In this document: positions 1 through 64,000 of the stretch, one piece after another | How the letters are laid out: every line of letters begins with the position of its first letter | Numbering within the stretch: the first letter of the stretch is position 1 | IMG/VR virus record: IMGVR_UViG_3300032286_000926 | Span: 1 to 64,000 of that record | Length of the DNA stretch: 64,000 nt | Direction: 5' to 3' (one strand) | From: a virus | Position numbers and translations under genes: made by a program | Notes under the pieces: generated by a model | The model's input: only the letters and a program-made list of their open reading frames with translations | The model's database searches: none | Told to the model about the DNA's origin: nothing

Positions 1-324
1 ATGAGCGCTATGAGCAATTTAGACCTGAGTATCCAAGAGTATTGTGAGTACCTGCAATCCAAGTGGAATGCATATGCGGCTCGTGCCAAGTTTACTCATG
101 TGACCCGCAGTTACACCTATGAGATTGGCCGTAAGTATGTCCATATTATCCAGAGTGATAATAATAGCCGTAGCAGTCATTCGTGGGTGGTGATTGGTGA
201 TGACAAGAAATTTAAGATTGGCGACATATTGAAGTCCGCCAGTTGGAAGTCTCCAGCTCGTAACTATGAGCGTGGTAATGTACTGAGTGGTGACTGGAAT
301 GCAGTTGATTGTTATGGTGCGTAA
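1..324 (+). CDS. Conserved hypothetical phage protein, possibly 5'-truncated
   Basis: A 107-residue soluble protein of unknown function. It starts at the first base of the window, so the true start may lie upstream; a second in-frame ATG follows at position 10. The C-terminal part (FKIGDILKSASWKSPARN) resembles a short basic module I recall from many small phage proteins, which suggests the family is real. No membrane segment or catalytic motif is visible. A strong terminator follows at 369-400, so this is the last gene of its transcription unit. Confidence 0.7.
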   Translation: MSAMSNLDLSIQEYCEYLQSKWNAYAARAKFTHVTRSYTYEIGRKYVHIIQSDNNSRSSHSWVVIGDDKKFKIGDILKSASWKSPARNYERGNVLSGDWNAVDCYGA

Positions 325-368
325 GTAGTTGATTTCATTGAGTTTTTTCTTTCTGTCGGTGGTACTTT

Positions 369-400
369 GGACTGTTGCTTCAAAACAACAGTCCTTTTTT
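369..400 (+). terminator. Rho-independent terminator
   Basis: GGACTGTTG (369-377) pairs perfectly with CAACAGTCC (386-394) around an 8-nt loop, followed by six T residues (395-400). It separates the first gene from the promoter at 407-435. Confidence 0.9.
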
Positions 401-406
401 ATTCCA

Positions 407-435
407 TTGACATTTCCTCGGTTCACCTGTATAAT
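407..435 (+). promoter_or_regulatory. Sigma70-type early promoter
   Basis: TTGACA (407-412) and TATAAT (430-435) are separated by exactly 17 nt. Both hexamers match the bacterial housekeeping consensus perfectly. The promoter sits just after a terminator and just before the gene at 465. It is the first of a set of similar promoters (2432, 12140, 13097, 13554, 14703, 16182). Confidence 0.9.
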
Positions 436-464
436 GGTTCCATAAAATGAAAAAAGGACAGAAT

Positions 465-749
465 ATGTTAAAATTTGAAAATATTGCGAAGGTCGGTGAA
501 ATCATCCGTGCCTATGATTTTAAACCAATGGCTGGTCGTGATGACGCTTTTATTGAAGGTGTCGTGGAACAGGCGAATTGTAATGAAGCTGGTTACAATG
601 CTTATAAGGTCACCGTACTGGTTGATAAGTTTAAAAAGTATGAGACTAAGGCAAGTCCTCGTAACCGTGTTGGCCAGATTGTATTCGTGCCACACCAGAC
701 CTCCTTTAGCGAGTTTGATTTCCGTGTTATTAACCTGTCGAGGATTTAA
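465..749 (+). CDS. Hypothetical small protein
   Basis: A 94-residue protein of unknown function. I chose the ATG at 465 rather than 447 because AAAGGACAG stands at the right distance upstream of 465, while 447 lies almost on the predicted transcript start with no ribosome site. The sequence is mixed and soluble, with no recognisable motif. It is the first gene behind the consensus promoter at 407-435 and is followed one base later by the gene at 751, so the two are probably co-transcribed. Confidence 0.7.
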   Translation: MLKFENIAKVGEIIRAYDFKPMAGRDDAFIEGVVEQANCNEAGYNAYKVTVLVDKFKKYETKASPRNRVGQIVFVPHQTSFSEFDFRVINLSRI

Positions 750-750
750 T

Positions 751-960
751 ATGAGTATAGCAATTGGTATGATGGTGAAGTGGTCAAGTGCTGCTGGCAT
801 CCTGACTGGTAAAGTGTCCAATATCCAATTAGACCTGAATGGTGCTGGTGAGATGATTCCGTGGATGACTGTGAGCAATATCAGTCCGATTGGCCATAGT
901 GCGGTGAGACTGTGCGCTTCTGATATGGGACTAAAGCAATTAAAGGTGGAACTGATATAG
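751..960 (+). CDS. Hypothetical small protein
   Basis: A 69-residue protein of unknown function starting with MSIAIGMMVKWSSAAG. A clear ribosome site (GAGGA at 738-745) lies inside the end of the previous gene, whose stop codon at 747-749 is separated from this ATG by one base. That is the tight coupling typical of this genome. Longer readings of this frame starting at 475 only shadow the upstream gene. No domain recognised. Confidence 0.6.
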   Translation: MSIAIGMMVKWSSAAGILTGKVSNIQLDLNGAGEMIPWMTVSNISPIGHSAVRLCASDMGLKQLKVELI

Positions 961-1199
961 ATACCTGTGGAGGTGTCTATGGATTGGATAGAGTATTTGA
1001 GTAATTACGCTTTAAGTAAATAGAGGGTATAGCGGGTATGAGCACGTTATGGTGGATCAACTTAGGGTCCACTACTGGAATGTTTAAGGTTCCATTAGAG
1101 TCTCATTGTGTATTTGTTCGTCTTAGGATTTCCTGGAAAATCCTATATTCGAGTTTCTGAAAAAATCCTGGAAAAAAATTTGAAGAGGAATAGTAAATT

Positions 1200-1490
1200 A
1201 TGAATATTAAAGAATTAAAAGCCTTTGGTTATGAAGTGTTCGAGGTAACTGGATGGAATAATGGTAAGTATTGTTTCAGTTTACGGGACATATATGGTGT
1301 ATACCATGATTCGTATTCACCATGTAAGACTAAAGAAAAGGCATGGGAATCAGCTGCAAGGTGGCATGCCAAGCACTTTCCACCAGAGAAGCTTGCGTTA
1401 TTCGAAGAAAGACGAAAATTGATGGCTACTCACTATAAAGAGATGAAGGCCATGGATAAAAAGCTTAAAGATTTCGGAGTGAAAAAATGA
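1200..1490 (+). CDS. Hypothetical protein
   Basis: A 96-residue protein of unknown function with a strong ribosome site (AGAGGAA) upstream of the ATG at 1200. The C-terminal third (about residues 58-96) is lysine- and glutamate-rich and predicted helical. The N-terminal part contains aromatic residues in a likely beta-rich stretch. It overlaps the next gene by four bases (ATGA), so the two are translationally coupled. No family recognised. Confidence 0.7.
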   Translation: MNIKELKAFGYEVFEVTGWNNGKYCFSLRDIYGVYHDSYSPCKTKEKAWESAARWHAKHFPPEKLALFEERRKLMATHYKEMKAMDKKLKDFGVKK

Positions 1491-1885
1491 AAATAGTTAT
1501 TAATGCAGAATATGGTGGATTCGGTCTCTCCCATGAGGCACTACTAAGGTATATCGAGGAGAAGGGTCTGAAGCTCTATATTCACTATACCAAAGAGTTT
1601 GACATGCTATCATTCTATACTGTACCCTATGAAGAGTATGAGAGGGTACACCAGAAAGATTTGGCGAATGGTCTCTATAAGGACTCTAATTCTCTCTGCT
1701 GGAACCCTAGAGAGATTGAGAGAAATGATCCTATACTGGTAAGAGTGGTAGAGGAGATGGGTGAGAAGGCTGATGGTAAAAATTCACGATTATCCATTGT
1801 GGAGATACCTGATGATATTGAGTGGACTATCGAAGATTATGATGGCTCAGAGTGGGTTGCAGAAAAGCATAGGACATGGAGATAA
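1487..1885 (+). CDS. Conserved phage protein with MKIVINxxYGGFGLS N-terminus
   Basis: A 132-residue protein. The N-terminal motif (IVINAEYGGFGLSHEA, residues 3-18) is one I recognise from a widespread family of unknown function in phages and some bacteria. The middle is acidic with many tyrosines. The C-terminal 25 residues (IPDDIEWTIEDYDGSEWV) also fit that family. It overlaps the preceding gene by ATGA and is followed one base later by the gene at 1887. No catalytic residues can be named. Confidence 0.75.
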   Translation: MKIVINAEYGGFGLSHEALLRYIEEKGLKLYIHYTKEFDMLSFYTVPYEEYERVHQKDLANGLYKDSNSLCWNPREIERNDPILVRVVEEMGEKADGKNSRLSIVEIPDDIEWTIEDYDGSEWVAEKHRTWR

Positions 1886-1886
1886 T

Positions 1887-2078
1887 ATGAGTTATGATGC
1901 GGATTACGAAAGCGTGTACATGGTGGAGTTTGAATCTGGTAAAACTATTCATGTACAATTCTTTGAGGTTGATGAAGTGAAAGAGTATTGTCGTGATATG
2001 TACCCAAGTAATAAAATCAAGACAATTTATAAAGAAGTTTATAATTCATGGGAAGATAGTGATGATTCTGATGATTGA
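1887..2078 (+). CDS. Hypothetical acidic small protein
   Basis: A 63-residue acidic protein ending in WEDSDDSDD. I chose the ATG at 1887 because GGAG stands at 1878-1881 and the upstream gene stops at 1885; longer readings run through that gene. Function unknown. The acidic tail is notable for so short a protein and could suit a nucleic-acid mimic or a protein-binding role, but nothing in the sequence proves this. Confidence 0.6.
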   Translation: MSYDADYESVYMVEFESGKTIHVQFFEVDEVKEYCRDMYPSNKIKTIYKEVYNSWEDSDDSDD

Positions 2079-2151
2079 GTTTATTGGTGTACTCATACTT
2101 GCAGGTATTCTAATCTATATTTTAAAGAAAGTATTTTATGACATTCAGTAA
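2071..2151 (+). CDS. Possible 26-residue membrane peptide
   Basis: A very short frame that is mostly one hydrophobic segment (FIGVLILAGILIYIL) followed by a basic end. It overlaps the previous gene by eight bases and the next frame by fourteen. Its place in a run of similar tiny membrane proteins supports it, but the length makes it uncertain. Confidence 0.35.
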   Translation: MIEFIGVLILAGILIYILKKVFYDIQ

Positions 2152-2260
2152 TATATTAAGTTTGATTGTGGGTTTTTCGATGGGTTGGTTCTTTGCGCCA
2201 GCATTCACCGACATTAGTAAGAAGGTATGGCAAGAAATTAAAGATTGGAGATACCGATAA
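2138..2260 (+). CDS. Small single-pass membrane protein
   Basis: A 40-residue protein with one N-terminal hydrophobic segment (residues 6-23, ILSLIVGFSMGWFFAPAF) and a basic soluble tail ending in WRYR. The stop codon overlaps the next ATG (TAATG at 2258-2262), typical of coupled genes here. Function unknown. Confidence 0.5.
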   Translation: MTFSNILSLIVGFSMGWFFAPAFTDISKKVWQEIKDWRYR

Positions 2261-2454
2261 TGGATAAAGACCTAGAGGAACTGGCAGAGGCAGCCTTTGC
2301 GAAGTATGAGAAATGCCAAGTATTTTCTGTGAGTGTGGTGGAGAAATACGGGTTTATTGGTGGTTATATGGCGGCTTACCTAGAGTTAGGAGCGCCGGAA
2401 AACCTTGACAAATCAAAGACTTACGGTGGGCTTGACAAACCCTCTGATGTATGA
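2260..2454 (+). CDS. Hypothetical small protein
   Basis: A 64-residue soluble protein. The start at 2260 is preferred over an in-frame ATG at 2245 because GGAG (2247-2250) lies nine bases before it and it overlaps the previous stop as TAATG. No motif is recognised. Its 3' end overlaps the promoter at 2432-2460, so the next transcription unit begins inside it. Confidence 0.6.
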   Translation: MDKDLEELAEAAFAKYEKCQVFSVSVVEKYGFIGGYMAAYLELGAPENLDKSKTYGGLDKPSDV

Positions 2455-2460
2455 TATAAT
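2432..2460 (+). promoter_or_regulatory. Sigma70-type early promoter
   Basis: TTGACA (2432-2437), 17-nt spacer, TATAAT (2455-2460), perfect consensus. The preceding CTTACGGTGGGC is nearly repeated before the promoter at 14703, marking a duplicated promoter context. It lies over the 3' end of the gene at 2260-2454. Confidence 0.85.
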
Positions 2461-2476
2461 GGACTTGTAAATTGAA

Positions 2477-2650
2477 ATGGAGCCTGCTGTGTATGATGTA
2501 AATAAACTGAAATTGGTCGAAGAATTGTTTTTCGAAGAAAAGATTGATATATTGGATATTGCCTTATTATTGGGTGAAAGCGTTACTACCATTGATTTAA
2601 TGGTCTGTGATATTCTGGCCAAGAGTACACCAAGTGGAGATTCATTATGA
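2477..2650 (+). CDS. Hypothetical small protein
   Basis: A 57-residue protein, acidic in the middle, starting shortly after the promoter at 2432-2460. The ATG at 2477 leaves only about ten leader bases and no ribosome site. A GTG at 2489 with GGAG at 2479-2482 is an equally good start and would give 53 residues. It overlaps the next gene by ATGA. No function can be named. Confidence 0.55.
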   Translation: MEPAVYDVNKLKLVEELFFEEKIDILDIALLLGESVTTIDLMVCDILAKSTPSGDSL

Positions 2651-2832
2651 TTAATTTAGAAATTGATTATGATACCGCAGATAAAATCACGGTAAATACA
2701 TTACAAGATTATCTGGATAGTTTAACTTTACTTTTATCCTCTGGTGATATGCATAAAGATGATATTGAGCATACAGTTAAAATGATTGATGCTATTAAGT
2801 TTGTAATCGGTGATTTTAGGATTGCTGAATAA
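2647..2832 (+). CDS. Hypothetical small helical protein
   Basis: A 61-residue acidic, probably all-helical protein (for example LQDYLDSLTLLLSS). Start and stop both overlap neighbouring genes (ATGA before, TAATG after), so it is part of a coupled set running from 2477 to 3211. Function unknown. Confidence 0.6.
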   Translation: MINLEIDYDTADKITVNTLQDYLDSLTLLLSSGDMHKDDIEHTVKMIDAIKFVIGDFRIAE

Positions 2833-2987
2833 TGGAATATTTCATTATTGGTTTAATTGCAATACCATTAATATTGGGTGCCATTGGTAGAATCATATAT
2901 GAGATTATGGCCTTTGCGGTTAATCCAACGGTGGTGGTTACAGTAATTTTATTATGTTATTTTTATTATGAAAGTTTAAAGGTTTGA
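2832..2987 (+). CDS. Small two-pass membrane protein
   Basis: A 51-residue protein with two hydrophobic segments (about residues 4-22 and 34-46) joined by a short loop. It overlaps the previous stop as TAATG. The next gene starts four bases before its stop. It sits in a run of tiny membrane proteins. Roles in envelope modification or superinfection exclusion are possible for such phage proteins, but the sequence does not show which. Confidence 0.5.
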   Translation: MEYFIIGLIAIPLILGAIGRIIYEIMAFAVNPTVVVTVILLCYFYYESLKV

Positions 2988-3211
2988 AGAAAAACAAAAT
3001 ATTTTATTTTAAATGGGCAGGAACATGTGTAACATTAATTGGTGCATTAGCGACAGCGCTACAATATGACCCACTAAATATTTACTTGTTAAACGCTGGC
3101 TCTCTATTGTTTTTATATTGGGCTTTTCTAATTCGTGATAAAGCGATGGTAACCGTTAATCTTGGTTTATTATCGATTTATGTTTTAGGACTTTATTTAA
3201 GAACCACATAA
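2984..3211 (+). CDS. Conserved small phage membrane protein (TTG start)
   Basis: A 75-residue protein with three hydrophobic segments (about 11-27, 31-48, 54-72). The pattern KWAGTCVTLIGALATAL followed by DPLNIYLLNAGSLL is one I associate with small membrane proteins of T4-like marine phages. No ATG is available, so translation probably starts at TTG 2984, overlapping the previous stop as TTGA. Function unknown. Confidence 0.6.
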   Translation: MKKNKIFYFKWAGTCVTLIGALATALQYDPLNIYLLNAGSLLFLYWAFLIRDKAMVTVNLGLLSIYVLGLYLRTT

Positions 3212-3231
3212 TATTTTAAAGGAATTAATCA

Positions 3232-3600
3232 ATGACCAGAGACTATGATGGTTTTTATTTTCTACCTGGTGATAATGATGATGAGCTAAAATTAGCTTAT
3301 TTTAAATTGAAAGAAGAGGAGTTTATAGGTGAACCTATTGATAATAGTTCTGTTGGTGATATGTACCATATTGCCTTCTTTAAGTGGAGTGATGGTGGGC
3401 ATCCAATATTCGATGAGCATTATGAGGCAATATTTTCAGACCCATCAACTTACATAAAAAATATTGCGGGGGCAGATTTATATGGTTGTATTTTACGAAA
3501 AACCAATAAATCCGGCAATTGGTGGAAAGATTACCTCAAAAGAACGATGGAATCTTGTACAATGATACAAGACAAAATGAAAATAGCAGCAAATACATGA
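3232..3600 (+). CDS. Hypothetical protein
   Basis: A 122-residue acidic soluble protein preceded by a good ribosome site (AAAGGA). The N-terminal 60 residues are acidic and aromatic, and the C-terminal 30 are basic (WKDYLKRTMES). No family recognised. The next gene starts twelve bases after its stop. Confidence 0.7.
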   Translation: MTRDYDGFYFLPGDNDDELKLAYFKLKEEEFIGEPIDNSSVGDMYHIAFFKWSDGGHPIFDEHYEAIFSDPSTYIKNIAGADLYGCILRKTNKSGNWWKDYLKRTMESCTMIQDKMKIAANT

Positions 3601-3611
3601 AGGAAATTGAA

Positions 3612-3890
3612 ATGGCAAGCGGAAATCAAGTTTTTAAGAGTGAAGAAGATAAAAATTGGCTCAAAAATATTTTACGTGAGCGTGAAGTTACTGTAATTTT
3701 CACAAAAAAAGACGGAACTGAGCGAAAAATGCTCTGTACTCTCTCGGAAAATAAAATTCCTGAAGAAAAAGTGCCAACAGGCTCAGGAAAAACACAAAAT
3801 TCTGATGCTCTCGCTGTTTTTGATTTAGAAAAAGAAGAATGGCGCTCATTTCGCTACGATTCTCTAAAATCATTTAGTGCGGAATTCTAA
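3612..3890 (+). CDS. WYL_2-like SH3-barrel (Sm-fold) phage protein
   Basis: A 92-residue protein. The core VTVIFTKKDGTERKMLCTL, followed by a variable linker and then ALAVFDLEKEEWRSFRYDSLKS, matches my memory of a small beta-barrel family common in T4-like marine phages (WYL_2, Sm-like SH3 fold). Such domains usually bind nucleic acid or nucleotides; here that is inference. The ATG at 3612 is chosen because AAGGAA lies at 3600-3605; an upstream in-frame ATG at 3597 lacks a ribosome site. It is the last gene before the tRNA cluster. Confidence 0.7.
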   Translation: MASGNQVFKSEEDKNWLKNILREREVTVIFTKKDGTERKMLCTLSENKIPEEKVPTGSGKTQNSDALAVFDLEKEEWRSFRYDSLKSFSAEF

Positions 3891-3902
3891 AAAAACAGAT
3901 TA

Positions 3903-3992
3903 GGAAGTGTGGCCGAGCGGTTGAAGGCACTAGTCTTGAAAACTAGCGAGTATGAGAGTGCTCCGTGAGTTCGAATCTCACCGCTTCCGCCA
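3903..3992 (+). tRNA. tRNA-Ser (anticodon TGA)
   Basis: Acceptor GGAAGTG (3903-3909) pairs with CGCTTCC (3982-3988), followed by G and an encoded CCA (3990-3992). The anticodon loop reads TGA between CTAGT/ACTAG stems. The long variable arm (about 3946-3966) is typical of tRNA-Ser, and the T-loop reads TTCGAAT. Confidence 0.95.
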
Positions 3993-4007
3993 AAATTCAA
4001 GGATTTT

Positions 4008-4697
4008 ATGAAAGTTTCGATTGTAATTCCGTCTTATGGTTCATGTGATTTGCTTGATGAATGCTTAAATCGCATTTATCGTAACACGGATGTAATCGGA
4101 CATGAAATTATTGTTGTTTGTAATGGTGCAGATGATGATAGTGCTCAAATTGTAATGCAAAATGGTTTAAAATTAGTTTGGGTAAAAGAAGCAATTGGTT
4201 TTACTTTAGCCACAAATATGGGATTGAAATTGGCAACGAATCCAATTACATTAGTTATGAATACTGATGCTCATATTTTAGATTATTGGCCTAAGAATAA
4301 ATGGTTGGATGAATTAACCAAACCATTTGAAAATCCAAAAGTTGGTATTGTGGGTACTAATGTGATGTATTCTAGATGGGGTGATTTTTTACCGTTTTTC
4401 TGTACTGCTATACGAACCAGTTTATTCTCCGAACTTGGTTATTTGGATGAAGCATTTAGTCCGGGTTATGGTGAAGATTTGGATTTTTGTGTTCGAACCA
4501 GATTAGCTGGCTACGAATTAGTATCAGTAGATGAAGATGAATCTATTAATGATAATGCCAATGAAATGATGGTTTCAAGTTACCCTCTATATCATCGTGG
4601 CGCTCAATCATTTACTGATGAAGTAAAGCGGCAAGAGTACATTAGAAATCATTATGTTGTGATGACTAAAAAGTGGGGACCTAGTTTAAAATTTTAA
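4008..4697 (+). CDS. Family 2 glycosyltransferase
   Basis: A 229-residue GT-A fold glycosyltransferase. The N-terminal strand VSIVIPSYGS (3-12) begins the nucleotide-sugar binding fold. NTDA (85-88) is the metal/nucleotide-binding DxD-type position. GYGEDLDFCVR (153-163) is the acceptor-side motif typical of GT2 enzymes related to rhamnosyltransferases. No membrane segment is seen, so it acts in the cytoplasm. Substrate and acceptor cannot be read from the sequence; in phages such enzymes modify DNA, virion proteins or host glycans. It begins 16 bases after tRNA-Ser. Two further glycosyltransferases lie at 6221 and 10433. Confidence 0.85.
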   Translation: MKVSIVIPSYGSCDLLDECLNRIYRNTDVIGHEIIVVCNGADDDSAQIVMQNGLKLVWVKEAIGFTLATNMGLKLATNPITLVMNTDAHILDYWPKNKWLDELTKPFENPKVGIVGTNVMYSRWGDFLPFFCTAIRTSLFSELGYLDEAFSPGYGEDLDFCVRTRLAGYELVSVDEDESINDNANEMMVSSYPLYHRGAQSFTDEVKRQEYIRNHYVVMTKKWGPSLKF

Positions 4698-4712
4698 AGA
4701 AAGGAGTAGCAA

Positions 4713-5321
4713 ATGGCAGCAATATTTTTAGTAAGCGATACACACTTTGGTCATGCTGGTGTTTGCCGCTTCACACACCAAGATACCGATATTAAAATTC
4801 GGCCTTGGGATAATCCAGAAGAAATGGATGAATACATGGTCAAAGCATGGAACAATACAGTACGACCAAACGATAAAGTATATCACCTTGGTGATGTTGT
4901 TATTAATCGTAAATCGTTACAGATTTTGGATAGATTGAATGGTGATAAAGTATTGATTCGTGGTAACCATGATATTTTTAAGTTGGAAGATTACACAAAA
5001 TACTTTAGAGATGTTCGTGGATATCATATAATGAACAATATGATTCTCAGTCATATTCCGGTTCATCCAGATAGTAAAGGTCGTTTTGCAGCTAACATTC
5101 ACGGTCACTTACATAGTAATCGTGTTCGTAAGCCAAAAGGTGTTGATACTATGACAGGAGAAATTCTGTATAGTAACGATATTGATCCATGGTATTTTAA
5201 TGTGAGTGTAGAACAAACATTTTTCAAACCTATTCTATTTGAAACTGTTTTAGAAAAGATTAAGAAGCAAGGTCAGTCGGACTACACCTACGAAGGATTT
5301 GGTAAGTTTGATTTTGAATAG
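4713..5321 (+). CDS. Calcineurin-like metallophosphoesterase
   Basis: A 202-residue enzyme with the complete dinuclear-metal site of the family: DTH (D9, H11), HLGD (58-61), GNHD (84-87), the HIPVH histidines near residue 115 and HGHLH near residue 130. Family members hydrolyse phosphomono- or diesters; the substrate is unknown. The AGGAG ribosome site is strong. The TAG stop overlaps the first base of tRNA-Met. T4-like phages often carry such a gene beside tRNAs, where roles in RNA-end or nucleotide metabolism have been proposed. Confidence 0.85.
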   Translation: MAAIFLVSDTHFGHAGVCRFTHQDTDIKIRPWDNPEEMDEYMVKAWNNTVRPNDKVYHLGDVVINRKSLQILDRLNGDKVLIRGNHDIFKLEDYTKYFRDVRGYHIMNNMILSHIPVHPDSKGRFAANIHGHLHSNRVRKPKGVDTMTGEILYSNDIDPWYFNVSVEQTFFKPILFETVLEKIKKQGQSDYTYEGFGKFDFE

Positions 5322-5395
5322 GGCTGATAGCTTAATGGTAAAGCGTCCGACTCATAATCGGTTGAGTGATAGTTCAATTCTATCTCAGCCCACCA
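5321..5395 (+). tRNA. tRNA-Met (anticodon CAT; tRNA-Ile2 not excluded)
   Basis: Acceptor GGGCTGA (5321-5327) pairs with TCAGCCC (5385-5391), then A and encoded CCA (5393-5395). The anticodon loop CTCATAA reads CAT. The 1-72 base pair is present, so it is not an initiator. A CAT anticodon can also mark a lysidine-modified Ile tRNA. Confidence 0.93.
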
Positions 5396-5400
5396 GATAT

Positions 5401-5476
5401 GCTCTGTTCGTCTAGAGGCCTAGGACATCACCCTTTCACGGTGAGTACACCGGTTCGAATCCGGTACAGAGCGCCA
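5401..5476 (+). tRNA. tRNA-Glu (anticodon TTC)
   Basis: Acceptor GCTCTGT (5401-5407) pairs with ACAGAGC (5466-5472), then G and encoded CCA. The anticodon loop CTTTCAC reads TTC. The T-arm CCGGTTCGAATCCGG is perfect. Confidence 0.95.
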
Positions 5477-5484
5477 GTTTCACA

Positions 5485-5558
5485 GCGGGATTCGTTTAAT
5501 GGTAGGACCTTAGATTTCCAATCTAAAGACAACAGTTCGATTCTGTTATCCCGCTCCA
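5485..5558 (+). tRNA. tRNA-Gly (anticodon TCC)
   Basis: Acceptor GCGGGAT (5485-5491) pairs with ATCCCGC (5548-5554), then T and encoded CCA (5556-5558). The anticodon stem TTAGA/TCTAA encloses the loop TTTCCAA, reading TCC. Confidence 0.95.
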
Positions 5559-5571
5559 AAACAGAGGTGCC

Positions 5572-5670
5572 ATGCCTATGATAGATAATCCCTATTCTAT
5601 TATGCACAATTTGGCGAAAAATGATTTGAGCACTCAGGCGTATCAAATTAACCTTAACGTCGCTTGCTAG
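5572..5670 (+). CDS. Possible 32-residue peptide
   Basis: A short frame (MPMIDNPYSIMHNLAKN...) with a GAGG ribosome site at 5564-5567, just after tRNA-Gly. No family recognised. It may be real, or it may be part of the structured non-coding stretch that follows. Confidence 0.3.
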   Translation: MPMIDNPYSIMHNLAKNDLSTQAYQINLNVAC

Positions 5671-5700
5671 GATTGTCGTCCTATGTTATAAAGACACAAG

Positions 5701-5951
5701 GCCTTTTGTTTAGGGACAGAAGGCATTGTTGAGAATATGTGAGAAAGAGTAAGCAATCCCAACTGTTGGGGAAAACACCATCTTAGAAACCGTATCCACG
5801 ATTAGGAGATTATCTAACAACGCAAAAGTTAGATTGAAAACGCAAAGCTAAGAGAACAACTGACGAGTGGTAACACATGAAGATAGGCGCCTATGCTTTA
5901 TGATAAGTCCACCCATGAGTTCTTAAACATATAACAGTATTCTCAACAATG
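5701..5951 (+). ncRNA. Candidate structured non-coding RNA inside the tRNA cluster
   Basis: The stretch between tRNA-Gly and tRNA-Thr has no convincing gene but strong RNA folding potential. CATTGTTGAGAATA (5724-5737) is perfectly complementary to TATTCTCAACAATG (5938-5951), a 14-bp closing helix around 200 nt. Inside are the hairpins CCCAA-CTG-TTGGG, TCTAAC-N9-GTTAGA and a long hairpin of about 12 bp with one bulge centred on ATAGGCGCCTAT (near 5884-5894). GCCTT/AAGGC (5701-5705, 5720-5724) precedes the closing helix. I could not match it to RNase P RNA or a group I intron core. Confidence 0.45.
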
Positions 5952-5968
5952 ATGATATATATTAGTAA

Positions 5969-6042
5969 GCCCCTTTAGTTAAATGGTATAACGCTAGATT
6001 TGTAATCTTGAATTGTTAGTTCGATTCTATCAAGGGGCACCA
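5969..6042 (+). tRNA. tRNA-Thr (anticodon TGT)
   Basis: Acceptor GCCCCTT (5969-5975) pairs with AAGGGGC (6032-6038), then A and encoded CCA (6040-6042). The anticodon loop TTTGTAA reads TGT. Confidence 0.94.
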
Positions 6043-6057
6043 ATAACTGGAGATACT

Positions 6058-6210
6058 ATGACAACTGACGAAAAAGCAAAAGAAAAGAATTTTCACGAAG
6101 AACAATTAAAAAAAGTTCGTAATTTAAAACCCGTAGGTCCAAAAGTTGCAACAAAACCCAATTTTGTGCCTAGGACTAATATGATGAGAAAAGCTGGTAG
6201 AGGAAGATAA
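6058..6210 (+). CDS. Hypothetical small basic protein
   Basis: A 50-residue, strongly basic protein (KKVRNLKPVGPKVATKPN, ending MMRKAGRGR). The ATG at 6058 follows GGAGA (6049-6053); longer readings would run through tRNA-Thr. Charge suggests nucleic-acid or ribosome binding, but no family is recognised. Confidence 0.55.
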   Translation: MTTDEKAKEKNFHEEQLKKVRNLKPVGPKVATKPNFVPRTNMMRKAGRGR

Positions 6211-6220
6211 TATATAAATT

Positions 6221-7015
6221 ATGTTAATAGATGCTTTTACATTCCTGAACGAATTTGATATGCTTGAGGCTAGATTGGAATATCTAGATAAAATAGTTGA
6301 TTATTTCATTATTGTTGAATGTGACCATACCTTTGCTGGTAATCCAAAAGAATTAAATTTTCCAAAACAAATTGGAAGATACCGAAAATATTTACATAAG
6401 ATTATGTATTTACCGTTTTCTATCGATTCAACTAATTATGATTTCTCAAAACCAAAATCCATAGATTATGATGCTGACCAATGGTTGGTGGAGAAACAAC
6501 AAAGAGATTATATGATGAGTGGATTAAAATTGTTTCATCCAGATTGTTTTGTTTTAATTGGTGATATTGATGAGATTGTTACGATTGAAAGTATTAAATC
6601 GTCCATGTCAAACTTTCAAAATGTTATGGCTATTGGTTCAAACCAAGAAATGTTTTTATATAACTTTAATCAAAAAGAAATTAATTTGTGGAGTGGTACT
6701 GTAATGACCACAGTACGAAACGCTGTAGAATCAACACCACATTCTTTTAGATGGCAACGGTGGTCTTTTCCAAAACTTATGAAAGGTTATCATTTAAGTT
6801 ATTTCATGGAAACAAATCAAATCAAATATAAAATACAGAATTTCTCACACCAAGAATTGAATCGAGATATTTTTACAAATGAACAATTAATAGAAGAAAG
6901 AATTTCAAAAGGGTTGGAACCATTTGAGAGAATTTCTGTTCCTTTGATAAAGGTTGACCCATCCTCAATTGATCCTGAGATATATAGAATATTCAATAAA
7001 GTTTGCAAAACATAG
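6221..7015 (+). CDS. Family 17-like glycosyltransferase
   Basis: A 264-residue enzyme resembling family 17 transferases (the beta-1,4-N-acetylglucosaminyltransferase III group). Features include the N-terminal LIDAFTFLNEFDMLEARLEYL (about 2-22), the VDYFIIVE strand, and GDIDEI (114-119) as the DxD metal/nucleotide site. The family places the DxD motif on a strand after a pair of helices, as here. It has no membrane segment. The sugar and acceptor are unknown; phage GT17-like proteins occur in T4-like marine phages. It lies eleven bases after the small basic gene and before the GroES-like gene. Confidence 0.75.
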   Translation: MLIDAFTFLNEFDMLEARLEYLDKIVDYFIIVECDHTFAGNPKELNFPKQIGRYRKYLHKIMYLPFSIDSTNYDFSKPKSIDYDADQWLVEKQQRDYMMSGLKLFHPDCFVLIGDIDEIVTIESIKSSMSNFQNVMAIGSNQEMFLYNFNQKEINLWSGTVMTTVRNAVESTPHSFRWQRWSFPKLMKGYHLSYFMETNQIKYKIQNFSHQELNRDIFTNEQLIEERISKGLEPFERISVPLIKVDPSSIDPEIYRIFNKVCKT

Positions 7016-7026
7016 AAAGATATATT

Positions 7027-7290
7027 ATGAATGTACAACCATTACATACCAAAGTTATTGTGGCTGAAAATTATGTAGAATCAAAAAGTGAAGCTGGTCT
7101 TATTCTAGATGGCATCGATTCTCTTAGGCAAACACCACAGGCCACAGTTATAGCAATTGGACCTGAAGTTACCGATGTTAAACTTGGTGATGTTATTATA
7201 CCTGATTGGACTAAGGCAACAGTTATTACGGTAGAAGGTGCTCAGCGAGCGGTGATTGACCAAACAAATATTATGATGGTTCTCGAATAA
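7027..7290 (+). CDS. GroES-like co-chaperonin
   Basis: An 87-residue protein with GroES-family features: LHTKVIVAENYVESKSEAG at the start, corresponding to the mobile-loop region, then ATVIAIGPEV, LGDVIIPDWTKA and a C-terminal IMMVLE strand. GroES-type proteins cap the host GroEL chamber; T4 gp31 does this to fold the major capsid protein. That role is inferred here. The start at 7027 is preferred over an upstream in-frame codon at 7003 because the protein then begins in register with the family. A weak ribosome site (GAAAGATA) is present, shared with the gene at 10011. Confidence 0.8.
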   Translation: MNVQPLHTKVIVAENYVESKSEAGLILDGIDSLRQTPQATVIAIGPEVTDVKLGDVIIPDWTKATVITVEGAQRAVIDQTNIMMVLE

Positions 7291-7354
7291 CGCTTGACTA
7301 AGCCTAGATAGTGTGATAGGATTTGATAATGACTAATTCAAAAGGAAAAACAAA

Positions 7355-8440
7355 ATGCGGTTAACGGATGCCAATCTGATATTTGCCGGCAGTGAACCTA
7401 AATTTACCTCAGAATTGTCTGTTTTAGATTTAATTAAATCTTTAACTTGGTACAACCAAAACAAACAAACTAAAGATTCTGAAAAATACGCCATCGATTA
7501 TTTCAAAAAGAAATTAAAGTTGGATGCATCTTCAGCTCTAAAAAACAGAAGTTCCACTTTTGGTTTTGTTTGCCGTATTGTTTCTAATGGTGGTATTCTC
7601 AATACAAAAGACCAAGAATGGTTTGATAATGAGATTAATCAAGTTAAAGCGGAATTAAAAGTTAAACCTAAAGTTGTTGTTATTGATGCCTCAGCACCAG
7701 TTGTAAATGTCGTTTCTATACAAGAACGCATCCGTGATAAGGCCAATGAGTGTATCGCAGACTTAGAAGGACAAGTTGATGATATACTCACAAGTCAATT
7801 TAAAACCATTGGATCGCCTTATGGTGTCATGCATACTTTAAATATTAAAGATGCTCAGACCAAATATATCATTGAATGGGCAAAACAAAAAAGAAATGAA
7901 TTTGATGATGTAATGAACACGGATGATGCCGAATTAAAAGAAGGTTATTCCAATTTCTCTAAAATACAATTAAAGAAGATGGTTGGTTATTTCGACCAAG
8001 TAATTCTTGATTGTGCCAAAATTACTCAATCATCGGTACAGAATCGTAAACCTCGTAAACGCAAAACAAAATCACCAGAAGAGTTGGTGGCTAAGATTAA
8101 AATTTGTAAAGAGTTTGCTGAATTGAAATTACAATCTATTGCACCAAAAGATATTATTGGTGTAATGCAGTTATGGGTATATAATACCAAGACCCGTAAA
8201 CTAGGTGTCTATCATGCGGAAGATGCTGGTGGATTAACAGTAAAGGGTTCTTCATTACTGAATTATAACGAATCAAAATCGGTACAGAAGAAATTGCGTA
8301 AGCCTGAAGAAATGTTGCCGTTAATATTAACTGGCGGTAAAGTATTTCTCAAAAATGCCTTGGTTGGTATCCGTGCGGTAGAATCACCATTATCAGGTAG
8401 GGTAAATGAAGATACGGTATTATTAAGGGTATCAAAATAA
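7355..8440 (+). CDS. Conserved T4-like phage protein of unknown function
   Basis: A 361-residue soluble protein. It has a helical N-terminal part, a basic central segment (NRKPRKRKTKSPEELV, about residues 231-246) and a beta-rich C-terminal region (IGVMQLWVYNTKTRKLGVYHAED). I recall similar proteins in T4-like cyanophages without a known role. The basic stretch could contact nucleic acid. The gene stands alone, with about 64 bases before it and 41 after, the upstream gap containing a TTGACT box without a clear -10 partner. Confidence 0.65.
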   Translation: MRLTDANLIFAGSEPKFTSELSVLDLIKSLTWYNQNKQTKDSEKYAIDYFKKKLKLDASSALKNRSSTFGFVCRIVSNGGILNTKDQEWFDNEINQVKAELKVKPKVVVIDASAPVVNVVSIQERIRDKANECIADLEGQVDDILTSQFKTIGSPYGVMHTLNIKDAQTKYIIEWAKQKRNEFDDVMNTDDAELKEGYSNFSKIQLKKMVGYFDQVILDCAKITQSSVQNRKPRKRKTKSPEELVAKIKICKEFAELKLQSIAPKDIIGVMQLWVYNTKTRKLGVYHAEDAGGLTVKGSSLLNYNESKSVQKKLRKPEEMLPLILTGGKVFLKNALVGIRAVESPLSGRVNEDTVLLRVSK

Positions 8441-8481
8441 CATTTGCCTCATTTTTGAATGAATCTATATTATAATGATGT

Positions 8482-9153
8482 ATGAATAAAATTTTATACA
8501 AAGAATTTGATGAGGCAACAAAAGTAAATGCCGAAGCAAATCCGGTATTAATTCAAGTTGACAAACTACAATATGTCTCAATCGAAAACATACTAAAAGA
8601 ACCACATAAATTATTAAAGTATTTGGATAAGTTTCCAGCTTTAGATAAAGATGATTTTCTAAACAACGGTAAAGTAATTAGTTATTCACCTGGTTTACAA
8701 CAACTGGTGCCATCAAATTACCTACAAGAACTCACTCAATATTTTAATAATTTGCTTTACCCCATGATTGGTGGTGAATTTAGAATCGAGTGGTATACAA
8801 ACATATTTTATCCGGACATGCAAACATCGGAAATATCTCGGTATCCGCATGTTGATACATTTGATATGGCTATTAATATCTGGTTAACTGAAAATCACAA
8901 AAATGATGGAACTGCCTTTTACAAACAAGGTGATGATTTTTTTGGTAAACCAATCAAGTATGATTTTAAAGAAGATACAAAATCGGTGTGGAAACCATTT
9001 GATGGAAACTCCGATTATGAAAAGTATTTTGTTGTACCATCTAAGTATAATAGTGCTGTCGTTTATAGTGGTAAATTCTACCATTCGGCCTATTATGTAC
9101 CTCAACCAAACAAAGAGAGGAAGTCGCTAGTTGGTGGCTTATTTTTAAAATGA
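8482..9153 (+). CDS. Fe(II)/2-oxoglutarate dioxygenase-like protein (DUF6445 type)
   Basis: A 223-residue protein that carries a likely facial-triad metal site: HVD (H123, D125) and a distal histidine in FYHSAYY (H201). Between them GTAFYK (143-148) and YNSAVVYSG (189-197) fit the double-stranded beta-helix core of the oxygenase superfamily, resembling the DUF6445 group. The substrate is unknown; hydroxylation of a protein, base or small molecule are all possible. An AT-rich TATAAT box ends six bases before the ATG, so the transcript may have almost no leader. It overlaps the RNase H gene by four bases. Confidence 0.6.
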   Translation: MNKILYKEFDEATKVNAEANPVLIQVDKLQYVSIENILKEPHKLLKYLDKFPALDKDDFLNNGKVISYSPGLQQLVPSNYLQELTQYFNNLLYPMIGGEFRIEWYTNIFYPDMQTSEISRYPHVDTFDMAINIWLTENHKNDGTAFYKQGDDFFGKPIKYDFKEDTKSVWKPFDGNSDYEKYFVVPSKYNSAVVYSGKFYHSAYYVPQPNKERKSLVGGLFLK

Positions 9154-9998
9154 TTATATTTGATTATCAACAAATTGCAATTTCTAACCTCATGGAACAG
9201 ATTGGTTCATCCAATAGTTCCGTAGATGAGAATTTGGTTCGCCATATGATTCTTAATGCTCTTAGGACTTATGTAAAGAAATTCAGAGCATCACATGGTC
9301 CTGAAATCGTTATTGCTTGCGATAACCGAAACTATTGGCGCCGTGATTATTACCCACACTATAAAGCAGGCCGTAAGAAAGCACGAGCTGCCTCTGGACA
9401 TGATTGGTCATCCATTTTCGATTCTCTCAATAAGATTCGTGATGAATTGAAAGAAAGTTCACCATATAAAGTATTGGATATTGATGGTGCTGAAGCTGAT
9501 GATATTATCGGTGTATTGGTGCAGAAGTATGCCGCTACCGAGAAGATTATGATTTTATCTTCTGATAAAGACTTTGCTCAGTTACAGCGTTACCCTAATG
9601 TCGAACAATATTCACCAATTATGAAAAAGTTTATTAAAGAACCATTTCCATTGGTTCAATTAAAACAATTGATTATTCGTGGTGATAAAAGTGATGGCAT
9701 TCCAAACATTCTATCGGCTGATGATGTATTCGTTGAGGGTGTTCGGCAGAAACCAATTACAGAAGCTAAGATTATTAAATGGTTGAATCAAGAACCTAAA
9801 GAATTTTGTAATGATGATATGTTACGGAACTTTTCTCGTAATGAAACTATGATTGATTTAACAAAGATTCCCGAATCATTAAAAAATAACATTATAAATA
9901 CCTATGAATCTGCTAAAGGCAGAACTAAACAAGAGTTTATGAATTACATGATTGCGAATCGATTGAAAAACTTGATTGAAGTAGCACATGAATTTTAA
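9150..9998 (+). CDS. rnh: RNase H / 5'-3' exonuclease (T4 Rnh homolog)
   Basis: A 282-residue FEN-family nuclease (T4 RNase H is 305 residues). Metal-binding acidic residues are in place: D5 at the first strand, D58 in IACDNR, the cluster DIDGAEADD (110-118), SSDKD (137-141) and GDKSDGIPN (178-186), the helix-hairpin-helix region. In T4 the enzyme removes RNA primers and adjacent DNA from lagging strands with gp32. The helicase loader gp59 (21065) and gp32 (22236) are encoded in the same window. It overlaps the oxygenase-like gene by ATGA. Confidence 0.9.
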   Translation: MIIFDYQQIAISNLMEQIGSSNSSVDENLVRHMILNALRTYVKKFRASHGPEIVIACDNRNYWRRDYYPHYKAGRKKARAASGHDWSSIFDSLNKIRDELKESSPYKVLDIDGAEADDIIGVLVQKYAATEKIMILSSDKDFAQLQRYPNVEQYSPIMKKFIKEPFPLVQLKQLIIRGDKSDGIPNILSADDVFVEGVRQKPITEAKIIKWLNQEPKEFCNDDMLRNFSRNETMIDLTKIPESLKNNIINTYESAKGRTKQEFMNYMIANRLKNLIEVAHEF

Positions 9999-10010
9999 TT
10001 GAAAGATACT

Positions 10011-10436
10011 ATGAGTTCCGAAAAACTATATTCTGAAATATTTGAAGAGTTTGATACATGTACTACAAAGGCAGAAAGAATTAATTGCTTGCGTAAATAT
10101 GACCATCCAAGGTTTAGAACCTTTCTTCAAGCTGCATTTAGTCCTTATATCACATTTGATGTACCAATTCCAAATTACCGACCAGCTGTCGAACCGGCAG
10201 GAATGAATTATGCATATCTTGACCAAGAAGTTGCTAAGTTATACCGATTTGCAAAAGGACATCCTGCACGACCAGAAGGTTTGACACCAGAAAAACAAAA
10301 GGCATTATTAACTGTTATTTTGGAATCATTACATAAAGATGAAGCCGCATTAATGGTTAAGATGTTACAGAAAGATTTACAAGTAAAATTCTTAACTATT
10401 AATTTGATTAATGAAACATTTCCTGGTATACTATGA
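10011..10436 (+). CDS. Conserved T4-like phage protein (DUF6433-like)
   Basis: A 141-residue helical protein with KAERINCLRKYDHPRFRTFL near the start and a C-terminal helical half containing EAALMVKMLQKDL. The pattern fits a family of unknown function (DUF6433-like) found after the RNase H gene in T4-like marine phages. The ATG at 10011 is chosen; an upstream TTG at 9999 would add four residues. It overlaps the next gene by four bases. Confidence 0.6.
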   Translation: MSSEKLYSEIFEEFDTCTTKAERINCLRKYDHPRFRTFLQAAFSPYITFDVPIPNYRPAVEPAGMNYAYLDQEVAKLYRFAKGHPARPEGLTPEKQKALLTVILESLHKDEAALMVKMLQKDLQVKFLTINLINETFPGIL

Positions 10437-11185
10437 AAGTTGCAGTAATTACACCGACCATCGGTACAAAATATCTCAAAAGAAATCTAGAATCAGTATC
10501 AAAGCAAACATATAAGAATTTGACACATTATATTTTTATTGATGGTAAGGATTGCCAATCTAATGTTCTGGCACAAACATCTAAACACGATAATGTTAAA
10601 TCAATAATTCTGGAAGAAAATGTTGGTAAAGGTTGGTATGGCCATCGTGTCTATGCAGCCTGTTCTTTTCTGGTCAACGCTGATGTAATCTGTTATTTGG
10701 ATGAAGATAACTGGTATGATGAAAATCATGTACAAAATGTTGTGGATAAACTGGAAAAAGGTTATGATTGGGTTTATTCTCTCAGAAAAATTTATGACCA
10801 AGATGCAAATTTTTTACTTGAGGACAATTGTGAATCGCTTGGTAACTGGCCGGTATATTTCAATGATTCGGTATTCCATATTGATACCTCATGCTTTGCA
10901 ATTAGGCGTGATATTGCTGTTGCTATTGGACACTCTTGGTATGGCCAATGGGGTGCAGATAGACAATTTTTTCAAGCGTTGAAAAAACACTTTAATAAAT
11001 TTGCTTGCACCGGTGAATATTCATGTAACTATAGGCTCGATGGTAATGAAAATTCAGTAACCAAGGATTTCTTTGAAAATGGTAATAAGTTCATGGAACA
11101 GAAATATAATGGTTCATTTCCATGGAGAAAAGGTAATCAACAAGAAACAAAAGAAGTGGGGCCCGGTATTCGTATTATTGTATAA
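10433..11185 (+). CDS. Family 2 glycosyltransferase
   Basis: A 250-residue GT-A glycosyltransferase. KVAVITPTIGTKYLKRNLESV (2-22) is the family 2 N-terminal strand-loop-helix, YIFIDGKD follows, and CYLDEDNWYDENH (88-100) contains the DxD-type site. The C-terminal part has a WYGQWGADRQFF segment in the acceptor region. Cytoplasmic, no membrane helices. Third glycosyltransferase in the window, and distinct in sequence from the one at 4008. The acceptor is unknown. Confidence 0.82.
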   Translation: MKVAVITPTIGTKYLKRNLESVSKQTYKNLTHYIFIDGKDCQSNVLAQTSKHDNVKSIILEENVGKGWYGHRVYAACSFLVNADVICYLDEDNWYDENHVQNVVDKLEKGYDWVYSLRKIYDQDANFLLEDNCESLGNWPVYFNDSVFHIDTSCFAIRRDIAVAIGHSWYGQWGADRQFFQALKKHFNKFACTGEYSCNYRLDGNENSVTKDFFENGNKFMEQKYNGSFPWRKGNQQETKEVGPGIRIIV

Positions 11186-11197
11186 ACTAAATAAGAA

Positions 11198-11788
11198 ATG
11201 GCAACTAAAGACATGACCAAAAAATTCGATGAATCCGTAATTGATGCTGAGGATATCATTGGCCTTGGCTTGCTCAAAAACCACACCCATGTTCTAACTG
11301 GAGATATCGATGATGAGAATATTGATAAAGTTATCCGTTGGTTATTATATGAGAACCTCACCGGTCAAGGTACCGGCAAAATATTAACTCTTTACATTAA
11401 TTCAACAGGCGGAAGTTTAACCGATGCCTTAGCTTTGATTGATATAATGAGAAATTCCGAATTTGTTATTCGCACCATTGGTATTGGTAATGTAATGAGT
11501 GCAGCTTTTATGATATTTGCAGCTGGCGATAAAGGACATAGATTTATATCCAAAAACTCCAGCAGTATGTGTCACCAATTTACCGATTCCTCTGCTGATA
11601 ACAAATTTCACGACATTAAAGCCGCCATGAAAGAGTCTGAATCTCTTAATGAACGGATGATTAATGTCTTGTTGGAAACCACTGGTCTACCAAGAAGTAA
11701 AATCAAATCCAAATTACTCGGTCCATCCGACATTTACTTGTCAGCTGAGGAAATGGTTGAATACGGTATTGCGGACCAAATTTTATAA
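11198..11788 (+). CDS. clpP: ClpP-like serine protease
   Basis: A 196-residue ClpP-family protein, close to the usual ClpP length of about 200. The whole catalytic triad is visible: S101 in GNVMSAAFMIFAAG, H126 in MCHQF and D178 in GPSDIYLSAEE. INSTGGSLTDALAL (68-80) matches the family strand-turn-helix. ClpP forms a barrel that degrades substrates unfolded by ClpX or ClpA, including ssrA-tagged proteins. The phage also carries a tmRNA (19092-19405). Alternatively it could be a virion maturation protease, since phage prohead proteases can be ClpP-like, but its position away from head genes argues against that. An ACTAAATA late-promoter-like box stands at 11186-11193. Confidence 0.85.
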   Translation: MATKDMTKKFDESVIDAEDIIGLGLLKNHTHVLTGDIDDENIDKVIRWLLYENLTGQGTGKILTLYINSTGGSLTDALALIDIMRNSEFVIRTIGIGNVMSAAFMIFAAGDKGHRFISKNSSSMCHQFTDSSADNKFHDIKAAMKESESLNERMINVLLETTGLPRSKIKSKLLGPSDIYLSAEEMVEYGIADQIL

Positions 11789-11798
11789 CAGGCAAGGT

Positions 11799-11948
11799 AT
11801 GATTGGCGGCGGTAAGAAAATTGAGAAGGTCCAAAAGACCAAGTTTCGTAAGAACAAAGAAGTAAAAGAAAATCTTAATAATAAAATGAAACACCATGAT
11901 AGGTCGTTTTATAGGTTGATGAAAGAAGAAAAAGATTATGTCATATAA
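11799..11948 (+). CDS. Hypothetical small basic protein
   Basis: A 49-residue, lysine-rich protein starting MIGGGKKIEKVQKTKFRKNK. An AAGG sequence lies directly before the ATG. It overlaps the following frame by eleven bases. Function unknown; the charge would suit nucleic-acid binding. Confidence 0.5.
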   Translation: MIGGGKKIEKVQKTKFRKNKEVKENLNNKMKHHDRSFYRLMKEEKDYVI

Positions 11949-12111
11949 AGAACAATTAAAAAAACAAATTGAATATATTGAACATGAGATTGCCAATTCT
12001 AAAACAAAGAACTTGGAATTGGAAAACCAATTATTAAAATTAAAACTATCCGAGTTTGAAGAGGATATGCGAGAAGAAACCGTACAGGAGACTACCCTAC
12101 TCAAAGGATAG
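11938..12111 (+). CDS. Small coiled-coil protein
   Basis: A 57-residue protein that is almost one amphipathic helix (EYIEHEIANSKTKNLELENQ), with leucine/isoleucine heptads from residue 7 to about 45. It probably dimerises. It overlaps the previous gene and is followed by a hairpin and a new promoter, so it closes its transcription unit. Function unknown. Confidence 0.55.
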   Translation: MSYKEQLKKQIEYIEHEIANSKTKNLELENQLLKLKLSEFEEDMREETVQETTLLKG

Positions 12112-12114
12112 TAG

Positions 12115-12132
12115 TGTTGTTTCCATACAACA
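12115..12132 (+). repeat. TGTTGT-N6-ACAACA palindrome before promoter
   Basis: A perfect 6-bp inverted repeat (12115-12120 with 12127-12132), extended by flanking G and C pairs. It ends eight bases before the -35 box at 12140. The same palindrome with the same spacing occurs at 13529-13546 before the -35 box at 13554. It may be a weak terminator for the upstream gene or a binding site. Confidence 0.6.
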
Positions 12133-12139
12133 CCTTGGC

Positions 12140-12168
12140 TTGACATTTCGATATACCCGTGGTATAAT
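12140..12168 (+). promoter_or_regulatory. Sigma70-type early promoter, apparently leaderless
   Basis: TTGACA (12140-12145), 17-nt spacer, TATAAT (12163-12168). Counting seven bases from the end of the -10 box puts the transcript start on the ATG at 12175. Confidence 0.85.
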
Positions 12169-12174
12169 GGGTGT

Positions 12175-12558
12175 ATGGAAATCATTAAAGAAACTACAAA
12201 ATGGCAAAGTGAATTTGCCGTGCCAAATCATACTTATTTACTTAATAATAAAGGTAGAGTAATTGCCTATTTAAGTGAAAAATCAAATAAAGTATTTCAA
12301 TTAAAATCAGGTTTTATTTTAAATAAGCGTTATCGTACATTTATTAAAAGTAATAATCCTGCATTATCTAAAATAGCAAAATCATTTAAAGAAGTTGATA
12401 TTATTAAACCTAATGTCCGTATTTTCAATGTAAAATCAAAAGATAAAGATTATCGTGTAGAATATGATAATGGTTTAATAACATGTGGTTGTATTGGTTT
12501 TGGTTATCGTGGTAAATGTAAACATGCTGAAGCAGTATCTAAACAATTAGGAATATAA
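12175..12558 (+). CDS. SWIM zinc-finger-like protein
   Basis: A 127-residue basic protein. The C-terminal motif C104-x-C106-x8-C115-x-H117 is the CxCx(n)CxH signature of SWIM zinc fingers, which bind DNA or proteins. The N-terminal 95 residues are beta-rich and lysine-rich without a known fold. The first in-frame ATG coincides with the predicted transcript start, so the mRNA may be leaderless. It heads a unit with the genes at 12560 and 12739. A regulatory or nucleic-acid-binding role is inference. Confidence 0.7.
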   Translation: MEIIKETTKWQSEFAVPNHTYLLNNKGRVIAYLSEKSNKVFQLKSGFILNKRYRTFIKSNNPALSKIAKSFKEVDIIKPNVRIFNVKSKDKDYRVEYDNGLITCGCIGFGYRGKCKHAEAVSKQLGI

Positions 12559-12559
12559 T

Positions 12560-12742
12560 ATGATTAATACAAACTCTTTATATATTGATATTATTGGTGA
12601 ATTAAAAACGATTGATAATAATATTAATATTTTGGCTGACTTAATGGTTAAATTAGAACCAGAATTGGCTGATAAATTATTATTTAATTTAGCTACTGCT
12701 TTTCAAGAAAAACATTATAATACTAAATTAGAAACAGTATGA
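12560..12742 (+). CDS. Hypothetical small helical protein
   Basis: A 60-residue acidic, helix-rich protein (IIGELKTIDNNINILADLMV). It starts one base after the previous stop and overlaps the next gene by four bases. No family recognised. Confidence 0.55.
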   Translation: MINTNSLYIDIIGELKTIDNNINILADLMVKLEPELADKLLFNLATAFQEKHYNTKLETV

Positions 12743-13065
12743 TTATCCACGCACATATTCCCAAAAAGAAAAAGCGTAAATTAACTGCTAAACAAAAGCA
12801 GTTAATAGAATCTTGGGATAATATATTAAAACAATATCCACCCAAAATGGTTAGTAAAAAAACATTCAATTTAAAAGTTACTCCATATAAAAGAGAAACT
12901 CCGCATTATGATTCATTATCTACTAATGATTATACCGCATTTAAAAAGGATAATCAATTCTATACTGGTGATAAAGTAAAAGGTATTGGTACCTTACATA
13001 AATCCAATGCGGTACCCATTTTTACGGATGAGGAAGCGATTGACCAAGCAAACATGCGAAGATAA
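12739..13065 (+). CDS. Conserved phage protein with GDKVKGIGTLHKSNAVPIF motif
   Basis: A 108-residue protein with a basic N-terminus (HIPKKKKRKLTAKQKQ) and a conserved C-terminal motif (about residues 77-108) running through YTGDKVKGIGTLHKSNAVP to EAIDQANMRR. I recognise this C-terminus from many tailed phages, where the function is unknown. The two-part layout, variable basic head and constant tail, is typical of that family. It is the last gene of the unit begun at 12175. Confidence 0.7.
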   Translation: MIIHAHIPKKKKRKLTAKQKQLIESWDNILKQYPPKMVSKKTFNLKVTPYKRETPHYDSLSTNDYTAFKKDNQFYTGDKVKGIGTLHKSNAVPIFTDEEAIDQANMRR

Positions 13066-13096
13066 ACCTTTTTAAATCAATAGGTTACAAGAGGGC

Positions 13097-13124
13097 TTGA
13101 CATTTGCCGTGGTTCGTGTATAAT
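13097..13124 (+). promoter_or_regulatory. Sigma70-type early promoter
   Basis: TTGACA (13097-13102), 16-nt spacer, TATAAT (13119-13124). The downstream GGTTACATAAAATGAAA nearly repeats the sequence after the promoter at 407-435. The upstream GAGGGC is shared with the promoter at 14703. Confidence 0.8.
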
Positions 13125-13153
13125 GGTTACATAAAATGAAAGAAAGAAACTAT

Positions 13154-13528
13154 ATGAATAAATTAATTAATGTATTAAATGAATGTGAATCTATTATCTC
13201 CTCCACCGAGAATATCGAAGAATTAGTTGCTAAAGATTATCTTGATAATCAAGAGTTTTTTATTATTCGACAAAATGCAGAAGAAATACAATCTATTATT
13301 GTTACTTATAATGTAGATAATAATGAATCTTTATTATCCGATGATATTCAAGAAATTGAAGAATTGCGAATTGAAATATATCAAGCCGCCAAATATATTA
13401 GTGAAGATTATCTCGAAAATAAAAACGATGATTATAATAATCTTGACGACCTCGAAAAAGAAGTTGTTAATGAGTTTAAATATATTAAAGATGCTACTGA
13501 TAATATCAGTAATTTATTAATAAAATGA
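13154..13528 (+). CDS. Hypothetical acidic protein
   Basis: A 124-residue, very acidic, helical protein of unknown function (for example ENIEELVAKDYLDNQEFF). The ATG at 13154 is preferred over 13136, which lies about five bases from the predicted transcript start; the equivalent upstream ATG of the 465 gene is also unused. The ribosome site (GAAAGAAA) is weak. A charge this negative in a small early phage protein would suit an anti-host or DNA-mimic role, but that is speculation. Confidence 0.6.
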   Translation: MNKLINVLNECESIISSTENIEELVAKDYLDNQEFFIIRQNAEEIQSIIVTYNVDNNESLLSDDIQEIEELRIEIYQAAKYISEDYLENKNDDYNNLDDLEKEVVNEFKYIKDATDNISNLLIK

Positions 13529-13553
13529 TGTTGTTTTCACACAACACCAGCTG

Positions 13554-13581
13554 TTGACATTTACCTTAAAACCTGTATAAT
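13554..13581 (+). promoter_or_regulatory. Sigma70-type early promoter with upstream palindrome
   Basis: TTGACA (13554-13559), 16-nt spacer, TATAAT (13576-13581). A TGTTGT-N6-ACAACA palindrome (13529-13546) precedes it at the same distance as at 12115-12140. The leader GTTGAGTTGATAAAGAAAG is repeated almost exactly after the promoter at 14703. Confidence 0.85.
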
Positions 13582-13617
13582 GGTTTCTGTTGAGTTGATA
13601 AAGAAAGTGAAAAAATT

Positions 13618-13971
13618 ATGGCGTATATGAATCAAGAAAAAAAAGCGATTATAGCGGCTGCTATGAAACCTGTATTGAAAAAATACAATATGAAAGGCAG
13701 TTTATCTGTCCGTAGCCATTTATCGATTTGTTTAACCGTAAAATCCGGTCCTATCGATTTTGAAGATAAAAAAGGTCATCAGGTTAATGTTTATTGGATT
13801 AAAGACCATTATACTGGTAAAGCCCAAGCGTTTTTATTAGAAGCATTAAATGCTTTGAAGTCAGCTGGTTATTATAATAATACAGACGCTTCAATTGATT
13901 ATTTTGATACTGCTTATTATATGGATATTAATATTGGTAAGTGGAATAAACCTTACATTTTGGAGAAGTGA
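13618..13971 (+). CDS. Conserved phage protein, LPD29-like
   Basis: A 117-residue protein. The sequence MNQEKKAIIAAAMKPVLKKY, then GSLSVRSHLSICLTVKSG and the C-terminal YYMDINIGKWNKPYIL, match a family widespread in tailed phages (LPD29-like, large-polyvalent-protein-associated domain). Function is unknown. It lies behind its own promoter and strong leader and overlaps nothing, with the gene at 13976 following after four bases. Recognition rests on my memory of the family and was not searched. Confidence 0.7.
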   Translation: MAYMNQEKKAIIAAAMKPVLKKYNMKGSLSVRSHLSICLTVKSGPIDFEDKKGHQVNVYWIKDHYTGKAQAFLLEALNALKSAGYYNNTDASIDYFDTAYYMDINIGKWNKPYILEK

Positions 13972-13975
13972 TTAT

Positions 13976-14302
13976 ATGATTTTAGTTATTCGCACACAAT
14001 TTATGGAAAACTATGGCGCCCACGATTGGGACGGTACTGGTGAATGTCCTCAATATTGGAAAATGAAAGGTGGTTCGGAGTATAAAATCACTGGTGTACC
14101 TCTTAATATCGATTATGAGGAAGTGGTATCTGCCGCTGGTGTTGAGTATTCTAATGAAGGTGCTCGTGAGTACATTTTAGATTGGTCGATTGAAGGCGAT
14201 GATTATTTAAGTTGGTTTGAGAAGTCCCAGCTTGATTATGATGGTGTTATTGCTTGTAAAGAGCCAGTTATTGAATATAGTGAATTGGCGGAGAAGGTAT
14301 GA
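13976..14302 (+). CDS. Conserved phage protein with IRTQFMENYGAHDWDG motif
   Basis: A 108-residue acidic protein. The N-terminal IRTQFMENYGAHDWDGTGEC and CPQYWKMKGGSEYK are recognisable from small proteins in diverse tailed phages, function unknown. I chose the ATG at 13976, after GGAG (13962-13965) and just past the previous stop; longer readings run back through that gene. It overlaps the next gene by ATGA. Confidence 0.65.
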   Translation: MILVIRTQFMENYGAHDWDGTGECPQYWKMKGGSEYKITGVPLNIDYEEVVSAAGVEYSNEGAREYILDWSIEGDDYLSWFEKSQLDYDGVIACKEPVIEYSELAEKV

Positions 14303-14472
14303 TTACTGAAAAAATCAAATTAGAATTACAAAAGAAACTGATTGATGCTCAGCATTTATTGGCGGATGTATATGATTATGCTTGCGATAATGATTTAAAC
14401 TCGGTAGAATCTCAAATGAGCTGTGCTGATTCTTGTATTATAGAATGTCTTGATTATTTAAATAAGGTTTAA
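14299..14472 (+). CDS. Hypothetical small protein with four cysteines
   Basis: A 57-residue helical protein containing four cysteines (YACDND, MSCADSCIIEC). The spacing could bind a metal, though no known finger is matched. GAGAAGG precedes the ATG, which overlaps the previous stop. Function unknown. Confidence 0.55.
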   Translation: MITEKIKLELQKKLIDAQHLLADVYDYACDNDLNSVESQMSCADSCIIECLDYLNKV

Positions 14473-14473
14473 T

Positions 14474-14668
14474 ATGAGTGAAGTTTACATTGTAAAATCT
14501 GGTCAGTTAATAGATTTAGTTGGATGGGAATGGGTGAATCTGGCAGTATTCGATAATAACGATGCCGCTGTAGCATTCGCTCGAAATACTGAAAAGCAGA
14601 TAAAACCAGAAGATTTGGACGAAACGGAATCTGTGGAAATCGAGTGTTTTACACTAAAAAGTTGGTAA
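14474..14668 (+). CDS. Hypothetical small protein
   Basis: A 64-residue acidic protein starting MSEVYIVKSGQLIDLVGWEW, one base after the previous stop. A beta-alpha pattern is likely. No family recognised. Confidence 0.55.
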   Translation: MSEVYIVKSGQLIDLVGWEWVNLAVFDNNDAAVAFARNTEKQIKPEDLDETESVEIECFTLKSW

Positions 14669-14702
14669 AAAAAGTCAATGAAATCAACAGCTTACGGAGG
14701 GC

Positions 14703-14730
14703 TTGACATTTGCCAGGAAACGTGTATAAT
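14703..14730 (+). promoter_or_regulatory. Sigma70-type early promoter
   Basis: TTGACA (14703-14708), 16-nt spacer, TATAAT (14725-14730). CTTACGGAGGGC before it matches CTTACGGTGGGC before the promoter at 2432 in 11 of 12 bases. The leader GTTGAGTTGATAAAGAAAG matches that after 13576. Confidence 0.87.
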
Positions 14731-14766
14731 GGTTTATGTTGAGTTGATAAAGAAAGCAGAAAAATT

Positions 14767-15519
14767 ATGAAATTATTAAGTGTTGGTAATCCAAAGATTT
14801 TAAAAGGTTTAAAACAAGGTTTTAATACTTACATTTTACACCTCGCCCCAGCTGACGTATCTGGTTACCAGACTTGTCCAAAAGCTACTGCTGGTTGTAA
14901 GTCTGCTTGTCTTAATACTGCTGGTCGTGGTGGTATGTTTAAAAAAGGCGAGACTACCAATACTATTCAGCAAGCTCGTATTCGTAAAACAAAAATGTTT
15001 TTTGAAAATCGTATAGAATTTATGGCTCAATTAGTTAAAGATATTGAGCTTGGTATTAAGCAGTCAATTAAAAAAGATTTAGTTCCTGTTTTCCGTTTAA
15101 ATGGTACAAGTGATTTATCTTTTGAAAAATATGAGGTTGTCCGTAACGGTGTTTTATATCGTAACATTTTCGATGCTTTTGCTGATATCCAATTCTATGA
15201 TTATACAAAGGTTTTAGGTCGTAAAGTTAATGGTATTAAAAATTACAGTTTGACATTTTCAGCTGCTGATGGTAATGATAATGATGTATCGAAAGCGATT
15301 AATCAAGGTTATAATATTGCTACTGTATTTGGTATTAAAAAGACAGAACCAATGCCTGAATATTATAATGGTTTACCAGTATTTAATGGTGATGAAAGTG
15401 ATTTAAGATTTTTAGACCCTAAAGGTGTTATTGTTGGTTTGTATGCCAAAGGTAAAGCGAAAAAAGATACCTCTGGTTTTGTGAAATATCCTACTATTAT
15501 GTTGAAAATGGCGGCTTAA
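14767..15519 (+). CDS. Phage gene-product-88-like protein (DUF7227-like)
   Basis: A 250-residue protein. Its conserved N-terminal half includes HLAPADVSGYQTCPKAT, TAGCKSACLNTAGRGGMF and IQQARIRKTKMFF, the central part RLNGTSDLSFEKYE and IQFYDYTKVLGR, and the C-terminal part FNGDESDLRFLDPKGVIVGLYAKGKAK. This is the family annotated as gene product 88 in mycobacteriophages and found in many others. Three clustered cysteines (C37, C44, C48 region) may bind metal or a cluster. The biochemical role is not established. It has its own consensus promoter and leader. Confidence 0.8.
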   Translation: MKLLSVGNPKILKGLKQGFNTYILHLAPADVSGYQTCPKATAGCKSACLNTAGRGGMFKKGETTNTIQQARIRKTKMFFENRIEFMAQLVKDIELGIKQSIKKDLVPVFRLNGTSDLSFEKYEVVRNGVLYRNIFDAFADIQFYDYTKVLGRKVNGIKNYSLTFSAADGNDNDVSKAINQGYNIATVFGIKKTEPMPEYYNGLPVFNGDESDLRFLDPKGVIVGLYAKGKAKKDTSGFVKYPTIMLKMAA

Positions 15520-15520
15520 T

Positions 15521-15751
15521 ATGAAATTTACTAGTTATAGAGATAAAGATTTATTTGATACACGGCACGGTGGTGCTTTCGATAGAGGTTCAGCCGATAG
15601 TTATTATAATCGACCTATTGAACCGCATTATTATGTTGACGGTACAGGTACAAGTGAAAAAATTACCGAATTAACCGAAAAACAAGTTGCCGATTATATG
15701 GCTGGTTATGCCTTTAATGAACAATTTGGTGATAAGAAAAGTTGGGATTAA
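15521..15751 (+). CDS. Conserved small phage protein
   Basis: A 76-residue protein. DTRHGGAFDRGSADSYYNR (about 13-31), PHYYVDG and a C-terminal AGYAFNEQFGDKKSW are recognisable from small phage proteins of unknown function. It starts one base after the gene-88-like gene and is probably co-transcribed with it. Confidence 0.7.
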   Translation: MKFTSYRDKDLFDTRHGGAFDRGSADSYYNRPIEPHYYVDGTGTSEKITELTEKQVADYMAGYAFNEQFGDKKSWD

Positions 15752-15871
15752 AAAATGGTTGTAATGGGGACAAGGGCGTTCCTTCTGGCACCATGAGACC
15801 AGTAAAACAAGGCGGGTTAATTTTTGTTGGTAGTTGCAACCTCAAAACCTAAAACCAACCATGAATGTTTT

Positions 15872-15903
15872 GCTAGTTTTAAACTGTAATAATAAAAACT
15901 AGC
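15872..15903 (+). terminator. Possible terminator hairpin in a gene-poor stretch
   Basis: GCTAGTTTT (15872-15880) pairs with AAAACTAGC (15895-15903). No T-run follows on the plus strand. The stretch 15752-15925 holds no other feature I can support. The hairpin may be a weak terminator or part of the leader of the next gene. Confidence 0.4.
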
Positions 15904-15925
15904 ACTAATTTAAAATAGGAATATT

Positions 15926-16141
15926 ATGATTCGCAAAAAACAATATGGTGAAATGCCAGTAATCGATTTGACAGGTCCGCAAGGTAATGCTTTTTATTTG
16001 TTGGGTTACGCAAATAAAAATGCTCGAAAAATTGGTTTAGTCGGTTCGGCAATTGTAGAAGAGATGAAACAAGGCAATTATGAACACCTTGTACAAACCT
16101 TTGATAGATATTTCGGTGATTATGTTATTCTGGAGAGATAA
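15926..16141 (+). CDS. Conserved small phage protein
   Basis: A 71-residue protein with MPVIDLTGPQGNAFYLLGYA (about 10-29), a motif I recall from small phage proteins of unknown function. An AGGAA ribosome site precedes the ATG. It lies behind a gene-poor stretch of about 170 bases, and a promoter follows at 16182. Confidence 0.65.
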   Translation: MIRKKQYGEMPVIDLTGPQGNAFYLLGYANKNARKIGLVGSAIVEEMKQGNYEHLVQTFDRYFGDYVILER

Positions 16142-16181
16142 TGATGAAAAGTTAATATTCGGTAAAGTTGTAAAATCAGGC

Positions 16182-16210
16182 TTGACAAATTCGCCTGGTT
16201 ATGTTATAAT
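16182..16210 (+). promoter_or_regulatory. Sigma70-type early promoter
   Basis: TTGACA (16182-16187), 17-nt spacer, TATAAT (16205-16210), preceded by AGGC as in sister promoters. The leader TTGATAAAAGGA resembles the 13576 and 14725 leaders. Confidence 0.87.
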
Positions 16211-16243
16211 GTTATATCTAAATTGATAAAAGGAATCTATATT

Positions 16244-16687
16244 ATGTCTAAAGCTATTAAACTTGCTCCGTTTCAAAAATTACTTACCGTTATGATTTCA
16301 GGTAAGCCCGTATCACTTGAAGAGATGGATACATTACTTGGTAAAGAGATTTACATGTACCGTATCTCCACTTACATGTGGCACATTAAAGTTAATGCCA
16401 ATGGTGTTATCAAAGCGATTAAAGATGGTCGCAAAGTAACTGGTTACCAGTTGATGAATGTCAAAGAAGTTAAAGAGTACATGAATCGTGCTGGTATTAC
16501 AAATAGCGGCTTTAAAGCTGGCGCAGTTGAGAAGAAACCATCTATCTCAAAACTGGCAGATTTAAAGGCGACACCAGTTGCTAAAAAGACTGCTGTGAAG
16601 CAGACTGTTGTTGAAACTGTTGGGAAACAGGATGTTGTAAGTGATGAAGTGACCGTTACCGAAATTACTGAGACGGTTACTCAATAA
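16244..16687 (+). CDS. Hypothetical protein with lysine-rich hinge and acidic tail
   Basis: A 147-residue protein. Residues 1-80 look globular (FQKLLTVMISGKPVSLEEMD, MYRISTYMWHIKVNANGVIK) and could hold a small winged-helix-like DNA-binding domain. Residues 90-125 are alanine/lysine-rich linker and the end is acidic and threonine-rich. I chose the ATG at 16244, after AAAGGA; 16223 would put the start on the leader. Function unknown. A single-gene unit bounded by a consensus promoter and a strong terminator suggests high expression. Confidence 0.65.
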   Translation: MSKAIKLAPFQKLLTVMISGKPVSLEEMDTLLGKEIYMYRISTYMWHIKVNANGVIKAIKDGRKVTGYQLMNVKEVKEYMNRAGITNSGFKAGAVEKKPSISKLADLKATPVAKKTAVKQTVVETVGKQDVVSDEVTVTEITETVTQ

Positions 16688-16703
16688 AATTAATAATGAT
16701 TTT

Positions 16704-16729
16704 AAGGGGGAGTTTCTCCCCCTTTTTTT
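16704..16729 (+). terminator. Rho-independent terminator
   Basis: AAGGGGGAG (16704-16712), TTT loop, CTCCCCCTT (16716-16724), then further T residues to 16729. Ends the unit of the gene at 16244. Confidence 0.93.
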
Positions 16730-16740
16730 ATTTCTATAAT

Positions 16741-17289
16741 ATGAATATATTTTACCTAGACCATAATCCAATTCATTGTGCAGAAATGCATAATAATAAA
16801 CATGTTGTAAAGATGATACTTGAATATGCTCAATTACTTTCTACCGCACACCGTATTCTTGACGGTGTTCCTACTGTTGGTTTATCTAAGTCTGGTCGCA
16901 AACAACAGCGTTACATTCTCAATGATGAGCGTGAGCAAATTCTTTATTCCGCTACTCATATTCACCACCCTTCAGCTGTGTGGTGCCGACAAAATGATTC
17001 AAACTATATTTGGTTAAGTAAACTATTATTGGCTTGTTGTAAAGAATATACCTATCGTTATGGTAAAGTTCATAAGTGTGAAGAAAGTGGATTAGTTAAA
17101 CAGTTATTTTGGAATCCACCAAAGAACATACCTCATGGTGACTTTACACAACCTACACCTGCCATGCCAGATGAGGTAAAAATTGCAGGAGATTCTTTGG
17201 CATCCTATCGTAACTACTATATACTTAATAAGACACATTTAGCTAATTGGAAGAAAAGGGAAGTACCAAGTTGGTATAAAACAATATGA
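16741..17289 (+). CDS. Conserved phage protein, HNKHVVKM-motif
   Basis: A 182-residue protein. MNIFYLDHNPIHCAEMHNNK (1-20), HVVKMILEYAQLLSTAHR and HHPSAVWCRQNDSNYIWL are conserved features I associate with T4-like marine phages. The layout of short histidine-rich motifs around a helical core loosely recalls pyrimidine-dimer glycosylase-type (Pyr_excise) proteins, but I cannot confirm that relation. I chose the ATG at 16741; an upstream ATG at 16696 would start inside the terminator. It overlaps the heme oxygenase gene by ATGA. Confidence 0.6.
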   Translation: MNIFYLDHNPIHCAEMHNNKHVVKMILEYAQLLSTAHRILDGVPTVGLSKSGRKQQRYILNDEREQILYSATHIHHPSAVWCRQNDSNYIWLSKLLLACCKEYTYRYGKVHKCEESGLVKQLFWNPPKNIPHGDFTQPTPAMPDEVKIAGDSLASYRNYYILNKTHLANWKKREVPSWYKTI

Positions 17290-17849
17290 CAGTATTAAGA
17301 GATATTACAAACGATAAACACCGAGAGGTTGAAAATACCGAGCTCGTCAAATATCTGTTTAAAGGCGAAGTGAAAAAAGAAGTGTATGTAAGTTATTTGT
17401 ATGAATTATTACATATCTATACGGTTCTGGAAGAACTGGCAAAGAAAACTGGTGCATTAGAAGGTCTTGATGGTATCGAAAGAACACAAGCAATCCGTGA
17501 TGATTTGGATGAATTGAATCCTTTATATGAACGAGATATTACCGAATCAACCAGAAAATATTTAAATTATATTGAAGATTTGGCCGCAGATGAAAATCAC
17601 AAACACTTGATTATGGCACATGTATATTGCCGACATATGGGTGATTTGTTTGGTGGTAAATTACTTGCTCGATTAGCCCCAGGTGAAGGTAGAGCATATC
17701 AATTTGATGATAGGCCGGCTTTGATTAAGGCATTTAGTGCCAAAGTAACCGAAGATTTAGGTGATGAAGCTAATATTTCATTCGGACATTTTATTAATAT
17801 TTTTAATGACCTCTGGCAGGTTATAAAGGTTGAAAATGCCGACATATGA
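17286..17849 (+). CDS. Heme oxygenase
   Basis: A 187-residue all-helical protein of the HO-1 family, which opens heme to biliverdin, CO and Fe(II) using reduced ferredoxin or another reductase. The proximal heme ligand is H12 (NDKHREVEN), and the distal helix has GDLFGGKLLARL (119-130) with the glycines that pack on the heme. Length is close to bacterial enzymes (about 200). Cyanophages use heme oxygenase for bilin synthesis; without other bilin genes here, iron or heme handling is equally possible. It overlaps both neighbours, so it is fixed in the operon rather than a recent insertion. Confidence 0.9.
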   Translation: MTVLRDITNDKHREVENTELVKYLFKGEVKKEVYVSYLYELLHIYTVLEELAKKTGALEGLDGIERTQAIRDDLDELNPLYERDITESTRKYLNYIEDLAADENHKHLIMAHVYCRHMGDLFGGKLLARLAPGEGRAYQFDDRPALIKAFSAKVTEDLGDEANISFGHFINIFNDLWQVIKVENADI

Positions 17850-18162
17850 GTTTCTAGATACCGAGACTGATGAAATTTTTGAAGCTGTTATGAAATGGTC
17901 AGAGCGTGAGGAGTTTCTAAAAGAGAATCCACAATATCAACCATTATTATCGGCACCTAATATTGTTTCTGGTGTTTCTACATCAAAACAGAATCGTGTA
18001 CCTGATGGATTTAAAGAAGTTCTATCTAAGATTTCCGAAAATAATAAGTATGGTCATATTGCAGAGAAACATGGTAAGCGAGGCATCAAAGAAGCCAAAG
18101 TTGCCGATGTAATTAAGAAACACGTAGATAGAGTATCAAAACGAGAAGCGAATAAGAAATGA
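17836..18162 (+). CDS. Hypothetical protein with FmdB-like start but no cysteines
   Basis: A 108-residue protein. MPTYEFLDTETDEIFEAVMKWSER resembles the start of FmdB-type zinc-ribbon regulators, but all cysteine positions are replaced, so no zinc site is possible. The C-terminal 50 residues are basic and helical (KHGKRGIKEAKVADVIKKHV). Such proteins occur in T4-like marine phages without known function. Start at ATG 17836, inside the heme oxygenase gene; an upstream TTG at 17830 is less likely. It overlaps the nuclease gene by four bases. Confidence 0.6.
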   Translation: MPTYEFLDTETDEIFEAVMKWSEREEFLKENPQYQPLLSAPNIVSGVSTSKQNRVPDGFKEVLSKISENNKYGHIAEKHGKRGIKEAKVADVIKKHVDRVSKREANKK

Positions 18163-18845
18163 TTTTTAACCATATTAAACTACCACAATTACAATTTGAT
18201 TTGGTATCGGAAACAACCGAAACTGGTAGAAAATATGTTTTACCTGATGGTCGTAAATATGATTCTGTTACCACCATTCTATCTCATGCCAAAGATAAGA
18301 CATTCTTAAATGAATGGCGTGCTAGGATTGGTGAGGAAGAGGCCAATCGAATTGTTAGAAGGTCGACAAGTCGTGGTACTAAACTACATGATGCTTGTGA
18401 GAAATATCTGAAAAATGAATTGTCGGATATGAAAATTAAAACATTGATGCCTGATGTTAAAGATTTCTTCCTACAATTAAAACCAATCATTGATAAAAAT
18501 GTTGGTGTTGTATATGGTACTGAGCAGGCTCTTTTTAGTGATAGATTAAAAATTGCAGGTCGTACCGATTGTATTGCAGAATGGGCTAATAAAATATCCA
18601 TTGTGGATTATAAAAACTCCATTAAAGAAAAGCGTGAAGATTGGATTCAAGATTATTTCATTCAATGTACCGCATATGCAAACCTGTTCGAAGATTTAAC
18701 TGGTTTGCCAATTGAACAGATTGTGGTACTAATAGCAAATGAAGAGGGTACACCTCAGGTATTTGTGAGGGAAAAGACTAAATACCAACCTCAATTTGAT
18801 AAACTTGTGGATGATTACCGCAAATCACTAGAAATTGTAGTATAA
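18159..18845 (+). CDS. PD-(D/E)XK exonuclease (RecB-like)
   Basis: A 228-residue nuclease. Active-site order fits the RecB/mitochondrial-exonuclease-like branch: H77 in KLHDACEKYL, E122, D137 in GRTD (134-137), D150-Y-K152 (IVDYKNS) and QCTAYA (169-174), the motif IV helix. It probably degrades DNA ends, for example host DNA or recombination intermediates. Similar genes occur in T4-like marine phages. It overlaps the previous gene by ATGA, and two tiny membrane-protein genes follow. Confidence 0.8.
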   Translation: MIFNHIKLPQLQFDLVSETTETGRKYVLPDGRKYDSVTTILSHAKDKTFLNEWRARIGEEEANRIVRRSTSRGTKLHDACEKYLKNELSDMKIKTLMPDVKDFFLQLKPIIDKNVGVVYGTEQALFSDRLKIAGRTDCIAEWANKISIVDYKNSIKEKREDWIQDYFIQCTAYANLFEDLTGLPIEQIVVLIANEEGTPQVFVREKTKYQPQFDKLVDDYRKSLEIVV

Positions 18846-18853
18846 TAGAATAT

Positions 18854-18979
18854 ATGAAAAATAAACATTGGAAAAAACTCTGTACACCAGAGCAAAACGA
18901 AAGACAAACGGCAGCATTAATATTGCTTGCCACATTTCTTACAGGTTTGTTTGTTACATGGTTACTTTTTGGAAATTAA
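18854..18979 (+). CDS. Small single-pass membrane protein
   Basis: A 41-residue protein with a charged N-terminal half and one membrane segment (ALILLATFLTGLFVTWLLF, residues 21-39). A TATAAT at 18841-18846 lies seven bases before the ATG but no good -35 box is visible. Function unknown; paired with the next tiny gene. Confidence 0.5.
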   Translation: MKNKHWKKLCTPEQNERQTAALILLATFLTGLFVTWLLFGN

Positions 18980-18980
18980 T

Positions 18981-19091
18981 ATGTCAAATAAAGATTGTGT
19001 TAAAAAACATAAAATGAGAAGTTTTCGATTTTATATTGGTGCGTGTATATTTGCAACAATAGTAATGACAATACTTTTTATTATAAACTAA
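18981..19091 (+). CDS. Small single-pass membrane protein
   Basis: A 36-residue protein with a basic N-terminus (KHKMRSFR) and one membrane segment (FYIGACIFATIVMTILFII). It starts one base after the previous stop and ends directly before the tmRNA acceptor piece. Function unknown. Confidence 0.5.
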   Translation: MSNKDCVKKHKMRSFRFYIGACIFATIVMTILFIIN

Positions 19092-19151
19092 TTCGTTGAA
19101 GTTTTTAGAAAGTTGTTTTGGACGTGGGTTCGATTCCCACCACCTCCACCA
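19092..19151 (+). ncRNA. ssrA: Permuted tmRNA, acceptor piece (3' tRNA-like part)
   Basis: The gene order is swapped: the piece that forms the 3' end of tmRNA comes first. It contains the T-stem GTGGG (19124-19128), T-loop TTCGATT, CCCAC (19136-19140), acceptor strand CACCTCC (19141-19147), discriminator A and encoded CCA (19149-19151). GGACG before the T-stem matches the E. coli tmRNA at the same place. CACCTCC pairs fully with GGGGGTG at 19213-19219, giving a G3-U70 wobble, the alanine identity element. The 5' end is not certain. Confidence 0.88.
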
Positions 19152-19212
19152 AAAGTATATTGACGAACCGAGTTATCGGTAGCAAACATGAAAGTGGCAA
19201 TATACTTCTGAT
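19152..19212 (+). other. Intervening segment of the permuted tmRNA
   Basis: The 61 nt between the CCA end and the coding piece contain a perfect 10-bp inverted repeat, AAGTATATTG (19153-19162) and CAATATACTT (19198-19207). It would extend the acceptor stem into one continuous helix in the precursor. In known two-piece tmRNAs this loop is removed by RNA processing. Confidence 0.75.
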
Positions 19213-19405
19213 GGGGGTGACCTGGTTTCGACAGGACATACAAGTATAAAAATGGAGAATCGTCAAAGCTAAAGACGTTAGGATTGAGGACACTCGGTCG
19301 AAGAAGCAAATTAAATTAAACGCAAACGATAATAAGTTCGCATTAGCAGCCTAAACACTGCTTAGGGTTTTGATGGGTTGACCTCGTAACAGAATAACCC
19401 ATCAC
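19213..19405 (+). ncRNA. ssrA: Permuted tmRNA, coding piece
   Basis: It starts GGGGGTGACCTGGTTTCGACAGG, the conserved tmRNA 5' signature (acceptor stem and D-like loop). The tag frame follows at 19322-19354, then the hairpins CCTAA/TTAGG (19350-19354 with 19362-19366) and GATGGGTT/AACCCATC (19372-19379 with 19396-19403). The overall order acceptor piece, loop, coding piece matches the permuted genes known in Alphaproteobacteria, some Cyanobacteria and some Betaproteobacteria. The 3' end is estimated. Confidence 0.9.
19322..19354 (+). other. tmRNA proteolysis tag reading frame ANDNKFALAA
   Basis: The codons read GCA AAC GAT AAT AAG TTC GCA TTA GCA GCC TAA. With the alanine carried by the tmRNA, the full tag would be AANDNKFALAA. 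It begins AND and ends in LAA like proteobacterial tags such as the E. coli ANDENYALAA, and LAA is the ClpX recognition end. Confidence 0.93.
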
Positions 19406-19421
19406 AACAATAGGAGAAATT

Positions 19422-19976
19422 ATGCGAAGTATTCCAATACTTTTAAGCATCTTAATATCGTCATCAATTTTGGTATTTTGCTTTACAAGTACCACAAGCA
19501 ACATCTATAATGTACCAGTTAAAGTTCGGTATCAAGAATTGTCCAAACCATTACAAAAACAAATTGATTGTTTGGCACAAAATATTTACTATGAAGCTGG
19601 ACACGAATCAAAAGAAGGGCAAATTGCCGTAGCAATGGTTACCTTAAATCGGTTATCTACAGGTTTCTATGCCCATGATATTTGCGGTGTAGTTAAACAG
19701 AAAACCAATGGTACCTGCCAGTTCTCATGGGTATGTGTTACTGGCGGCTTGACAAACGTACACAATCTGTTGTATAATGATATTAGACAATTAGCAGTAA
19801 ACGTTGTTATGAATTATGATGTTATTCGTGATAATACCCACGGTGCAACATACTACCATGCCGATTATGTTAATCCAAATTGGGGATTACCAAAGACAAC
19901 ACAAATTGGTCGGCATATTTTTTACAAACACCACAGAGATGTGGCCAATATTAATAAGGAAATTAAATATGAATGA
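19422..19976 (+). CDS. SleB-type cell wall hydrolase (endolysin) with N-terminal membrane anchor
   Basis: A 184-residue protein. Residues 4-22 are hydrophobic (IPILLSILISSSILVFCF) and could be a signal-arrest-release anchor or a signal peptide. The catalytic Hydrolase_2 (SleB) domain runs from about 47: CLAQNIYYEAGHESKEGQIAV with the conserved glutamates near E58 and E62, then GTCQFSWVC and a C-terminal GATYYHADYVNPNW with IGRHIFYK. SleB enzymes cut peptidoglycan glycan strands. As the only lysis-type enzyme outside the tail, it is the likely endolysin. The following gene encodes a small membrane protein. An embedded promoter lies at 19749-19778. Confidence 0.85.
   Translation: MRSIPILLSILISSSILVFCFTSTTSNIYNVPVKVRYQELSKPLQKQIDCLAQNIYYEAGHESKEGQIAVAMVTLNRLSTGFYAHDICGVVKQKTNGTCQFSWVCVTGGLTNVHNLLYNDIRQLAVNVVMNYDVIRDNTHGATYYHADYVNPNWGLPKTTQIGRHIFYKHHRDVANINKEIKYE
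19749..19778 (+). promoter_or_regulatory. Promoter inside the endolysin gene
   Basis: TTGACA (19749-19754), 18-nt spacer, TATAAT (19773-19778), preceded by GGC as in the other early promoters. Downstream are the small membrane protein, dsbA, 33 and 59 genes, which could therefore be read early. Confidence 0.65.
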
Positions 19977-20214
19977 AGTGAAAAAAACTATTGAATCAAT
20001 GTCTTTCGTTGTTTCGGTTGCATTGGTTGTTATTTCAATTGTCATCGGTGTAACATATTACAATGTTAGTGACCGTAAATTGATGAGTGCAAATATCGAT
20101 TCAGCAATCGCTAAGGGTATTGATCCAATTTCAGTTCGTTGCTCTTTCGCACAAAGCGGAGATACAATTTGTGTAGCACATGCAGCTTCTATGGGTTCAT
20201 CAGGTCGTAAATAA
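19969..20214 (+). CDS. Small membrane protein, possible holin
   Basis: An 81-residue protein with one strong membrane segment (residues 12-30, SFVVSVALVVISIVIGVTY) followed by a soluble part with two cysteines. AAGGAA precedes the ATG, which lies inside the endolysin gene. Position and topology fit a pinholin or antiholin-type protein, but there is no sequence motif to prove it. It could equally be an unrelated small membrane protein. Confidence 0.5.
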   Translation: MNEVKKTIESMSFVVSVALVVISIVIGVTYYNVSDRKLMSANIDSAIAKGIDPISVRCSFAQSGDTICVAHAASMGSSGRK

Positions 20215-20228
20215 AAAGGAAATATATT

Positions 20229-20501
20229 ATGGCAGTTCAGCAATTGAGTATTAACAAGATTACAAGTGAAGCAGACCAAAAGAAACTCTTGGATTGTTTG
20301 CGTGAGTGTTCAGCTTCAATGACACGAATGGAAGGTGAGAGTGATTACATTAAAGAATCTATCGCAACCGTATCCAAAAACTTGCAGTTACCTAAAAAAT
20401 TGGTTTCTAGGTTGGTTAAAGTTTATCATAAACAAAACTATGATGAAGAAGTAGCTACCCATGAACAATTTGAAACCCTATATGAAACGATTGTGAAATA
20501 A
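20229..20501 (+). CDS. dsbA: DsbA-like double-stranded DNA-binding late-transcription protein
   Basis: A 90-residue helical protein, against 89 in T4 DsbA. The C-terminal region, LVSRLVKVYHKQNYDEEVA then FETLYETIVK, aligns with T4 LYHKDNRDVFEAETEE and ELYDTV by eye. T4 DsbA binds near late promoters and assists late transcription. The gene sits directly upstream of a gp33-like gene (20844), another late-transcription factor. AAGGAA precedes the ATG. Confidence 0.8.
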   Translation: MAVQQLSINKITSEADQKKLLDCLRECSASMTRMEGESDYIKESIATVSKNLQLPKKLVSRLVKVYHKQNYDEEVATHEQFETLYETIVK

Positions 20502-20502
20502 T

Positions 20503-20844
20503 ATGAGTAAATTTACATTTATTAAAGAAGATGGTGTTTATTGTACCAATTCAAAACAGACAGTAGAATTTTCAGCTGTAAGTCTCGAAGAAGTATTGAA
20601 ACAATTTGAATCCTTTTTACGAGGCGCTGGTTTTGTATTTAATGGTGAAGTGGGTATTTTTGAAGAAGAAGATTACCAATCAAATTATGATTACGATTAT
20701 GATTTCAGTAATCTACCACAAAATAATTGGCCTTTTGGTTCACAAACAGAATTGGTAGGAAAATGTCCAGTTTGCAAGCTTGATAATGAGACTATGGAAT
20801 TTCATAAATGTTATGATATAAATTGTCCAAAGGATGTGTTATAA
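20503..20844 (+). CDS. Hypothetical protein with C-terminal zinc-binding motif
   Basis: A 113-residue acidic protein. The first 60 residues are beta-rich (FTFIKEDGVYCTN). A tyrosine/aspartate-rich stretch (YQSNYDYDYDFSNL) follows, and the end has CPVCKLDNETMEFHKCYDINCP, a likely Cys-rich metal site. It begins one base after dsbA and overlaps the start of the gp33-like gene by one base. Function unknown; similar proteins accompany gp33 in T4-like marine phages. Confidence 0.65.
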   Translation: MSKFTFIKEDGVYCTNSKQTVEFSAVSLEEVLKQFESFLRGAGFVFNGEVGIFEEEDYQSNYDYDYDFSNLPQNNWPFGSQTELVGKCPVCKLDNETMEFHKCYDINCPKDVL

Positions 20845-21068
20845 TGCCAACCAAAGATGAGATGAAGAAGTTTTCGTTTGCAATTGATTCAATGGTCGCA
20901 AATACTGATTACACTTATCTTGAAGCAATCGTGGAATACTGTAAGACTACAGGCCTCGAAATTGAAGTGGCGGCATCCTTAATCAACGCCAATCTGAAAA
21001 CAAAGATTGAAGGACAAGCCATGGACCTTAACCTTTTGAAAGAGAAAACCAACAAGTTACCCATATGA
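20844..21068 (+). CDS. 33: gp33-like late promoter co-activator
   Basis: A 74-residue helical protein, shorter than T4 gp33 (112). YTYLEAIVEYCKTTGLEIEVA and ASLINANLKTKIEGQAM are the family core; the hydrophobic C-terminal region (LNLLKEKTNKLPI) would contact the sliding clamp. gp33 bridges gp55-bound RNA polymerase to the gp45 clamp. Start at ATG 20844 with AGGA upstream; an in-frame ATG at 20823 is inside the previous gene. It overlaps the gp59 gene by four bases. Confidence 0.8.
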   Translation: MPTKDEMKKFSFAIDSMVANTDYTYLEAIVEYCKTTGLEIEVAASLINANLKTKIEGQAMDLNLLKEKTNKLPI

Positions 21069-21679
21069 TTACTGGTTATGAAGCATTCAGTTTATTTCAA
21101 GCATTAAAATTACATTTTACATCCGATTCTTACGATTTCTTTAAGTACAACGGTAAGAGTAAAGTTTCAGTAGATGCTTTTGAGAACCGTAAAGACAAGT
21201 ACCATTTTTATAAGTTGTCTCGCAGATTACCGAATCGTGATGAATTGATTATGTTCATTGTGGCTAACTTTTTGAATAATGAAAACCTTTGGGTAGGTGA
21301 TTTATTGTCTGAAGAATCGGAAACTATTTACCGTGAAAGACAACGGGTAATTCAGAGTTTATCTTATATCTTTGAAAATGATTGTAAAGTTATCTTTGAA
21401 GATTGTAAAGATCCTAATGAAGTATTGTCAAGTTCTGGAGACTATCCAAGACTGTTAACGATGGCTTTACGCAAAGAGATATCGATAGAGACAATAACCA
21501 TCCTAAACGCAATCCTACAATTCTTACCGATGTGGAATAAAAAGATTACCGATACAATACGATGGCCAATTTACCAAAGAAAACTGGCTAAGTATTCGGA
21601 GTTTTTACCCAAAGATATGAATAGGTTTAAATTAATATTGAAGAAAGTGATAAATGAAAATCAAAAAGTTATATCTTGA
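21065..21679 (+). CDS. 59: gp59-like DNA helicase loader
   Basis: A 204-residue protein, against 217 in T4 gp59. The N-terminal half (FSLFQALKLHFTSDSYDFFKY, then ENRKDKYHFYKLSRRL) matches the T4 KLYLMIKQHMNG and RRDKYFFQKLSEK regions by eye, and ENLWVGDLLSEES matches QDAWIGDISDAD. gp59 loads the gp41 helicase on forked DNA coated with gp32 (22236). It overlaps the next gene by 26 bases. Confidence 0.85.
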   Translation: MITGYEAFSLFQALKLHFTSDSYDFFKYNGKSKVSVDAFENRKDKYHFYKLSRRLPNRDELIMFIVANFLNNENLWVGDLLSEESETIYRERQRVIQSLSYIFENDCKVIFEDCKDPNEVLSSSGDYPRLLTMALRKEISIETITILNAILQFLPMWNKKITDTIRWPIYQRKLAKYSEFLPKDMNRFKLILKKVINENQKVIS

Positions 21680-22160
21680 TATGGATGGCGTAATTGCCAA
21701 CTTTGAGAAAAGATATATCGAATTATTCAAAGAACCACCTGGTGGTTTAAATCGTGACCGTAAAGAGTTTAGTAAAAATTGGGAAGTGTTTATTCAAGAT
21801 AAACATTTTGAAACTCTTGATTGGTGGCCAGGAGCTTGTGAATTAATTTCATATATTCAAAAGAATTTTTCACATGATACCGTGGAAATACTTACCTCAT
21901 CTGGCGGTAACAAATACCATAGTGAGGTAGAAGTTCAAAAAAATATTTGGATTAAAAAAATGAATCTTTCCGAACAATGGAAAGTCAATGTGGTAGCAGG
22001 AAGAAAATTAAAAGCGGAGTTTGCTACTCCAGATAGCGTCTTAATTGATGATACCTTAGATGTTATCGAAGCTTTCAATAAAGCAGGTGGAATAGGTATT
22101 CATCACAAAGATTACGGCAATACTATCATGTTGCTGGATATCTTGCTTGCAAATGACTAA
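21654..22160 (+). CDS. HAD-family 5'(3')-deoxyribonucleotidase-like protein
   Basis: A 168-residue protein. YLDMDGVIANFEKRY (7-21) contains the DxDGV catalytic motif with the aspartate nucleophile. WWPGACELI marks the cap-helix region, ILTSSGG is motif II, and LIDDTLDVIEAFNKAGG carries the C-terminal acidic motif. This layout fits small deoxyribonucleotidases, which strip phosphates from dNMPs. It could tune nucleotide pools, but the exact substrate is not shown. It overlaps gp59 by 26 bases and is followed by the gp32 promoter. Confidence 0.8.
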   Translation: MKIKKLYLDMDGVIANFEKRYIELFKEPPGGLNRDRKEFSKNWEVFIQDKHFETLDWWPGACELISYIQKNFSHDTVEILTSSGGNKYHSEVEVQKNIWIKKMNLSEQWKVNVVAGRKLKAEFATPDSVLIDDTLDVIEAFNKAGGIGIHHKDYGNTIMLLDILLAND

Positions 22161-22175
22161 ATACTATGATATAAT
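22147..22175 (+). promoter_or_regulatory. Promoter of gene 32
   Basis: TTGCAA (22147-22152), 17-nt spacer, TATAAT (22170-22175). It overlaps the end of the nucleotidase gene and leaves a leader of about 54 nt before gene 32. CGTTTATA occurs twice in that leader, once beside the AAGGAG site. Confidence 0.75.
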
Positions 22176-22235
22176 GCATATAGTGGATAAGTCGTTTATA
22201 CATCGTTAATATACCGTTTATAAGGAGTAACAAAT

Positions 22236-23135
22236 ATGAGTAGCTTTGCTAATCTCAAGCGTAACAAGAGTTCATTCGATAAACTCACAAAGGCTATTGA
22301 AGCCACCACACAACCTGCTGAGGCAGGATCCAAAGAAGATACCCGTTTCTGGCAACCTGAAGTAGATAAATCAGGTAATGGCATGGCCGTTATCCGTTTC
22401 CTTGCAGCTCCCGCTGTTGATGGTGATGATGCTCTTCCATGGGTTCGTATCTTCTCACATGGATTCCAAGCACAAGGCGGTTGGTTAATCGATAACTGCT
22501 TAACAACTCTTGATGGTGCTAAGTGTCCAGTATGTGACCACAATTCAACTTTGTGGAACTCTGGCATCGAAGCCAATAAAGAGATTGTTCGCAAACAGAA
22601 GCGTAAATTGAATTACATCGCCAATGTGTTAATCGTTTCTGACCCTAAACATCCAGAAAACGAAGGTCAAGTCAAATTATTTAAATTTGGCAAAAAGATT
22701 TTCGATAAGATTTCTGAAGCTATGAATCCAGAATTTCCGGATGAGAAGCCAGTTAATCCTTTTGATTTCTGGGAAGGTGCCAACTTCAAGTTAAAGATTC
22801 GTAATGTTGAAGGCTATCGTAACTATGATAAGTCTGAGTTTGAATCTGCTGAACCACTATTAGGTGGTGATGATGATAAACTTGAGGAACTCTGGAAGAA
22901 AGAGCATTCTCTGAAAGAGTTTTTGGATGCTAAGAACTTTAAACCATACGACCAATTGAAATCTCGCCTAGATAAGGTATTAGGTTTCTCAGGTTCTGTG
23001 GCAATCAAGTCCAAAGCGGAAGATATTCTAGCACCGTCTAGAGTAGAAGAAGATGTGCCATTCGATACATCTTCAAAGTCTGCGGGTAGTGATGATGATT
23101 TGGATTATTTCAAGTCATTAGCTGAAACAGACTAA
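22236..23135 (+). CDS. 32: gp32 single-stranded DNA-binding protein
   Basis: A 299-residue protein, against 301 in T4 gp32. The N-terminal basic LAST-type motif LKRNKSS (7-13) supports cooperative binding. The OB fold has zinc ligands H75, C88, C97 and C100 (FSHGF, then DNCLTTLDGAKCPVC). The C-terminal tail is acidic (SDDDLDYFKSLAETD) as in gp32, where it binds replication partners such as gp59, encoded upstream. A strong AAGGAG site lies before the ATG, as expected for an abundant protein. In T4 the leader is an autoregulatory site; here I cannot show a pseudoknot. Confidence 0.95.
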   Translation: MSSFANLKRNKSSFDKLTKAIEATTQPAEAGSKEDTRFWQPEVDKSGNGMAVIRFLAAPAVDGDDALPWVRIFSHGFQAQGGWLIDNCLTTLDGAKCPVCDHNSTLWNSGIEANKEIVRKQKRKLNYIANVLIVSDPKHPENEGQVKLFKFGKKIFDKISEAMNPEFPDEKPVNPFDFWEGANFKLKIRNVEGYRNYDKSEFESAEPLLGGDDDKLEELWKKEHSLKEFLDAKNFKPYDQLKSRLDKVLGFSGSVAIKSKAEDILAPSRVEEDVPFDTSSKSAGSDDDLDYFKSLAETD

Positions 23136-23156
23136 TAAAAATCCCATGCATGTAGA

Positions 23157-23182
23157 ATACCCGCTTCGGCGGGTATTTTTTT
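23157..23182. terminator. Terminator between convergent transcription units
   Basis: ATACCCGC (23157-23164), TTCG tetraloop, GCGGGTAT (23169-23176) and six Ts (23177-23182). It ends gene 32 transcription, and the minus-strand gene ends immediately on its other side. On the minus strand the hairpin lacks a long T-run, so it may be mainly a plus-strand terminator. Confidence 0.95.
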
Positions 23183-25253
23183 ATCCTATTGCTCGTTCCA
23201 CTAGTAACTTAGCTAATTCGGTATCAATAACACCTGATGCAGGTAAACTAATTTGGCCCCCACCACCGGTAGTGCTGTTTGAGGTTCTTGCATCAATATT
23301 AATTGGCGCAGAACTACCTGCATTGCGAGAATTATTTATTTGTTGAGAACCTTGATTTATTTGTGCGCCAGTTTTTGCAAAAGGAGATACTATTCCCTCA
23401 AATACTGATTTTGTTCCTTGAAATGTGGATTTTGAAGATCCATCCGAAGCTGCAACTGTCGCAGAACCATTACCATATTCTTTTAATGCCGAGTTGGCAT
23501 ATGCCATACGAGATTGTTCAACTGTTTTAGGCCTCTCATAATATTTACCAAAATTAAATGCGGCCTCTTCAGCTGTATTAGAAGAACGCAACATAGCACC
23601 CGCTTTACTTTCTTTGTTACTCATTTCATGCATTATGAAATCTAATTGAGTATTAACATCACTAATTTCTTTTCCTCTAGAACTAGCAAATTGAGCCAAA
23701 TCTTGTAAACGAGATCCTCTCCATTGAGCAAGTCCGTAAGCACCTTCTGGCTTATTATGTGCGCCACTATTTAAAGTTGATTCTTGTACCAAATTACCAA
23801 CTACACCAGCAGCTTGTGCAGGACTTAAACCCTTTGATACCAAATAATCAACAGCAGCTTTTGTGCTAATACTTTTGCCTTTAGGAAGATCCATGTGAGC
23901 ACCGGTTGCATTGAAACCATTTGACCCGGAAGGTGATGTACTAGTTGGAGATGATGCTCCCGGCATACCATAATAATTTGGTGTATTATTAATTTTTAAA
24001 TCGATGCCAGCACCACTCATCATCTCCTCTAAAGACATATTTTTTGATTGTTTTTCTGTTTGCGTTTCTTCTTTTGTGGGTGAATTGCTTTGTTTTTCAT
24101 CTTCACCCGTAAATTCTTTCCACCAACCATATAGTTCCCAGGCCAGAACCGCACTACCTAATATATTAATTGCGGTCCAAATCCAACCAGGTCCTGGAAC
24201 GGCAAGTCCAGCGCCGGCAGATAATAATCGTAAACCTATCTTAGCATATAATTTGGGTGCTTTTCGTTCTAAAAATGCTAAGAATCGAGTCCATCTTGAA
24301 GTTGGTGCTTTTGCGTATCGACCTGTTTTGGGATCTCTATATTGTTCTTTTGGTGTTGATGGTGCTGTTTTCGGTGTTGGTGTTGAGTAACCACCCATCG
24401 ATGAACCAACAGCTAAACCTGTAGCTGCTACAGCTGCACCCCCAAGACCAGAAGATTCCTCATCATCACCACCCGAAAACATATTATAGAGTCCTAAACC
24501 AATACCAGCGACACCAAGACCCCTGAAAACTTTTCCAACACCACCAGCACCTTTTTTACCCCTAATACCACCACCCGTTGATGAGACACCACCAAAACCA
24601 AAAAGTTTTTTGGCCAAAAATGCAAGGCCAGCAACTACCAAATTTATTGATGTTTTAATTGCAATAATACCAGCCAACAATATTGCGGATCCATACATAA
24701 TATTTTTCTTTACATCTTTCCAACCTTCTTCACCAAAAACAGTTCGGCCAAATTTTCCAATCATATCAAAAATGCCATTTCTAAACTCGGCACTAGTAAA
24801 GAATTTTCCAATACCATAAAGTATACCGGCAATTAAACCACCTTTGATTAACATGTTGGTTAAACCACCAGCAATTATTGCATTTAAGAAATCGTTTGCT
24901 TGGCCAAAAAATCCTTTACCATCTTTTTTATCACCTGTTTTTGTAGGTGATTTAGATGTTTTGGCTGCCATTTGAGATTCATACGATTTTTCTCGGTCAG
25001 AAGAGGATAAGAAGAATCGGTCAGCTTTATCTCTTTGAGTGCCACCAGCAATCTTAACCAATTTTAAAATGCCTTGTTTCATCACATTAATATCACGCAT
25101 TATTATAGGCAAGGCCATACTGTTGCGGCCAATGACATCCAAGCTACTTGTCAATTGAGAAGTATTTTCAGTATCCATCAAAGAAGAACTGTTACTAGAC
25201 TTAGCTCTTCTTTTGGTTTTTTTAAATTGTTTAAGAACGCTTGCAAATGGCAT
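23181..25253 (-). CDS. Tape measure-like protein with C-terminal phage tail lysozyme domain
   Basis: A 690-residue protein. Basic N-terminus (VLKQFKKTKRRAKSS), then several hydrophobic helices between about residues 125 and 385 (for example ILYGIGKFF, IMYGSAILLAGIIAI, WIWTAINILGSAVLAW), as seen in tape measure proteins. Residues about 460-585 form a phage tail lysozyme domain: GLSPAQAAGVVGNLVQES with the catalytic glutamate region, GAYGLAQWRGSRLQDL, then TQLDFIMHEM. It lies directly after the tail assembly chaperone and its frameshift extension, the usual place of the tape measure gene. At 690 residues it would set a tail of roughly 100 nm, compatible with T4 (gp29, 590 residues). It could instead be a separate hub lysozyme; I favour the tape measure. 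Confidence 0.7.
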   Translation of the reverse strand: MPFASVLKQFKKTKRRAKSSNSSSLMDTENTSQLTSSLDVIGRNSMALPIIMRDINVMKQGILKLVKIAGGTQRDKADRFFLSSSDREKSYESQMAAKTSKSPTKTGDKKDGKGFFGQANDFLNAIIAGGLTNMLIKGGLIAGILYGIGKFFTSAEFRNGIFDMIGKFGRTVFGEEGWKDVKKNIMYGSAILLAGIIAIKTSINLVVAGLAFLAKKLFGFGGVSSTGGGIRGKKGAGGVGKVFRGLGVAGIGLGLYNMFSGGDDEESSGLGGAAVAATGLAVGSSMGGYSTPTPKTAPSTPKEQYRDPKTGRYAKAPTSRWTRFLAFLERKAPKLYAKIGLRLLSAGAGLAVPGPGWIWTAINILGSAVLAWELYGWWKEFTGEDEKQSNSPTKEETQTEKQSKNMSLEEMMSGAGIDLKINNTPNYYGMPGASSPTSTSPSGSNGFNATGAHMDLPKGKSISTKAAVDYLVSKGLSPAQAAGVVGNLVQESTLNSGAHNKPEGAYGLAQWRGSRLQDLAQFASSRGKEISDVNTQLDFIMHEMSNKESKAGAMLRSSNTAEEAAFNFGKYYERPKTVEQSRMAYANSALKEYGNGSATVAASDGSSKSTFQGTKSVFEGIVSPFAKTGAQINQGSQQINNSRNAGSSAPINIDARTSNSTTGGGGQISLPASGVIDTELAKLLVERAIG

Positions 25254-25256
25254 TTT

Positions 25257-25451
25257 TTATCTCTTTGAGTTTAGTTGTTTCATTCTTTCATTTTCTTCTT
25301 CAATAAAGTTAGATAACAAACTAACATATACCGATTTTTCCCACGGCAGCATATTATTCAAATCTGCCAAACTATACTTGTGATGTTGCATTAAAGCAAA
25401 GTTAGTTTCAAAGTGGTTTTTCAAATTATCATGGACAAAAGTTATGCGAAA
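25257..25451 (-). CDS. Probable -1 frameshift extension of the tail assembly chaperone
   Basis: This frame has no good start codon of its own: the first ATG is at 25391 and a TTG at 25424, both without ribosome sites, yet the frame is open upstream through the end of the gene at 25442. The slippery heptamer A_AAT_TTT (25451-25457, read on the minus strand) lies in that gene five codons before its stop. A -1 slip would continue as FRITFVHDNLKNHFETNF and on to ENERMKQLNSKR, adding about 65 residues. Order chaperone, extension, tape measure matches lambda G, GT, H. If translated alone, it would begin at TTG 25424 or ATG 25391. Confidence 0.6.
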   Translation of the reverse strand, partial: FRITFVHDNLKNHFETNFALMQHHKYSLADLNNMLPWEKSVYVSLLSNFIEEENERMKQLNSKR

Positions 25452-26176
25452 AAATTTTGAATTCCTTCTACCATAATTTTTTCTTGATACCCACACTTAT
25501 TACATTTAAAATCCAATTCTTTTTTTATTGATGGACATGTTTCAAAAAATTCTTGTACTTTTTCAAATTGTTTTTGTGTTAAGTTTTCAATGAATTCTAT
25601 TAATTCAGATTCTTCAATGTCTTTTCTATAATAAATTGTATCTTCATCATAAATGTAATCAATACAGTTGGAAATAATACCTAAAATTTGTTCCACATCA
25701 TTGGTTGTTTTAACCTTATCAATAATAGAAAAATTTGGATATTTCATAACAATACCTAATTTTTTAGTTAATTCAATTTTGTTAGTATGTTTCTCATTAA
25801 AGGTTGGTTCAATTTCTAGAACATTTACTTTAATTTTAACGTTGTTACCACATTGGACCTCTTGGCCTTCTTCATCTTCAACTTTGTTATTACAAGTATA
25901 TTTCAAGTCAACAATTTCACCTACCGAACGAGCTCTTAAATGTAAAAAGAAATACTCCAAATCGGTTACAGGTAATGAATTAGTATCAACATCATCTAAA
26001 CAACAATTATTAATAATCTGTTTAATGGTGTCCATGATTGTTGTTTCATCATCCGACTCCATAGCAATTAAAAGCAATTTCTCTTCTTTAACCAAAAATG
26101 GTCGATAACGAAGTTTTGTTTTTGTTAAGGGTAAATCGATTGTGAAAATCGGCACATCAAGTTTAGGTAAAGCCAT
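25442..26176 (-). CDS. 26: gp26-like baseplate hub / tail assembly chaperone
   Basis: A 244-residue protein, against 208 in T4 gp26. MALPKLDVPIFTIDLPLTKT at the start, an acidic helical middle and a C-terminal Cys pair (FKCNKCGYQEK) that may bind zinc with CNN/CGNN cysteines around residue 90-110. In T4-like marine phages the gp26-like gene lies beside the tape measure gene, and a chaperone function for the tape measure is likely here. It ends with the slippery site described for 25257-25451. The RBS AGGAGATATAAT is upstream. Confidence 0.75.
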   Translation of the reverse strand: MALPKLDVPIFTIDLPLTKTKLRYRPFLVKEEKLLLIAMESDDETTIMDTIKQIINNCCLDDVDTNSLPVTDLEYFFLHLRARSVGEIVDLKYTCNNKVEDEEGQEVQCGNNVKIKVNVLEIEPTFNEKHTNKIELTKKLGIVMKYPNFSIIDKVKTTNDVEQILGIISNCIDYIYDEDTIYYRKDIEESELIEFIENLTQKQFEKVQEFFETCPSIKKELDFKCNKCGYQEKIMVEGIQNFFA

Positions 26177-26194
26177 ATTATATCTCCATAAAAT

Positions 26195-26971
26195 TTATTG
26201 TATTCTGTTAAAAATTGTTCCCAAAGGTTTTTCCAAAGTTGCTGGAATTTTATTAAAGAAACTAGATGCCTTGACACCAAATAATGTCGCAGCTGCGGTT
26301 GCAATATCGTATTTTCCGTTGTATAGAACCTTATACTTCTGGTAAGCAAATTGTACCGTTAAACGGTGGAAGTTATCTTCAGACCATGATAATGGTTGAC
26401 TAGAAAAACCAATAGGATAAGCATCCATTAATTCAACTGCAAATATTTGTTGAACAAACTCATCATATTGAATAACTTTAATATTTGTTAAGTATCTAGA
26501 AGTTTCGCCTCTAGGAAATCTCAAATTGTTTGTATCACTTGGCATAATGGAATCAATCCATTTTTCAAATAATTTTCTTTCATAGAACTCGTTTGTACAT
26601 AAGAATGTTAAACTAGTATCGGTGTATTGTGTTTGGTATGGTACTTTAAAAGTTGGACCATAAATTTTGGCATCCATAGTCTGTAACATTTTACCTGGAA
26701 GTTCCGCACTTTCACATTGTAAGGCCAAATAACCTGACATGGATGCGTTATCACTTCTAGACTGTGGATCCGAACCGGCCGGATTATTCATTATATCTGA
26801 AATGTCAGCAATAATGTTATTCGGTAAGTTAATTAATTTTTCCAAGAAGGAACTACCAATATATTCATTAATATATTTTGGTATTGGTAAGACAACCTCA
26901 AATCTACTAGGTTTGGCAAAACCTTCTTTAGCGTTGACGTTTGAGTAAAATAATTGTGGTGAAAAGGCCAT
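26195..26971 (-). CDS. 54: gp54-like baseplate / tail tube initiator
   Basis: A 258-residue protein, shorter than T4 gp54 (320). ALQCESAELPGKMLQTMDAK, YGPTFKVPYQTQYTDTSLTF and FYERKLFEKWIDSIM are the pattern of the tail-tube-like fold (gp19/gp54 family). The N-terminus (SPQLFYSNVNAKEGFAKPSRF) resembles proteins called gp54 in T4-like cyanophages. It would sit on top of the baseplate hub and start tube assembly together with gp48 (28117). It overlaps the next minus-strand gene by one base. Confidence 0.75.
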   Translation of the reverse strand: MAFSPQLFYSNVNAKEGFAKPSRFEVVLPIPKYINEYIGSSFLEKLINLPNNIIADISDIMNNPAGSDPQSRSDNASMSGYLALQCESAELPGKMLQTMDAKIYGPTFKVPYQTQYTDTSLTFLCTNEFYERKLFEKWIDSIMPSDTNNLRFPRGETSRYLTNIKVIQYDEFVQQIFAVELMDAYPIGFSSQPLSWSEDNFHRLTVQFAYQKYKVLYNGKYDIATAAATLFGVKASSFFNKIPATLEKPLGTIFNRIQ

Positions 26972-27549
26972 TAAATTTTCTTTCTGGATTCTGCGTAAAC
27001 TTTACCTGAACTGGCACCAACAAATGATTCCATCGGTAATAATGCCGCAATATCCCATTCATCTGCGGCAATTTCTAAGAACCTAGATTCAATCTGTGAA
27101 AATAGGTACTTTTTAAGACAAGGATTGTGTTCGGATATTGACGAGGACCGTCTCAGGACATCATAACTGAGACGAAGCTTGGTCGTACTATCATATTTAC
27201 TATTATTTGCGTATTCACTCAATTTATCTAATAGAATGATTCGTTGCTTTGGGTGAAGATAATGTAAATTCAACCCTAAAAAACCGTCTTGGTATTGTTC
27301 TATCGGTAAAACCAATGGGAACCTATCGTAGTATGGCAACGTATCTTTCGTTTTCGGGTCGTAAAAGAAAAAATACATACGACCTATAATGGCACCACCC
27401 TTCAACCGTTGTCTATCAGAAAGTAATGCTTGCCGAGTAGGATTCAAGGTTTTTATTTTTGCTCTGAGCCACTCACGAGCTGCGTTTGAACGTATGTTCA
27501 ATCCCTCTTTCGCAAGAGAACTTTTGATTCGGTCTAATAGATATGCCAT
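26971..27549 (-). CDS. Conserved tail-cluster protein of unknown function
   Basis: A 192-residue basic helical protein. ARAKEGLNI-type N-terminus (MAYLLDRIKSSLAKEGLN), GRMYFFFYDPKTKDTLPYYD and LNLHYLHPKQRIILLDKL are features I recall from T4-like cyanophages at this place in the tail cluster, function unknown. A GATAAATA box (27554-27561, minus strand) lies only four bases before the ATG, too close for a normal leader. The gene order here, then gp54-like, gp26-like, tape measure, suggests a tail role. Confidence 0.6.
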   Translation of the reverse strand: MAYLLDRIKSSLAKEGLNIRSNAAREWLRAKIKTLNPTRQALLSDRQRLKGGAIIGRMYFFFYDPKTKDTLPYYDRFPLVLPIEQYQDGFLGLNLHYLHPKQRIILLDKLSEYANNSKYDSTTKLRLSYDVLRRSSSISEHNPCLKKYLFSQIESRFLEIAADEWDIAALLPMESFVGASSGKVYAESRKKI

Positions 27550-27647
27550 GTTCTATTTATCTCAAATAATTTAGGTAATAATTCACATTTGCCTGCTTTT
27601 TCAATCAATTTCATTATAAGTATCGGTGTTCCGTTTTTAAGAATATA

Positions 27648-28082
27648 TTAGCTAATACCTAGGTCATGTTCTGTAAGCACTTGGAAGACCCATCCTCTAT
27701 CTTTACAGAACTCTGAAGCAGCCTTCCATTTAGCTTGATTAACGATATAAGTTATCGATTCTTCTAAGTATCTTTTAGTCTTTCTCTGTTGTGTAGGTTG
27801 TTTAGTCTGATATTCAGGTTTAATTTCCCAAACATGTGTCATAACAGTACCATCCTTCTTCTTTACCTTAACAACAAAGTCTGGAAAGTAACGGTGTACC
27901 TTTTCATCAACCGGACTGAAGTATTTGATAACGAGTTCCTCTGAAGCCCAATAGATAACACTTTCACTTTCATCCAAGTATTTCATTACCCGTTGTTCCC
28001 ATGTGGACCGCCAGATGATGTTATTTGCATCACCAGCGTATTTTTTTGGGTTTTTTGGTACAAATCGTCCTTTATATGCCAT
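27648..28082 (-). CDS. 4: gp4 head completion protein (PD-(D/E)XK-like)
   Basis: A 144-residue protein, against 150 in T4 gp4. MAYKGRFVPKNPKKYAGD, WRSTWEQRVMKYLDESES (about 24-41), YFPDFVVKVKKKDG and HVWEIKPEYQTK fit the family, including a D...ExK nuclease-like site. gp4 completes heads before tail attachment in T4. The start codon overlaps a CATAAATA box of the plus-strand promoter (28080-28087), so the divergent units share their start region. Confidence 0.85.
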   Translation of the reverse strand: MAYKGRFVPKNPKKYAGDANNIIWRSTWEQRVMKYLDESESVIYWASEELVIKYFSPVDEKVHRYFPDFVVKVKKKDGTVMTHVWEIKPEYQTKQPTQQRKTKRYLEESITYIVNQAKWKAASEFCKDRGWVFQVLTEHDLGIS

Positions 28083-28087
28083 AAATA
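28080..28087 (+). promoter_or_regulatory. T4-type late promoter box
   Basis: CATAAATA, one base off the T4 late -10 element TATAAATA. It stands 30 bases before the gp48 gene in the only divergent intergenic gap, so it is a natural late promoter for the plus-strand baseplate cluster. Confidence 0.65.
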
Positions 28088-28116
28088 GTATTTATTTAAC
28101 ATAGAAAAAGGTTAAA

Positions 28117-29211
28117 ATGTCTCTCTTCTCCTTTGCAAACATATCATTTGGTTCTAAAGACCGTAAGGTTGATGCTAGTAAGAACCTTATATCGTCCAAG
28201 GCATATAATATTTACCGTTATCCAATTGACTTAGGTTCATCGGATAAAGGTCATTATATGGTGTTTCATGTGAATGGACAATTAAAATCTCAATTAGTTG
28301 GAGATGACCAAGCTGTAAATGATAGACCTACTATAATTGAAAATAGAATAGCGTTTGGAACACCAACTGCCGGTCAAGTTGGATTTGCAGCTGCTGGTGC
28401 AACTAAAGATGAGCAGATTCGTTTTACTCGAACAATTAGACGAGTAAAAGATACAATGGCAATTTACATGCCGGATACATTAATGTTTCAACACAATCAA
28501 GGATATAGTGATATTGGTTTGACAGGCATGTTGGCAGCTGGAATTGCAACAGCAACACAAGGACAATCAATTGTTGATACTGTAAAAAATTCTAATTCTA
28601 GTGCAATGGATAAAGCCATAAAATTGGCTGGTAATTTTTCTCCAATGATTGCAACACAAATAAAAGACAATGCATTATTAAGTGCTGGATTTACTGCATT
28701 TAGTGGTTTGGTTGTTAATCCAATGTTAGAAATGATTTATACAAGTCCAAGTTTTAGAGAATTTCGGTTTGATTTTGTTTTTCATCCTCGTAGTGAAAAA
28801 GAAGCCACAGAAGTTCAAAATATTATTAATCGTTTTTATTTTCACCAAGCACCAGAAGTAATGGATAAAGGTGCAGGTTTCTTTTTAATACCTCCTTCAG
28901 AATTTGATATTTTATTTTATTATAATGGTGCAATTAATCCAAACATTCCAAAAATTTCAACTTGTGTACTTACAAATATTGATGTAAATTATGCACCAAA
29001 TGGTTTTGCTGCTTATGAAGTACAAGGTCAAATGACACCAGAACCGGGTAAAACTGGTATGCCTGTTTCCATTACTTTAAGTCTAAACTTTAAAGAGACA
29101 GAAATTATGACAAAAAATAATTTTAAAATGAAACAATCAAACGAAACATCAGAACGTCCATCTGATAATCAGTTTGGTACTTCAAGTTACGGTGAGGCTA
29201 ATAGTGGCTAG
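28117..29211 (+). CDS. 48: gp48 tail tube-associated baseplate protein
   Basis: A 364-residue protein, the same length as T4 gp48. It has a beta-rich middle, a hydrophobic alanine/glycine-rich segment (GLTGMLAAGIATATQG), and the tube-like fold YTSPSFREFRFDFVFHPRSEKEA, then FFLIPPSEFDILFYYNG. gp48 forms the platform where the tail tube begins, together with gp54. It is the first gene of the late plus-strand structural cluster. The next gene overlaps it by eight bases. Confidence 0.85.
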   Translation: MSLFSFANISFGSKDRKVDASKNLISSKAYNIYRYPIDLGSSDKGHYMVFHVNGQLKSQLVGDDQAVNDRPTIIENRIAFGTPTAGQVGFAAAGATKDEQIRFTRTIRRVKDTMAIYMPDTLMFQHNQGYSDIGLTGMLAAGIATATQGQSIVDTVKNSNSSAMDKAIKLAGNFSPMIATQIKDNALLSAGFTAFSGLVVNPMLEMIYTSPSFREFRFDFVFHPRSEKEATEVQNIINRFYFHQAPEVMDKGAGFFLIPPSEFDILFYYNGAINPNIPKISTCVLTNIDVNYAPNGFAAYEVQGQMTPEPGKTGMPVSITLSLNFKETEIMTKNNFKMKQSNETSERPSDNQFGTSSYGEANSG

Positions 29212-29890
29212 ATATTTTAACAATTTCCCTAAAATTGGTTATTCTTTAGAGACCATCAATCAATATGATTATGTAACCAATATTGTTTCTCGTTTTGGTA
29301 TTGACAATAAACTAAAAGAAAACACCGCAATTTATTATGAATATAGTGTTGAAGATGGTGAAACACCAGAAATATTGGCATCAAAATATTATGATTCTCC
29401 AGAAAAACATTGGATTATTTTGGCGATGAATAATATTGTTGACCCACAATTCGATTGGCCTTTGACATATTCACAATTCAATCAATATGTTGATACCAAA
29501 TATTCGGCAAATAATTATGCTGATACCGCAAATACTGGTGTGCCTGGTTTATCATATGCACAAAAATTATATACACAAAATGATCCTTATACTCAAGCCG
29601 CATATTATAAAGTTGTTTCGCAGACTATAGGTGATACAATAACAGTTAATAAATTTAAAGTTGATGCCAATACATATGCAAATAATACACTTATGAATTT
29701 AACTGGACGAAGAGGAAACATATATGAGTTTGATGATGGTGCTATTATAACAATTAAAATAACAAAAGAAACTCAAACTTATTATGATTATGAAATGGAA
29801 ATTAATGAAAATAAAAGAAATATTAAAATGTTAAAACCCGAATATGTAAATATTCTTGAAAATGAATTACTGAATGTGTTTGAACAATGA
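29204..29890 (+). CDS. 53: gp53 baseplate wedge protein (GTG start)
   Basis: A 228-residue protein, against 196 in T4 gp53. YFNNFPKIGYS at the start, YSVEDGETPEILASKYYDSPEKHWIIL (a LysM-like segment) and DPQFDWPLTYSQFNQY are family features. The start is GTG 29204, with GAGG at 29194-29197; it overlaps the gp48 stop as GTGGCTAG. gp53 clamps neighbouring wedges in the baseplate. It overlaps the next gene by ATGA. Confidence 0.88.
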   Translation: MARYFNNFPKIGYSLETINQYDYVTNIVSRFGIDNKLKENTAIYYEYSVEDGETPEILASKYYDSPEKHWIILAMNNIVDPQFDWPLTYSQFNQYVDTKYSANNYADTANTGVPGLSYAQKLYTQNDPYTQAAYYKVVSQTIGDTITVNKFKVDANTYANNTLMNLTGRRGNIYEFDDGAIITIKITKETQTYYDYEMEINENKRNIKMLKPEYVNILENELLNVFEQ

Positions 29891-31194
29891 CAACCGAATC
29901 AAATATTAACAGTACATTACAAAGTTTTGTTAAAGAGATGGCTATTATTTTACCTAGAGGTAAACCTTTAGATTTAACTTCTTATTTTAGTGAATTAAAC
30001 TTTTATGAAAGCATGTTTACACCATGCTCTTCAGGCAATGTATTAATTACTGAAGGTAGTGGATTATTAGAAAAAATTGATTTTAAGGGTAACTATTCAA
30101 TTAGATTTAAACTTCAAAAATCTGAAGAGGATAATAATTTTTTTGAATTTTATAAAGAATTTAAAATTTACAATATTACAAATAGACAGAATGTGTCGTC
30201 AACGGCTCAAACATATTTAATACATTTTGTGAATGAAGATTTTGTGTATTCGTTACAACAAAAAATAAATCAAAATTATACCAATTCATATTCTACAATA
30301 GCTGAAAGAATATTAACAAGAAATCTAAAGGTTCCAAATTCAAGGCCATCAAGAGGCAAATCCGGTATTAATTTCATTTATCCAACAGAGGTAGGTAAAG
30401 AAGTTATTATACCTAATTTAAATCCTTTTGATTCTTTAACTTGGATTGCCAAAAGAACAACATCAACAAAATACAAAGCACCAGATTTTTTATTTTTTGA
30501 AAATAACAAAGGTTATAATTTTGTGCCAGTTTCATATTTGTGGGAAAAAGAACCACAATGGACTATAAATGTTAAACCTAAAAATATTTCAAATGATGTT
30601 GGTTCTGAATTTTTTGGTGCTCGTAGTATGAAAGTAATATCACAATTTAATATGTTAAATAGTATTAAAGAAGGTTCTTATGCTGGAACTTTTGTTGGAT
30701 TTGACACATATACCAAAACAATTTCTGTGCAAAAAATAGATAACACTTTTGATAGTAATCCAAACCATGCTAATAAAAATGCTAATTTAAGTGATACAAA
30801 ATCTAAAGATAATATTGATTTTACAAAAATGTATGATTCTAGAGTTGCAATTTATCCTTTTGCTTTACCAAGAACTACACAAGCATACATTAAAAAAAAT
30901 TCACCAAAGGCTGCAAATACTGTTGATGATCCTGAAAAATATATTTTTCAAAGAAAATCTTTTTTTGCCAATTTAATGCAAAAACGAATTCAATTAACAA
31001 TGCCAGGGTTTTTTGGATATACTTGCGGTGAAACAATAACATTAAATGTTCCAAAATTTGCAATAAAGGATGATGAAAAAAATACGGATGACACTTTGAG
31101 TGGCAAATATATAATACTAGGTGTACGACATATTATAAGATATACAACCCACGAAACCATTATTGAAGTAGCAACGGACTCGACCAAAAAATGA
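29887..31194 (+). CDS. Baseplate hub protein (gp27-like)
   Basis: A 435-residue protein. FVKEMAIILPRGKPLDLTSYFSEL at the start, FYESMFTPCSSGNVLI, RFKLQKSEED and a C-terminal MPGFFGYTCGETITLNVP with GKYIILGVRHIIRY fit a gp27-type hub (T4 gp27, 391 residues), which forms a trimer holding the spike. Position right before the spike genes supports this. It overlaps the next gene by four bases. I see no enzymatic motif. Confidence 0.75.
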   Translation: MTTESNINSTLQSFVKEMAIILPRGKPLDLTSYFSELNFYESMFTPCSSGNVLITEGSGLLEKIDFKGNYSIRFKLQKSEEDNNFFEFYKEFKIYNITNRQNVSSTAQTYLIHFVNEDFVYSLQQKINQNYTNSYSTIAERILTRNLKVPNSRPSRGKSGINFIYPTEVGKEVIIPNLNPFDSLTWIAKRTTSTKYKAPDFLFFENNKGYNFVPVSYLWEKEPQWTINVKPKNISNDVGSEFFGARSMKVISQFNMLNSIKEGSYAGTFVGFDTYTKTISVQKIDNTFDSNPNHANKNANLSDTKSKDNIDFTKMYDSRVAIYPFALPRTTQAYIKKNSPKAANTVDDPEKYIFQRKSFFANLMQKRIQLTMPGFFGYTCGETITLNVPKFAIKDDEKNTDDTLSGKYIILGVRHIIRYTTHETIIEVATDSTKK

Positions 31195-32279
31195 TACCTA
31201 ATGACTTTTACGGAAAAAAACCCTTTATCTGGTGGACAGGTATAGTTGAAAATACAGATGATAAATTGAATTTGGGTTCACTACAAGTTCGCATCATCGG
31301 ACTACATTCACTAGATAAAACACAAGTACCAACAGAATCTTTGCCTTGGGCTCAGGTGGCTAAACCAACTACAGGTGCAAACACCAGTTCCGGCCCAAGA
31401 CCTGGTGATTGGGTGTTTGGATTTTTTCAAGATAGTGAACAAGCACAAATACCTGTAGTGTTAGGAATATTTCCTGGTATTGAAAGTAAGCAATCGCAAA
31501 TTGTTTATCAAGAATCCGTTACTAGAGAAGGTGCTGCTAATAAACCAGTTCCTTCACAAATTGACCGAGTAGTTGGAGAACCAACCACAGTTCTTATTGC
31601 TCGTGGTGTTGTAAAAGGTACTTTGGTTGATAAAACCAATAATCAATTAGCACATGTTTGCGATATTAAACCTTTTGTTAAAGAAACTGTAATTAAAATT
31701 AGAGCTACATTTGGTTATGTTGTTGAAGCAATTAGAAAAGCCATTCGTGTTATTTTGAAAGCACTTGGATTAGATCCTAGTGGAGAAAGCTCAAAATTAA
31801 CGCAACAACTTAAATCATTGGCCGCTGAAATACGAAAGTTTAAAGACTATGTTACTGATTTTAATGATTATGTTTTAAAACTTGTTACATTGGCAAAACA
31901 AATAAGAGCCATGATTGATTACATTCTTAGTTTACCAGAAAAATTGCTTAAACTTTTGCAAGATTGTTTAGTTCAATTATATACCGCATTAGCTAGAGGA
32001 TTTGCTGATTTATTGGCACCACCAGATAATCTTTTGGGTACTAATGTTAATATGGATGAAATAAAAGCCGCCTTTAATGATGTACAATCTGCAACAAAAG
32101 AATTATATACGGCAACAATAACAACAATATCAATTCCTGGCCAAGTTGTTGGTGCTCTTTTAACTCCGTCTAGTACCGCTGATATGGAAAAAGCCGGTGC
32201 GGATTTAAATGGTTTTTTTACATCACAACCAGCTGCACCTGATATTTCAACTACAATAAATCCAAGTAAACAACCTTAA
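31191..32279 (+). CDS. Spike adaptor protein (gp5 OB-fold like)
   Basis: A 362-residue protein. The N-terminal 100 residues (FIWWTGIVENTDDKLNLGSLQVRIIGLH, SLPWAQVAKPTTG, GDWVFGFFQDSEQAQIPVVLG) form the OB-fold of gp5/VgrG-type spikes. Residues about 155-270 are helical and may fill the lysozyme position, but no lysozyme motif is present. The C-terminal part is low-complexity. The beta-helix needle is on a separate gene two bases downstream. In T4 gp5 these parts and the lysozyme lie in one protein. Confidence 0.75.
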   Translation: MIPNDFYGKKPFIWWTGIVENTDDKLNLGSLQVRIIGLHSLDKTQVPTESLPWAQVAKPTTGANTSSGPRPGDWVFGFFQDSEQAQIPVVLGIFPGIESKQSQIVYQESVTREGAANKPVPSQIDRVVGEPTTVLIARGVVKGTLVDKTNNQLAHVCDIKPFVKETVIKIRATFGYVVEAIRKAIRVILKALGLDPSGESSKLTQQLKSLAAEIRKFKDYVTDFNDYVLKLVTLAKQIRAMIDYILSLPEKLLKLLQDCLVQLYTALARGFADLLAPPDNLLGTNVNMDEIKAAFNDVQSATKELYTATITTISIPGQVVGALLTPSSTADMEKAGADLNGFFTSQPAAPDISTTINPSKQP

Positions 32280-32281
32280 TT

Positions 32282-33112
32282 ATGGCAACTAAACCAATAG
32301 AAGATAGAGGATGGACAGAACCGGAATCGGCAGCTAGTGTTGAGAATCCACCAAAACCTCCTTATAATAATATAACACAAACTCCATCTGGACATATGTT
32401 TGAGATGGATGATACAAATAGTCGTGAACGTGTCAGACTACAACACCGTACAGGTACTTTTATTGAAATGCACCCAAATGGTGATGAAGTGCATAAAGTT
32501 TACGGTGACGGTTATGAAATTACAATTAAAAATAAAAATGTTTTAATTAAAGGTCATTGTAATATAACTATTGAAGGTGATTCTATTATTGATATTAAAG
32601 GTGATAAAATTGAACGAGTAGCTGGCGATTATGATTTACAAGTTAATGGTAATTATACGGTATGTGGCAAAAAATCAATCAATTTAGCTACCAATGGTAA
32701 TTTTACTTTAGGTGCCGGTTCCACAGTTGGTGGCGGAGATATTAAGATGATAACTGGTGGACATGTTTATGTTTCTGGTGATATGACTGTTGCTGGTGGT
32801 TTTGTTGCGGATTTAATAACATCAACAACCCGTGTGGATGCGTTGACTGGTGTTAGTGCTGGTCCTTTAGGATTTGTTTCTACATTAGGTGGTTTGGCAA
32901 TTGGTCTTCCTCCACTAACACCTGCTACTCCATTTCAAATTAATTGTAGCGGTCCTATTAATTCTTTAGCTTCAGTAAGCGCACCTGTGGGTACTCTTTC
33001 ATTTATGACTGCAATTCATATGACGGATATTATTAATTTAGGTATAAACAACATACATAATCATCCAACACCCAAAGGTCCATCAGGACCACCTCTAGTA
33101 CAAATGGTTTAA
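32282..33112 (+). CDS. Spike needle protein (gp5 C-terminal beta-helix like)
   Basis: A 276-residue protein. Residues about 30-175 hold short repeats typical of the triple-stranded beta-helix of gp5/VgrG (FIEMHPNGDEVHKVYGDGYEI, VLIKGHCNITIEGDSIIDIKGD, VAGDYDLQVNGNYTVC). The C-terminal end (INNIHNHPTPKGPSGPP) resembles the metal-binding tip region with two histidines (HNH). It would be the membrane-piercing needle attached to the OB-fold protein at 31191. Confidence 0.8.
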   Translation: MATKPIEDRGWTEPESAASVENPPKPPYNNITQTPSGHMFEMDDTNSRERVRLQHRTGTFIEMHPNGDEVHKVYGDGYEITIKNKNVLIKGHCNITIEGDSIIDIKGDKIERVAGDYDLQVNGNYTVCGKKSINLATNGNFTLGAGSTVGGGDIKMITGGHVYVSGDMTVAGGFVADLITSTTRVDALTGVSAGPLGFVSTLGGLAIGLPPLTPATPFQINCSGPINSLASVSAPVGTLSFMTAIHMTDIINLGINNIHNHPTPKGPSGPPLVQMV

Positions 33113-33123
33113 AGTGAGAAAAC

Positions 33124-33951
33124 ATGAATAGTATATTTCAACAATTAGGTTACAATTATAGTCCATCAAGTAATGAAATAATTACATTTGACCAAAGTGT
33201 TTTGAATTCAATGAATTCTGTTCCACAATTTTTAAATTCGTGGCAATATGAAGATTTGCGAAATAATGATACTGCAATATCAAATTATCTTGTAAATCCT
33301 GTATCTTCAATATCACAATTTATACATGATATTGCAGTATCTATTTTTGATGCTTGTGGAAATGTTGCTGATTTGGCAACTATATCCGCAACAGCCAATA
33401 CTGCCAATGTGGCTGCAACCAATTTTTTAGCACATACAAATAGACTTGCTGGAATAGAACCAATCAATTCCGATACCGTGTTATTGCCTCACTATGATAC
33501 TGCTATTGGAGTTGGTAAATCAATAATGTATATTGTATATCAGTCTGATGAAATACAGAATAATGCGCCAATTATGGGTTCGTTTACAAGCCTTTTTATA
33601 AAAGACGATTTAACTTTGAAATATAATGTGGTTACTGGTTATCCAGATTTGATTTCTAATAGTATAAGTGCAAATACTTATCCTGACGGTAACGGAAATA
33701 CAATTACAGAATTGTCCTCAAATTTAACACCAACACAAATTAGTACAATTGTTACCAATGTTGAAGCTCTTGGAAACACTATGAATACAAGGCGAACCCA
33801 TGATGAGAATTTCTATAACAATTCAAAAAATATATTGACTGAATTTAACCAAATAAAGAAATTTAAGAGTCCTGGCACATCAGAAACAAATATTATTAAT
33901 GATTACATTGGAACAACGAGATTGAAAAATAACTTGGCAAATGTCGCATAA
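33124..33951 (+). CDS. Hypothetical baseplate-cluster protein
   Basis: A 275-residue protein rich in N, S and T, between the spike and gp25. The segment ATISATANTANVAATNFLAHTNRL (about 80-103) has an alanine/asparagine pattern like the fibre proteins downstream. No family recognised. Similar-sized unknown proteins occur here in T4-like marine phages. A structural role is inferred from position. Confidence 0.6.
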   Translation: MNSIFQQLGYNYSPSSNEIITFDQSVLNSMNSVPQFLNSWQYEDLRNNDTAISNYLVNPVSSISQFIHDIAVSIFDACGNVADLATISATANTANVAATNFLAHTNRLAGIEPINSDTVLLPHYDTAIGVGKSIMYIVYQSDEIQNNAPIMGSFTSLFIKDDLTLKYNVVTGYPDLISNSISANTYPDGNGNTITELSSNLTPTQISTIVTNVEALGNTMNTRRTHDENFYNNSKNILTEFNQIKKFKSPGTSETNIINDYIGTTRLKNNLANVA

Positions 33952-33954
33952 ATA
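33947..33954 (+). promoter_or_regulatory. CATAAATA late-promoter-like box
   Basis: CATAAATA overlapping the TAA stop of the previous gene and only five bases before the gp25 ATG. If used, the transcript would start on or beyond the ATG, so it is either non-functional, serves a later gene, or gives a leaderless message. Confidence 0.4.
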
Positions 33955-33958
33955 AACA

Positions 33959-34363
33959 ATGGCAAATATAACAGTTCAAAAAACAAGACAGTATAGTGAT
34001 TTAGACTTAAATTTCACGGTACATCCAGTTAAAAAAGATATTAATATCTATAAAGACGAGATGGCAGTAATCAATGCTTTAAAAAATCTCATCTTAACTA
34101 ACCATTATGAACGACCATTCCAACCAGACCTTGGTAGTAATGTTCGTAAACTTTTATTTGAACATATGGATATTATTACAGCCGCAGCTTTAGAAAAAGA
34201 GATAGAACAAACAATTACCAACTTTGAACCAAGAGTTCAAATTTTAGATATATCCGTTGCACCAAATGACGAAAAGAACTCATATGGTGTTACTATGAGA
34301 TTCAATGTAGTCAACAGAACCGAACCAGTTACAATAAGTTTCTTATTGGAAAGAATACGATAA
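33959..34363 (+). CDS. 25: gp25 baseplate wedge protein
   Basis: A 134-residue protein, against 132 in T4 gp25. LDLNFTVHPVKKDINIYKDE, NHYERPFQPDLGSNVRKLLFEH and the C-terminal VTISFLLERIR match the gp25-type (GPW_gp25) fold, related to the tail sheath initiator of contractile systems. It directly precedes the gp6 gene, as in T4-like phages. Confidence 0.92.
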   Translation: MANITVQKTRQYSDLDLNFTVHPVKKDINIYKDEMAVINALKNLILTNHYERPFQPDLGSNVRKLLFEHMDIITAAALEKEIEQTITNFEPRVQILDISVAPNDEKNSYGVTMRFNVVNRTEPVTISFLLERIR

Positions 34364-36442
34364 ATGGCAACAAATAACTTAAAAGTTACCGACCTTGATT
34401 TTGATACAATCAAGCAAAACCTTAAAACCTATTTAAAAAATCCATCAATTAATCCTACCTTTCAGGATTATGATTTTGATGCTTCTGGTTTAAGTGTGTT
34501 GATTGATTTGTTGGCATATAATACACATTATAATGCATACTACTTGAACATGGTTGCCAACGAATCGTTTTTAGATACCGCAAAATTAAGAGATTCGGTG
34601 GTTTCACATGCAAAGACTTTGGGTTACACTCCATACTCAGTAAAGGCTGCAACAGCTATTGTTAATATTACAATGCCTTTCAACCCTTACGAAAATTTAA
34701 ACATGGGTGAAATAATTATACCTAAAAATTATAAGATATTATCCAATCAGATTGATGGTGCATCATATACTTTTAATGTATTGGAAAATATAAAAGCAAC
34801 CAAATCTGGTTCAAATTATTTCTTTGAAAATGTTCCAATTTATGAGGGTGAATTAATAACGTATGCCTTCAACTATTACGAACAGACAAATCCAAAACAA
34901 ATATTTACTCTACCAGAATCCAATATAGATACAACTACAATTAGTGTTTTGGTTTTATCACCAACAGATACATCATCAACTGTTTATTCAAGAGTTGATA
35001 CTGTTTTGGATGTTATTGACACATCAGAGGTGTATTTCCTACAAGAGTCTAGAAACGGCCAATACGAAATTTATTTTGGTGATGGTGTTATTGGTAAAAA
35101 ATTACCAGTTGGTGCTGTAGTTCAAGTATCATATTTGGTAACTAATGGTTCAGCCGCAAATAAAGCATACACATTCATTGCTACCGGTAATTTAACCGAT
35201 AGTTTAGGTGAAACTGTTATTTCTGGCGACGTAAATGTTGTTACAGTATCTCCAGCTGCTGGTGGTTCAACCCGTGAGGATATTGATTCGATTAAGTATT
35301 CTGCAATTAACAAATATTCTTCACAAAATCGTTTAGTAACTTACAACGATTATAATGCTTACATTTTAAGTAACTATCCGAATATTGATTCACTATCCGT
35401 ATGGGGTGGTGAAAATGAAGATCCTCCTGTTTATGGTAAAGTTTTTGTTTCGATGAAACCAAAGGAAGATTATTATATCTCTGAAGCAGAAAAACAAAGA
35501 ATTATTGATGATATTATTACTCCAAAATCAGTAATATCAATACAAACATTAATTAAAGATCCTGAATATCTTTATTTAAAACTTAATAATAATGTACGAT
35601 ATGATTCCAAAAAAACAAGTTTAACACAAGAATCATTAAAATCTTTAATTAAAGACACTATTGTTAATTTCTTTAATTCAACAGTTTCTAAGTTTAATTC
35701 TACTTTTGCTTTGTCTAAAATGCAAGAAGAAATTGATAATTTGGATAGTTCAATAATTGGTATTGATTCTACACTTCGTTTAGAGAAAAAATTTAAACCA
35801 CTATTATTAACTAATGCCTCTTATACTGTCAATTTCAATTCTGAATTGTACCGAGGTTCTGTTATCAATCGTTTGGCTTCCAATGAATTTGATGTGTTTG
35901 ATAATACAGGCATAAGACGAACTGCTATTATTGAAGAAACACCTGAAGCTTATACTGGTATTTCAGATATTCTGGTTACGGATCCGGGTTCTGGTTACAT
36001 AGCAACACCAACCGTGACCATTACTGGTGATGGTACTGGTGCTACAGCTACTGCAAAAATTGTAAATGGTCGAGTAGAATCTTTTACTATTACCAATCGT
36101 GGTATTAATTATAGTCGTGCCGTATTAAGGGTAGAAGGTGGTGGTGGTTTTGGTGCTACGGCAACCATTATTTTAAATTCTCGTTATGGTGTTTTAAGAA
36201 CAGTTTATTTTGACACAAACGCAGAACGTCAAATTATTAACTCAAATGCTGGTACAATTAATTACCTTACTGGTGAAATTGTATTGAATAACCTACAAGT
36301 ATTGTCCACAAGTTCAGCTGATGGTTATATTAATATCAATGTTCAATCTGAAAACAACATTATTAGTTCAATTAAAAATACTTTAATTGTTTTAAATTCT
36401 GGTGATGCTACTTCAGTTGTTACAACTTTAACTTCGGTATAA
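34364..36442 (+). CDS. 6: gp6 baseplate wedge protein
   Basis: A 692-residue protein, against 660 in T4 gp6. The N-terminal half (LLAYNTHYNAYYLNMVANESFLDTA) and the middle (FYFGDGVIGKKLPVGA-type YFGDGVIGKKL) fit the gp6/baseplate J-like fold. Near the end are two units of the glycine-rich beta module (VTDPGSGYIATPTVTITG, then GGGGFGATATIIL; about residues 535-605). gp6 forms the ring that links wedges. It starts directly after gp25. Confidence 0.9.
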   Translation: MATNNLKVTDLDFDTIKQNLKTYLKNPSINPTFQDYDFDASGLSVLIDLLAYNTHYNAYYLNMVANESFLDTAKLRDSVVSHAKTLGYTPYSVKAATAIVNITMPFNPYENLNMGEIIIPKNYKILSNQIDGASYTFNVLENIKATKSGSNYFFENVPIYEGELITYAFNYYEQTNPKQIFTLPESNIDTTTISVLVLSPTDTSSTVYSRVDTVLDVIDTSEVYFLQESRNGQYEIYFGDGVIGKKLPVGAVVQVSYLVTNGSAANKAYTFIATGNLTDSLGETVISGDVNVVTVSPAAGGSTREDIDSIKYSAINKYSSQNRLVTYNDYNAYILSNYPNIDSLSVWGGENEDPPVYGKVFVSMKPKEDYYISEAEKQRIIDDIITPKSVISIQTLIKDPEYLYLKLNNNVRYDSKKTSLTQESLKSLIKDTIVNFFNSTVSKFNSTFALSKMQEEIDNLDSSIIGIDSTLRLEKKFKPLLLTNASYTVNFNSELYRGSVINRLASNEFDVFDNTGIRRTAIIEETPEAYTGISDILVTDPGSGYIATPTVTITGDGTGATATAKIVNGRVESFTITNRGINYSRAVLRVEGGGGFGATATIILNSRYGVLRTVYFDTNAERQIINSNAGTINYLTGEIVLNNLQVLSTSSADGYININVQSENNIISSIKNTLIVLNSGDATSVVTTLTSV

Positions 36443-36443
36443 A

Positions 36444-38843
36444 ATGGACCAAAAAACATCACTATTAGTTAATAGTCAGTTACCTGAGTTTATTCGTGAA
36501 GAATATCCTCAGTTTATTTCTTTTTTGGAAGCCTATTATCAATTTCTTGAAACCGAACAGATTGTAAATGGTGTAACTCAACAAAATGATTTAACTTCAA
36601 AGTTAAAGAATTTACGGTATATTTCTGATATCGACCAATCGTTATCTCAATTTGAACAACAGTTTTATAATGAATTTTTATCATTAATACCTAAAGATAC
36701 TAAAGTTGATAAAGCTTTTTTAATTAAAAATATTCTACCTTTATATCAAGCTAAAGGTACAGAAAAATCATTTCAGTTTTTATTCCGTTTATTGTTTGGA
36801 GAAGAGATTACTATTTCTTACCCTCGTAATCAAATATTACGCACATCTGATGGTAAGTGGTCAATCGAAAACATTTTGAGAACAGATGCCGAATTGTATA
36901 GTGAATATGTTTCTGATGGAATACAAACATCATATTATTTACCATATCCAATTGATTTGGATAAAATCCAAGTTTATATTGACGATTCTCTTTTTGAAAA
37001 TTTTGATAATTATTATGTTAAAAAAGAATTACAAAAACTTGAATTTTATAGAACACCTGCAATAAATTCAAAAATTAAAATTGTTTACCCAACACAATTT
37101 AATGTTTCTATATTTAAAAACCGTAAAATTACTGGATTAACATCTGGTGCATATGCTTTGGTTGAAAATGCTGGTATTCGAACCGCTTCTGGTTCTAATT
37201 ATTATGAATTTTTTATAAATCAAAAAACAATTGTTGGTAATTTTATCAATGGCGAAATTATTCAAATAGATGCAATAAATTCGAATAATCATTTAATAAC
37301 ATTCTTTTTACAAGCATTATCTGATGTTGATTCTGTGCAAATTATTAATCCGGGAAGCAATTACAATGTTGGTGATGTTGTTAATTTTTTAGGTGCTAGT
37401 AAAAACAAAGCTGTTGCGGTTGTAAATTCTGTTAGTACAGGAACTGTGGATGGAATAACATTAAAGGTTCCAAATTTTGGTGCCGGTTATAAAGTTAATA
37501 ATAATGTTTATGTATCTAATATCAATTCAGCACCTTTTGCAGCATACATCGATGCGGTAGATGATTCTGGTACAATTTCAGCCAACACTATCACATATAA
37601 TAATACCGATTTTATTTCAAATCTTTCTAATGTAATTTTATCAAATACGGATTTTGGGTTTGCGGCTAATGGTACACAAAATTTAACTTCTGTTATTGGT
37701 GATGCTTTAACTTTGAATACTATTAACGAATTAGGCCCAGCAATTAACGTTGTAGTATCTCTTAGTGAATTGACAAACAATACATCGCCAATTTTTGTTA
37801 CTCAATCTAACGTGGTTTATGGTAATGTTACTATATTAGACTTGGGTGCAATTGGTACAATTAAGGTTAATAATGGTGGTACTGGTTATTTACCTGGAGA
37901 CAATTTAATATTCACAAATACGGAATATTTTTCTGGCCAAGGCGCAGCTGCCAGAGTTTCTTTTGTCTCACCAAATGGTAGTATTGGAGGTGTTCAAGTT
38001 ACCAATCCGGGTCGTAATTATAGAAAAGATTATTTACCAACCATAACTGTTGATAGTGTTTCTGGTGTTGGTGCAAATTTGGCCATTCAAGACTTTATGG
38101 GAGAAGGTGCTGAATTCCAATTTGAAGCTGGTGACGGTATTGCTGGTAAAATTTTGTCTATTAAAGTTTTGGATAAAGGTACTGGTTATTCAACCAGACC
38201 ACTTGGAGATTTGACATTATCTGGTGACGGAGAAGCAACCACCAATGTTATTATTAGACCGTCTGTGATTGAATTGCCTGGAAGATGGTTGACCTCCGAT
38301 AGTTTATTGTCATCCGATGAGGTTAAATTGGAAGGTAGAAATTACTATATTGATTTCTCATATGTTATTTCATCAAAGGTTGAATTCTCCAAATATAAGA
38401 ATATCATCAAGGATTTGTTGAATCCATCTGGTGCAGTTAATTATGCAATTTATAAAATTATTGAAACCATTAATGTTCCAGTATCTATAAATATCGAAAG
38501 TGAATTGACCAGGCAAGTGTCAGGAACAGTCAATGTGGCAGCTAATAGTTACTTTGTAATTGGTACAAATACAAATTTTGTTGTTGCAAATACCACAATA
38601 TTAATGCCTCCAGGAACAAATATTAAAGTTAACGGTGAAATAAGAATAGCAAATAGTATTATAAATAACACAAGTATTACGGTTTCGGAACCATTTACTT
38701 ATAGTGCAAACGACCAATTGATAACAATTGTGTTACCTCCATATAACTCAATAACAACAGAATATTGGCGTGAAATGCAAACCGAACAAAATGTAAATAA
38801 CTTCTTTATTACAGAAGCTATGCCGCCGTCTAGTATAATTTAA
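36444..38843 (+). CDS. Large baseplate wedge protein (gp7 position)
   Basis: A 799-residue protein. The N-terminus (LPEFIREEYPQFISFLEAYYQFLE) is conserved in T4-like marine phages at this locus, between gp6 and gp8-like genes. The middle and C-terminus contain three or four copies of the glycine-rich beta module (PGSNYNVGDVVNFLG, GGTGYLPGDNLIF, NPGRNYRKDYLPTITV, KGTGYSTRPLGDLTLSG). By order it fills the gp7 place, but I see no sequence match to T4 gp7. Confidence 0.65.
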   Translation: MDQKTSLLVNSQLPEFIREEYPQFISFLEAYYQFLETEQIVNGVTQQNDLTSKLKNLRYISDIDQSLSQFEQQFYNEFLSLIPKDTKVDKAFLIKNILPLYQAKGTEKSFQFLFRLLFGEEITISYPRNQILRTSDGKWSIENILRTDAELYSEYVSDGIQTSYYLPYPIDLDKIQVYIDDSLFENFDNYYVKKELQKLEFYRTPAINSKIKIVYPTQFNVSIFKNRKITGLTSGAYALVENAGIRTASGSNYYEFFINQKTIVGNFINGEIIQIDAINSNNHLITFFLQALSDVDSVQIINPGSNYNVGDVVNFLGASKNKAVAVVNSVSTGTVDGITLKVPNFGAGYKVNNNVYVSNINSAPFAAYIDAVDDSGTISANTITYNNTDFISNLSNVILSNTDFGFAANGTQNLTSVIGDALTLNTINELGPAINVVVSLSELTNNTSPIFVTQSNVVYGNVTILDLGAIGTIKVNNGGTGYLPGDNLIFTNTEYFSGQGAAARVSFVSPNGSIGGVQVTNPGRNYRKDYLPTITVDSVSGVGANLAIQDFMGEGAEFQFEAGDGIAGKILSIKVLDKGTGYSTRPLGDLTLSGDGEATTNVIIRPSVIELPGRWLTSDSLLSSDEVKLEGRNYYIDFSYVISSKVEFSKYKNIIKDLLNPSGAVNYAIYKIIETINVPVSINIESELTRQVSGTVNVAANSYFVIGTNTNFVVANTTILMPPGTNIKVNGEIRIANSIINNTSITVSEPFTYSANDQLITIVLPPYNSITTEYWREMQTEQNVNNFFITEAMPPSSII

Positions 38844-38852
38844 AGGGATAAA

Positions 38853-40493
38853 ATGTCAATAAGAATATCGGGATTACCAGAATTAGGAGCCATTAGTTCG
38901 AATGTAGCTAATGCCTACATTGTTCTTGTGGATAATGATACCCCCGAAGATTATCTAAAAACCAAAAAAATTACAGTTGATAATTTTCTAAGAGTTACCA
39001 AAGAATATGGTAATACACCTGGATTGTATTATGTTTCTAAAGGTGGTGTTGATACTAATGACGGTAAATCGTGGGATAAAGCATTTTACACAATAGAAAA
39101 AGCTTTGCAAGTTGCAGCTACATTAAATGATGCGATTACTGTTATTGATGTTGGACCTGGAATATACACAAGTAATGGTCATATGGACCTTCCTGATAAT
39201 ACTATTGTCAAAACAACTCACCGTTCAGCTGTTATCAGACCGAATCCTGGTTATGCTCAACGAAATGTTTTCCGTATGGGTTCTGGATGTTTTATTGAAG
39301 GATTTATTTTTGAAGATTGGCAATTAGACAGTATGGATAATCCGACTGAAGGATTTGCCGTTTCATTTAGACCGGGTGCAAACATTCGAAGAGTTCCATA
39401 CGCACATAAAATTGCGGTTAGAACAACACCTTATTGGACATATATTGTCCCACCGCTAGACAGACTTAATGCGAACCCATTAATTGGTCGTGGTGGTGGT
39501 GTCGCTTTGGCTGATGGAGACGTTTGTTCACCATATAGTATTTTCCCTAACATTATGACATGGGGTGCAACTCCGGTCACACACAATGGTATTGGTTATT
39601 GTGCCAAAAACGGTGGATTAATTAATGCGGTTAATGCCGTTAGTATGTGGTGTCATCGTCATTTCTATGCAATCGGTGGCGGTCAAATTATTCTTTCAAG
39701 TTGTTCTACACAATTTGGTGATTACACAATGGTATCAAATGGTTACAGAGAATTGGTTAATCCAACTGAAAGTGGAATTACAATTACACCTTCACCAGCT
39801 AATGCAAATACAATTCGAAGTGCAGCCAATACAATGATTGACGGCATGTGGGCAAATTTAGTAAGTAGTAATTTAACATTTGGATGGGATGCAACCGATG
39901 AAGCTTACACTCGTAGAGATGCTGGCACATTATTGCAATCACTAAGTTGGGTTATTGAAACCGGTAATGAAAAACCAATGTTAGATTTTGCAAAAGGTCT
40001 TTATACTGTTCAAGCCAATACGGCTAATACAACTAATGCTGTTCCTGTTTTTAGTAATGATAAATTGCCAGCATTTACACGTTCATTTAATAATTTAAAA
40101 GACCAAATTATTGCTCTTCAGTATGACAATTTACCTGCCAATACACCTAGTGCGGTAACTGCTTTAATTACCGCTCTAAATACAACAATAACTACACCAA
40201 CAAAAACAATACAACCATCAACAATTACTGCAATCGGTCACACATGGACGGCTGTTATGGCTGGAGTTGCTTTGACAAAAATACCTCCGGTATTAAACGA
40301 AGCAAAAATACAAGATAGTATTTTGGAAATAAACCAAGGTCTTGTAATCGCCAGCGGACAAGACGACCAAGGTTCCGCTTTATTTGTGGGGGGAATGTCC
40401 ATTGACTCCGATACCGGAGAATTATCGGGACCTCCATTCACATCAGCCGTTAACCGTATTGCTACTAAAACAGTCATCTCAAGGAGCTTTTAA
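38853..40493 (+). CDS. Beta-helix tail or baseplate structural protein
   Basis: A 546-residue protein. Residues about 60-310 look like a right-handed beta-helix (YYVSKGGVDTNDGKSWDKAFYTIEKAL, TVIDVGPGIYTSNGHMDLPDNT, then HRSAVIRPNPGY), the pectin-lyase-type fold used in phage spikes, opened by an N-terminal attachment segment (SIRISGLPELGAISSN). The C-terminal 170 residues are mixed and may be a trimerisation part. No lyase active-site residues can be assigned, so it may be purely structural. It lies between the gp7-position protein and the collagen-like fibre. Confidence 0.65.
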   Translation: MSIRISGLPELGAISSNVANAYIVLVDNDTPEDYLKTKKITVDNFLRVTKEYGNTPGLYYVSKGGVDTNDGKSWDKAFYTIEKALQVAATLNDAITVIDVGPGIYTSNGHMDLPDNTIVKTTHRSAVIRPNPGYAQRNVFRMGSGCFIEGFIFEDWQLDSMDNPTEGFAVSFRPGANIRRVPYAHKIAVRTTPYWTYIVPPLDRLNANPLIGRGGGVALADGDVCSPYSIFPNIMTWGATPVTHNGIGYCAKNGGLINAVNAVSMWCHRHFYAIGGGQIILSSCSTQFGDYTMVSNGYRELVNPTESGITITPSPANANTIRSAANTMIDGMWANLVSSNLTFGWDATDEAYTRRDAGTLLQSLSWVIETGNEKPMLDFAKGLYTVQANTANTTNAVPVFSNDKLPAFTRSFNNLKDQIIALQYDNLPANTPSAVTALITALNTTITTPTKTIQPSTITAIGHTWTAVMAGVALTKIPPVLNEAKIQDSILEINQGLVIASGQDDQGSALFVGGMSIDSDTGELSGPPFTSAVNRIATKTVISRSF

Positions 40494-40495
40494 CA

Positions 40496-40960
40496 ATGTC
40501 TAGAATAAAATGTCGTACACCTTCGACAGGCAAACCATTAAGAATTTCATTAGTAAATGTTAGTACATCATATACTACTGTTTCAGAAGCTTCTGATTTT
40601 TCTGTTCCCGATGCTTCATATGTATTTTCACCAAGAGACCCGGCAGATAATACTAGAGCTATTAAACCGGGCGAAGTGTTTTTCTTAACACCTCTTGCTG
40701 CTAAAAACAAAACAGCAAGTTTAGCATATATCGAAACTTCTTTATATACAGAAAATAATGTTAGAATAGCATTTGCAAACGTTGCTGTACCTGCATATGA
40801 TACTGCATTTATTCCATTACAAGGCCGCAGTTTATTTAAAAGAAGTGTAAATACCGCAAACGGTGATATACTTCAAGTTAAATCAACAGTCAATAATGCA
40901 TTTGATGTATGGGCATCTGCTGAAGAAAAATTATCAAGTGAACACTCTGGAGTAGAATAA
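40496..40960 (+). CDS. Hypothetical virion protein
   Basis: A 154-residue beta-rich protein of unknown function (ASDFSVPDASYVFSPRDPAD). Its stop overlaps the ATG of the collagen-like fibre gene by one base (TAATG). Position suggests a fibre-attachment or baseplate role. Confidence 0.6.
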   Translation: MSRIKCRTPSTGKPLRISLVNVSTSYTTVSEASDFSVPDASYVFSPRDPADNTRAIKPGEVFFLTPLAAKNKTASLAYIETSLYTENNVRIAFANVAVPAYDTAFIPLQGRSLFKRSVNTANGDILQVKSTVNNAFDVWASAEEKLSSEHSGVE

Positions 40961-43386
40961 TGTCTATTTTACTTTCCGGTAAAGGTATACTTGTAGGTTT
41001 TGGTGTTCCACAAGAAGTACCAATTTTATTAGATCCGGCTAGTTACGCAGGTGCGATAGCCTATGGTAGCGATAATAAGATGTGGTACTGTGATGGACTA
41101 ACATGGATTTGTATGGATGGATTGTCCGGTTACTCTGGATATAGTGGATATAGTGGTTACTCCGGATATAGTGGTTACTCCGGTTATTCAGGATATTCTG
41201 GTTACTCTGGATATTCCGGTTACTCTGGATATAGTGGTTACTCCGGATATTCTGGTATTTCTGGCTATTCCGGTTACTCTGGTTACTCTGGTGATTCTGG
41301 AATAAGTGGATACTCAGGATATTCTGGTATTTCTGGTTACTCTGGTATTTCTGGATATTCTGGATATTCTGGATATTCTGGACCATCAGGTTATTCCGGT
41401 TATTCTGGAATTTCGGGCTATTCCGGTTACTCAGGATATTCCGGCTCTGGTATAAGTGGTTATTCCGGATATTCCGGATATTCCGGTCGCTCTGGTTACT
41501 CTGGATACTCTGGTTACTCTGGATATTCTGGACCATCAGGTTACTCTGGATACTCTGGATATTCCGGATATTCCGGTCGCTCTGGTTACTCTGGTTACTC
41601 TGGATATTCTGGATACTCTGGATATTCCGGTTATTCCGGTATCTCCGGTTGGTCTGGATTACCTGGAACAGGATTACAAATTGATGGCGTTGCCAATAAT
41701 TATACAGATTTAACTACAAAAACTCCTGCGGTTAACGATGTTTGGTATGTACTAGATACAGATGTATTATACTATCGCACAGCACAATCGACCTGGATTA
41801 ATTTAGGACCACTCCAAGGTGCTTCTGGTTACTCCGGTTGGTCTGGTATAAGCGGTTGGTCAGGTACCTCAGGTTATTCTGGTTACTCAGGAATCTCTGG
41901 CTGGTCTGGTATAAGTGGTTACTCCGGTGAATCTGGTATTAGTGGTTACTCAGGATATTCTGGTATAAGTGGTTGGTCTGGTATTTCTGGATACTCAGGA
42001 TATAGTGGTATTTCAGGTTGGTCTGGTATTTCTGGATATTCTGGTTATAGTGGTATTTCAGGTTGGTCTGGTATCTCAGGATATTCTGGTTACTCAGGAT
42101 TGTCTGGTTCTGGAGTTTCAGGTTATTCTGGTTATTCTGGTTATTCTGGATCCGGTCTTTCCGGTCTTTCCGGTTACTCTGGTTACTCAGGCATATCAGG
42201 TTGGTCTGGTCGTTCCGGTTACTCCGGATATTCTGGTTATTCTGGTTCAGGAATTTCTGGATATTCTGGTTATTCCGGTCAGTCTGGTTCTGGTTCTTCT
42301 GGTATCTCAGGTTATTCTGGTTATTCAGGCATATCAGGTTGGTCTGGTCGTTCCGGTTACTCAGGATATTCTGGTTATTCTGGAACTTCAGGATTCTCTG
42401 GTTATTCTGGTACCTCTGGATTCTCAGGATATTCTGGTTGGTCTGGAGATAATCCAGGTTCTTCAGGTTATTCCGGTTATTCTGGAATTTCTGGTTATTC
42501 TGGTTGGTCTGGTCGTTCCGGTTATTCGGGTTGGTCTGGCATCTCAGGTTCTGGTGCTTCTGGTGCTTCTGGATATTCAGGATATTCAGGTTGGTCTGGA
42601 GATAATCAAGGTTCTTCAGGTTATTCCGGTCGTTCTGGTTACTCTGGTTACTCAGGATATTCTGGTTGGTCTGGCCGTTCTGGCCAGAATGGTATTGATG
42701 GTGATTCTGGATATTCTGGTTACTCTGGATTGTCTGGATTAGGTATTAGTGGTTATTCTGGTTATTCCGGTCGTTCTGGTTATTCTGGTTACTCTGGATA
42801 TGTTCCATCTTATTGGTATGGAATTGCGGTTTCTGGACAAACAACTGTTATACCAGACGCTAGTGCCGACACATTAAATTTTGCTGCTGGTGCTAATGCA
42901 ACAATTACATTAAATAATACAACCAATACAATTACAATTGATTCTAAAGCTTCTGCTGGTGGTATGGCTTCTAGTGGTAATACTATTTTAGTTGTAAATG
43001 ATACATCATCAACTACTTTGTATCCAACATTATCTGATGCAACAAGTGGTTATGCTAATGTAAAAATAACAAGTAGTAAATTAACTTTTGATGCTTCAAC
43101 AGGAACATTATCATCAACCAACTTTAATTCATTATCTGATGCCACATTAAAAGAAAATTTTAATGAGATTGGTGGTGCATTAAGTTTATTGGATAAATTG
43201 GATGCATTAAGTTTTACTTGGAAAGATAACGGTCTTAAATCTTATGGCTTTAAAGCGCAAGATGTTGAGAAAGTTATACCAGAAATTGTTGGTAAAACCG
43301 AACAGTATAAAACAATCTCATATATACAATTGATACCTATTTTAGTACAAGCCATTAAAGAACTTAAAGAAGAATTAAAGAAATGA
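40960..43386 (+). CDS. Collagen-like tail fibre with S74 chaperone domain
   Basis: An 808-residue protein in five parts. An N-terminal attachment domain (1-55) ends in WYCDGLTWICMDG. A first G-x-S collagen-like stretch covers about 56-233, nearly all GYS with GIS, GPS, GRS and GDS variants. A small globular insert (about 234-286, VNDVWYVLDTDVLYY) follows. A second, more varied G-x-S stretch covers about 287-616 (GWS, GIS, GYS). A C-terminal domain with S726-D-ATLKEN, FTWKDNGLKSYGFKAQDVEKVIPE and ISYIQLIPILVQAIKEL is the Peptidase S74 intramolecular chaperone that trimerises the fibre and cleaves itself off. Collagen-like G-x-y repeats would form a triple-helical rod. It overlaps gp8 by four bases. 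Confidence 0.9.
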   Translation: MSILLSGKGILVGFGVPQEVPILLDPASYAGAIAYGSDNKMWYCDGLTWICMDGLSGYSGYSGYSGYSGYSGYSGYSGYSGYSGYSGYSGYSGYSGYSGISGYSGYSGYSGDSGISGYSGYSGISGYSGISGYSGYSGYSGPSGYSGYSGISGYSGYSGYSGSGISGYSGYSGYSGRSGYSGYSGYSGYSGPSGYSGYSGYSGYSGRSGYSGYSGYSGYSGYSGYSGISGWSGLPGTGLQIDGVANNYTDLTTKTPAVNDVWYVLDTDVLYYRTAQSTWINLGPLQGASGYSGWSGISGWSGTSGYSGYSGISGWSGISGYSGESGISGYSGYSGISGWSGISGYSGYSGISGWSGISGYSGYSGISGWSGISGYSGYSGLSGSGVSGYSGYSGYSGSGLSGLSGYSGYSGISGWSGRSGYSGYSGYSGSGISGYSGYSGQSGSGSSGISGYSGYSGISGWSGRSGYSGYSGYSGTSGFSGYSGTSGFSGYSGWSGDNPGSSGYSGYSGISGYSGWSGRSGYSGWSGISGSGASGASGYSGYSGWSGDNQGSSGYSGRSGYSGYSGYSGWSGRSGQNGIDGDSGYSGYSGLSGLGISGYSGYSGRSGYSGYSGYVPSYWYGIAVSGQTTVIPDASADTLNFAAGANATITLNNTTNTITIDSKASAGGMASSGNTILVVNDTSSTTLYPTLSDATSGYANVKITSSKLTFDASTGTLSSTNFNSLSDATLKENFNEIGGALSLLDKLDALSFTWKDNGLKSYGFKAQDVEKVIPEIVGKTEQYKTISYIQLIPILVQAIKELKEELKK
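41126..41655 (+). repeat. Collagen-like 9-nt tandem repeat, block 1
   Basis: Period nine (GGN TAY TCN, Gly-Tyr-Ser) with synonymous variation and occasional replacement of the tyrosine codon. Such repeats favour slippage, so length is likely to vary between relatives. Confidence 0.9.
41820..42805 (+). repeat. Collagen-like 9-nt tandem repeat, block 2
   Basis: Same 9-nt unit, with more Trp and Ile in the middle position and longer higher-order units (GYSGISGWSGIS). Short breaks occur, such as GDNPGS and GDNQGS. Confidence 0.88.
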
Positions 43387-44996
43387 CAACAAATTACATT
43401 TCAAAAAAAATAAAAACCTTTAATGCAAAGGTTTTTAGAGATTCTTTTAAAGAAAGTACACCTAAAAAAATAGGTTACATTTTTCTATCCAAATCAGCTC
43501 CATATGCAAATAATGATAATGTTGCAACTGATTTGGTGGATACTGTAAAACAAGAAAAAGAAATTTGGGACAACATGGTTCTTGGTAAAAGAATTGTACC
43601 TAAAGATATTGAACTTGTTATTCCTTTACACACATGGACTGTCAATACCGTATATAAACAGTACGATGATACTGCTAATTTAGATAGCTTATTGACAGTA
43701 TCGGGAAATGCATATCCAATGTATGTCCGTAATTCAGAAGGTAATGTTTATAAGTGTCTGTCTAATGTAGCACCATCAGGCCAAGGTTCTCAAACTGAAC
43801 CTACTGGAACATATACCACAAATGATGGATTTATTCAAACTGAACTTACTGATACCTCAAATTATTTGTGGAAATACATGTTCAATGTTAAAAATTCTAA
43901 TAAATTTTATACCAATGAATATTCTGATAAATGGATTCCAATTCCATATATTCAAGCTAATACCAATTTTAGTGATTACAATTACAATACATTAAATTTG
44001 GTTGATGGTTCTTTAAATAAAATTATTGTTACAAATTCTGGTTCTAATTATTATCATACCGATATTAATGTTGCACCTTTTGCATCTGGTTCAAATACAT
44101 TAACAATTTTAGATGATATTGATTTAACAACATCGAATATAATTGTAGAATATATGGCAGTTTCTGGTAATGGAATATATGCAAATAAAACATTTATTAC
44201 ACAAATTGATCCAGCACAACCAAAAACACTATATCTTTCACAACCAACTGTAGGTTCTGGTGGCGGTACATCAACACCAAATAGAATTAATATTAAAACT
44301 CGTATTGTAATTAATGGTGATGGTACTGATACTGTAGCTGATGTTCATTTATCAAACACAGGAATATCAAGAATTGATGTTACTAGTGCAGGTAGTGGAT
44401 TTGTTAAAGCCAATGTAGAAATTTATGGTTCAGGTTCTGGTGCAGCTGCAAGAGCAGTATTGCCTCCTAAATTTGGTCATGGTGCCAATCCTGCTATGGA
44501 ATTAGGCGTATCAAATGTAATGATTTTAAGTCGTATTGGTGAAATTGATTCTACGGAAAATAACACAATACCAACAGATATTTATTTTAGACAATACGGA
44601 CTCTTGGTAAATCCATATAAATATGATGATGCGGATCCAATGACAGAAACAAATGCAATAGATGTTATGTTGCAAACTTTGGATATTACATTACTTTCAT
44701 CTTCAAATTTTAATATTAATGAAAAGGTTTATCAAGGCGACCCAAACAATCCAGACTTTATTGGTTATGTTGTTTCACAAAAATCTTTGGAAGTGAAATT
44801 AAATAACACATATAAACAACCAATAATAGGTAAGTTGCTTGTTGGAGCATCATCTGGTAACCAAAGTACCATCGTAAGTTATGAGAATCCAGACTTAAAA
44901 CCATATGCTGGTGATATAATTTACGGAAAAAATATTTTAAAGATACAAAGATCCACCGCTCAAGCTGAAGAAGTAAAATTTGTATTTCAATTTTAA
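43383..44996 (+). CDS. 8: gp8-like baseplate wedge protein
   Basis: A 537-residue protein, larger than T4 gp8 (334). The N-terminal region (IGYIFLSKSAPYANNDN, VLGKRIVPKDIELVIPLHTW, NYLWKYMFNV and EYSDKWIPIPY) aligns with the T4 gp8 order FITFGRSEPW, VIPRRDW, YVWEYLFEI. The extra length is from a beta-rich insert containing glycine-rich modules (VTNSGSNYYHTDINV, TSAGSGFVKANVEIYGSGSGAAARAVL). It overlaps the fibre gene by ATGA. Confidence 0.82.
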   Translation: MTTNYISKKIKTFNAKVFRDSFKESTPKKIGYIFLSKSAPYANNDNVATDLVDTVKQEKEIWDNMVLGKRIVPKDIELVIPLHTWTVNTVYKQYDDTANLDSLLTVSGNAYPMYVRNSEGNVYKCLSNVAPSGQGSQTEPTGTYTTNDGFIQTELTDTSNYLWKYMFNVKNSNKFYTNEYSDKWIPIPYIQANTNFSDYNYNTLNLVDGSLNKIIVTNSGSNYYHTDINVAPFASGSNTLTILDDIDLTTSNIIVEYMAVSGNGIYANKTFITQIDPAQPKTLYLSQPTVGSGGGTSTPNRINIKTRIVINGDGTDTVADVHLSNTGISRIDVTSAGSGFVKANVEIYGSGSGAAARAVLPPKFGHGANPAMELGVSNVMILSRIGEIDSTENNTIPTDIYFRQYGLLVNPYKYDDADPMTETNAIDVMLQTLDITLLSSSNFNINEKVYQGDPNNPDFIGYVVSQKSLEVKLNNTYKQPIIGKLLVGASSGNQSTIVSYENPDLKPYAGDIIYGKNILKIQRSTAQAEEVKFVFQF

Positions 44997-45005
44997 GGTT
45001 AATTC

Positions 45006-48000
45006 ATGTTAGAAAATTACAATTTAAATCCATATTATGACGATTATAACGATGATAAAAATTTTCATCGTCTATTATTTAAACCTTCTTATGCAGTTCA
45101 GGCAAGAGAATTAACTCAAATACAAACTATTCTTCAAAAACAAGTTGAAAGATTTGGTTCACATGTATTTAAAAACGGTTCTGTTGTTACTGGTGGACAA
45201 TTTTTCTTTCAAGATAGTATTTCATTAAAAATTGATAATGATTATTCTAACACAACTGTTAGTGTATCTAATTTTGATAACAAAACTCTTTTATCAGCAA
45301 ACACACTTTTAGCAGAAGATAAAACAAAACGTGCAGAAGTTATTAAGGTATATGATACTAATTTTGGTACTGTTCCAAATGAGCCAAAAACAATTATTGT
45401 AAAACAACTTTATGGTGATGCTTTTATTCCTGGTGAAATTATTAAAACTAATGATGCTAGTCCATACTACGCAACTATTTCAGCCAATGGCGTTACAACA
45501 TCTAAAACTTTTTCTGTAAATGAAGGCATCTTCTATTTTGAAGGTTTCTTTATCAAAACATTACCACAAACTATTGCTATTAACAAATATACTAATGCAA
45601 ATGTTTATTGTCGTATTGGTTTTGATGTGGTTGAAAGTGTAGTTAAAGCTTCTTCAGACACATCATTATTAGACCCAGCATTGGGTTCTTCTAACTATCA
45701 AGCTCCTGGTGCCGACCGAGTTAAATTAGATTTAGTTTTGTCAATTAGAAGTTTGGAATCTGCTGATGATGAAAAATTCATTGAATTGGTTCGAATTGAA
45801 CAATCAGAAATCACAAAAGAAAACAAATACCCAATTTATTCTGTACTTGAAGATACTCTTGCTCGTAGAACTTATGATGAATCTGGCAATTATGTTGTAA
45901 AACCGTTTAAAATTTCACTTGAAGATAATGCAGCTAATACTGCACAGACCGATGTTATTTTATCTCCAGGTAAAGCATATGTTTATGGTTATGAATTTGA
46001 GACAAGTTCACCAACAGTCATAACGGTTGATAAACCAAGAGAAACATTATTAATTCAAAATAGAAGAATTACTGGTGGATATGGTAATTTTTTATATACA
46101 ATTAACCATTATAAATCTTTTCCAATTAATTCATTGGGAACTGTTGATATACATTGTGTTGCAAATGCTTCAATTAATACAACATCTACCGCAACCATTT
46201 CAAATACAAAAATTGGTTCGGCTAAAGTAAAAACCGTTGAATATGAATCGGCTTCAAACTCATCAAATTCACAAACTTATGTTTATAGAACATTCTTATT
46301 TGATGTTGCAATAAATCAACAAATTACAGGTAATGTTGTAAGTGCTACGGGCACAAGTATTACTATTGGTAATTATTCGAATGTTGAAAATGCATATCAA
46401 GGTGCTAGGTTGCGAATTTCTCAAGGTAAAGGTTCTGGTGAGCCAGCAAAAACAATTACTGCTTCCAATGGTTCAACAAAAATATTAACAATCAATCAAC
46501 CATTTTTAATTACACCGGATGCCAATTCTGTATTTGCAATCGACTTTGATATAAAGGAAGCCAAATCTTTGGCCACGCATAGTGGAACTAGTTGTTTAAA
46601 TGCAGCTAATATTGATGATAGGTCTAAAGATTTTTCGCAACCTTACCATGATGTTTATATTTCTGATTCCAAATTAGAACCTATGTTGTTTCCATTGGGT
46701 GAAGCATATATTGCCAATAATACTATTGCTGATATGTCTTTTACATATAAACGATTATATACATCACAACAATTTGCCTCCTCTTCTTCACCGGCATTAG
46801 GACTTGGTACCAATGAAACATTATCTACTTCTGGTAGTTTAGACAACTATACTATTACTGTAATTGACCATAAAACATCTCCATATGCAAATGGCCAAAT
46901 TATTCCAATTGATAATTTTGAATTAGATATTCAAAATGCTCAAATCAAGGTTGATAATGGTAATAATATGATTGCTGATATTGTAGCAACAATTAATGAT
47001 TCTGGTGCAACAAGAAAAAATAAAACATATGTTGCCGCCAATACAACAATTCAAACTTCTGGTGGTGTTGATGTTTTTTCAAATACTGCGGTAATTACTT
47101 TTGGTGACCAAGGTCAAACACATATTGCTAGTACATATGTTAATAAAATTCCTAGTACCGCACAATCTTTATTTGTTTCCGATATTAATAACATTATTTC
47201 TATTTTAGATTTTAAAGGCAATTCAATTACTCAAGCAAATACAACAAACGCTTCAGAAGTAATTACAAAATATGATTTGGATAATGGCCAACGAGATTCA
47301 TACTATGACCATGGTTCTATTCGTCTCAAAGCTGGAGTAGTACCACCTGTTGGTCCTTTGGTTGTTTTTTATAACCGATTTAAATCAACTGGTCCTGGAT
47401 TTTTTACCGTAGATTCTTATTCTGGTATTCCATATTCAAATATTCCAGTATATACTTCACCAACAAATAATAATAATTACCAACTTCGTGATGTATTGGA
47501 TTTTAGACCTGTTCGTTTAGATGCAACTTCTGTAATTCGTTCAAATGTTGTATTTGATGTTAGTTCTTCAACAACAGGACCAAAAATTATTAAAAATAAT
47601 TCGGATGCAATTCTTGATTATTCATTTTATTTACCTCGTATTGATAAAGTTGTTTTGGATAAAACCAAAAAATTTGAAGTAATTAAAGGAAATGCAGAAA
47701 TTGATCCTGTGGTTCCAAATGATACCGATACTACAATGACTTTGTATATTTTGCGTAATGGTGCTTATGTTGCCAATACAGCTCAAATTCAAGTGGAATA
47801 TAAAAACAATAGACGTTATACAATGCGTGATATTGGTACATTAGAAAAACGTATTGAAAATTTAGAATATTTTACTTCATTATCATTACTTGAACAAGAT
47901 ACTGTTACTAAACAAGATTTAACAATTAAAGATGCTAATGGTTTACAAAGATTTAAAAACGGTATTCTTGTTGATGGATTTACAGGCTCTGGTGTTGCTG

Positions 48001-50954
48001 ATGTAACTAATGAGGACTATACTGCTTCTATTGATCCACGCAGAAAAGAATTGCGACCATCATTTAATATTAATTCATATTCATTAACATTTGATCCTGT
48101 AAATTCAACAAATTATTTACAAAGTGGTCCTTTTGTAACATCTAGTGCGGCTGCCGTATCTTTAATCGACCAATCTAAAGCATCAAGATATATTAATGTT
48201 AATCCGTTTAACGTAATTAATTATCTTGGTAAAGTTACTTTGGATCCAGCTTCTGATATTTGGACAGATACCACAACTAAACCTGATGTTTTGGTTAATA
48301 TAACAGGTGATTTGGATGCATGGCAATATTTGACACAAAATGCTGGTGGCACAGAATGGGGTAACTGGGAAACACGATGGACTGGTACTTCAATTAATAC
48401 TCCAGCTTATCAAGGTTGGTTAGGTGCGACAGGACATGTTGATTATGTTTACGCTCCAGAAACAAAAACCACAACAGAAAATCAAACAAGAACTGGTGTT
48501 GTAAACGCCGTAGTTCCTGAGACTATTACACAATCAATTGGTAATAGAGTTGTTGACGTGTCTGTTATTCCTTATATGCGTGAAAAAGGCGTGTTGTTTA
48601 CTGGTACTGATTTTAAACCTGGTGTTTCATTATATCCATTTTTTGATAATGTTTCAGTAATTAATAATGTTGCTCGTGCAAACAAATTTACTTTTGCTAC
48701 AAATGATTTAAATTATAGAACCGCAACTGGTAATCCAGAAGTTGTTACTATTAAAAACACCACAACTAATAGTTCTAATGGTACCGCTTTAATTATCAAA
48801 ACAGCTAATAATGTTGGTTATGTAATTAATATGAATCCAACAACAACATATAATTTTGCAAATATGAGTGTTGTGGGTAATGATACATTGGAAACTCATG
48901 TTGTATCATCATATGAACATTATTCTGGCGTAGCAGCAAATGTTACATCAAATACTATTATTTTATCTCTTGATGCTACAGGTGCAACAAATGCTTCGGA
49001 ATATAATAATTCTCAAATTCATATTATTTCTGGCCAAGGTGCAGGCCAAAGTGCAACTATACAATCTTACAATCCTACAACTAGAACAATAACAATTGAT
49101 GGAACATGGGCAACAACACCATCCAATACTTCTGTATATTCAATTGGAACATTAAAAACTTCCGATACTGGTGCTGTGGCTGGAGTATTTGTAATTCCTG
49201 CCGCAACTTTCCGTGTTGGTGAAAAACTATTCCGTTTAGTTGATAATAATTCTGGCGATATTGGTTCATCATCAACAAACGGTGATGCTTCATTCTATGC
49301 ACAAGGTGTTTTACAAACAACAGAAGGTACAGTTCTTTCTGCTACTGTACCAACTATTCAAAGAACATCGGTTACCGATTCTAGGGTTGTTACATCAACA
49401 GTTGTTACTCGTCAAGTTGTTGTTGGTTATTGGGATCCGTTGGCACAAACTTTCTTGGTTAGTCCGGCTCAATATCCACAAGGTGTGTTTATATCTAAAG
49501 TTCGTTTATGCTTTAAAGGTAAAGATGATAAGATTCCTGTTACACTACAACTTCGACCTACTGTAAACGGATACCCATCCAGTTCAGTTGTTTATCCACA
49601 TGGTACAGTTTCATTGACACCAGATAAAGTTAAAGTTACTGAATCTCCTAGTTTAGATGATCCAACAAAGTACACAGACTTTACCTTCGATGCTCCAATT
49701 TACATGCAACCGGGTGAACATTCATTTGTTGTTTTGGCTAACAGTAATAAATATGAAACATATATTGCTGAAATAGGTAAAACCGATATGGTTTCCAACC
49801 GATTAATCTCAGAACAAGCTTATGGTGGTTCATTGTTCTTATCTCAAAATGGTTCAACTTGGACAGCAGACCAAAACTCTGATATGATGTTTAGATTGTT
49901 TAGATATACTTTCTCCACATCACCAACTGTAGCGTCATTCTTGATTGATTATCCAAAAACTAGTGCAACACCTTATGACTTAACACACCTTATAACAGGT
50001 GATGTTGTAATGGCTAATACATCATTAAACTACCAATTTGATTCCGAAACAATATCTGCTGGTGGGTATGTTGGTTATCAACCAATTGCACCGTTAACCG
50101 ACTATGACATGAATGATGGTTATGGTACTCGTATTTTAAACCCAAATACAGGCGCTTCAACTTTCCAGTTAACTGCCGATTTAAACAATTTATCATCTGA
50201 AATATCACCGTTTATTGACACTTCAAGAATGGGATTTTTGGCCGTTAATAACAGAATTAACAATCTTCAATTATCAAACAATCTTATTGTTATGACAAAT
50301 GTTGGTAGTGGTTATGTTAATCCCAATGATATTACTGTTGTAATTAGTGGCGGTAACGGTTCTGAGGCTCAAGCAAAAGCCAATGTTGCAAATGGCACCA
50401 TTGATAAAATTTACTTTGAAAATTCTACTGAAAAATATGGTAAAAATTACACAGCAACTCCAACCATCACAATTACAGGTGGTGGTGGCACAGGCGCTAG
50501 TGCAATTGTTATTGGTGAAACAAGTAAAAAAGGTGGACCTGCAGCTGCAAGATACGTTTCTCGTAGAGTAACATTGAATGATGGATTTGATTCTGGTGAT
50601 ATTCGTGTTTATTTAACCGCATATCGACCAAAAGAATCCAACATTTATGTTTATGTTAAATTGTTGTCAGCATCTGATCCTGATACTTTTGAAGATAGAG
50701 AATGGCAATTATTAACACAAATTGGAAATCCAAACTTTGTTTCAACCAATGCAAATGATTATCGTGAAATTATTTTTGCTCCAGGTGAAAATGGTGTAGC
50801 AGATAATGCCATATCATATACTTCAAATGGCAGTTCTTATGATAAATTTAGAACTTTTGCTATTAAAATTGTTATGGCTGGAACAAATTCAGCTGATGTA
50901 CCAAAAATTCGTGATATGCGAGCAATTGCTATACCATCAGTATCTCTTTTATAG
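45006..50954 (+). CDS. Very large baseplate/tail protein (DUF4815-like)
   Basis: At 1982 residues this is the largest protein in the window. The N-terminus (YYDDYNDDKNFHRLLFKPSYAVQARELTQ, then GSHVFKNGSVVTGGQF) is the conserved start of a family (DUF4815-like) found in tails of T4-like marine phages. The middle is long and beta-rich. Near the end are glycine-rich modules (VGSGYVNPNDITVVISGGNG, TPTITITGGGGTGASAIVIG) and the C-terminal SNIYVYVKLLSASDPDTFEDREW. It occupies the gp10 region of the T4 order. Role: large wedge or fibre-network component, inferred. Confidence 0.75.
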   Translation: MLENYNLNPYYDDYNDDKNFHRLLFKPSYAVQARELTQIQTILQKQVERFGSHVFKNGSVVTGGQFFFQDSISLKIDNDYSNTTVSVSNFDNKTLLSANTLLAEDKTKRAEVIKVYDTNFGTVPNEPKTIIVKQLYGDAFIPGEIIKTNDASPYYATISANGVTTSKTFSVNEGIFYFEGFFIKTLPQTIAINKYTNANVYCRIGFDVVESVVKASSDTSLLDPALGSSNYQAPGADRVKLDLVLSIRSLESADDEKFIELVRIEQSEITKENKYPIYSVLEDTLARRTYDESGNYVVKPFKISLEDNAANTAQTDVILSPGKAYVYGYEFETSSPTVITVDKPRETLLIQNRRITGGYGNFLYTINHYKSFPINSLGTVDIHCVANASINTTSTATISNTKIGSAKVKTVEYESASNSSNSQTYVYRTFLFDVAINQQITGNVVSATGTSITIGNYSNVENAYQGARLRISQGKGSGEPAKTITASNGSTKILTINQPFLITPDANSVFAIDFDIKEAKSLATHSGTSCLNAANIDDRSKDFSQPYHDVYISDSKLEPMLFPLGEAYIANNTIADMSFTYKRLYTSQQFASSSSPALGLGTNETLSTSGSLDNYTITVIDHKTSPYANGQIIPIDNFELDIQNAQIKVDNGNNMIADIVATINDSGATRKNKTYVAANTTIQTSGGVDVFSNTAVITFGDQGQTHIASTYVNKIPSTAQSLFVSDINNIISILDFKGNSITQANTTNASEVITKYDLDNGQRDSYYDHGSIRLKAGVVPPVGPLVVFYNRFKSTGPGFFTVDSYSGIPYSNIPVYTSPTNNNNYQLRDVLDFRPVRLDATSVIRSNVVFDVSSSTTGPKIIKNNSDAILDYSFYLPRIDKVVLDKTKKFEVIKGNAEIDPVVPNDTDTTMTLYILRNGAYVANTAQIQVEYKNNRRYTMRDIGTLEKRIENLEYFTSLSLLEQDTVTKQDLTIKDANGLQRFKNGILVDGFTGSGVADVTNEDYTASIDPRRKELRPSFNINSYSLTFDPVNSTNYLQSGPFVTSSAAAVSLIDQSKASRYINVNPFNVINYLGKVTLDPASDIWTDTTTKPDVLVNITGDLDAWQYLTQNAGGTEWGNWETRWTGTSINTPAYQGWLGATGHVDYVYAPETKTTTENQTRTGVVNAVVPETITQSIGNRVVDVSVIPYMREKGVLFTGTDFKPGVSLYPFFDNVSVINNVARANKFTFATNDLNYRTATGNPEVVTIKNTTTNSSNGTALIIKTANNVGYVINMNPTTTYNFANMSVVGNDTLETHVVSSYEHYSGVAANVTSNTIILSLDATGATNASEYNNSQIHIISGQGAGQSATIQSYNPTTRTITIDGTWATTPSNTSVYSIGTLKTSDTGAVAGVFVIPAATFRVGEKLFRLVDNNSGDIGSSSTNGDASFYAQGVLQTTEGTVLSATVPTIQRTSVTDSRVVTSTVVTRQVVVGYWDPLAQTFLVSPAQYPQGVFISKVRLCFKGKDDKIPVTLQLRPTVNGYPSSSVVYPHGTVSLTPDKVKVTESPSLDDPTKYTDFTFDAPIYMQPGEHSFVVLANSNKYETYIAEIGKTDMVSNRLISEQAYGGSLFLSQNGSTWTADQNSDMMFRLFRYTFSTSPTVASFLIDYPKTSATPYDLTHLITGDVVMANTSLNYQFDSETISAGGYVGYQPIAPLTDYDMNDGYGTRILNPNTGASTFQLTADLNNLSSEISPFIDTSRMGFLAVNNRINNLQLSNNLIVMTNVGSGYVNPNDITVVISGGNGSEAQAKANVANGTIDKIYFENSTEKYGKNYTATPTITITGGGGTGASAIVIGETSKKGGPAAARYVSRRVTLNDGFDSGDIRVYLTAYRPKESNIYVYVKLLSASDPDTFEDREWQLLTQIGNPNFVSTNANDYREIIFAPGENGVADNAISYTSNGSSYDKFRTFAIKIVMAGTNSADVPKIRDMRAIAIPSVSLL

Positions 50955-50963
50955 GATTAAATA

Positions 50964-51200
50964 ATGTCATTAGTTCGAATTAAAGAAAATCCTGGTTTAG
51001 TCCGTGATACTCATTCTAAAGCTCTTCTAAATACTGATAAGAGAGCCTTGGATGAGTATTTAATAAAAGTTGAAATGGCAAAAAAACAAAACGCAGAGAA
51101 AGAAGAATCTAAAATGCGTTTACAAAATTTGGAAAAAGAAATGTCGGAAATTAAATCTTTATTAATGGAAATTGTACAATTAAGGAAATCACATGATTAA
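50964..51200 (+). CDS. Small coiled-coil protein
   Basis: A 78-residue protein. The N-terminal VRIKENPGLVRDTHSKALLNTDKRAL is recognisable from T4-like marine phages. The rest is a charged amphipathic helix (NLEKEMSEIKSLLMEIVQL) likely to form a coiled coil. It overlaps the next gene by eight bases. Probably a small structural or assembly protein. Confidence 0.65.
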   Translation: MSLVRIKENPGLVRDTHSKALLNTDKRALDEYLIKVEMAKKQNAEKEESKMRLQNLEKEMSEIKSLLMEIVQLRKSHD

Positions 51201-52089
51201 CCGAATAACTACCGCAAATACTTTTTCGGATTGGTTAATCTCAACTCAAGGTTTGATTGAACACGCCAATTACTTTTCTAATACCGCAAATTTAGTTTAT
51301 TTAACTGCAAACAATACAGTTAATGTAGCATCAAATACAGTCAATGTTTACTCAAATACTGTAAGTGTATATTCTAATACAGTAAACGTTTATAATACTA
51401 CTGTAACTGCAAACACAAATGCTTTTGCGGCTAGAGATGCGGCCATTACTGCTAACACTAATGCAAATTCAGCAAATGCAAGTGCTTGGATTGCGGTATC
51501 TTCTGCTAGTTCAAGTTCATCATCTGGTTCTGTATATGCTGGTTATGCAGCTGCCAATGCTATACTTGCTAATACATCAAGTACCAATGCTAATACGGCC
51601 AATACTAATGCATGGACTGCTCGTGGTGCTGCTATTACTGCTAATACTAATGCATGGACTGCTCGTGCTGATGCTATTACAGCAAATACAAATGCGGCTT
51701 CTTACGCAAATTTAGCTGACGGTTTTGCAACTAATGCCGGAGTATCTTTGGCAAATGCTCAAACAGCCAATACTAATGCTAATTTGGCCAAAGTGGATGC
51801 ACAGACTGCTAATACTAATGCTCAAACTGCTAATACAAATGCTAATCTAGCTAAAGTGGATGCACAGACGGCCAACACTAACGCACAAACAGCTAATACC
51901 AATGCATGGAATGCCGTAGTCAATAATTTGATAATGGTTTCTACCGCACCAACAACCAATAAAGGTCAAGCTGGTGACAAAAAAGGATGGATTTATTTGG
52001 GCAATACCGAATTGTATTACTGTACTTCCAACTATATTAGTGGAACTGCTAATATTTGGAGTAAAATTGTTTCATCTAATACTTGGTAA
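51193..52089 (+). CDS. Repeat-rich fibre protein (TANTNA repeats)
   Basis: A 298-residue protein. About residues 35-235 are alanine/asparagine/threonine repeats (AQTANTNANLAKVDAQTA, duplicated), which would make a long trimeric coiled or beta-type rod. The last 60 residues (GDKKGWIYLGNTELYYCTS) form a small beta domain resembling the insert of the collagen-like fibre (VNDVWYVLDTDVLYY), perhaps a shared receptor-facing or capping module. The N-terminus is short and polar. A fibre role is inferred from repeats and position. Confidence 0.7.
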   Translation: MINRITTANTFSDWLISTQGLIEHANYFSNTANLVYLTANNTVNVASNTVNVYSNTVSVYSNTVNVYNTTVTANTNAFAARDAAITANTNANSANASAWIAVSSASSSSSSGSVYAGYAAANAILANTSSTNANTANTNAWTARGAAITANTNAWTARADAITANTNAASYANLADGFATNAGVSLANAQTANTNANLAKVDAQTANTNAQTANTNANLAKVDAQTANTNAQTANTNAWNAVVNNLIMVSTAPTTNKGQAGDKKGWIYLGNTELYYCTSNYISGTANIWSKIVSSNTW

Positions 52090-52100
52090 TAGGATAATCA

Positions 52101-54089
52101 ATGTCTCTTATTAGTCAAGTTGAAGGCGATTTAACAGAATATTTTGTTACTGATTCCGCAATCATAGACCAATACGCAAAAACTGGTACTTTGTGGTCAT
52201 TTGGTTATAACACCAATCGCCAATTAGGTGACAATACAACCCTAAGCAGGTCATCTCCGGTTCAAACTGTTGTGGGGGGTACTAATTGGAAATTTATTGC
52301 AAATGGTGGCCAATTTCATACGATGGCTCTCAAAACCGATGGTAGATTATGGGGTTGGGGTGATAATACTTATGGCCAAAACGGTTCTGGATCTATACTA
52401 AAACAAACCCCATCTGAAGTTGTTGGTTACACATCAAATTGGAAAACTGTTTCTTGCGGTAATTATTTTTCACAAGGTATAAAAACTGATGGAACACTAT
52501 GGATATGGGGTAGAACTGCATTTGATTCTACTGATACTTTAACTTATACAACAACACCAACTCAATTGTTTTCCGGAACAAATTGGAAAGAAATTGCTTG
52601 TGGTGCATATAACGCTGGTGCCATTAAAACCGATGGAACATTATGGACTTGGGGTGACAATCTTTATGGACAATTAGGTAGAAATTCGGCAACCACTATT
52701 GATTTATCACCAGCTCAAGTCGGAAGTGGCACCAATTGGAAACAAATTTCTTTTGGTACAAGTTTTGCAATTGGTATAAAAACTGATGGAACAATGTGGG
52801 CGTGGGGACTTAATTCGTTATTCCAATTGGGTTTGGGTACTAACACAACTATATCGACACCTGTTCAAATTGGAACCGGCACAACTTGGAAACAAGTATC
52901 CTGCGGGATCGTTCATTCTGGTGCCATTAAAACCGATGGTACTTTGTGGATGTTTGGAAATGGAAGTAATGGTGCTTTAGGTGCATACTTGGGAACAACA
53001 CCAACACAAACTTATCTTGGCGGCACAAACTGGAAACAAGTGGCTTGTAAATCTTATACTACAGCTGCAATTAAAACTGATGGTACATTATGGACCTGGG
53101 GATTTAATAATGTAGGTCAGTTAGGTACGGGCAAAACATTTGATGAATATACTCCCGTTCAAACTATTGCAGGTGGTAATAATTGGAAACAAGTGTCTTG
53201 TGGAACATATTTTACAAATGCAATTCATTTTTATGATTCTGATAATTTATATCCATCACAAAATCCGCCATATAAAGTATTATATACTTTTTCAACTAAT
53301 ACTGAAAATGCTTCTTTAAATATTTCAACAATTTCGGGTTATGTTGCAGGTAAAACTGAAGTTACGGTTTATGTAAATTCTGGAGTATATTTGTGGTCAT
53401 CCAGCACTTCTATTGCAGGTTTAACTTTTACTGGTGCTACAACCGGCGATACTGTTGTTTTGATTAATAGAGGTTACATTATGGGTATGGGTGGTAATGG
53501 AGGAAATCTTGTTAGTGAAGGAAATTTTGCAGGTAATAACGGTGGTCCAGCAATATCTCTATGTTGCAATACCAAAATAGATAATTCTGGTGCTAGTGCA
53601 TATATTGGAGGCGGTGGTGGTGGCGGCGGTTCAAGCACATCTGCAACTGGTGGTGGTGGAGCTGGCGGTGGCAATGGAGGTGGTCTTTCTGGAGGTGGAA
53701 CTGGAGGTAGTATAGGATCATCGGGAACTGATGGATCACCTAGTCGTGGTGGCGGTGGCGGAAGAATATTTCCTGGTGTTGGTGGTGCCGGAGGTACTAC
53801 GACAGCAGGAGACACTAATGGTAAAGGTGGCGGCGCAGGTGGTGGTGGCGGCGCCTATGGCAGCATCGCTGGCGGCACCGGCGGTTCTGGTAATTCATTC
53901 GGCACCAGTGGTGTGTCTCCAGGACCATATGTTGGTGGAGGCGGAGGAGGTTGGGGTGCCGTTTCTGGTTGGTCTGTTGGTACTAGTGGATCGAATCCCG
54001 GTCTTGGTGGTAAAGCCGTTGCACTTAACGGATATACAGTCATTTGGCATTACGGAAATACAGATAGAGTATATGGTAGTGTAACATGA
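52101..54089 (+). CDS. RCC1-type seven-blade propeller fibre with polyglycine C-terminal domain
   Basis: A 662-residue protein. The first 35 residues are an attachment segment. Residues about 25-380 hold seven RCC1-like repeats of the pattern IKTDGTLWxWG...GQLG...SPVQ...TNWKQVSCG. Seven units fit one closed propeller. The C-terminal part (about 390-662) opens with VNSGVYLWSSSTSIAGLTFTG and LINRGYIMGMGG, then continues as a glycine-rich array (about 461-637) with runs of five to eight glycines, as in polyglycine-type receptor-binding tips. It overlaps the next gene by four bases. Probably a receptor-binding protein. Confidence 0.8.
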   Translation: MSLISQVEGDLTEYFVTDSAIIDQYAKTGTLWSFGYNTNRQLGDNTTLSRSSPVQTVVGGTNWKFIANGGQFHTMALKTDGRLWGWGDNTYGQNGSGSILKQTPSEVVGYTSNWKTVSCGNYFSQGIKTDGTLWIWGRTAFDSTDTLTYTTTPTQLFSGTNWKEIACGAYNAGAIKTDGTLWTWGDNLYGQLGRNSATTIDLSPAQVGSGTNWKQISFGTSFAIGIKTDGTMWAWGLNSLFQLGLGTNTTISTPVQIGTGTTWKQVSCGIVHSGAIKTDGTLWMFGNGSNGALGAYLGTTPTQTYLGGTNWKQVACKSYTTAAIKTDGTLWTWGFNNVGQLGTGKTFDEYTPVQTIAGGNNWKQVSCGTYFTNAIHFYDSDNLYPSQNPPYKVLYTFSTNTENASLNISTISGYVAGKTEVTVYVNSGVYLWSSSTSIAGLTFTGATTGDTVVLINRGYIMGMGGNGGNLVSEGNFAGNNGGPAISLCCNTKIDNSGASAYIGGGGGGGGSSTSATGGGGAGGGNGGGLSGGGTGGSIGSSGTDGSPSRGGGGGRIFPGVGGAGGTTTAGDTNGKGGGAGGGGGAYGSIAGGTGGSGNSFGTSGVSPGPYVGGGGGGWGAVSGWSVGTSGSNPGLGGKAVALNGYTVIWHYGNTDRVYGSVT

Positions 54090-54511
54090 TATACAAAATA
54101 AATAATTACAATTCTTTACCAAGTTATTACATGGTAGACCAAAATTCTTTGGAGTTAGCCAATACCATTAATCCAAATTTAAATTATGTTGTTGGTACAT
54201 TTTCTGATGCTCAAAAAGCATTAGAGATACAACAACAAAATTGTTTAATGTATCAATCTGGAGCTTTTTCTATTTGTTCTAATATTGAAATTGATGATGG
54301 CGTAATGTGGAAAACTATGCGGAAAGAGGATCCAGAAAATGGTATATACCAAGTGTTTGATTGTTTTACAGGACAATATACACAATGTTCATCAAAAACA
54401 GAAGCCATTAATTTAAATGAACAAAAGAAACAACAATTTTTAATATCATGTGGTTTAGATAAAGTTTATGAATTGAATGAAATACCACAACCAAATCAAG
54501 GAAATTTATAA
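54086..54511 (+). CDS. Hypothetical protein in the fibre cluster
   Basis: A 141-residue protein starting MIYKINNYNSLPSYYMVDQN. Five cysteines are scattered in it. No family recognised. Between two propeller genes, it may be a fibre accessory protein or chaperone. Confidence 0.55.
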   Translation: MIYKINNYNSLPSYYMVDQNSLELANTINPNLNYVVGTFSDAQKALEIQQQNCLMYQSGAFSICSNIEIDDGVMWKTMRKEDPENGIYQVFDCFTGQYTQCSSKTEAINLNEQKKQQFLISCGLDKVYELNEIPQPNQGNL

Positions 54512-55159
54512 ATGTTTGTAATCGTACATAACAATAATGTAATTTTGGGTCCAATGAAGTGGAGTAAAATTCGCTTTGAAAATGAAATTAAGGATGAATT
54601 GGATATTGATGTTATTCTTAATACACGGAATGACGAAGAATTGCCGGTAATTATTAATGATGAATTGAAAATATTGTCAACTCAAGGCACACCAGATCCA
54701 GCGCATAATCCTAAAATAGAATTTTTACATGGTCCCTTTTGGCAATTTACTGATAGGGATGCCATTTCATCATATCAAGTGGTACAGAAACCAGTTGAAG
54801 CTGTTCGCAATGAATTAAAAAATGTAATTGCTCAAGAACGCTGGATAAAACAAAATGCAACACTAGATATTGATATTGATGGTACAACATATCAATTTGA
54901 TACTAGTGAAAAAACTAGAACTGCATTACAACAATCTCTTGTTTTGAATACATCATTAAATTGGAAACTAAACAACGGTGAATGGGTTAATTTAACTGTT
55001 GAAAATATTACAACAATTCTCTCCACGATTGCCACACATATTCAAAGTTGCTTTGATTGGGAATTTGCTAAAAATACCGAATTGTATGTTTGTTCTACTC
55101 TTGAAGAAATGGATGCTCTTGAAATTGTTACGCCTGTTGAGGTTCCAGGACTAATCTAA
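54512..55159 (+). CDS. Tail fibre assembly-type protein (DUF4376-like)
   Basis: A 215-residue protein. The C-terminal part (ATLDIDIDGTTYQFDTSEKT, then WKLNNGEWVNLTVENI and STIATHIQSCFDWEF) resembles the DUF4376 domain often found in phage tail-fibre assembly proteins. The N-terminal half (VHNNNVILGPMKWSKIRFEN) is a separate small domain. It probably assists folding or attachment of the neighbouring propeller fibres. Its stop overlaps the next ATG. Confidence 0.65.
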   Translation: MFVIVHNNNVILGPMKWSKIRFENEIKDELDIDVILNTRNDEELPVIINDELKILSTQGTPDPAHNPKIEFLHGPFWQFTDRDAISSYQVVQKPVEAVRNELKNVIAQERWIKQNATLDIDIDGTTYQFDTSEKTRTALQQSLVLNTSLNWKLNNGEWVNLTVENITTILSTIATHIQSCFDWEFAKNTELYVCSTLEEMDALEIVTPVEVPGLI

Positions 55160-56367
55160 TGGGTATCACAACCAATTTTAAACTGAATGGTACTGATATA
55201 GGAAATATATTGGTAGAAAAGTCCTATATGTTGGATCGATATCCGGAACTTGCTGATAATTTGAAACAATCTGTATTGTGGAGTGCCGGAAATAATTACT
55301 ATGGCTCTTTGGGAAACAATGATGCTTCTGTAACTAGGGTTACTTCACCAACGTCAATATATGGTGGCGGAACAAATTGGAAATATCTTGCCAAAGGTAC
55401 AGATGAAGCTAGTGGCACCTATGGTCACATGGCTGCAATTAAAACCGATGGTACACTATGGTTATGGGGTTACAATATTAATGGCCAACTTGGTGATGGT
55501 ACAACTGTTGATAAATCTTCTCCAGTTCAAATATCAGGTGGTGGCACCAACTGGGTAGGAGTAACACTTACTGATTCCTCAACTTTTGCTATAAAAACCG
55601 ATGGTACATTATGGTCATGGGGCAACACCAATAATGGTCAATTGGGCATTGGAGCTGCAGGTGGAGTTAGGTCTGCACCTACTCAAATTGGCAGTTCAAC
55701 AAATTGGAAACAAGTGTCTGGTGGATATGAATCTGGTTCTGCAATTAAAACCGATGGAACTTTATGGGGATGGGGTCTTAATACCTATGGAACTTTGGGT
55801 GATGGAAATATTAATACGATAGTTTCCACACCTGTACAAACAATATTAACTGGTAACAATTGGAAACAAGTGTCATGTGGTTTCTACTACACAATGGCAA
55901 TTAAAACCGATGGAACACTATGGGGTTGGGGTGCTGGTGGCACCGGACAATTAGGTAATGAAATTTTAGCTAATACGTCAACACCCGTTCAAATAGGTAC
56001 AGCAACAACTTGGAAAATAATAGAATGTGGTCGCAACCATTCGGCCGGAATTAAAACGGATGGAACATTATGGTTGTGGGGTTCGAATACTAACGGAAAA
56101 ATTGGTAATAACAGTAGTCTCACAGTATCCACTCCAGTACAAATATATGGTGCTGGAACAAATTGGAAACAAGTTTCGTGCGGTAAAGAATCTACTGTTG
56201 CTATGAAAACTGATGGTACATTATGGGCCTGGGGTGTAATACAGCATTTTTATCCAACAGCTACTTATGCCATTCTAACTCCTGTTCAAATTTCAGCAGA
56301 CACGAATTGGAAAACTATATCCGGTATTGGTACTCGATATTATGCTATATTGGGAGATTTAACATAA
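55159..56367 (+). CDS. RCC1-type seven-blade propeller protein
   Basis: A 402-residue protein. The N-terminal segment (TTNFKLNGTDIGNILVEK) differs from that of its neighbours. From about residue 35 there are seven RCC1-like units, the first beginning SVLWSAGNN, the others IKTDGTLW. Repeats of KTDGTLWxWG and NWKQVSCG give the blade strands. Probably displayed on the tail as a receptor- or polysaccharide-binding domain. One of four in the cluster. Confidence 0.8.
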   Translation: MGITTNFKLNGTDIGNILVEKSYMLDRYPELADNLKQSVLWSAGNNYYGSLGNNDASVTRVTSPTSIYGGGTNWKYLAKGTDEASGTYGHMAAIKTDGTLWLWGYNINGQLGDGTTVDKSSPVQISGGGTNWVGVTLTDSSTFAIKTDGTLWSWGNTNNGQLGIGAAGGVRSAPTQIGSSTNWKQVSGGYESGSAIKTDGTLWGWGLNTYGTLGDGNINTIVSTPVQTILTGNNWKQVSCGFYYTMAIKTDGTLWGWGAGGTGQLGNEILANTSTPVQIGTATTWKIIECGRNHSAGIKTDGTLWLWGSNTNGKIGNNSSLTVSTPVQIYGAGTNWKQVSCGKESTVAMKTDGTLWAWGVIQHFYPTATYAILTPVQISADTNWKTISGIGTRYYAILGDLT

Positions 56368-56375
56368 AATAAAAC

Positions 56376-57605
56376 ATGCCAACTAATTATACCTTTGTCA
56401 ATTCATCATTAACAGGAACTTCTACACCAGTTGCTTTGGATGATTACTTTATTCCAAAAGCACCGTTCACTCAAGGTGGTTTATGGGCATGGGGTAAAAA
56501 TCTTTATGCTTTTGGCCAAGGCGGCCAATTAGGTGATAATACTCTCATTGATAGGTCCTCACCTGTTCAAGTTACTAATGGCGGTACCAATTGGAAACAA
56601 GTATCCGCAAATGTTTATGGTACTGCTGCCATTAAAACCAATGGAACATTATGGATGTTTGGTTATTATATAGGAATTGCAGCTAATGTAAAAACACCAG
56701 TTCAAATTGGAACCGATAATAATTGGAAACAAATATCATTTTCTGGATATAATGGTATAACTGTTGCTGGAATTAAAACCGATGGTACACTATGGACTTG
56801 GGGTAATCAAAATAGTGTAGGTCAGTTAGGTGATGGCACCATTGTTGGTAAATCTACACCAGTTCAAATTGGAACCAATACTAATTGGAAACAAGTATCA
56901 GCTGGTAATAGTGTAATGGCAGCTATTAAAACCGATGGAACTTTATGGACTTGGGGACATAACTATTACGGAGAATTAGGTAATAATACTAATCGAGAAA
57001 CGGATAATGTTCTTTCAGTTTCTTCACCAATACAAATATATGGTGGTGGTACCAATTGGAAACAAGTATCTACTGCACAAGGTATTTCCACATCCGTGTT
57101 TGCTATTAAAACCGATGGTACACTTTGGTCGTGGGGAGATAATAGTAACGGTGTATTGGGTCTAAATGATGCAATACCTCTTTCAGAAACATCTCGTTCA
57201 AGTCCTGTACAGATATATGGAGGCGGTACCAATTGGAAACAAGTATCATCTGGTTGGATGACTGCGGCGGCTATTAAAACAGATGGCACATTATGGTTAT
57301 GGGGACTTAATGCCGGTTACTATTCGGGATTAGGTGTTCCAGCTTCTCGGTCATCACCTGTTCAAATTGTTGGCGGTGGTACTAATTGGAAAGAAGTATC
57401 TGTTAGTGCTGGTGGAATGTCAGCAATTAAGACTGATGGTACTCTGTGGACTTGGGGTAGTAACCTATATGGCCAATTAGGAAATAATGTTTCTGATGGT
57501 ATTTCATCTTCAACACCAATACAAATATATGGTGGCAATACAAATTGGAAACAAGTTTCACACGGTACTACACATGTGGCCGCAGTTCGAACTGACTATT
57601 ATTAA
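56376..57605 (+). CDS. RCC1-type seven-blade propeller protein, paralog A
   Basis: A 409-residue protein. The first 34 residues (MPTNYTFVNSSLTGTSTPVA...) are nearly identical to the gene at 57620, including about 58 identical bases. Seven RCC1-like units follow, the second (IKTNGTLWMFGYY) lacking the usual loop. The conserved head suggests a common docking site, while the blades vary. Recent tandem duplication is likely. Confidence 0.8.
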   Translation: MPTNYTFVNSSLTGTSTPVALDDYFIPKAPFTQGGLWAWGKNLYAFGQGGQLGDNTLIDRSSPVQVTNGGTNWKQVSANVYGTAAIKTNGTLWMFGYYIGIAANVKTPVQIGTDNNWKQISFSGYNGITVAGIKTDGTLWTWGNQNSVGQLGDGTIVGKSTPVQIGTNTNWKQVSAGNSVMAAIKTDGTLWTWGHNYYGELGNNTNRETDNVLSVSSPIQIYGGGTNWKQVSTAQGISTSVFAIKTDGTLWSWGDNSNGVLGLNDAIPLSETSRSSPVQIYGGGTNWKQVSSGWMTAAAIKTDGTLWLWGLNAGYYSGLGVPASRSSPVQIVGGGTNWKEVSVSAGGMSAIKTDGTLWTWGSNLYGQLGNNVSDGISSSTPIQIYGGNTNWKQVSHGTTHVAAVRTDYY

Positions 57606-57619
57606 ATCAACTAAAGACA

Positions 57620-58759
57620 ATGCCAACTAATTACACATTTGTAAATTCATCTTTAACGGGTACTTCTACACCAGTTGCTTTGGATGATTACTTTATTCCA
57701 AAAGCACCGTTCACTCAAGGTAATTTATTTGCTTGGGGTAGTAATACTTACGGACAATTAGGTGATAATACTACTGCAGCTAAATCATCTCCAGTCCAAA
57801 CTATTGATACTGGAACAAATTGGAAACAAGTATCAGCAACTTTTGGAGAACAATCATCTTTTGGAATTAAAACCGATGGTACGTTGTGGGCATGGGGAAT
57901 TAACACAAATCGTGGCTTAGGTATTGGAACTAATGTTAATCAATCTTCACCCGTTCAAATAGGTACAGCAACAACTTGGAAACAAGTATCTGGTGATAGG
58001 GCTATTAAAACCGATGGTACGCTATGGGTTTGGGGATTTGATGGTAACGGTATTGGCGTTCCAAATATCTCCGGGGTATCAACACCAGTTCAAGTAGGTA
58101 CTGAAACAAATTGGAAACAAGTTTCACGGGGGTATACTCATTCTCTAGCCGTTAAAACCGATGGTACATTATGGTCGTGGGGTAGAAATCTTTATGGAGA
58201 ATTAGGTGATGGAACATTCAGTAATTGGAATGGAGGAGCTGGACCAGGAAGTCCTGGCACCCAATCAAAAAGCACTCCAGTTCAAGTTGTAGGTGGTGGA
58301 ACAAATTGGAAAAAAGTATCTGCTGGATTTGTACACACTGCTGCAATAAAAACCGATGGAACATTATGGCATTGGGGTGAGATTGCTACCTACCAAATTA
58401 GCACTCCAGTTCAAGTTGTAGGTGGTGGAACAAATTGGAAAGAAGTTTTTTCTGGCAATCAAATAATTTTTGCAATAAAAACCGATGGAACTTTATGGTA
58501 TATAAATAATTCAATTAGTTCTCCAGTTCAAGTTGTATGGGGTGGAACAAATTGGAAACAAGTTTCAACTGGATATCCAAGTACCACTACTGCTATTAAA
58601 TCCGATGGAACATTATGGAGCTGGGGAAGTAATACTTTTGGCCAATTGGGTCTTGGTGATACTACTTATAGAAGCACTCCTGTGCAATTAGGTATCGATA
58701 CTAATTGGAAACAAGTATCAACTTCTGGTGCCCATGCGTTTGCAATTAAAGTATATTAA
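57620..58759 (+). CDS. RCC1-type seven-blade propeller protein, paralog B
   Basis: A 379-residue protein, with the same 34-residue head as the gene at 56376. Seven RCC1-like units; units five and six are shortened (GTLWHWGEIATYQ and GTLWYINNS), so two loops are reduced. A glycine/serine insert lies in unit four (NWNGGAGPGSPGTQSK). It is the last of the four propeller genes. Confidence 0.8.
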   Translation: MPTNYTFVNSSLTGTSTPVALDDYFIPKAPFTQGNLFAWGSNTYGQLGDNTTAAKSSPVQTIDTGTNWKQVSATFGEQSSFGIKTDGTLWAWGINTNRGLGIGTNVNQSSPVQIGTATTWKQVSGDRAIKTDGTLWVWGFDGNGIGVPNISGVSTPVQVGTETNWKQVSRGYTHSLAVKTDGTLWSWGRNLYGELGDGTFSNWNGGAGPGSPGTQSKSTPVQVVGGGTNWKKVSAGFVHTAAIKTDGTLWHWGEIATYQISTPVQVVGGGTNWKEVFSGNQIIFAIKTDGTLWYINNSISSPVQVVWGGTNWKQVSTGYPSTTTAIKSDGTLWSWGSNTFGQLGLGDTTYRSTPVQLGIDTNWKQVSTSGAHAFAIKVY

Positions 58760-58763
58760 ATCA

Positions 58764-58771
58764 ACTAAATA
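58764..58771 (+). promoter_or_regulatory. ACTAAATA late-promoter-like box
   Basis: ACTAAATA 39 bases before the methyltransferase gene, in the gap after the propeller cluster. CTAAATA is a variant of the late -10 element in T4-like phages of cyanobacteria. Confidence 0.5.
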
Positions 58772-58809
58772 AATTTAATTAGTGTGTTGTAATTTTAAAA
58801 TGAGGTGTT

Positions 58810-59373
58810 ATGAAAATAAATTTAGGCTCAGGTTCCAAAAAAATACCTGATTATTTGAATGTTGATATTGATGCTGGTTCCAATCCAGACTATGTTGTAA
58901 ATCTTGAAACAGATAAACTTCCCTTTGAAGATAACTCTATTGATGCGGTAATTGCACATCATGTACTAGAACATCTTGGTGAAGGATTTTTTAATTGTAT
59001 TAAAGAACTCTACCGTGTATGTAAGCACGGCACAGTTATTGATATTAGAGTTCCTCATCCTCGGCACGACACCTTCTTGATTGACCCAACACACAGAAGG
59101 CCAATATATCCACATACTTTGGATATGTTTTCAAAATCAAGAAATAAAAAACAAATAGATTCTGGTGGAAATGAAACACCCATTGGATTTATCTATGATG
59201 TGGATTTCATGGTTATAGACCAGACTTATGTTCTTGATGAATATTGGCAAAGACAATTTCGGATGCTCACAGAAGAACAATGTGAACATGCCGTAAGGTC
59301 GTTTAATAATGTTATTGCAGAAATTAGTATTAAATTATTGGTGAATAAAGATGAATCCATTAGCAACCGCTGA
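58810..59373 (+). CDS. SAM-dependent methyltransferase (class I)
   Basis: A 187-residue enzyme. KINLGSGSKKIPDYLNVDI (2-20) is the SAM-binding motif I region, LPFEDNSIDAVIAHHVLEHL (37-56) motif II and III positions, and VCKHGTVIDIRVPHPRHD the following strand. It resembles small methyltransferases of cell-surface carbohydrate loci. The next gene overlaps it by 23 bases and encodes a TPR-glycosyltransferase, so they may act on one glycan or protein target. No DNA-methylase motif is seen. Confidence 0.8.
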   Translation: MKINLGSGSKKIPDYLNVDIDAGSNPDYVVNLETDKLPFEDNSIDAVIAHHVLEHLGEGFFNCIKELYRVCKHGTVIDIRVPHPRHDTFLIDPTHRRPIYPHTLDMFSKSRNKKQIDSGGNETPIGFIYDVDFMVIDQTYVLDEYWQRQFRMLTEEQCEHAVRSFNNVIAEISIKLLVNKDESISNR

Positions 59374-60649
59374 ATTTTTAATTAGTATTAAAGAGAATGA
59401 AAAGGCCAAGATTGCACTTGACCTTATAAAACCTTATGCACAGACTATACCACAGATTGATGCCATAGGTAAACTATATGCTGAAATTAGAGAGTTTAAT
59501 GATACTCTTGAATTGGCACACCGAGTATATAAAATTGTAGATACGGAAGAGAACAAATTTGATGCTCGTGTCAACATTATTCGAGCTCATTTAAATTTGA
59601 ATCAACCATATGAAGCTTTAGAACAGGTTATAATTAATGAAAAATTAAAGCCTGATGACCATGCCAATCAAATGGATAAGGCGATGTGTTTCTTTTTACT
59701 TGATAGAAAAGATGAAGGTGAAAAGATACTCAGACACATATTGACCGAACCACACACCGAAGATATTGATATTCGTGTAAAGTTTAATTTAGGTACTTAT
59801 GATTTACGAAACGGTAAATTTAAAGAAGGACTAAAACATGTATTGCTTGATGGCCGTAAGTTAAATATTTGGCAAGATTTTAATTTTTCAAAAACACAAC
59901 TATGGACAGGCACTCCACAACCAGGTAAAACAATTGTTCTTTGTGCTGAAGGTGGTATAGGTGATGAAATCATTTCAGTACGATTTATGAAACACTTTCA
60001 AGACCATGGAATGAAACCTCTTTGGTATACCAATAGAAAAGATGTTGCTGATATATTTGATAGATGTGGTTTTAAAACAATCTCAAATTTAAACAATGTT
60101 CCACCTGATTGGTTATGGACATATTCAATGGCCACTCCAACTTATCTAGAACTAGAAGAGAATGATGTGTGGTATGGTTCATATTTGACACCAATACACA
60201 GAGCACCATTATTACCAAACAACGGTAAAAAGAAAATTGGCATTAAGTGTATGGGCAATCCAAAGTATGACCAAGACTTACACCGTACTATTCCGTTTGA
60301 AGAAATGATTGATTGTATTCCTGATGATTATGAAATCTATTCATTCCATATTGATGAAGATTTTCAACATCCAAGAGTGATACCACTTAAAGATAAAATC
60401 AAAACTTGGGACGACACACTTGATTACCTTGACCAAATGGATATTGTAGTTTCGAGTTGTACTTCATTGATTCATGCCACCGGTGCGATTGGTAAAAAGG
60501 CTATCGTTGTTGTTCCAATTCTTACCTATTATACATGGGCAAGACCTGATTATCACACAAAATGGTATGATGAAAACCTAACTATTTTAAGACAAAAAGA
60601 ATATGATAATTGGAAGTTACCTTTAAAAGAATTGAAAGAATTATTATGA
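59351..60649 (+). CDS. TPR protein with C-terminal glycosyltransferase-like domain
   Basis: A 432-residue protein. Residues about 5-185 are TPR-like helical repeats (AKIALDLIKPYAQTIPQIDAI, NLNQPYEALEQVIINEKL, KFNLGTYDLRNGKFKEGLKH). Residues about 193-432 resemble a GT-B fold: IVLCAEGGIGDEIISVRFMKH (about 195-215), KIGIKCMGNPKYDQD and IVVSSCTSLIHATGAIGKK. The order TPR then GT-B recalls O-linked GlcNAc transferase-like and heptosyltransferase-like enzymes. It may glycosylate phage fibres or host targets. It overlaps the YkgJ-like gene by four bases. Confidence 0.75.
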   Translation: MNPLATAEFLISIKENEKAKIALDLIKPYAQTIPQIDAIGKLYAEIREFNDTLELAHRVYKIVDTEENKFDARVNIIRAHLNLNQPYEALEQVIINEKLKPDDHANQMDKAMCFFLLDRKDEGEKILRHILTEPHTEDIDIRVKFNLGTYDLRNGKFKEGLKHVLLDGRKLNIWQDFNFSKTQLWTGTPQPGKTIVLCAEGGIGDEIISVRFMKHFQDHGMKPLWYTNRKDVADIFDRCGFKTISNLNNVPPDWLWTYSMATPTYLELEENDVWYGSYLTPIHRAPLLPNNGKKKIGIKCMGNPKYDQDLHRTIPFEEMIDCIPDDYEIYSFHIDEDFQHPRVIPLKDKIKTWDDTLDYLDQMDIVVSSCTSLIHATGAIGKKAIVVVPILTYYTWARPDYHTKWYDENLTILRQKEYDNWKLPLKELKELL

Positions 60650-61017
60650 ATGTAAAATACCAGATTATCAATATCAATTTAACTTCAATTGGCTCTGATG
60701 AACCCATTGAAGATGTACCTTGCGGTTCATGTACAATGTGCTGTGAAAAATTGACTCCACATTTGACACCAGAAGAAGTGGCTTCTGGTTTATACCCATT
60801 GAGTTTAATACAACCAACACTTGAACAGGTTGCTGACAAACCAGAAGTAGGTCCAATTGTTACTTTGTATCGAAAACGAGAAGGTGGTTGTGGTATGTTT
60901 GTAAATGGCCAATGTAGTATTTACGAGTATAGACCTTTATCCTGTAGGCAATTTGACTGTCGGAAAGGTCATCATCCAAATATACCTAATCAATTAGACA
61001 AGAAAATTGACTGGTAA
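60646..61017 (+). CDS. YkgJ-family cysteine-cluster protein
   Basis: A 123-residue protein with PCGSCTMCC (C26, C29, C32, C33) followed later by GGCGMFVNGQCSIYEYRPLSC and CRQFDC. This CxxCxxCC layout is the YkgJ-type zinc or iron chelate family, function not established; some accompany surface-glycan genes. The ATG overlaps the previous stop as ATGA; a longer in-frame start at 60610 would run through the neighbour. Confidence 0.8.
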   Translation: MNVKYQIININLTSIGSDEPIEDVPCGSCTMCCEKLTPHLTPEEVASGLYPLSLIQPTLEQVADKPEVGPIVTLYRKREGGCGMFVNGQCSIYEYRPLSCRQFDCRKGHHPNIPNQLDKKIDW

Positions 61018-61039
61018 TACAACCAAGAGAACCTTGTGG

Positions 61040-61047
61040 CATAAATA
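61040..61047 (+). promoter_or_regulatory. T4-type late promoter box
   Basis: CATAAATA 22 bases before the ATG at 61070, with an AAGGA ribosome site between. This is the best placed late box on the plus strand. Confidence 0.65.
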
Positions 61048-61069
61048 CAACATAACATAAGGAACCTTT

Positions 61070-61411
61070 ATGGCAGCATATTCCGAACTTTTTCTTGAAC
61101 AGTATGCGGATTTTTCGACATACATCAATGTAGATGATACCCAAGGTGATGCAATCAACCTTGCTGGTTATTCGGCCTCTTCTCAAATGAGAAAATCATA
61201 TTATTCTTCTACCGCATATAATTTTGTGGTACAAATTAGTGATGCCGCCAAAGGTGAAATTACACTTTCCATGAATGCTGCCAATACTGCAAATATGAGT
61301 CCTGGAAGATATGTGTATGACCTAAACATTAAAGATACCGCAAATGTTATAACCCGTGTGGTGGAAGGTATTGTGGTTATATCACCTGGAGCAACACGAA
61401 ATGGCGGTTAA
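61070..61411 (+). CDS. Hypothetical virion protein
   Basis: A 113-residue beta-rich protein (MAAYSELFLEQYADFSTYINVDD, then VVQISDAAKGEITLSMN). The pattern, strand pairs separated by turns, suits a small immunoglobulin-like structural domain and resembles unknown structural proteins of T4-like marine phages. It overlaps the next gene by eleven bases. Confidence 0.65.
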   Translation: MAAYSELFLEQYADFSTYINVDDTQGDAINLAGYSASSQMRKSYYSSTAYNFVVQISDAAKGEITLSMNAANTANMSPGRYVYDLNIKDTANVITRVVEGIVVISPGATRNGG

Positions 61412-61652
61412 TGTTCGAATCGGTCAAAGAAAGACCATTGGTTCTGTAAAAGTAGGACAGACCCAACCAACATTAATTAGCAATCCAAATCATACAGTAA
61501 AAACTAATATTGCTATGGCTGATATTACTGATGTATCAACTGCTAATTTGGAAAATGGTTTTACATTAATATACAATTCTGTGACTGAAAAATATGAAGT
61601 TTCTTCAATTAAAAACTTATCACCTACCAATATTACTGGTGGTTTATTTTAA
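61401..61652 (+). CDS. Small virion protein ending in ITGGLF
   Basis: An 83-residue protein. The ATG at 61401 gives MAVNVRIGQRKTIGSVKVGQ; longer readings in this frame only shadow the upstream gene. The C-terminal ITDVSTANLENGFTLIYNS and ITGGLF are typical of short T4-like tail proteins. Its last residues resemble the SGGTF ends of the two proteins downstream. Confidence 0.6.
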   Translation: MAVNVRIGQRKTIGSVKVGQTQPTLISNPNHTVKTNIAMADITDVSTANLENGFTLIYNSVTEKYEVSSIKNLSPTNITGGLF

Positions 61653-61653
61653 A

Positions 61654-61661
61654 CATAAATA
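61654..61661 (+). promoter_or_regulatory. T4-type late promoter box
   Basis: CATAAATA directly after the stop of the 61401 gene and 29 bases before the fibre gene at 61691, an ideal distance for a leader with the AAAGG ribosome site. Confidence 0.62.
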
Positions 61662-61690
61662 GACAAGAAAAATAACAATTAAAGGTTTCT

Positions 61691-63328
61691 ATGGCAAATA
61701 CACTAATTCAACTAAAATATTCCACAGTAACGGATAAACCAGCCAGACTGAATATTGCTGAACCAGCATATTCATATACTAGTAATACGCTGTTTATTGG
61801 AACTCCTGATAGTCAAGGTACTATCAATATTGGTGGTCTATTTTATACTTCTCAAATAGATAATGCAACCAATCTTGCAACTGCTAATACGATTGTCAAA
61901 CGAGACGCTACAGGAAATGTGGCTGTTAATGTACTTACTGCAAATAGTTTTGTTGGTGCAATTACTGGTAATGCATCTACCGCAACAAAACTTCAAACTG
62001 CTCGAGACATTGGTCTTGCTGGTGATGCCACAGGTAATGTTTCTTTTGATGGTTCGTCTAATGTAACCCTTACAGTTGATTTGTCTGATACTGGTGTTGC
62101 TGCTGGAACATACGGTGGTTCCGCAAATATTCCTTACTTTACAGTTGACGTAGAAGGTCGTCTTACTGCTGCTGGTAATACCGCAATTTCTACAAACTTA
62201 AACTTTGATGGTAACTCAGGAACAGGTTCATTAAACCTTATTAACGATACTTTAAGTATTAAAGGCCAATCCGGTATTTCTACTGTCGGTGTTGATGCTA
62301 ACAATACTGTTCTTGTTAGCGTAGATAATACAGTTATTCGTTCAACAGGTACACAGACCATTACTGGTGACCTTACTGTTACTGGTAATATTGTTTTTAA
62401 CGGTAATACATTTACACAAAATGTAACAACATTAACTGTTAAAGACCCAATAATTTATTTGGCAGCAAATAATTATTCATCGGATATACTTGATATTGGT
62501 TTTGCTGGTAATTATTATGATGGTGCATCAAATGTACACGCTGGTGTTGTTCGTGTTCATGGCACAAATGATTTTTACATGTTTACTGGTTACAATGAAG
62601 AATTTGATAACAATTTACTCAATATTGCAAACCCAACATTAATACTTGCCAATACACATACTAACATAACTGGCGGCCGTGTTTCTGGACTATCACAAGC
62701 AATCAATGTAGTTGATGGTGGTACAGGTCGCAACACATTTACAACAGGTTCAATTGTAATTGGTAACGGCACTGGTGGATTACTTCAACTTGCTAACACA
62801 GGTACCGCAGGCACTTATGGTAATGCAGCTACTGTTCCTGTTGTTACAACAGATGCCTATGGTCGTGTAAGTGGTGTAACAAATACCGCTATTGCGATTG
62901 ATACTTCTGCTATCACTTCAGGTACATTAGGATTCTCCCGTGGCGGTACAGGTGCAACATCGTACACAACCGGTAATTTAATTGTTTCTGATGGATCAAA
63001 ATTAGTATCACTCGCCAATACTACATATACACAAACAGGTGTATTATCAAGCGCAAATACTGTTACTGCAATTAACATTGATGCTTATGGTCGTACAACT
63101 ACTTTAACAGCTGCACCGATTGCAATTTCTGCCGACCAAGTTACATCAGGTACATTACCTGTTGGCCGTGGCGGTACAGGTGCAACATCATTCACATTAA
63201 ATGGTGTTCTGTTAGGAAATAACGGTAGTGCGGTACAGACTGCTTCATCTTCAACAGAAGGTCATATTTTGACTATCAATGCTTCAGGTGTTCCTACATT
63301 CAGTATGCTGTCTGGTGGAACATTCTAA
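61691..63328 (+). CDS. Tail fibre-like structural protein
   Basis: A 545-residue protein. The N-terminal MANTLIQLKYSTVTDKPARLNIAE is shared with the gene starting at 63934, marking a common attachment module. The middle repeats short strands (FVGAITGNASTATKL, ITGDLTVTGNIVF, FSRGGTGATSYTTGNL, GRGGTGATSF), as in fibre shafts. It ends MLSGGTF. A long thin fibre or whisker role is likely; no enzymatic motif is seen. Confidence 0.75.
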   Translation: MANTLIQLKYSTVTDKPARLNIAEPAYSYTSNTLFIGTPDSQGTINIGGLFYTSQIDNATNLATANTIVKRDATGNVAVNVLTANSFVGAITGNASTATKLQTARDIGLAGDATGNVSFDGSSNVTLTVDLSDTGVAAGTYGGSANIPYFTVDVEGRLTAAGNTAISTNLNFDGNSGTGSLNLINDTLSIKGQSGISTVGVDANNTVLVSVDNTVIRSTGTQTITGDLTVTGNIVFNGNTFTQNVTTLTVKDPIIYLAANNYSSDILDIGFAGNYYDGASNVHAGVVRVHGTNDFYMFTGYNEEFDNNLLNIANPTLILANTHTNITGGRVSGLSQAINVVDGGTGRNTFTTGSIVIGNGTGGLLQLANTGTAGTYGNAATVPVVTTDAYGRVSGVTNTAIAIDTSAITSGTLGFSRGGTGATSYTTGNLIVSDGSKLVSLANTTYTQTGVLSSANTVTAINIDAYGRTTTLTAAPIAISADQVTSGTLPVGRGGTGATSFTLNGVLLGNNGSAVQTASSSTEGHILTINASGVPTFSMLSGGTF

Positions 63329-63341
63329 ATAGTTGTGAATA

Positions 63342-63363
63342 AACTGCCTAGAAATAGGCAGTT
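63342..63363 (+). terminator. Perfect hairpin between fibre genes
   Basis: AACTGCCTA (63342-63350), GAAA tetraloop, TAGGCAGTT (63355-63363). No T-run follows immediately (CCCTAATATAAAATTTTTT), so it could be a terminator without tail, a mRNA stabiliser or a processing site. Confidence 0.6.
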
Positions 63364-63399
63364 CCCTAATATAAAATTTTTTAGTGAAAAGGACTTATA

Positions 63400-63918
63400 A
63401 TGAGTGTAGAATTTACCAATATTTACCAAGAGATTCTGCTTGAGAACTTAGTTTCAATTATCAAGCAGAATTTTGTTTTTCAAACTCAACTTAAATTGAA
63501 TGAAAATCTTGGTCAACAAAATGCAGAGTTACAACAAAAAGTAAACGAATTACAAGGTGCCGCAAGTCAACTTGAAATTTATAAAAATAGAGCTGACCAA
63601 AATAATTCAGCACATGAAGAAAAAAGTCGAATTCAGGCTGCATTGAATGAAGAAATGAAAAACTCTTCATTGTACAAGCAAGAAATTGACACCAAAAATC
63701 AAACTATCATTAAACTTTCAAATGAAATGAAAATAATGATAGATGAATTAGAAACACTTAGAGAACTTGTACCTGCATCCAAATTGAAAAAATTGGAGAA
63801 ACCAAAACCGGTAGAAAAACCAGTAGAAGCGGTAAAAAAAGAAGAACCAAAAATTCAGAAATTTATTAAACCGGTTAACATTCAGCCATTGAAGGTTGAT
63901 TCTGGTGGAACATTTTAA
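63400..63918 (+). CDS. Coiled-coil virion protein with proline/lysine-rich linker
   Basis: A 172-residue protein. Residues about 15-125 are heptad-rich helix (ELQQKVNELQGAASQLEIY). Residues 125-150 are P/E/K-rich (KPVEKPVEAVKKEEPK), and it ends VDSGGTF. It lies between two fibre genes. Similar coiled-coil proteins occur beside fibres in T4-like marine phages. Assembly or connector role inferred. Confidence 0.7.
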   Translation: MSVEFTNIYQEILLENLVSIIKQNFVFQTQLKLNENLGQQNAELQQKVNELQGAASQLEIYKNRADQNNSAHEEKSRIQAALNEEMKNSSLYKQEIDTKNQTIIKLSNEMKIMIDELETLRELVPASKLKKLEKPKPVEKPVEAVKKEEPKIQKFIKPVNIQPLKVDSGGTF

Positions 63919-63933
63919 TAAAAAGAAAGTCTT

Positions 63934-64000
63934 GTGTCTAATACATTAATACGATTAAAATATTCAACCACAACTGGTAATACACCAAGTTCTCTAGCCA
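63934..64000 (+). CDS. Start of a second fibre protein (cut by window end)
   Basis: Only the first 22 codons are present. The frame opens with GTG (SNTLIRLKYSTTTGNTPSSLA), close to the N-terminus of the fibre at 61691. AAAGAAAG stands upstream. The rest lies beyond the window. Confidence 0.7.
   Translation, partial: MSNTLIRLKYSTTTGNTPSSLA

Follow-up and report, generated by a model that had tools for sequence, protein, structure and literature searches.

A beta-type permuted tmRNA gene in a T4-like phage, and candidate protein genes nested in the tmRNA spacers of related phages

The tmRNA is an RNA that rescues stuck ribosomes. For its two-piece form, an RNase P step is established, as are 3' trimming, charging by AlaRS, delivery by SmpB and EF-Tu, and proteolysis of the tagged chains. 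Among 18,146 phages, 402 were found to carry a tmRNA, amounting to 133 unique structures, of which 53 are two-piece and 50 of these aquatic (PMC9004378; Buchholz et al. 2022). They include the T4-like phage Melnitz, with a two-piece tmRNA upstream of the late-transcription coactivator, and 17 of the 47 contigs in the Melnitz cluster have a tmRNA (PMC9004378). A list of 79 phage tmRNAs has also been published, and it was there that the permuted family model, RF04321, was built (PMC11915505). In Methylophilales phage Melnitz EXVC044M (MZ577097), the order is PDDEXK nuclease, two ORFs, tmRNA, late-transcription coactivator, gp59, thyX and gp32; the tmRNA is best matched by alpha_tmRNA, has a 142-nt spacer, encodes the tag ANDNYVPVDYALAA and is followed just downstream by a glutamine riboswitch. 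Pelagibacter phage HTVC008M (NC_020484) has an unannotated permuted tmRNA at 145161-145370 (90.6 bits; tag ANFNEYALAA), also best matched by alpha_tmRNA; here, the order is exonuclease, one ORF, tmRNA and late promoter factor, with gp59 at the opposite end of the linear record.

The stretch of DNA analysed here, 64,000 nucleotides long and called the window, belongs to an IMG/VR virus record of 103,458 bases that is probably partial. The T4-type core genes of this record comprise gp32, gp59, portal, tail sheath, major head protein and a DsbA-like regulator, and the major head protein is ~63% identical to those of P-TIM40 (cyanophages), Melnitz and HTVC008M: the phage is T4-like (Kyanoviridae-like), as an earlier note on this DNA had recognized from the surrounding gene cluster. 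The window presents, in order, a PDDEXK exonuclease, two small ORFs, the tmRNA, an endolysin, the DsbA-like regulator, gp59, a nucleotidase and gp32 (Table 1). As in Melnitz, the tmRNA occupies a same-strand slot flanked by the PDDEXK nuclease on one side and by the coactivator, gp59 and gp32 on the other; unlike that of Melnitz, it is of beta type, has a 61-nt spacer and no riboswitch match by Rfam, and is separated from the coactivator by the endolysin. HTVC008M shares both the slot and a nearly identical 3' hairpin loop (CCTCGTAACAGAA), but differs in its best model and its tag. Two genes upstream of the exonuclease lies a heme oxygenase (17286-17849; PF01126, E=2.2e-20), and three tail-region genes at 52101-58759 consist of repeats resembling RCC1 (regulator of chromosome condensation).

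Table 1. Features of the tmRNA locus in window coordinates
Feature	Position	Strand	Evidence
PDDEXK exonuclease, left slot border	18159..18845	+	phrog_298 E=3.2e-69; PF12705
36-aa hydrophobic ORF, immediately upstream of tmRNA	18981..19091	+	64.5% identity over 31 aa in L009
Whole permuted tmRNA (ssrA) gene, predicted ends	19091..19404	+	RF04321, RF01850, ARAGORN tmRNA*
Helix joining CCA piece to coding piece, 5' strand	19114..19120	+	partner 19232-19238; consensus fold
T-arm GTGGG-TTCGATT-CCCAC	19124..19140	+	5/5 pairs
3' acceptor strand (19141-19147), A73 (19148), encoded CCA (19149-19151)	19141..19151	+	7/7 pairs with 19213-19219
Spacer, 61 nt, presumably removed	19152..19212	+	10-bp stem 19153-19162 / 19198-19207
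5' acceptor strand; coding piece predicted to begin at 19213 after RNase P cleavage	19213..19219	+	pairing
Helix joining the pieces, 3' strand	19232..19238	+	partner 19114-19120
Tag frame ANDNKFALAA and stop; resume codon GCA 19322-19324	19322..19354	+	sequence, ARAGORN
3'-terminal hairpin GATGGGTT / AACCCATC, loop motif CCTCGTAAC	19372..19403	+	fold
Cell wall hydrolase/endolysin, downstream neighbour	19422..19976	+	PF07486 E=3.1e-20; phrog_938
DsbA-like late-transcription regulator, right slot border	20229..20501	+	PF11126 E=8.2e-12; phrog_639
gp59 helicase loader	21065..21679	+	PF08993/PF08994
gp32 ssDNA-binding protein, synteny anchor	22236..23135	+	PF08804 E=1.7e-46

The earlier note had described a permuted, two-piece tmRNA with the tag ANDNKFALAA and fully paired acceptor strands that keep the G3-U70 pair, and had called for a covariance-model run. 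That run bears the description out, and every element it named is in place: tmRNA_permuted (RF04321) matches 19091-19354 with 124.2 bits (E=7.9e-24; gathering threshold 47), beta_tmRNA (RF01850), the top model of its clan here, matches 19051-19404 with 106.5 bits (E=2e-31; gathering threshold 84), and ARAGORN calls a permuted tmRNA with the same tag on the forward strand. A scan of 18600-19900 with Rfam found no further family close to threshold. Folded as a single strand, the gene reaches -91.4 kcal/mol; the figure for shuffles is -69.3 (z=-4.7), and none of 100 matched the gene in stability. By Rfam, ARAGORN and folding, it is far above chance. The CCA-bearing half lies 5' of the tag-coding half, which begins GGGGGTGACCTGGTTTCGACAGG; the two form the acceptor stem, in which U70 at 19145 faces G3 at 19215 to give the alanine identity pair, and the tag is in frame and closed by a stop. 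One point needs refining, the start of the CCA piece, placed at 19124 by the earlier note: the model begins at 19091 and the helix joining the two pieces uses 19114-19120, so the RNA with the CCA has to begin well upstream of 19124. The mature ends of both pieces are predictions of the models.

The fold is conserved by compensatory change. The alignment comprises 28 sequences, the window gene and 27 relatives drawn from IMG/VR and from cultured phages. As the structure was derived from this same alignment, the percentages of paired cells are inflated, a bias that does not produce double changes: in all, 29 pairs in four helices are paired in 98.5% of cells, and 19 of them have changes on both sides; for the interpiece helix, 6 of 7 pairs are changed on both sides (98.5% of cells paired), for the T-arm 3 of 5 (100%) and for the spacer stem 7 of 10 (96.8%). 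The acceptor stem, the strands of which would belong to different mature RNAs, has compensatory changes at 3 of 7 pairs, and U70-G3 is kept in 28 of 28 sequences. The covariation score is 0.549, compared with 0.174 when the 3' letters are shuffled and 0.047-0.113 when the partners are slid. Additionally, the GCAAA(C/T) context of the resume codon and the TGG-TTCGAC context are kept in the aligned relatives. The tags differ among phages and are mostly of the form AND..[FY]ALAA; that of the window gene ends in ALAA.

The genomic slot is conserved too. In 50 IMG/VR records picked by gp32 similarity alone, RF04321 matched in 20, with 19 above the cut-off; a tmRNA was present at 12 of 16 gp32-anchored loci with at least 6 kb of upstream sequence, and at 20 of 32 with at least 4 kb. 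All 18 tmRNAs called by ARAGORN at such loci precede gp32 by 2.7-5.5 kb and share its strand. The gene is frequent in this group, but neither universal nor essential; in S-CREM1, the coactivator directly follows the exonuclease with no tmRNA match, leaving the slot empty. A tmRNA of this kind in a T4-like phage had been thought unusual in the earlier note, a judgement that does not hold, as the same slot is filled in Melnitz (PMC9004378), in HTVC008M and in numerous IMG/VR relatives. Phage two-piece tmRNAs being already known, the window gene is a further, beta-type case of them, and it defines the conserved position at which they sit in T4-like genomes. ATAAATA late-promoter-like sites are absent from 9901-23332 of the window, which has 15 in total against 42 expected; their absence would be compatible, weakly, with early or middle expression of the tmRNA.

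The best-matching tmRNA model is beta_tmRNA for the window gene and most of its gp32-clade relatives, alpha_tmRNA for Melnitz and HTVC008M, and cyano_tmRNA for S-CAM1; one slot, therefore, holds RNAs of different types. The window gene resembles the betaproteobacterial two-piece tmRNA (RF01850) in that this is its best older family model, in its tag ending and in the conserved 3' hairpin loop, which fits the beta_tmRNA model and has close variants in the relatives. However, most of the chromosomal members found score 157-331 bits, well beyond the window gene, and the bacterial two-piece spacers that we read are 30-33 nt, about half the length of that in the window. A search for the host by tag found no genome contig encoding ANDNKFALAA exactly, and a search by tmRNA pattern gave one Herbaspirillum locus with an odd tag, which is uninformative. 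BLAST of the window tmRNA against 200 Pseudomonadota matched through the T-arm/acceptor patch alone, several of the matches being one-piece genes. Of 300 genomes sampled from the Herbaspirillum order, only 13 exceeded the beta_tmRNA cut-off, so most genomes of this order appear to have other tmRNA forms. Herbaspirillum sp. YR522 (L138) has a beta-type permuted tmRNA with the tag ANEPQFVAYGT, the only tmRNA_beta match in its genome.

In our view, the phage very likely bears a functional permuted tmRNA gene of beta type at 19091-19404, and the most likely role of this gene is to stop ribosomes from being tied up in the course of infection. A single precursor would be transcribed, wherein the T-arm/acceptor fold and the spacer stem would place 19151 beside 19213; host RNase P would then generate the 5' end at G19213 and 3' trimming would expose the encoded CCA at 19151, with loss of the spacer, and the two pieces would be held together by the acceptor stem and the interpiece helix. 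Charging by host AlaRS would proceed via G3-U70. No SmpB was found in the phage record (103 kb and probably partial, hence a weak result alone) or in 49 relatives, three of them longer than 160 kb, and host SmpB is, therefore, presumably used: together with EF-Tu of the host, it would carry the charged RNA to stalled ribosomes, where the tag would mark the nascent chain for host proteases, presumably ClpXP. Ribosomes would thereby be kept free while host mRNA is destroyed.

An unlikely alternative, put forward for Melnitz (PMC9004378), is that the main use of the RNA is to tag selected host proteins for degradation, with their amino acids being recycled. The degradation-type tag is intact in the window gene, which would fit such a use, but it is of an ordinary type, and the sequence favours no selective targets; moreover, trans-translation is not known to select proteins. 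It is very improbable that the RNA is a decoy that binds SmpB or AlaRS and blocks trans-translation in the host, in the way shown for the tag-less tRNA-like RNA of mycobacteriophage DS6A: phage inhibitors of this sort do exist (cited in PMC4131195 and PMC11915505), but the DS6A RNA is little beyond a tRNA-like domain, whereas the window gene and its relatives retain the tag frame with its stop, the CCA, G3-U70 and the terminal hairpin. That the gene is a non-functional passenger or integration relic acquired from a host ssrA gene, a common integration target (PMC11915505), is scarcely credible and largely refuted, given a complete gene, no tyrosine integrase in 12 records, a conserved slot and strong covariation over divergent phages.

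Of greater weight than the window gene itself are relatives in which the spacer, the part of a stable RNA gene that is discarded, holds a protein gene (hereafter, cargo). In one gp32-anchored relative (L048, 1-497), a 171-nt spacer contains a Shine-Dalgarno-led ORF of 52 aa, the UGA of which lies one base before the coding piece. A protein search with no motif selection extended this family to 34 and then 40 loci, about half of them nested in a tmRNA spacer and others just upstream of a permuted tmRNA; at L252, L254 and L243, the tmRNA has a different ORF in its own spacer and a member of the 52-aa family upstream. The 51-52 aa protein (KLKELQENLAKDLV...) is found in the spacers of L048, L183-L195, L200, L201, L208, L232-L234 and L251, and has no relatives in 50,697 phage records. 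In the gp32-anchored set, one of ~20 tmRNAs has a nested gene; two motif scans, with at least 120 matches each, select for the motif and so yield no frequency. Together with the loci from the other searches, at least 184 distinct permuted tmRNAs were collected, at least 96 of which have a spacer of 110 nt or more, and 87 of these 96 long spacers contain an ORF of 25 aa or more led by a Shine-Dalgarno sequence, in 44 sequence families. Pfam identifies thioredoxin (E=4e-21), DUF2061 (3.5e-20) and PGDYG (3.4e-6) among the cargo, and HNH just below the cut-off; acetyltransferase-like and ADP-ribosyltransferase-like labels for other cargo are guesses. Unrelated proteins (HNH-like, thioredoxin, DUF2061, PGDYG and orphans) occupy the same spacer position at L338, L370, L315/L373, L313, L209/L213/L215, L318, L252, L354 and others.

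Among the tmRNAs collected, 37 of 49 representatives show no stop between the Shine-Dalgarno-led start and the last 15 nt of the spacer, whereas dinucleotide shuffles would lead one to expect 1.1 (sd 1.0); the representatives include motif-fetched ones, such that the start is partly selected for, but the openness is not. In every cargo family compared, pN/pS lies between 0.00 and 0.41 (near relatives; raw proportions with no saturation correction), indicating constraint at the protein level. Cargo in bacterial tmRNA genes was considered and rejected, the 27-base motif being absent from all 399 Pseudomonadota genomes.

The architecture is shared across unrelated cargo. The Shine-Dalgarno sequence sits within the spacer stem, and the stop usually falls one base before the coding piece. 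For the spacer stem in the tmRNAs collected, 89.2% of 12 × 44 pair cells are paired, compared with 80.2% when the arms are exchanged (z=8.7); positions 7 and 11 show alternative pairs. Of 22 families among these tmRNAs that end at a UGA one base before the coding piece, 19 end in Ser-Leu, whatever the protein, because the 3' arm of the stem, which provides the last codons, complements the Shine-Dalgarno sequence; free-standing relatives of the 52-aa family mostly have PKE-like tails instead. Melnitz gene 85, located directly upstream of the Melnitz tmRNA, is 70% identical to one of the nested families but has a different end. Simple tolerance of insertions in a spacer that is discarded would account for the presence of cargo, but accounts less well for this shared architecture.

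We favour, with good confidence, the reading that the spacer is a recurrent site for nested genes, in which the Shine-Dalgarno sequence forms the 5' arm and the last codons the 3' arm of the stem, such that translation and folding of the pre-tmRNA would be mutually exclusive, and excision would free a mini-mRNA ending just past the stop. Translation of the cargo could take place during transcription of the precursor; after synthesis of the 3' arm, the ribosome-binding site would be shut within the stem and the RNA would mature to tmRNA. If so, expression of a phage protein would be tied to tmRNA maturation via a ribosome-binding site in the processing stem, which would give a reason for many phages retaining the permuted form. 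The window gene would then be a cargo-less member: many relatives have a Shine-Dalgarno-led ORF filling the spacer, and its 61 nt have none. The window spacer was also considered as a coding segment and rejected, as it offers just one 29-aa TTG frame with no Shine-Dalgarno sequence; so too were the two small ORFs upstream of the tmRNA as cargo that had moved out, as they are nested in none of the fetched relatives.

The tmRNA genes with group I introns and homing endonucleases resemble the cargo-bearing relatives in having an extra gene in a part that is removed from the RNA; there, the introns lie in the T-loop and the gene is an endonuclease (PMC11915505), whereas here the host is the permutation spacer, the proteins are small and diverse, and there is no intron. 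In the open papers searched, the two tmRNA database papers and the Melnitz paper among them, we found no description of nested spacer genes. In L196 (1440-1700), a cargo ORF is framed by what appears to be decayed acceptor sequence, and an intact permuted tmRNA lies downstream of it, an arrangement that suggests duplication and decay as a possible way in or out for cargo. The Melnitz spacer (L131 5985-6437; MZ577097 45984-46436) contains an unannotated, Shine-Dalgarno-led frame of 54 aa that extends 42 nt into the coding piece. Permuted tmRNAs also occur near tRNAs, in Stenotrophomonas phage Marzo (L132, MZ326868 71025-71277) and Alcaligenes phage QDWS595 (L134, OK149171 55063-55316).
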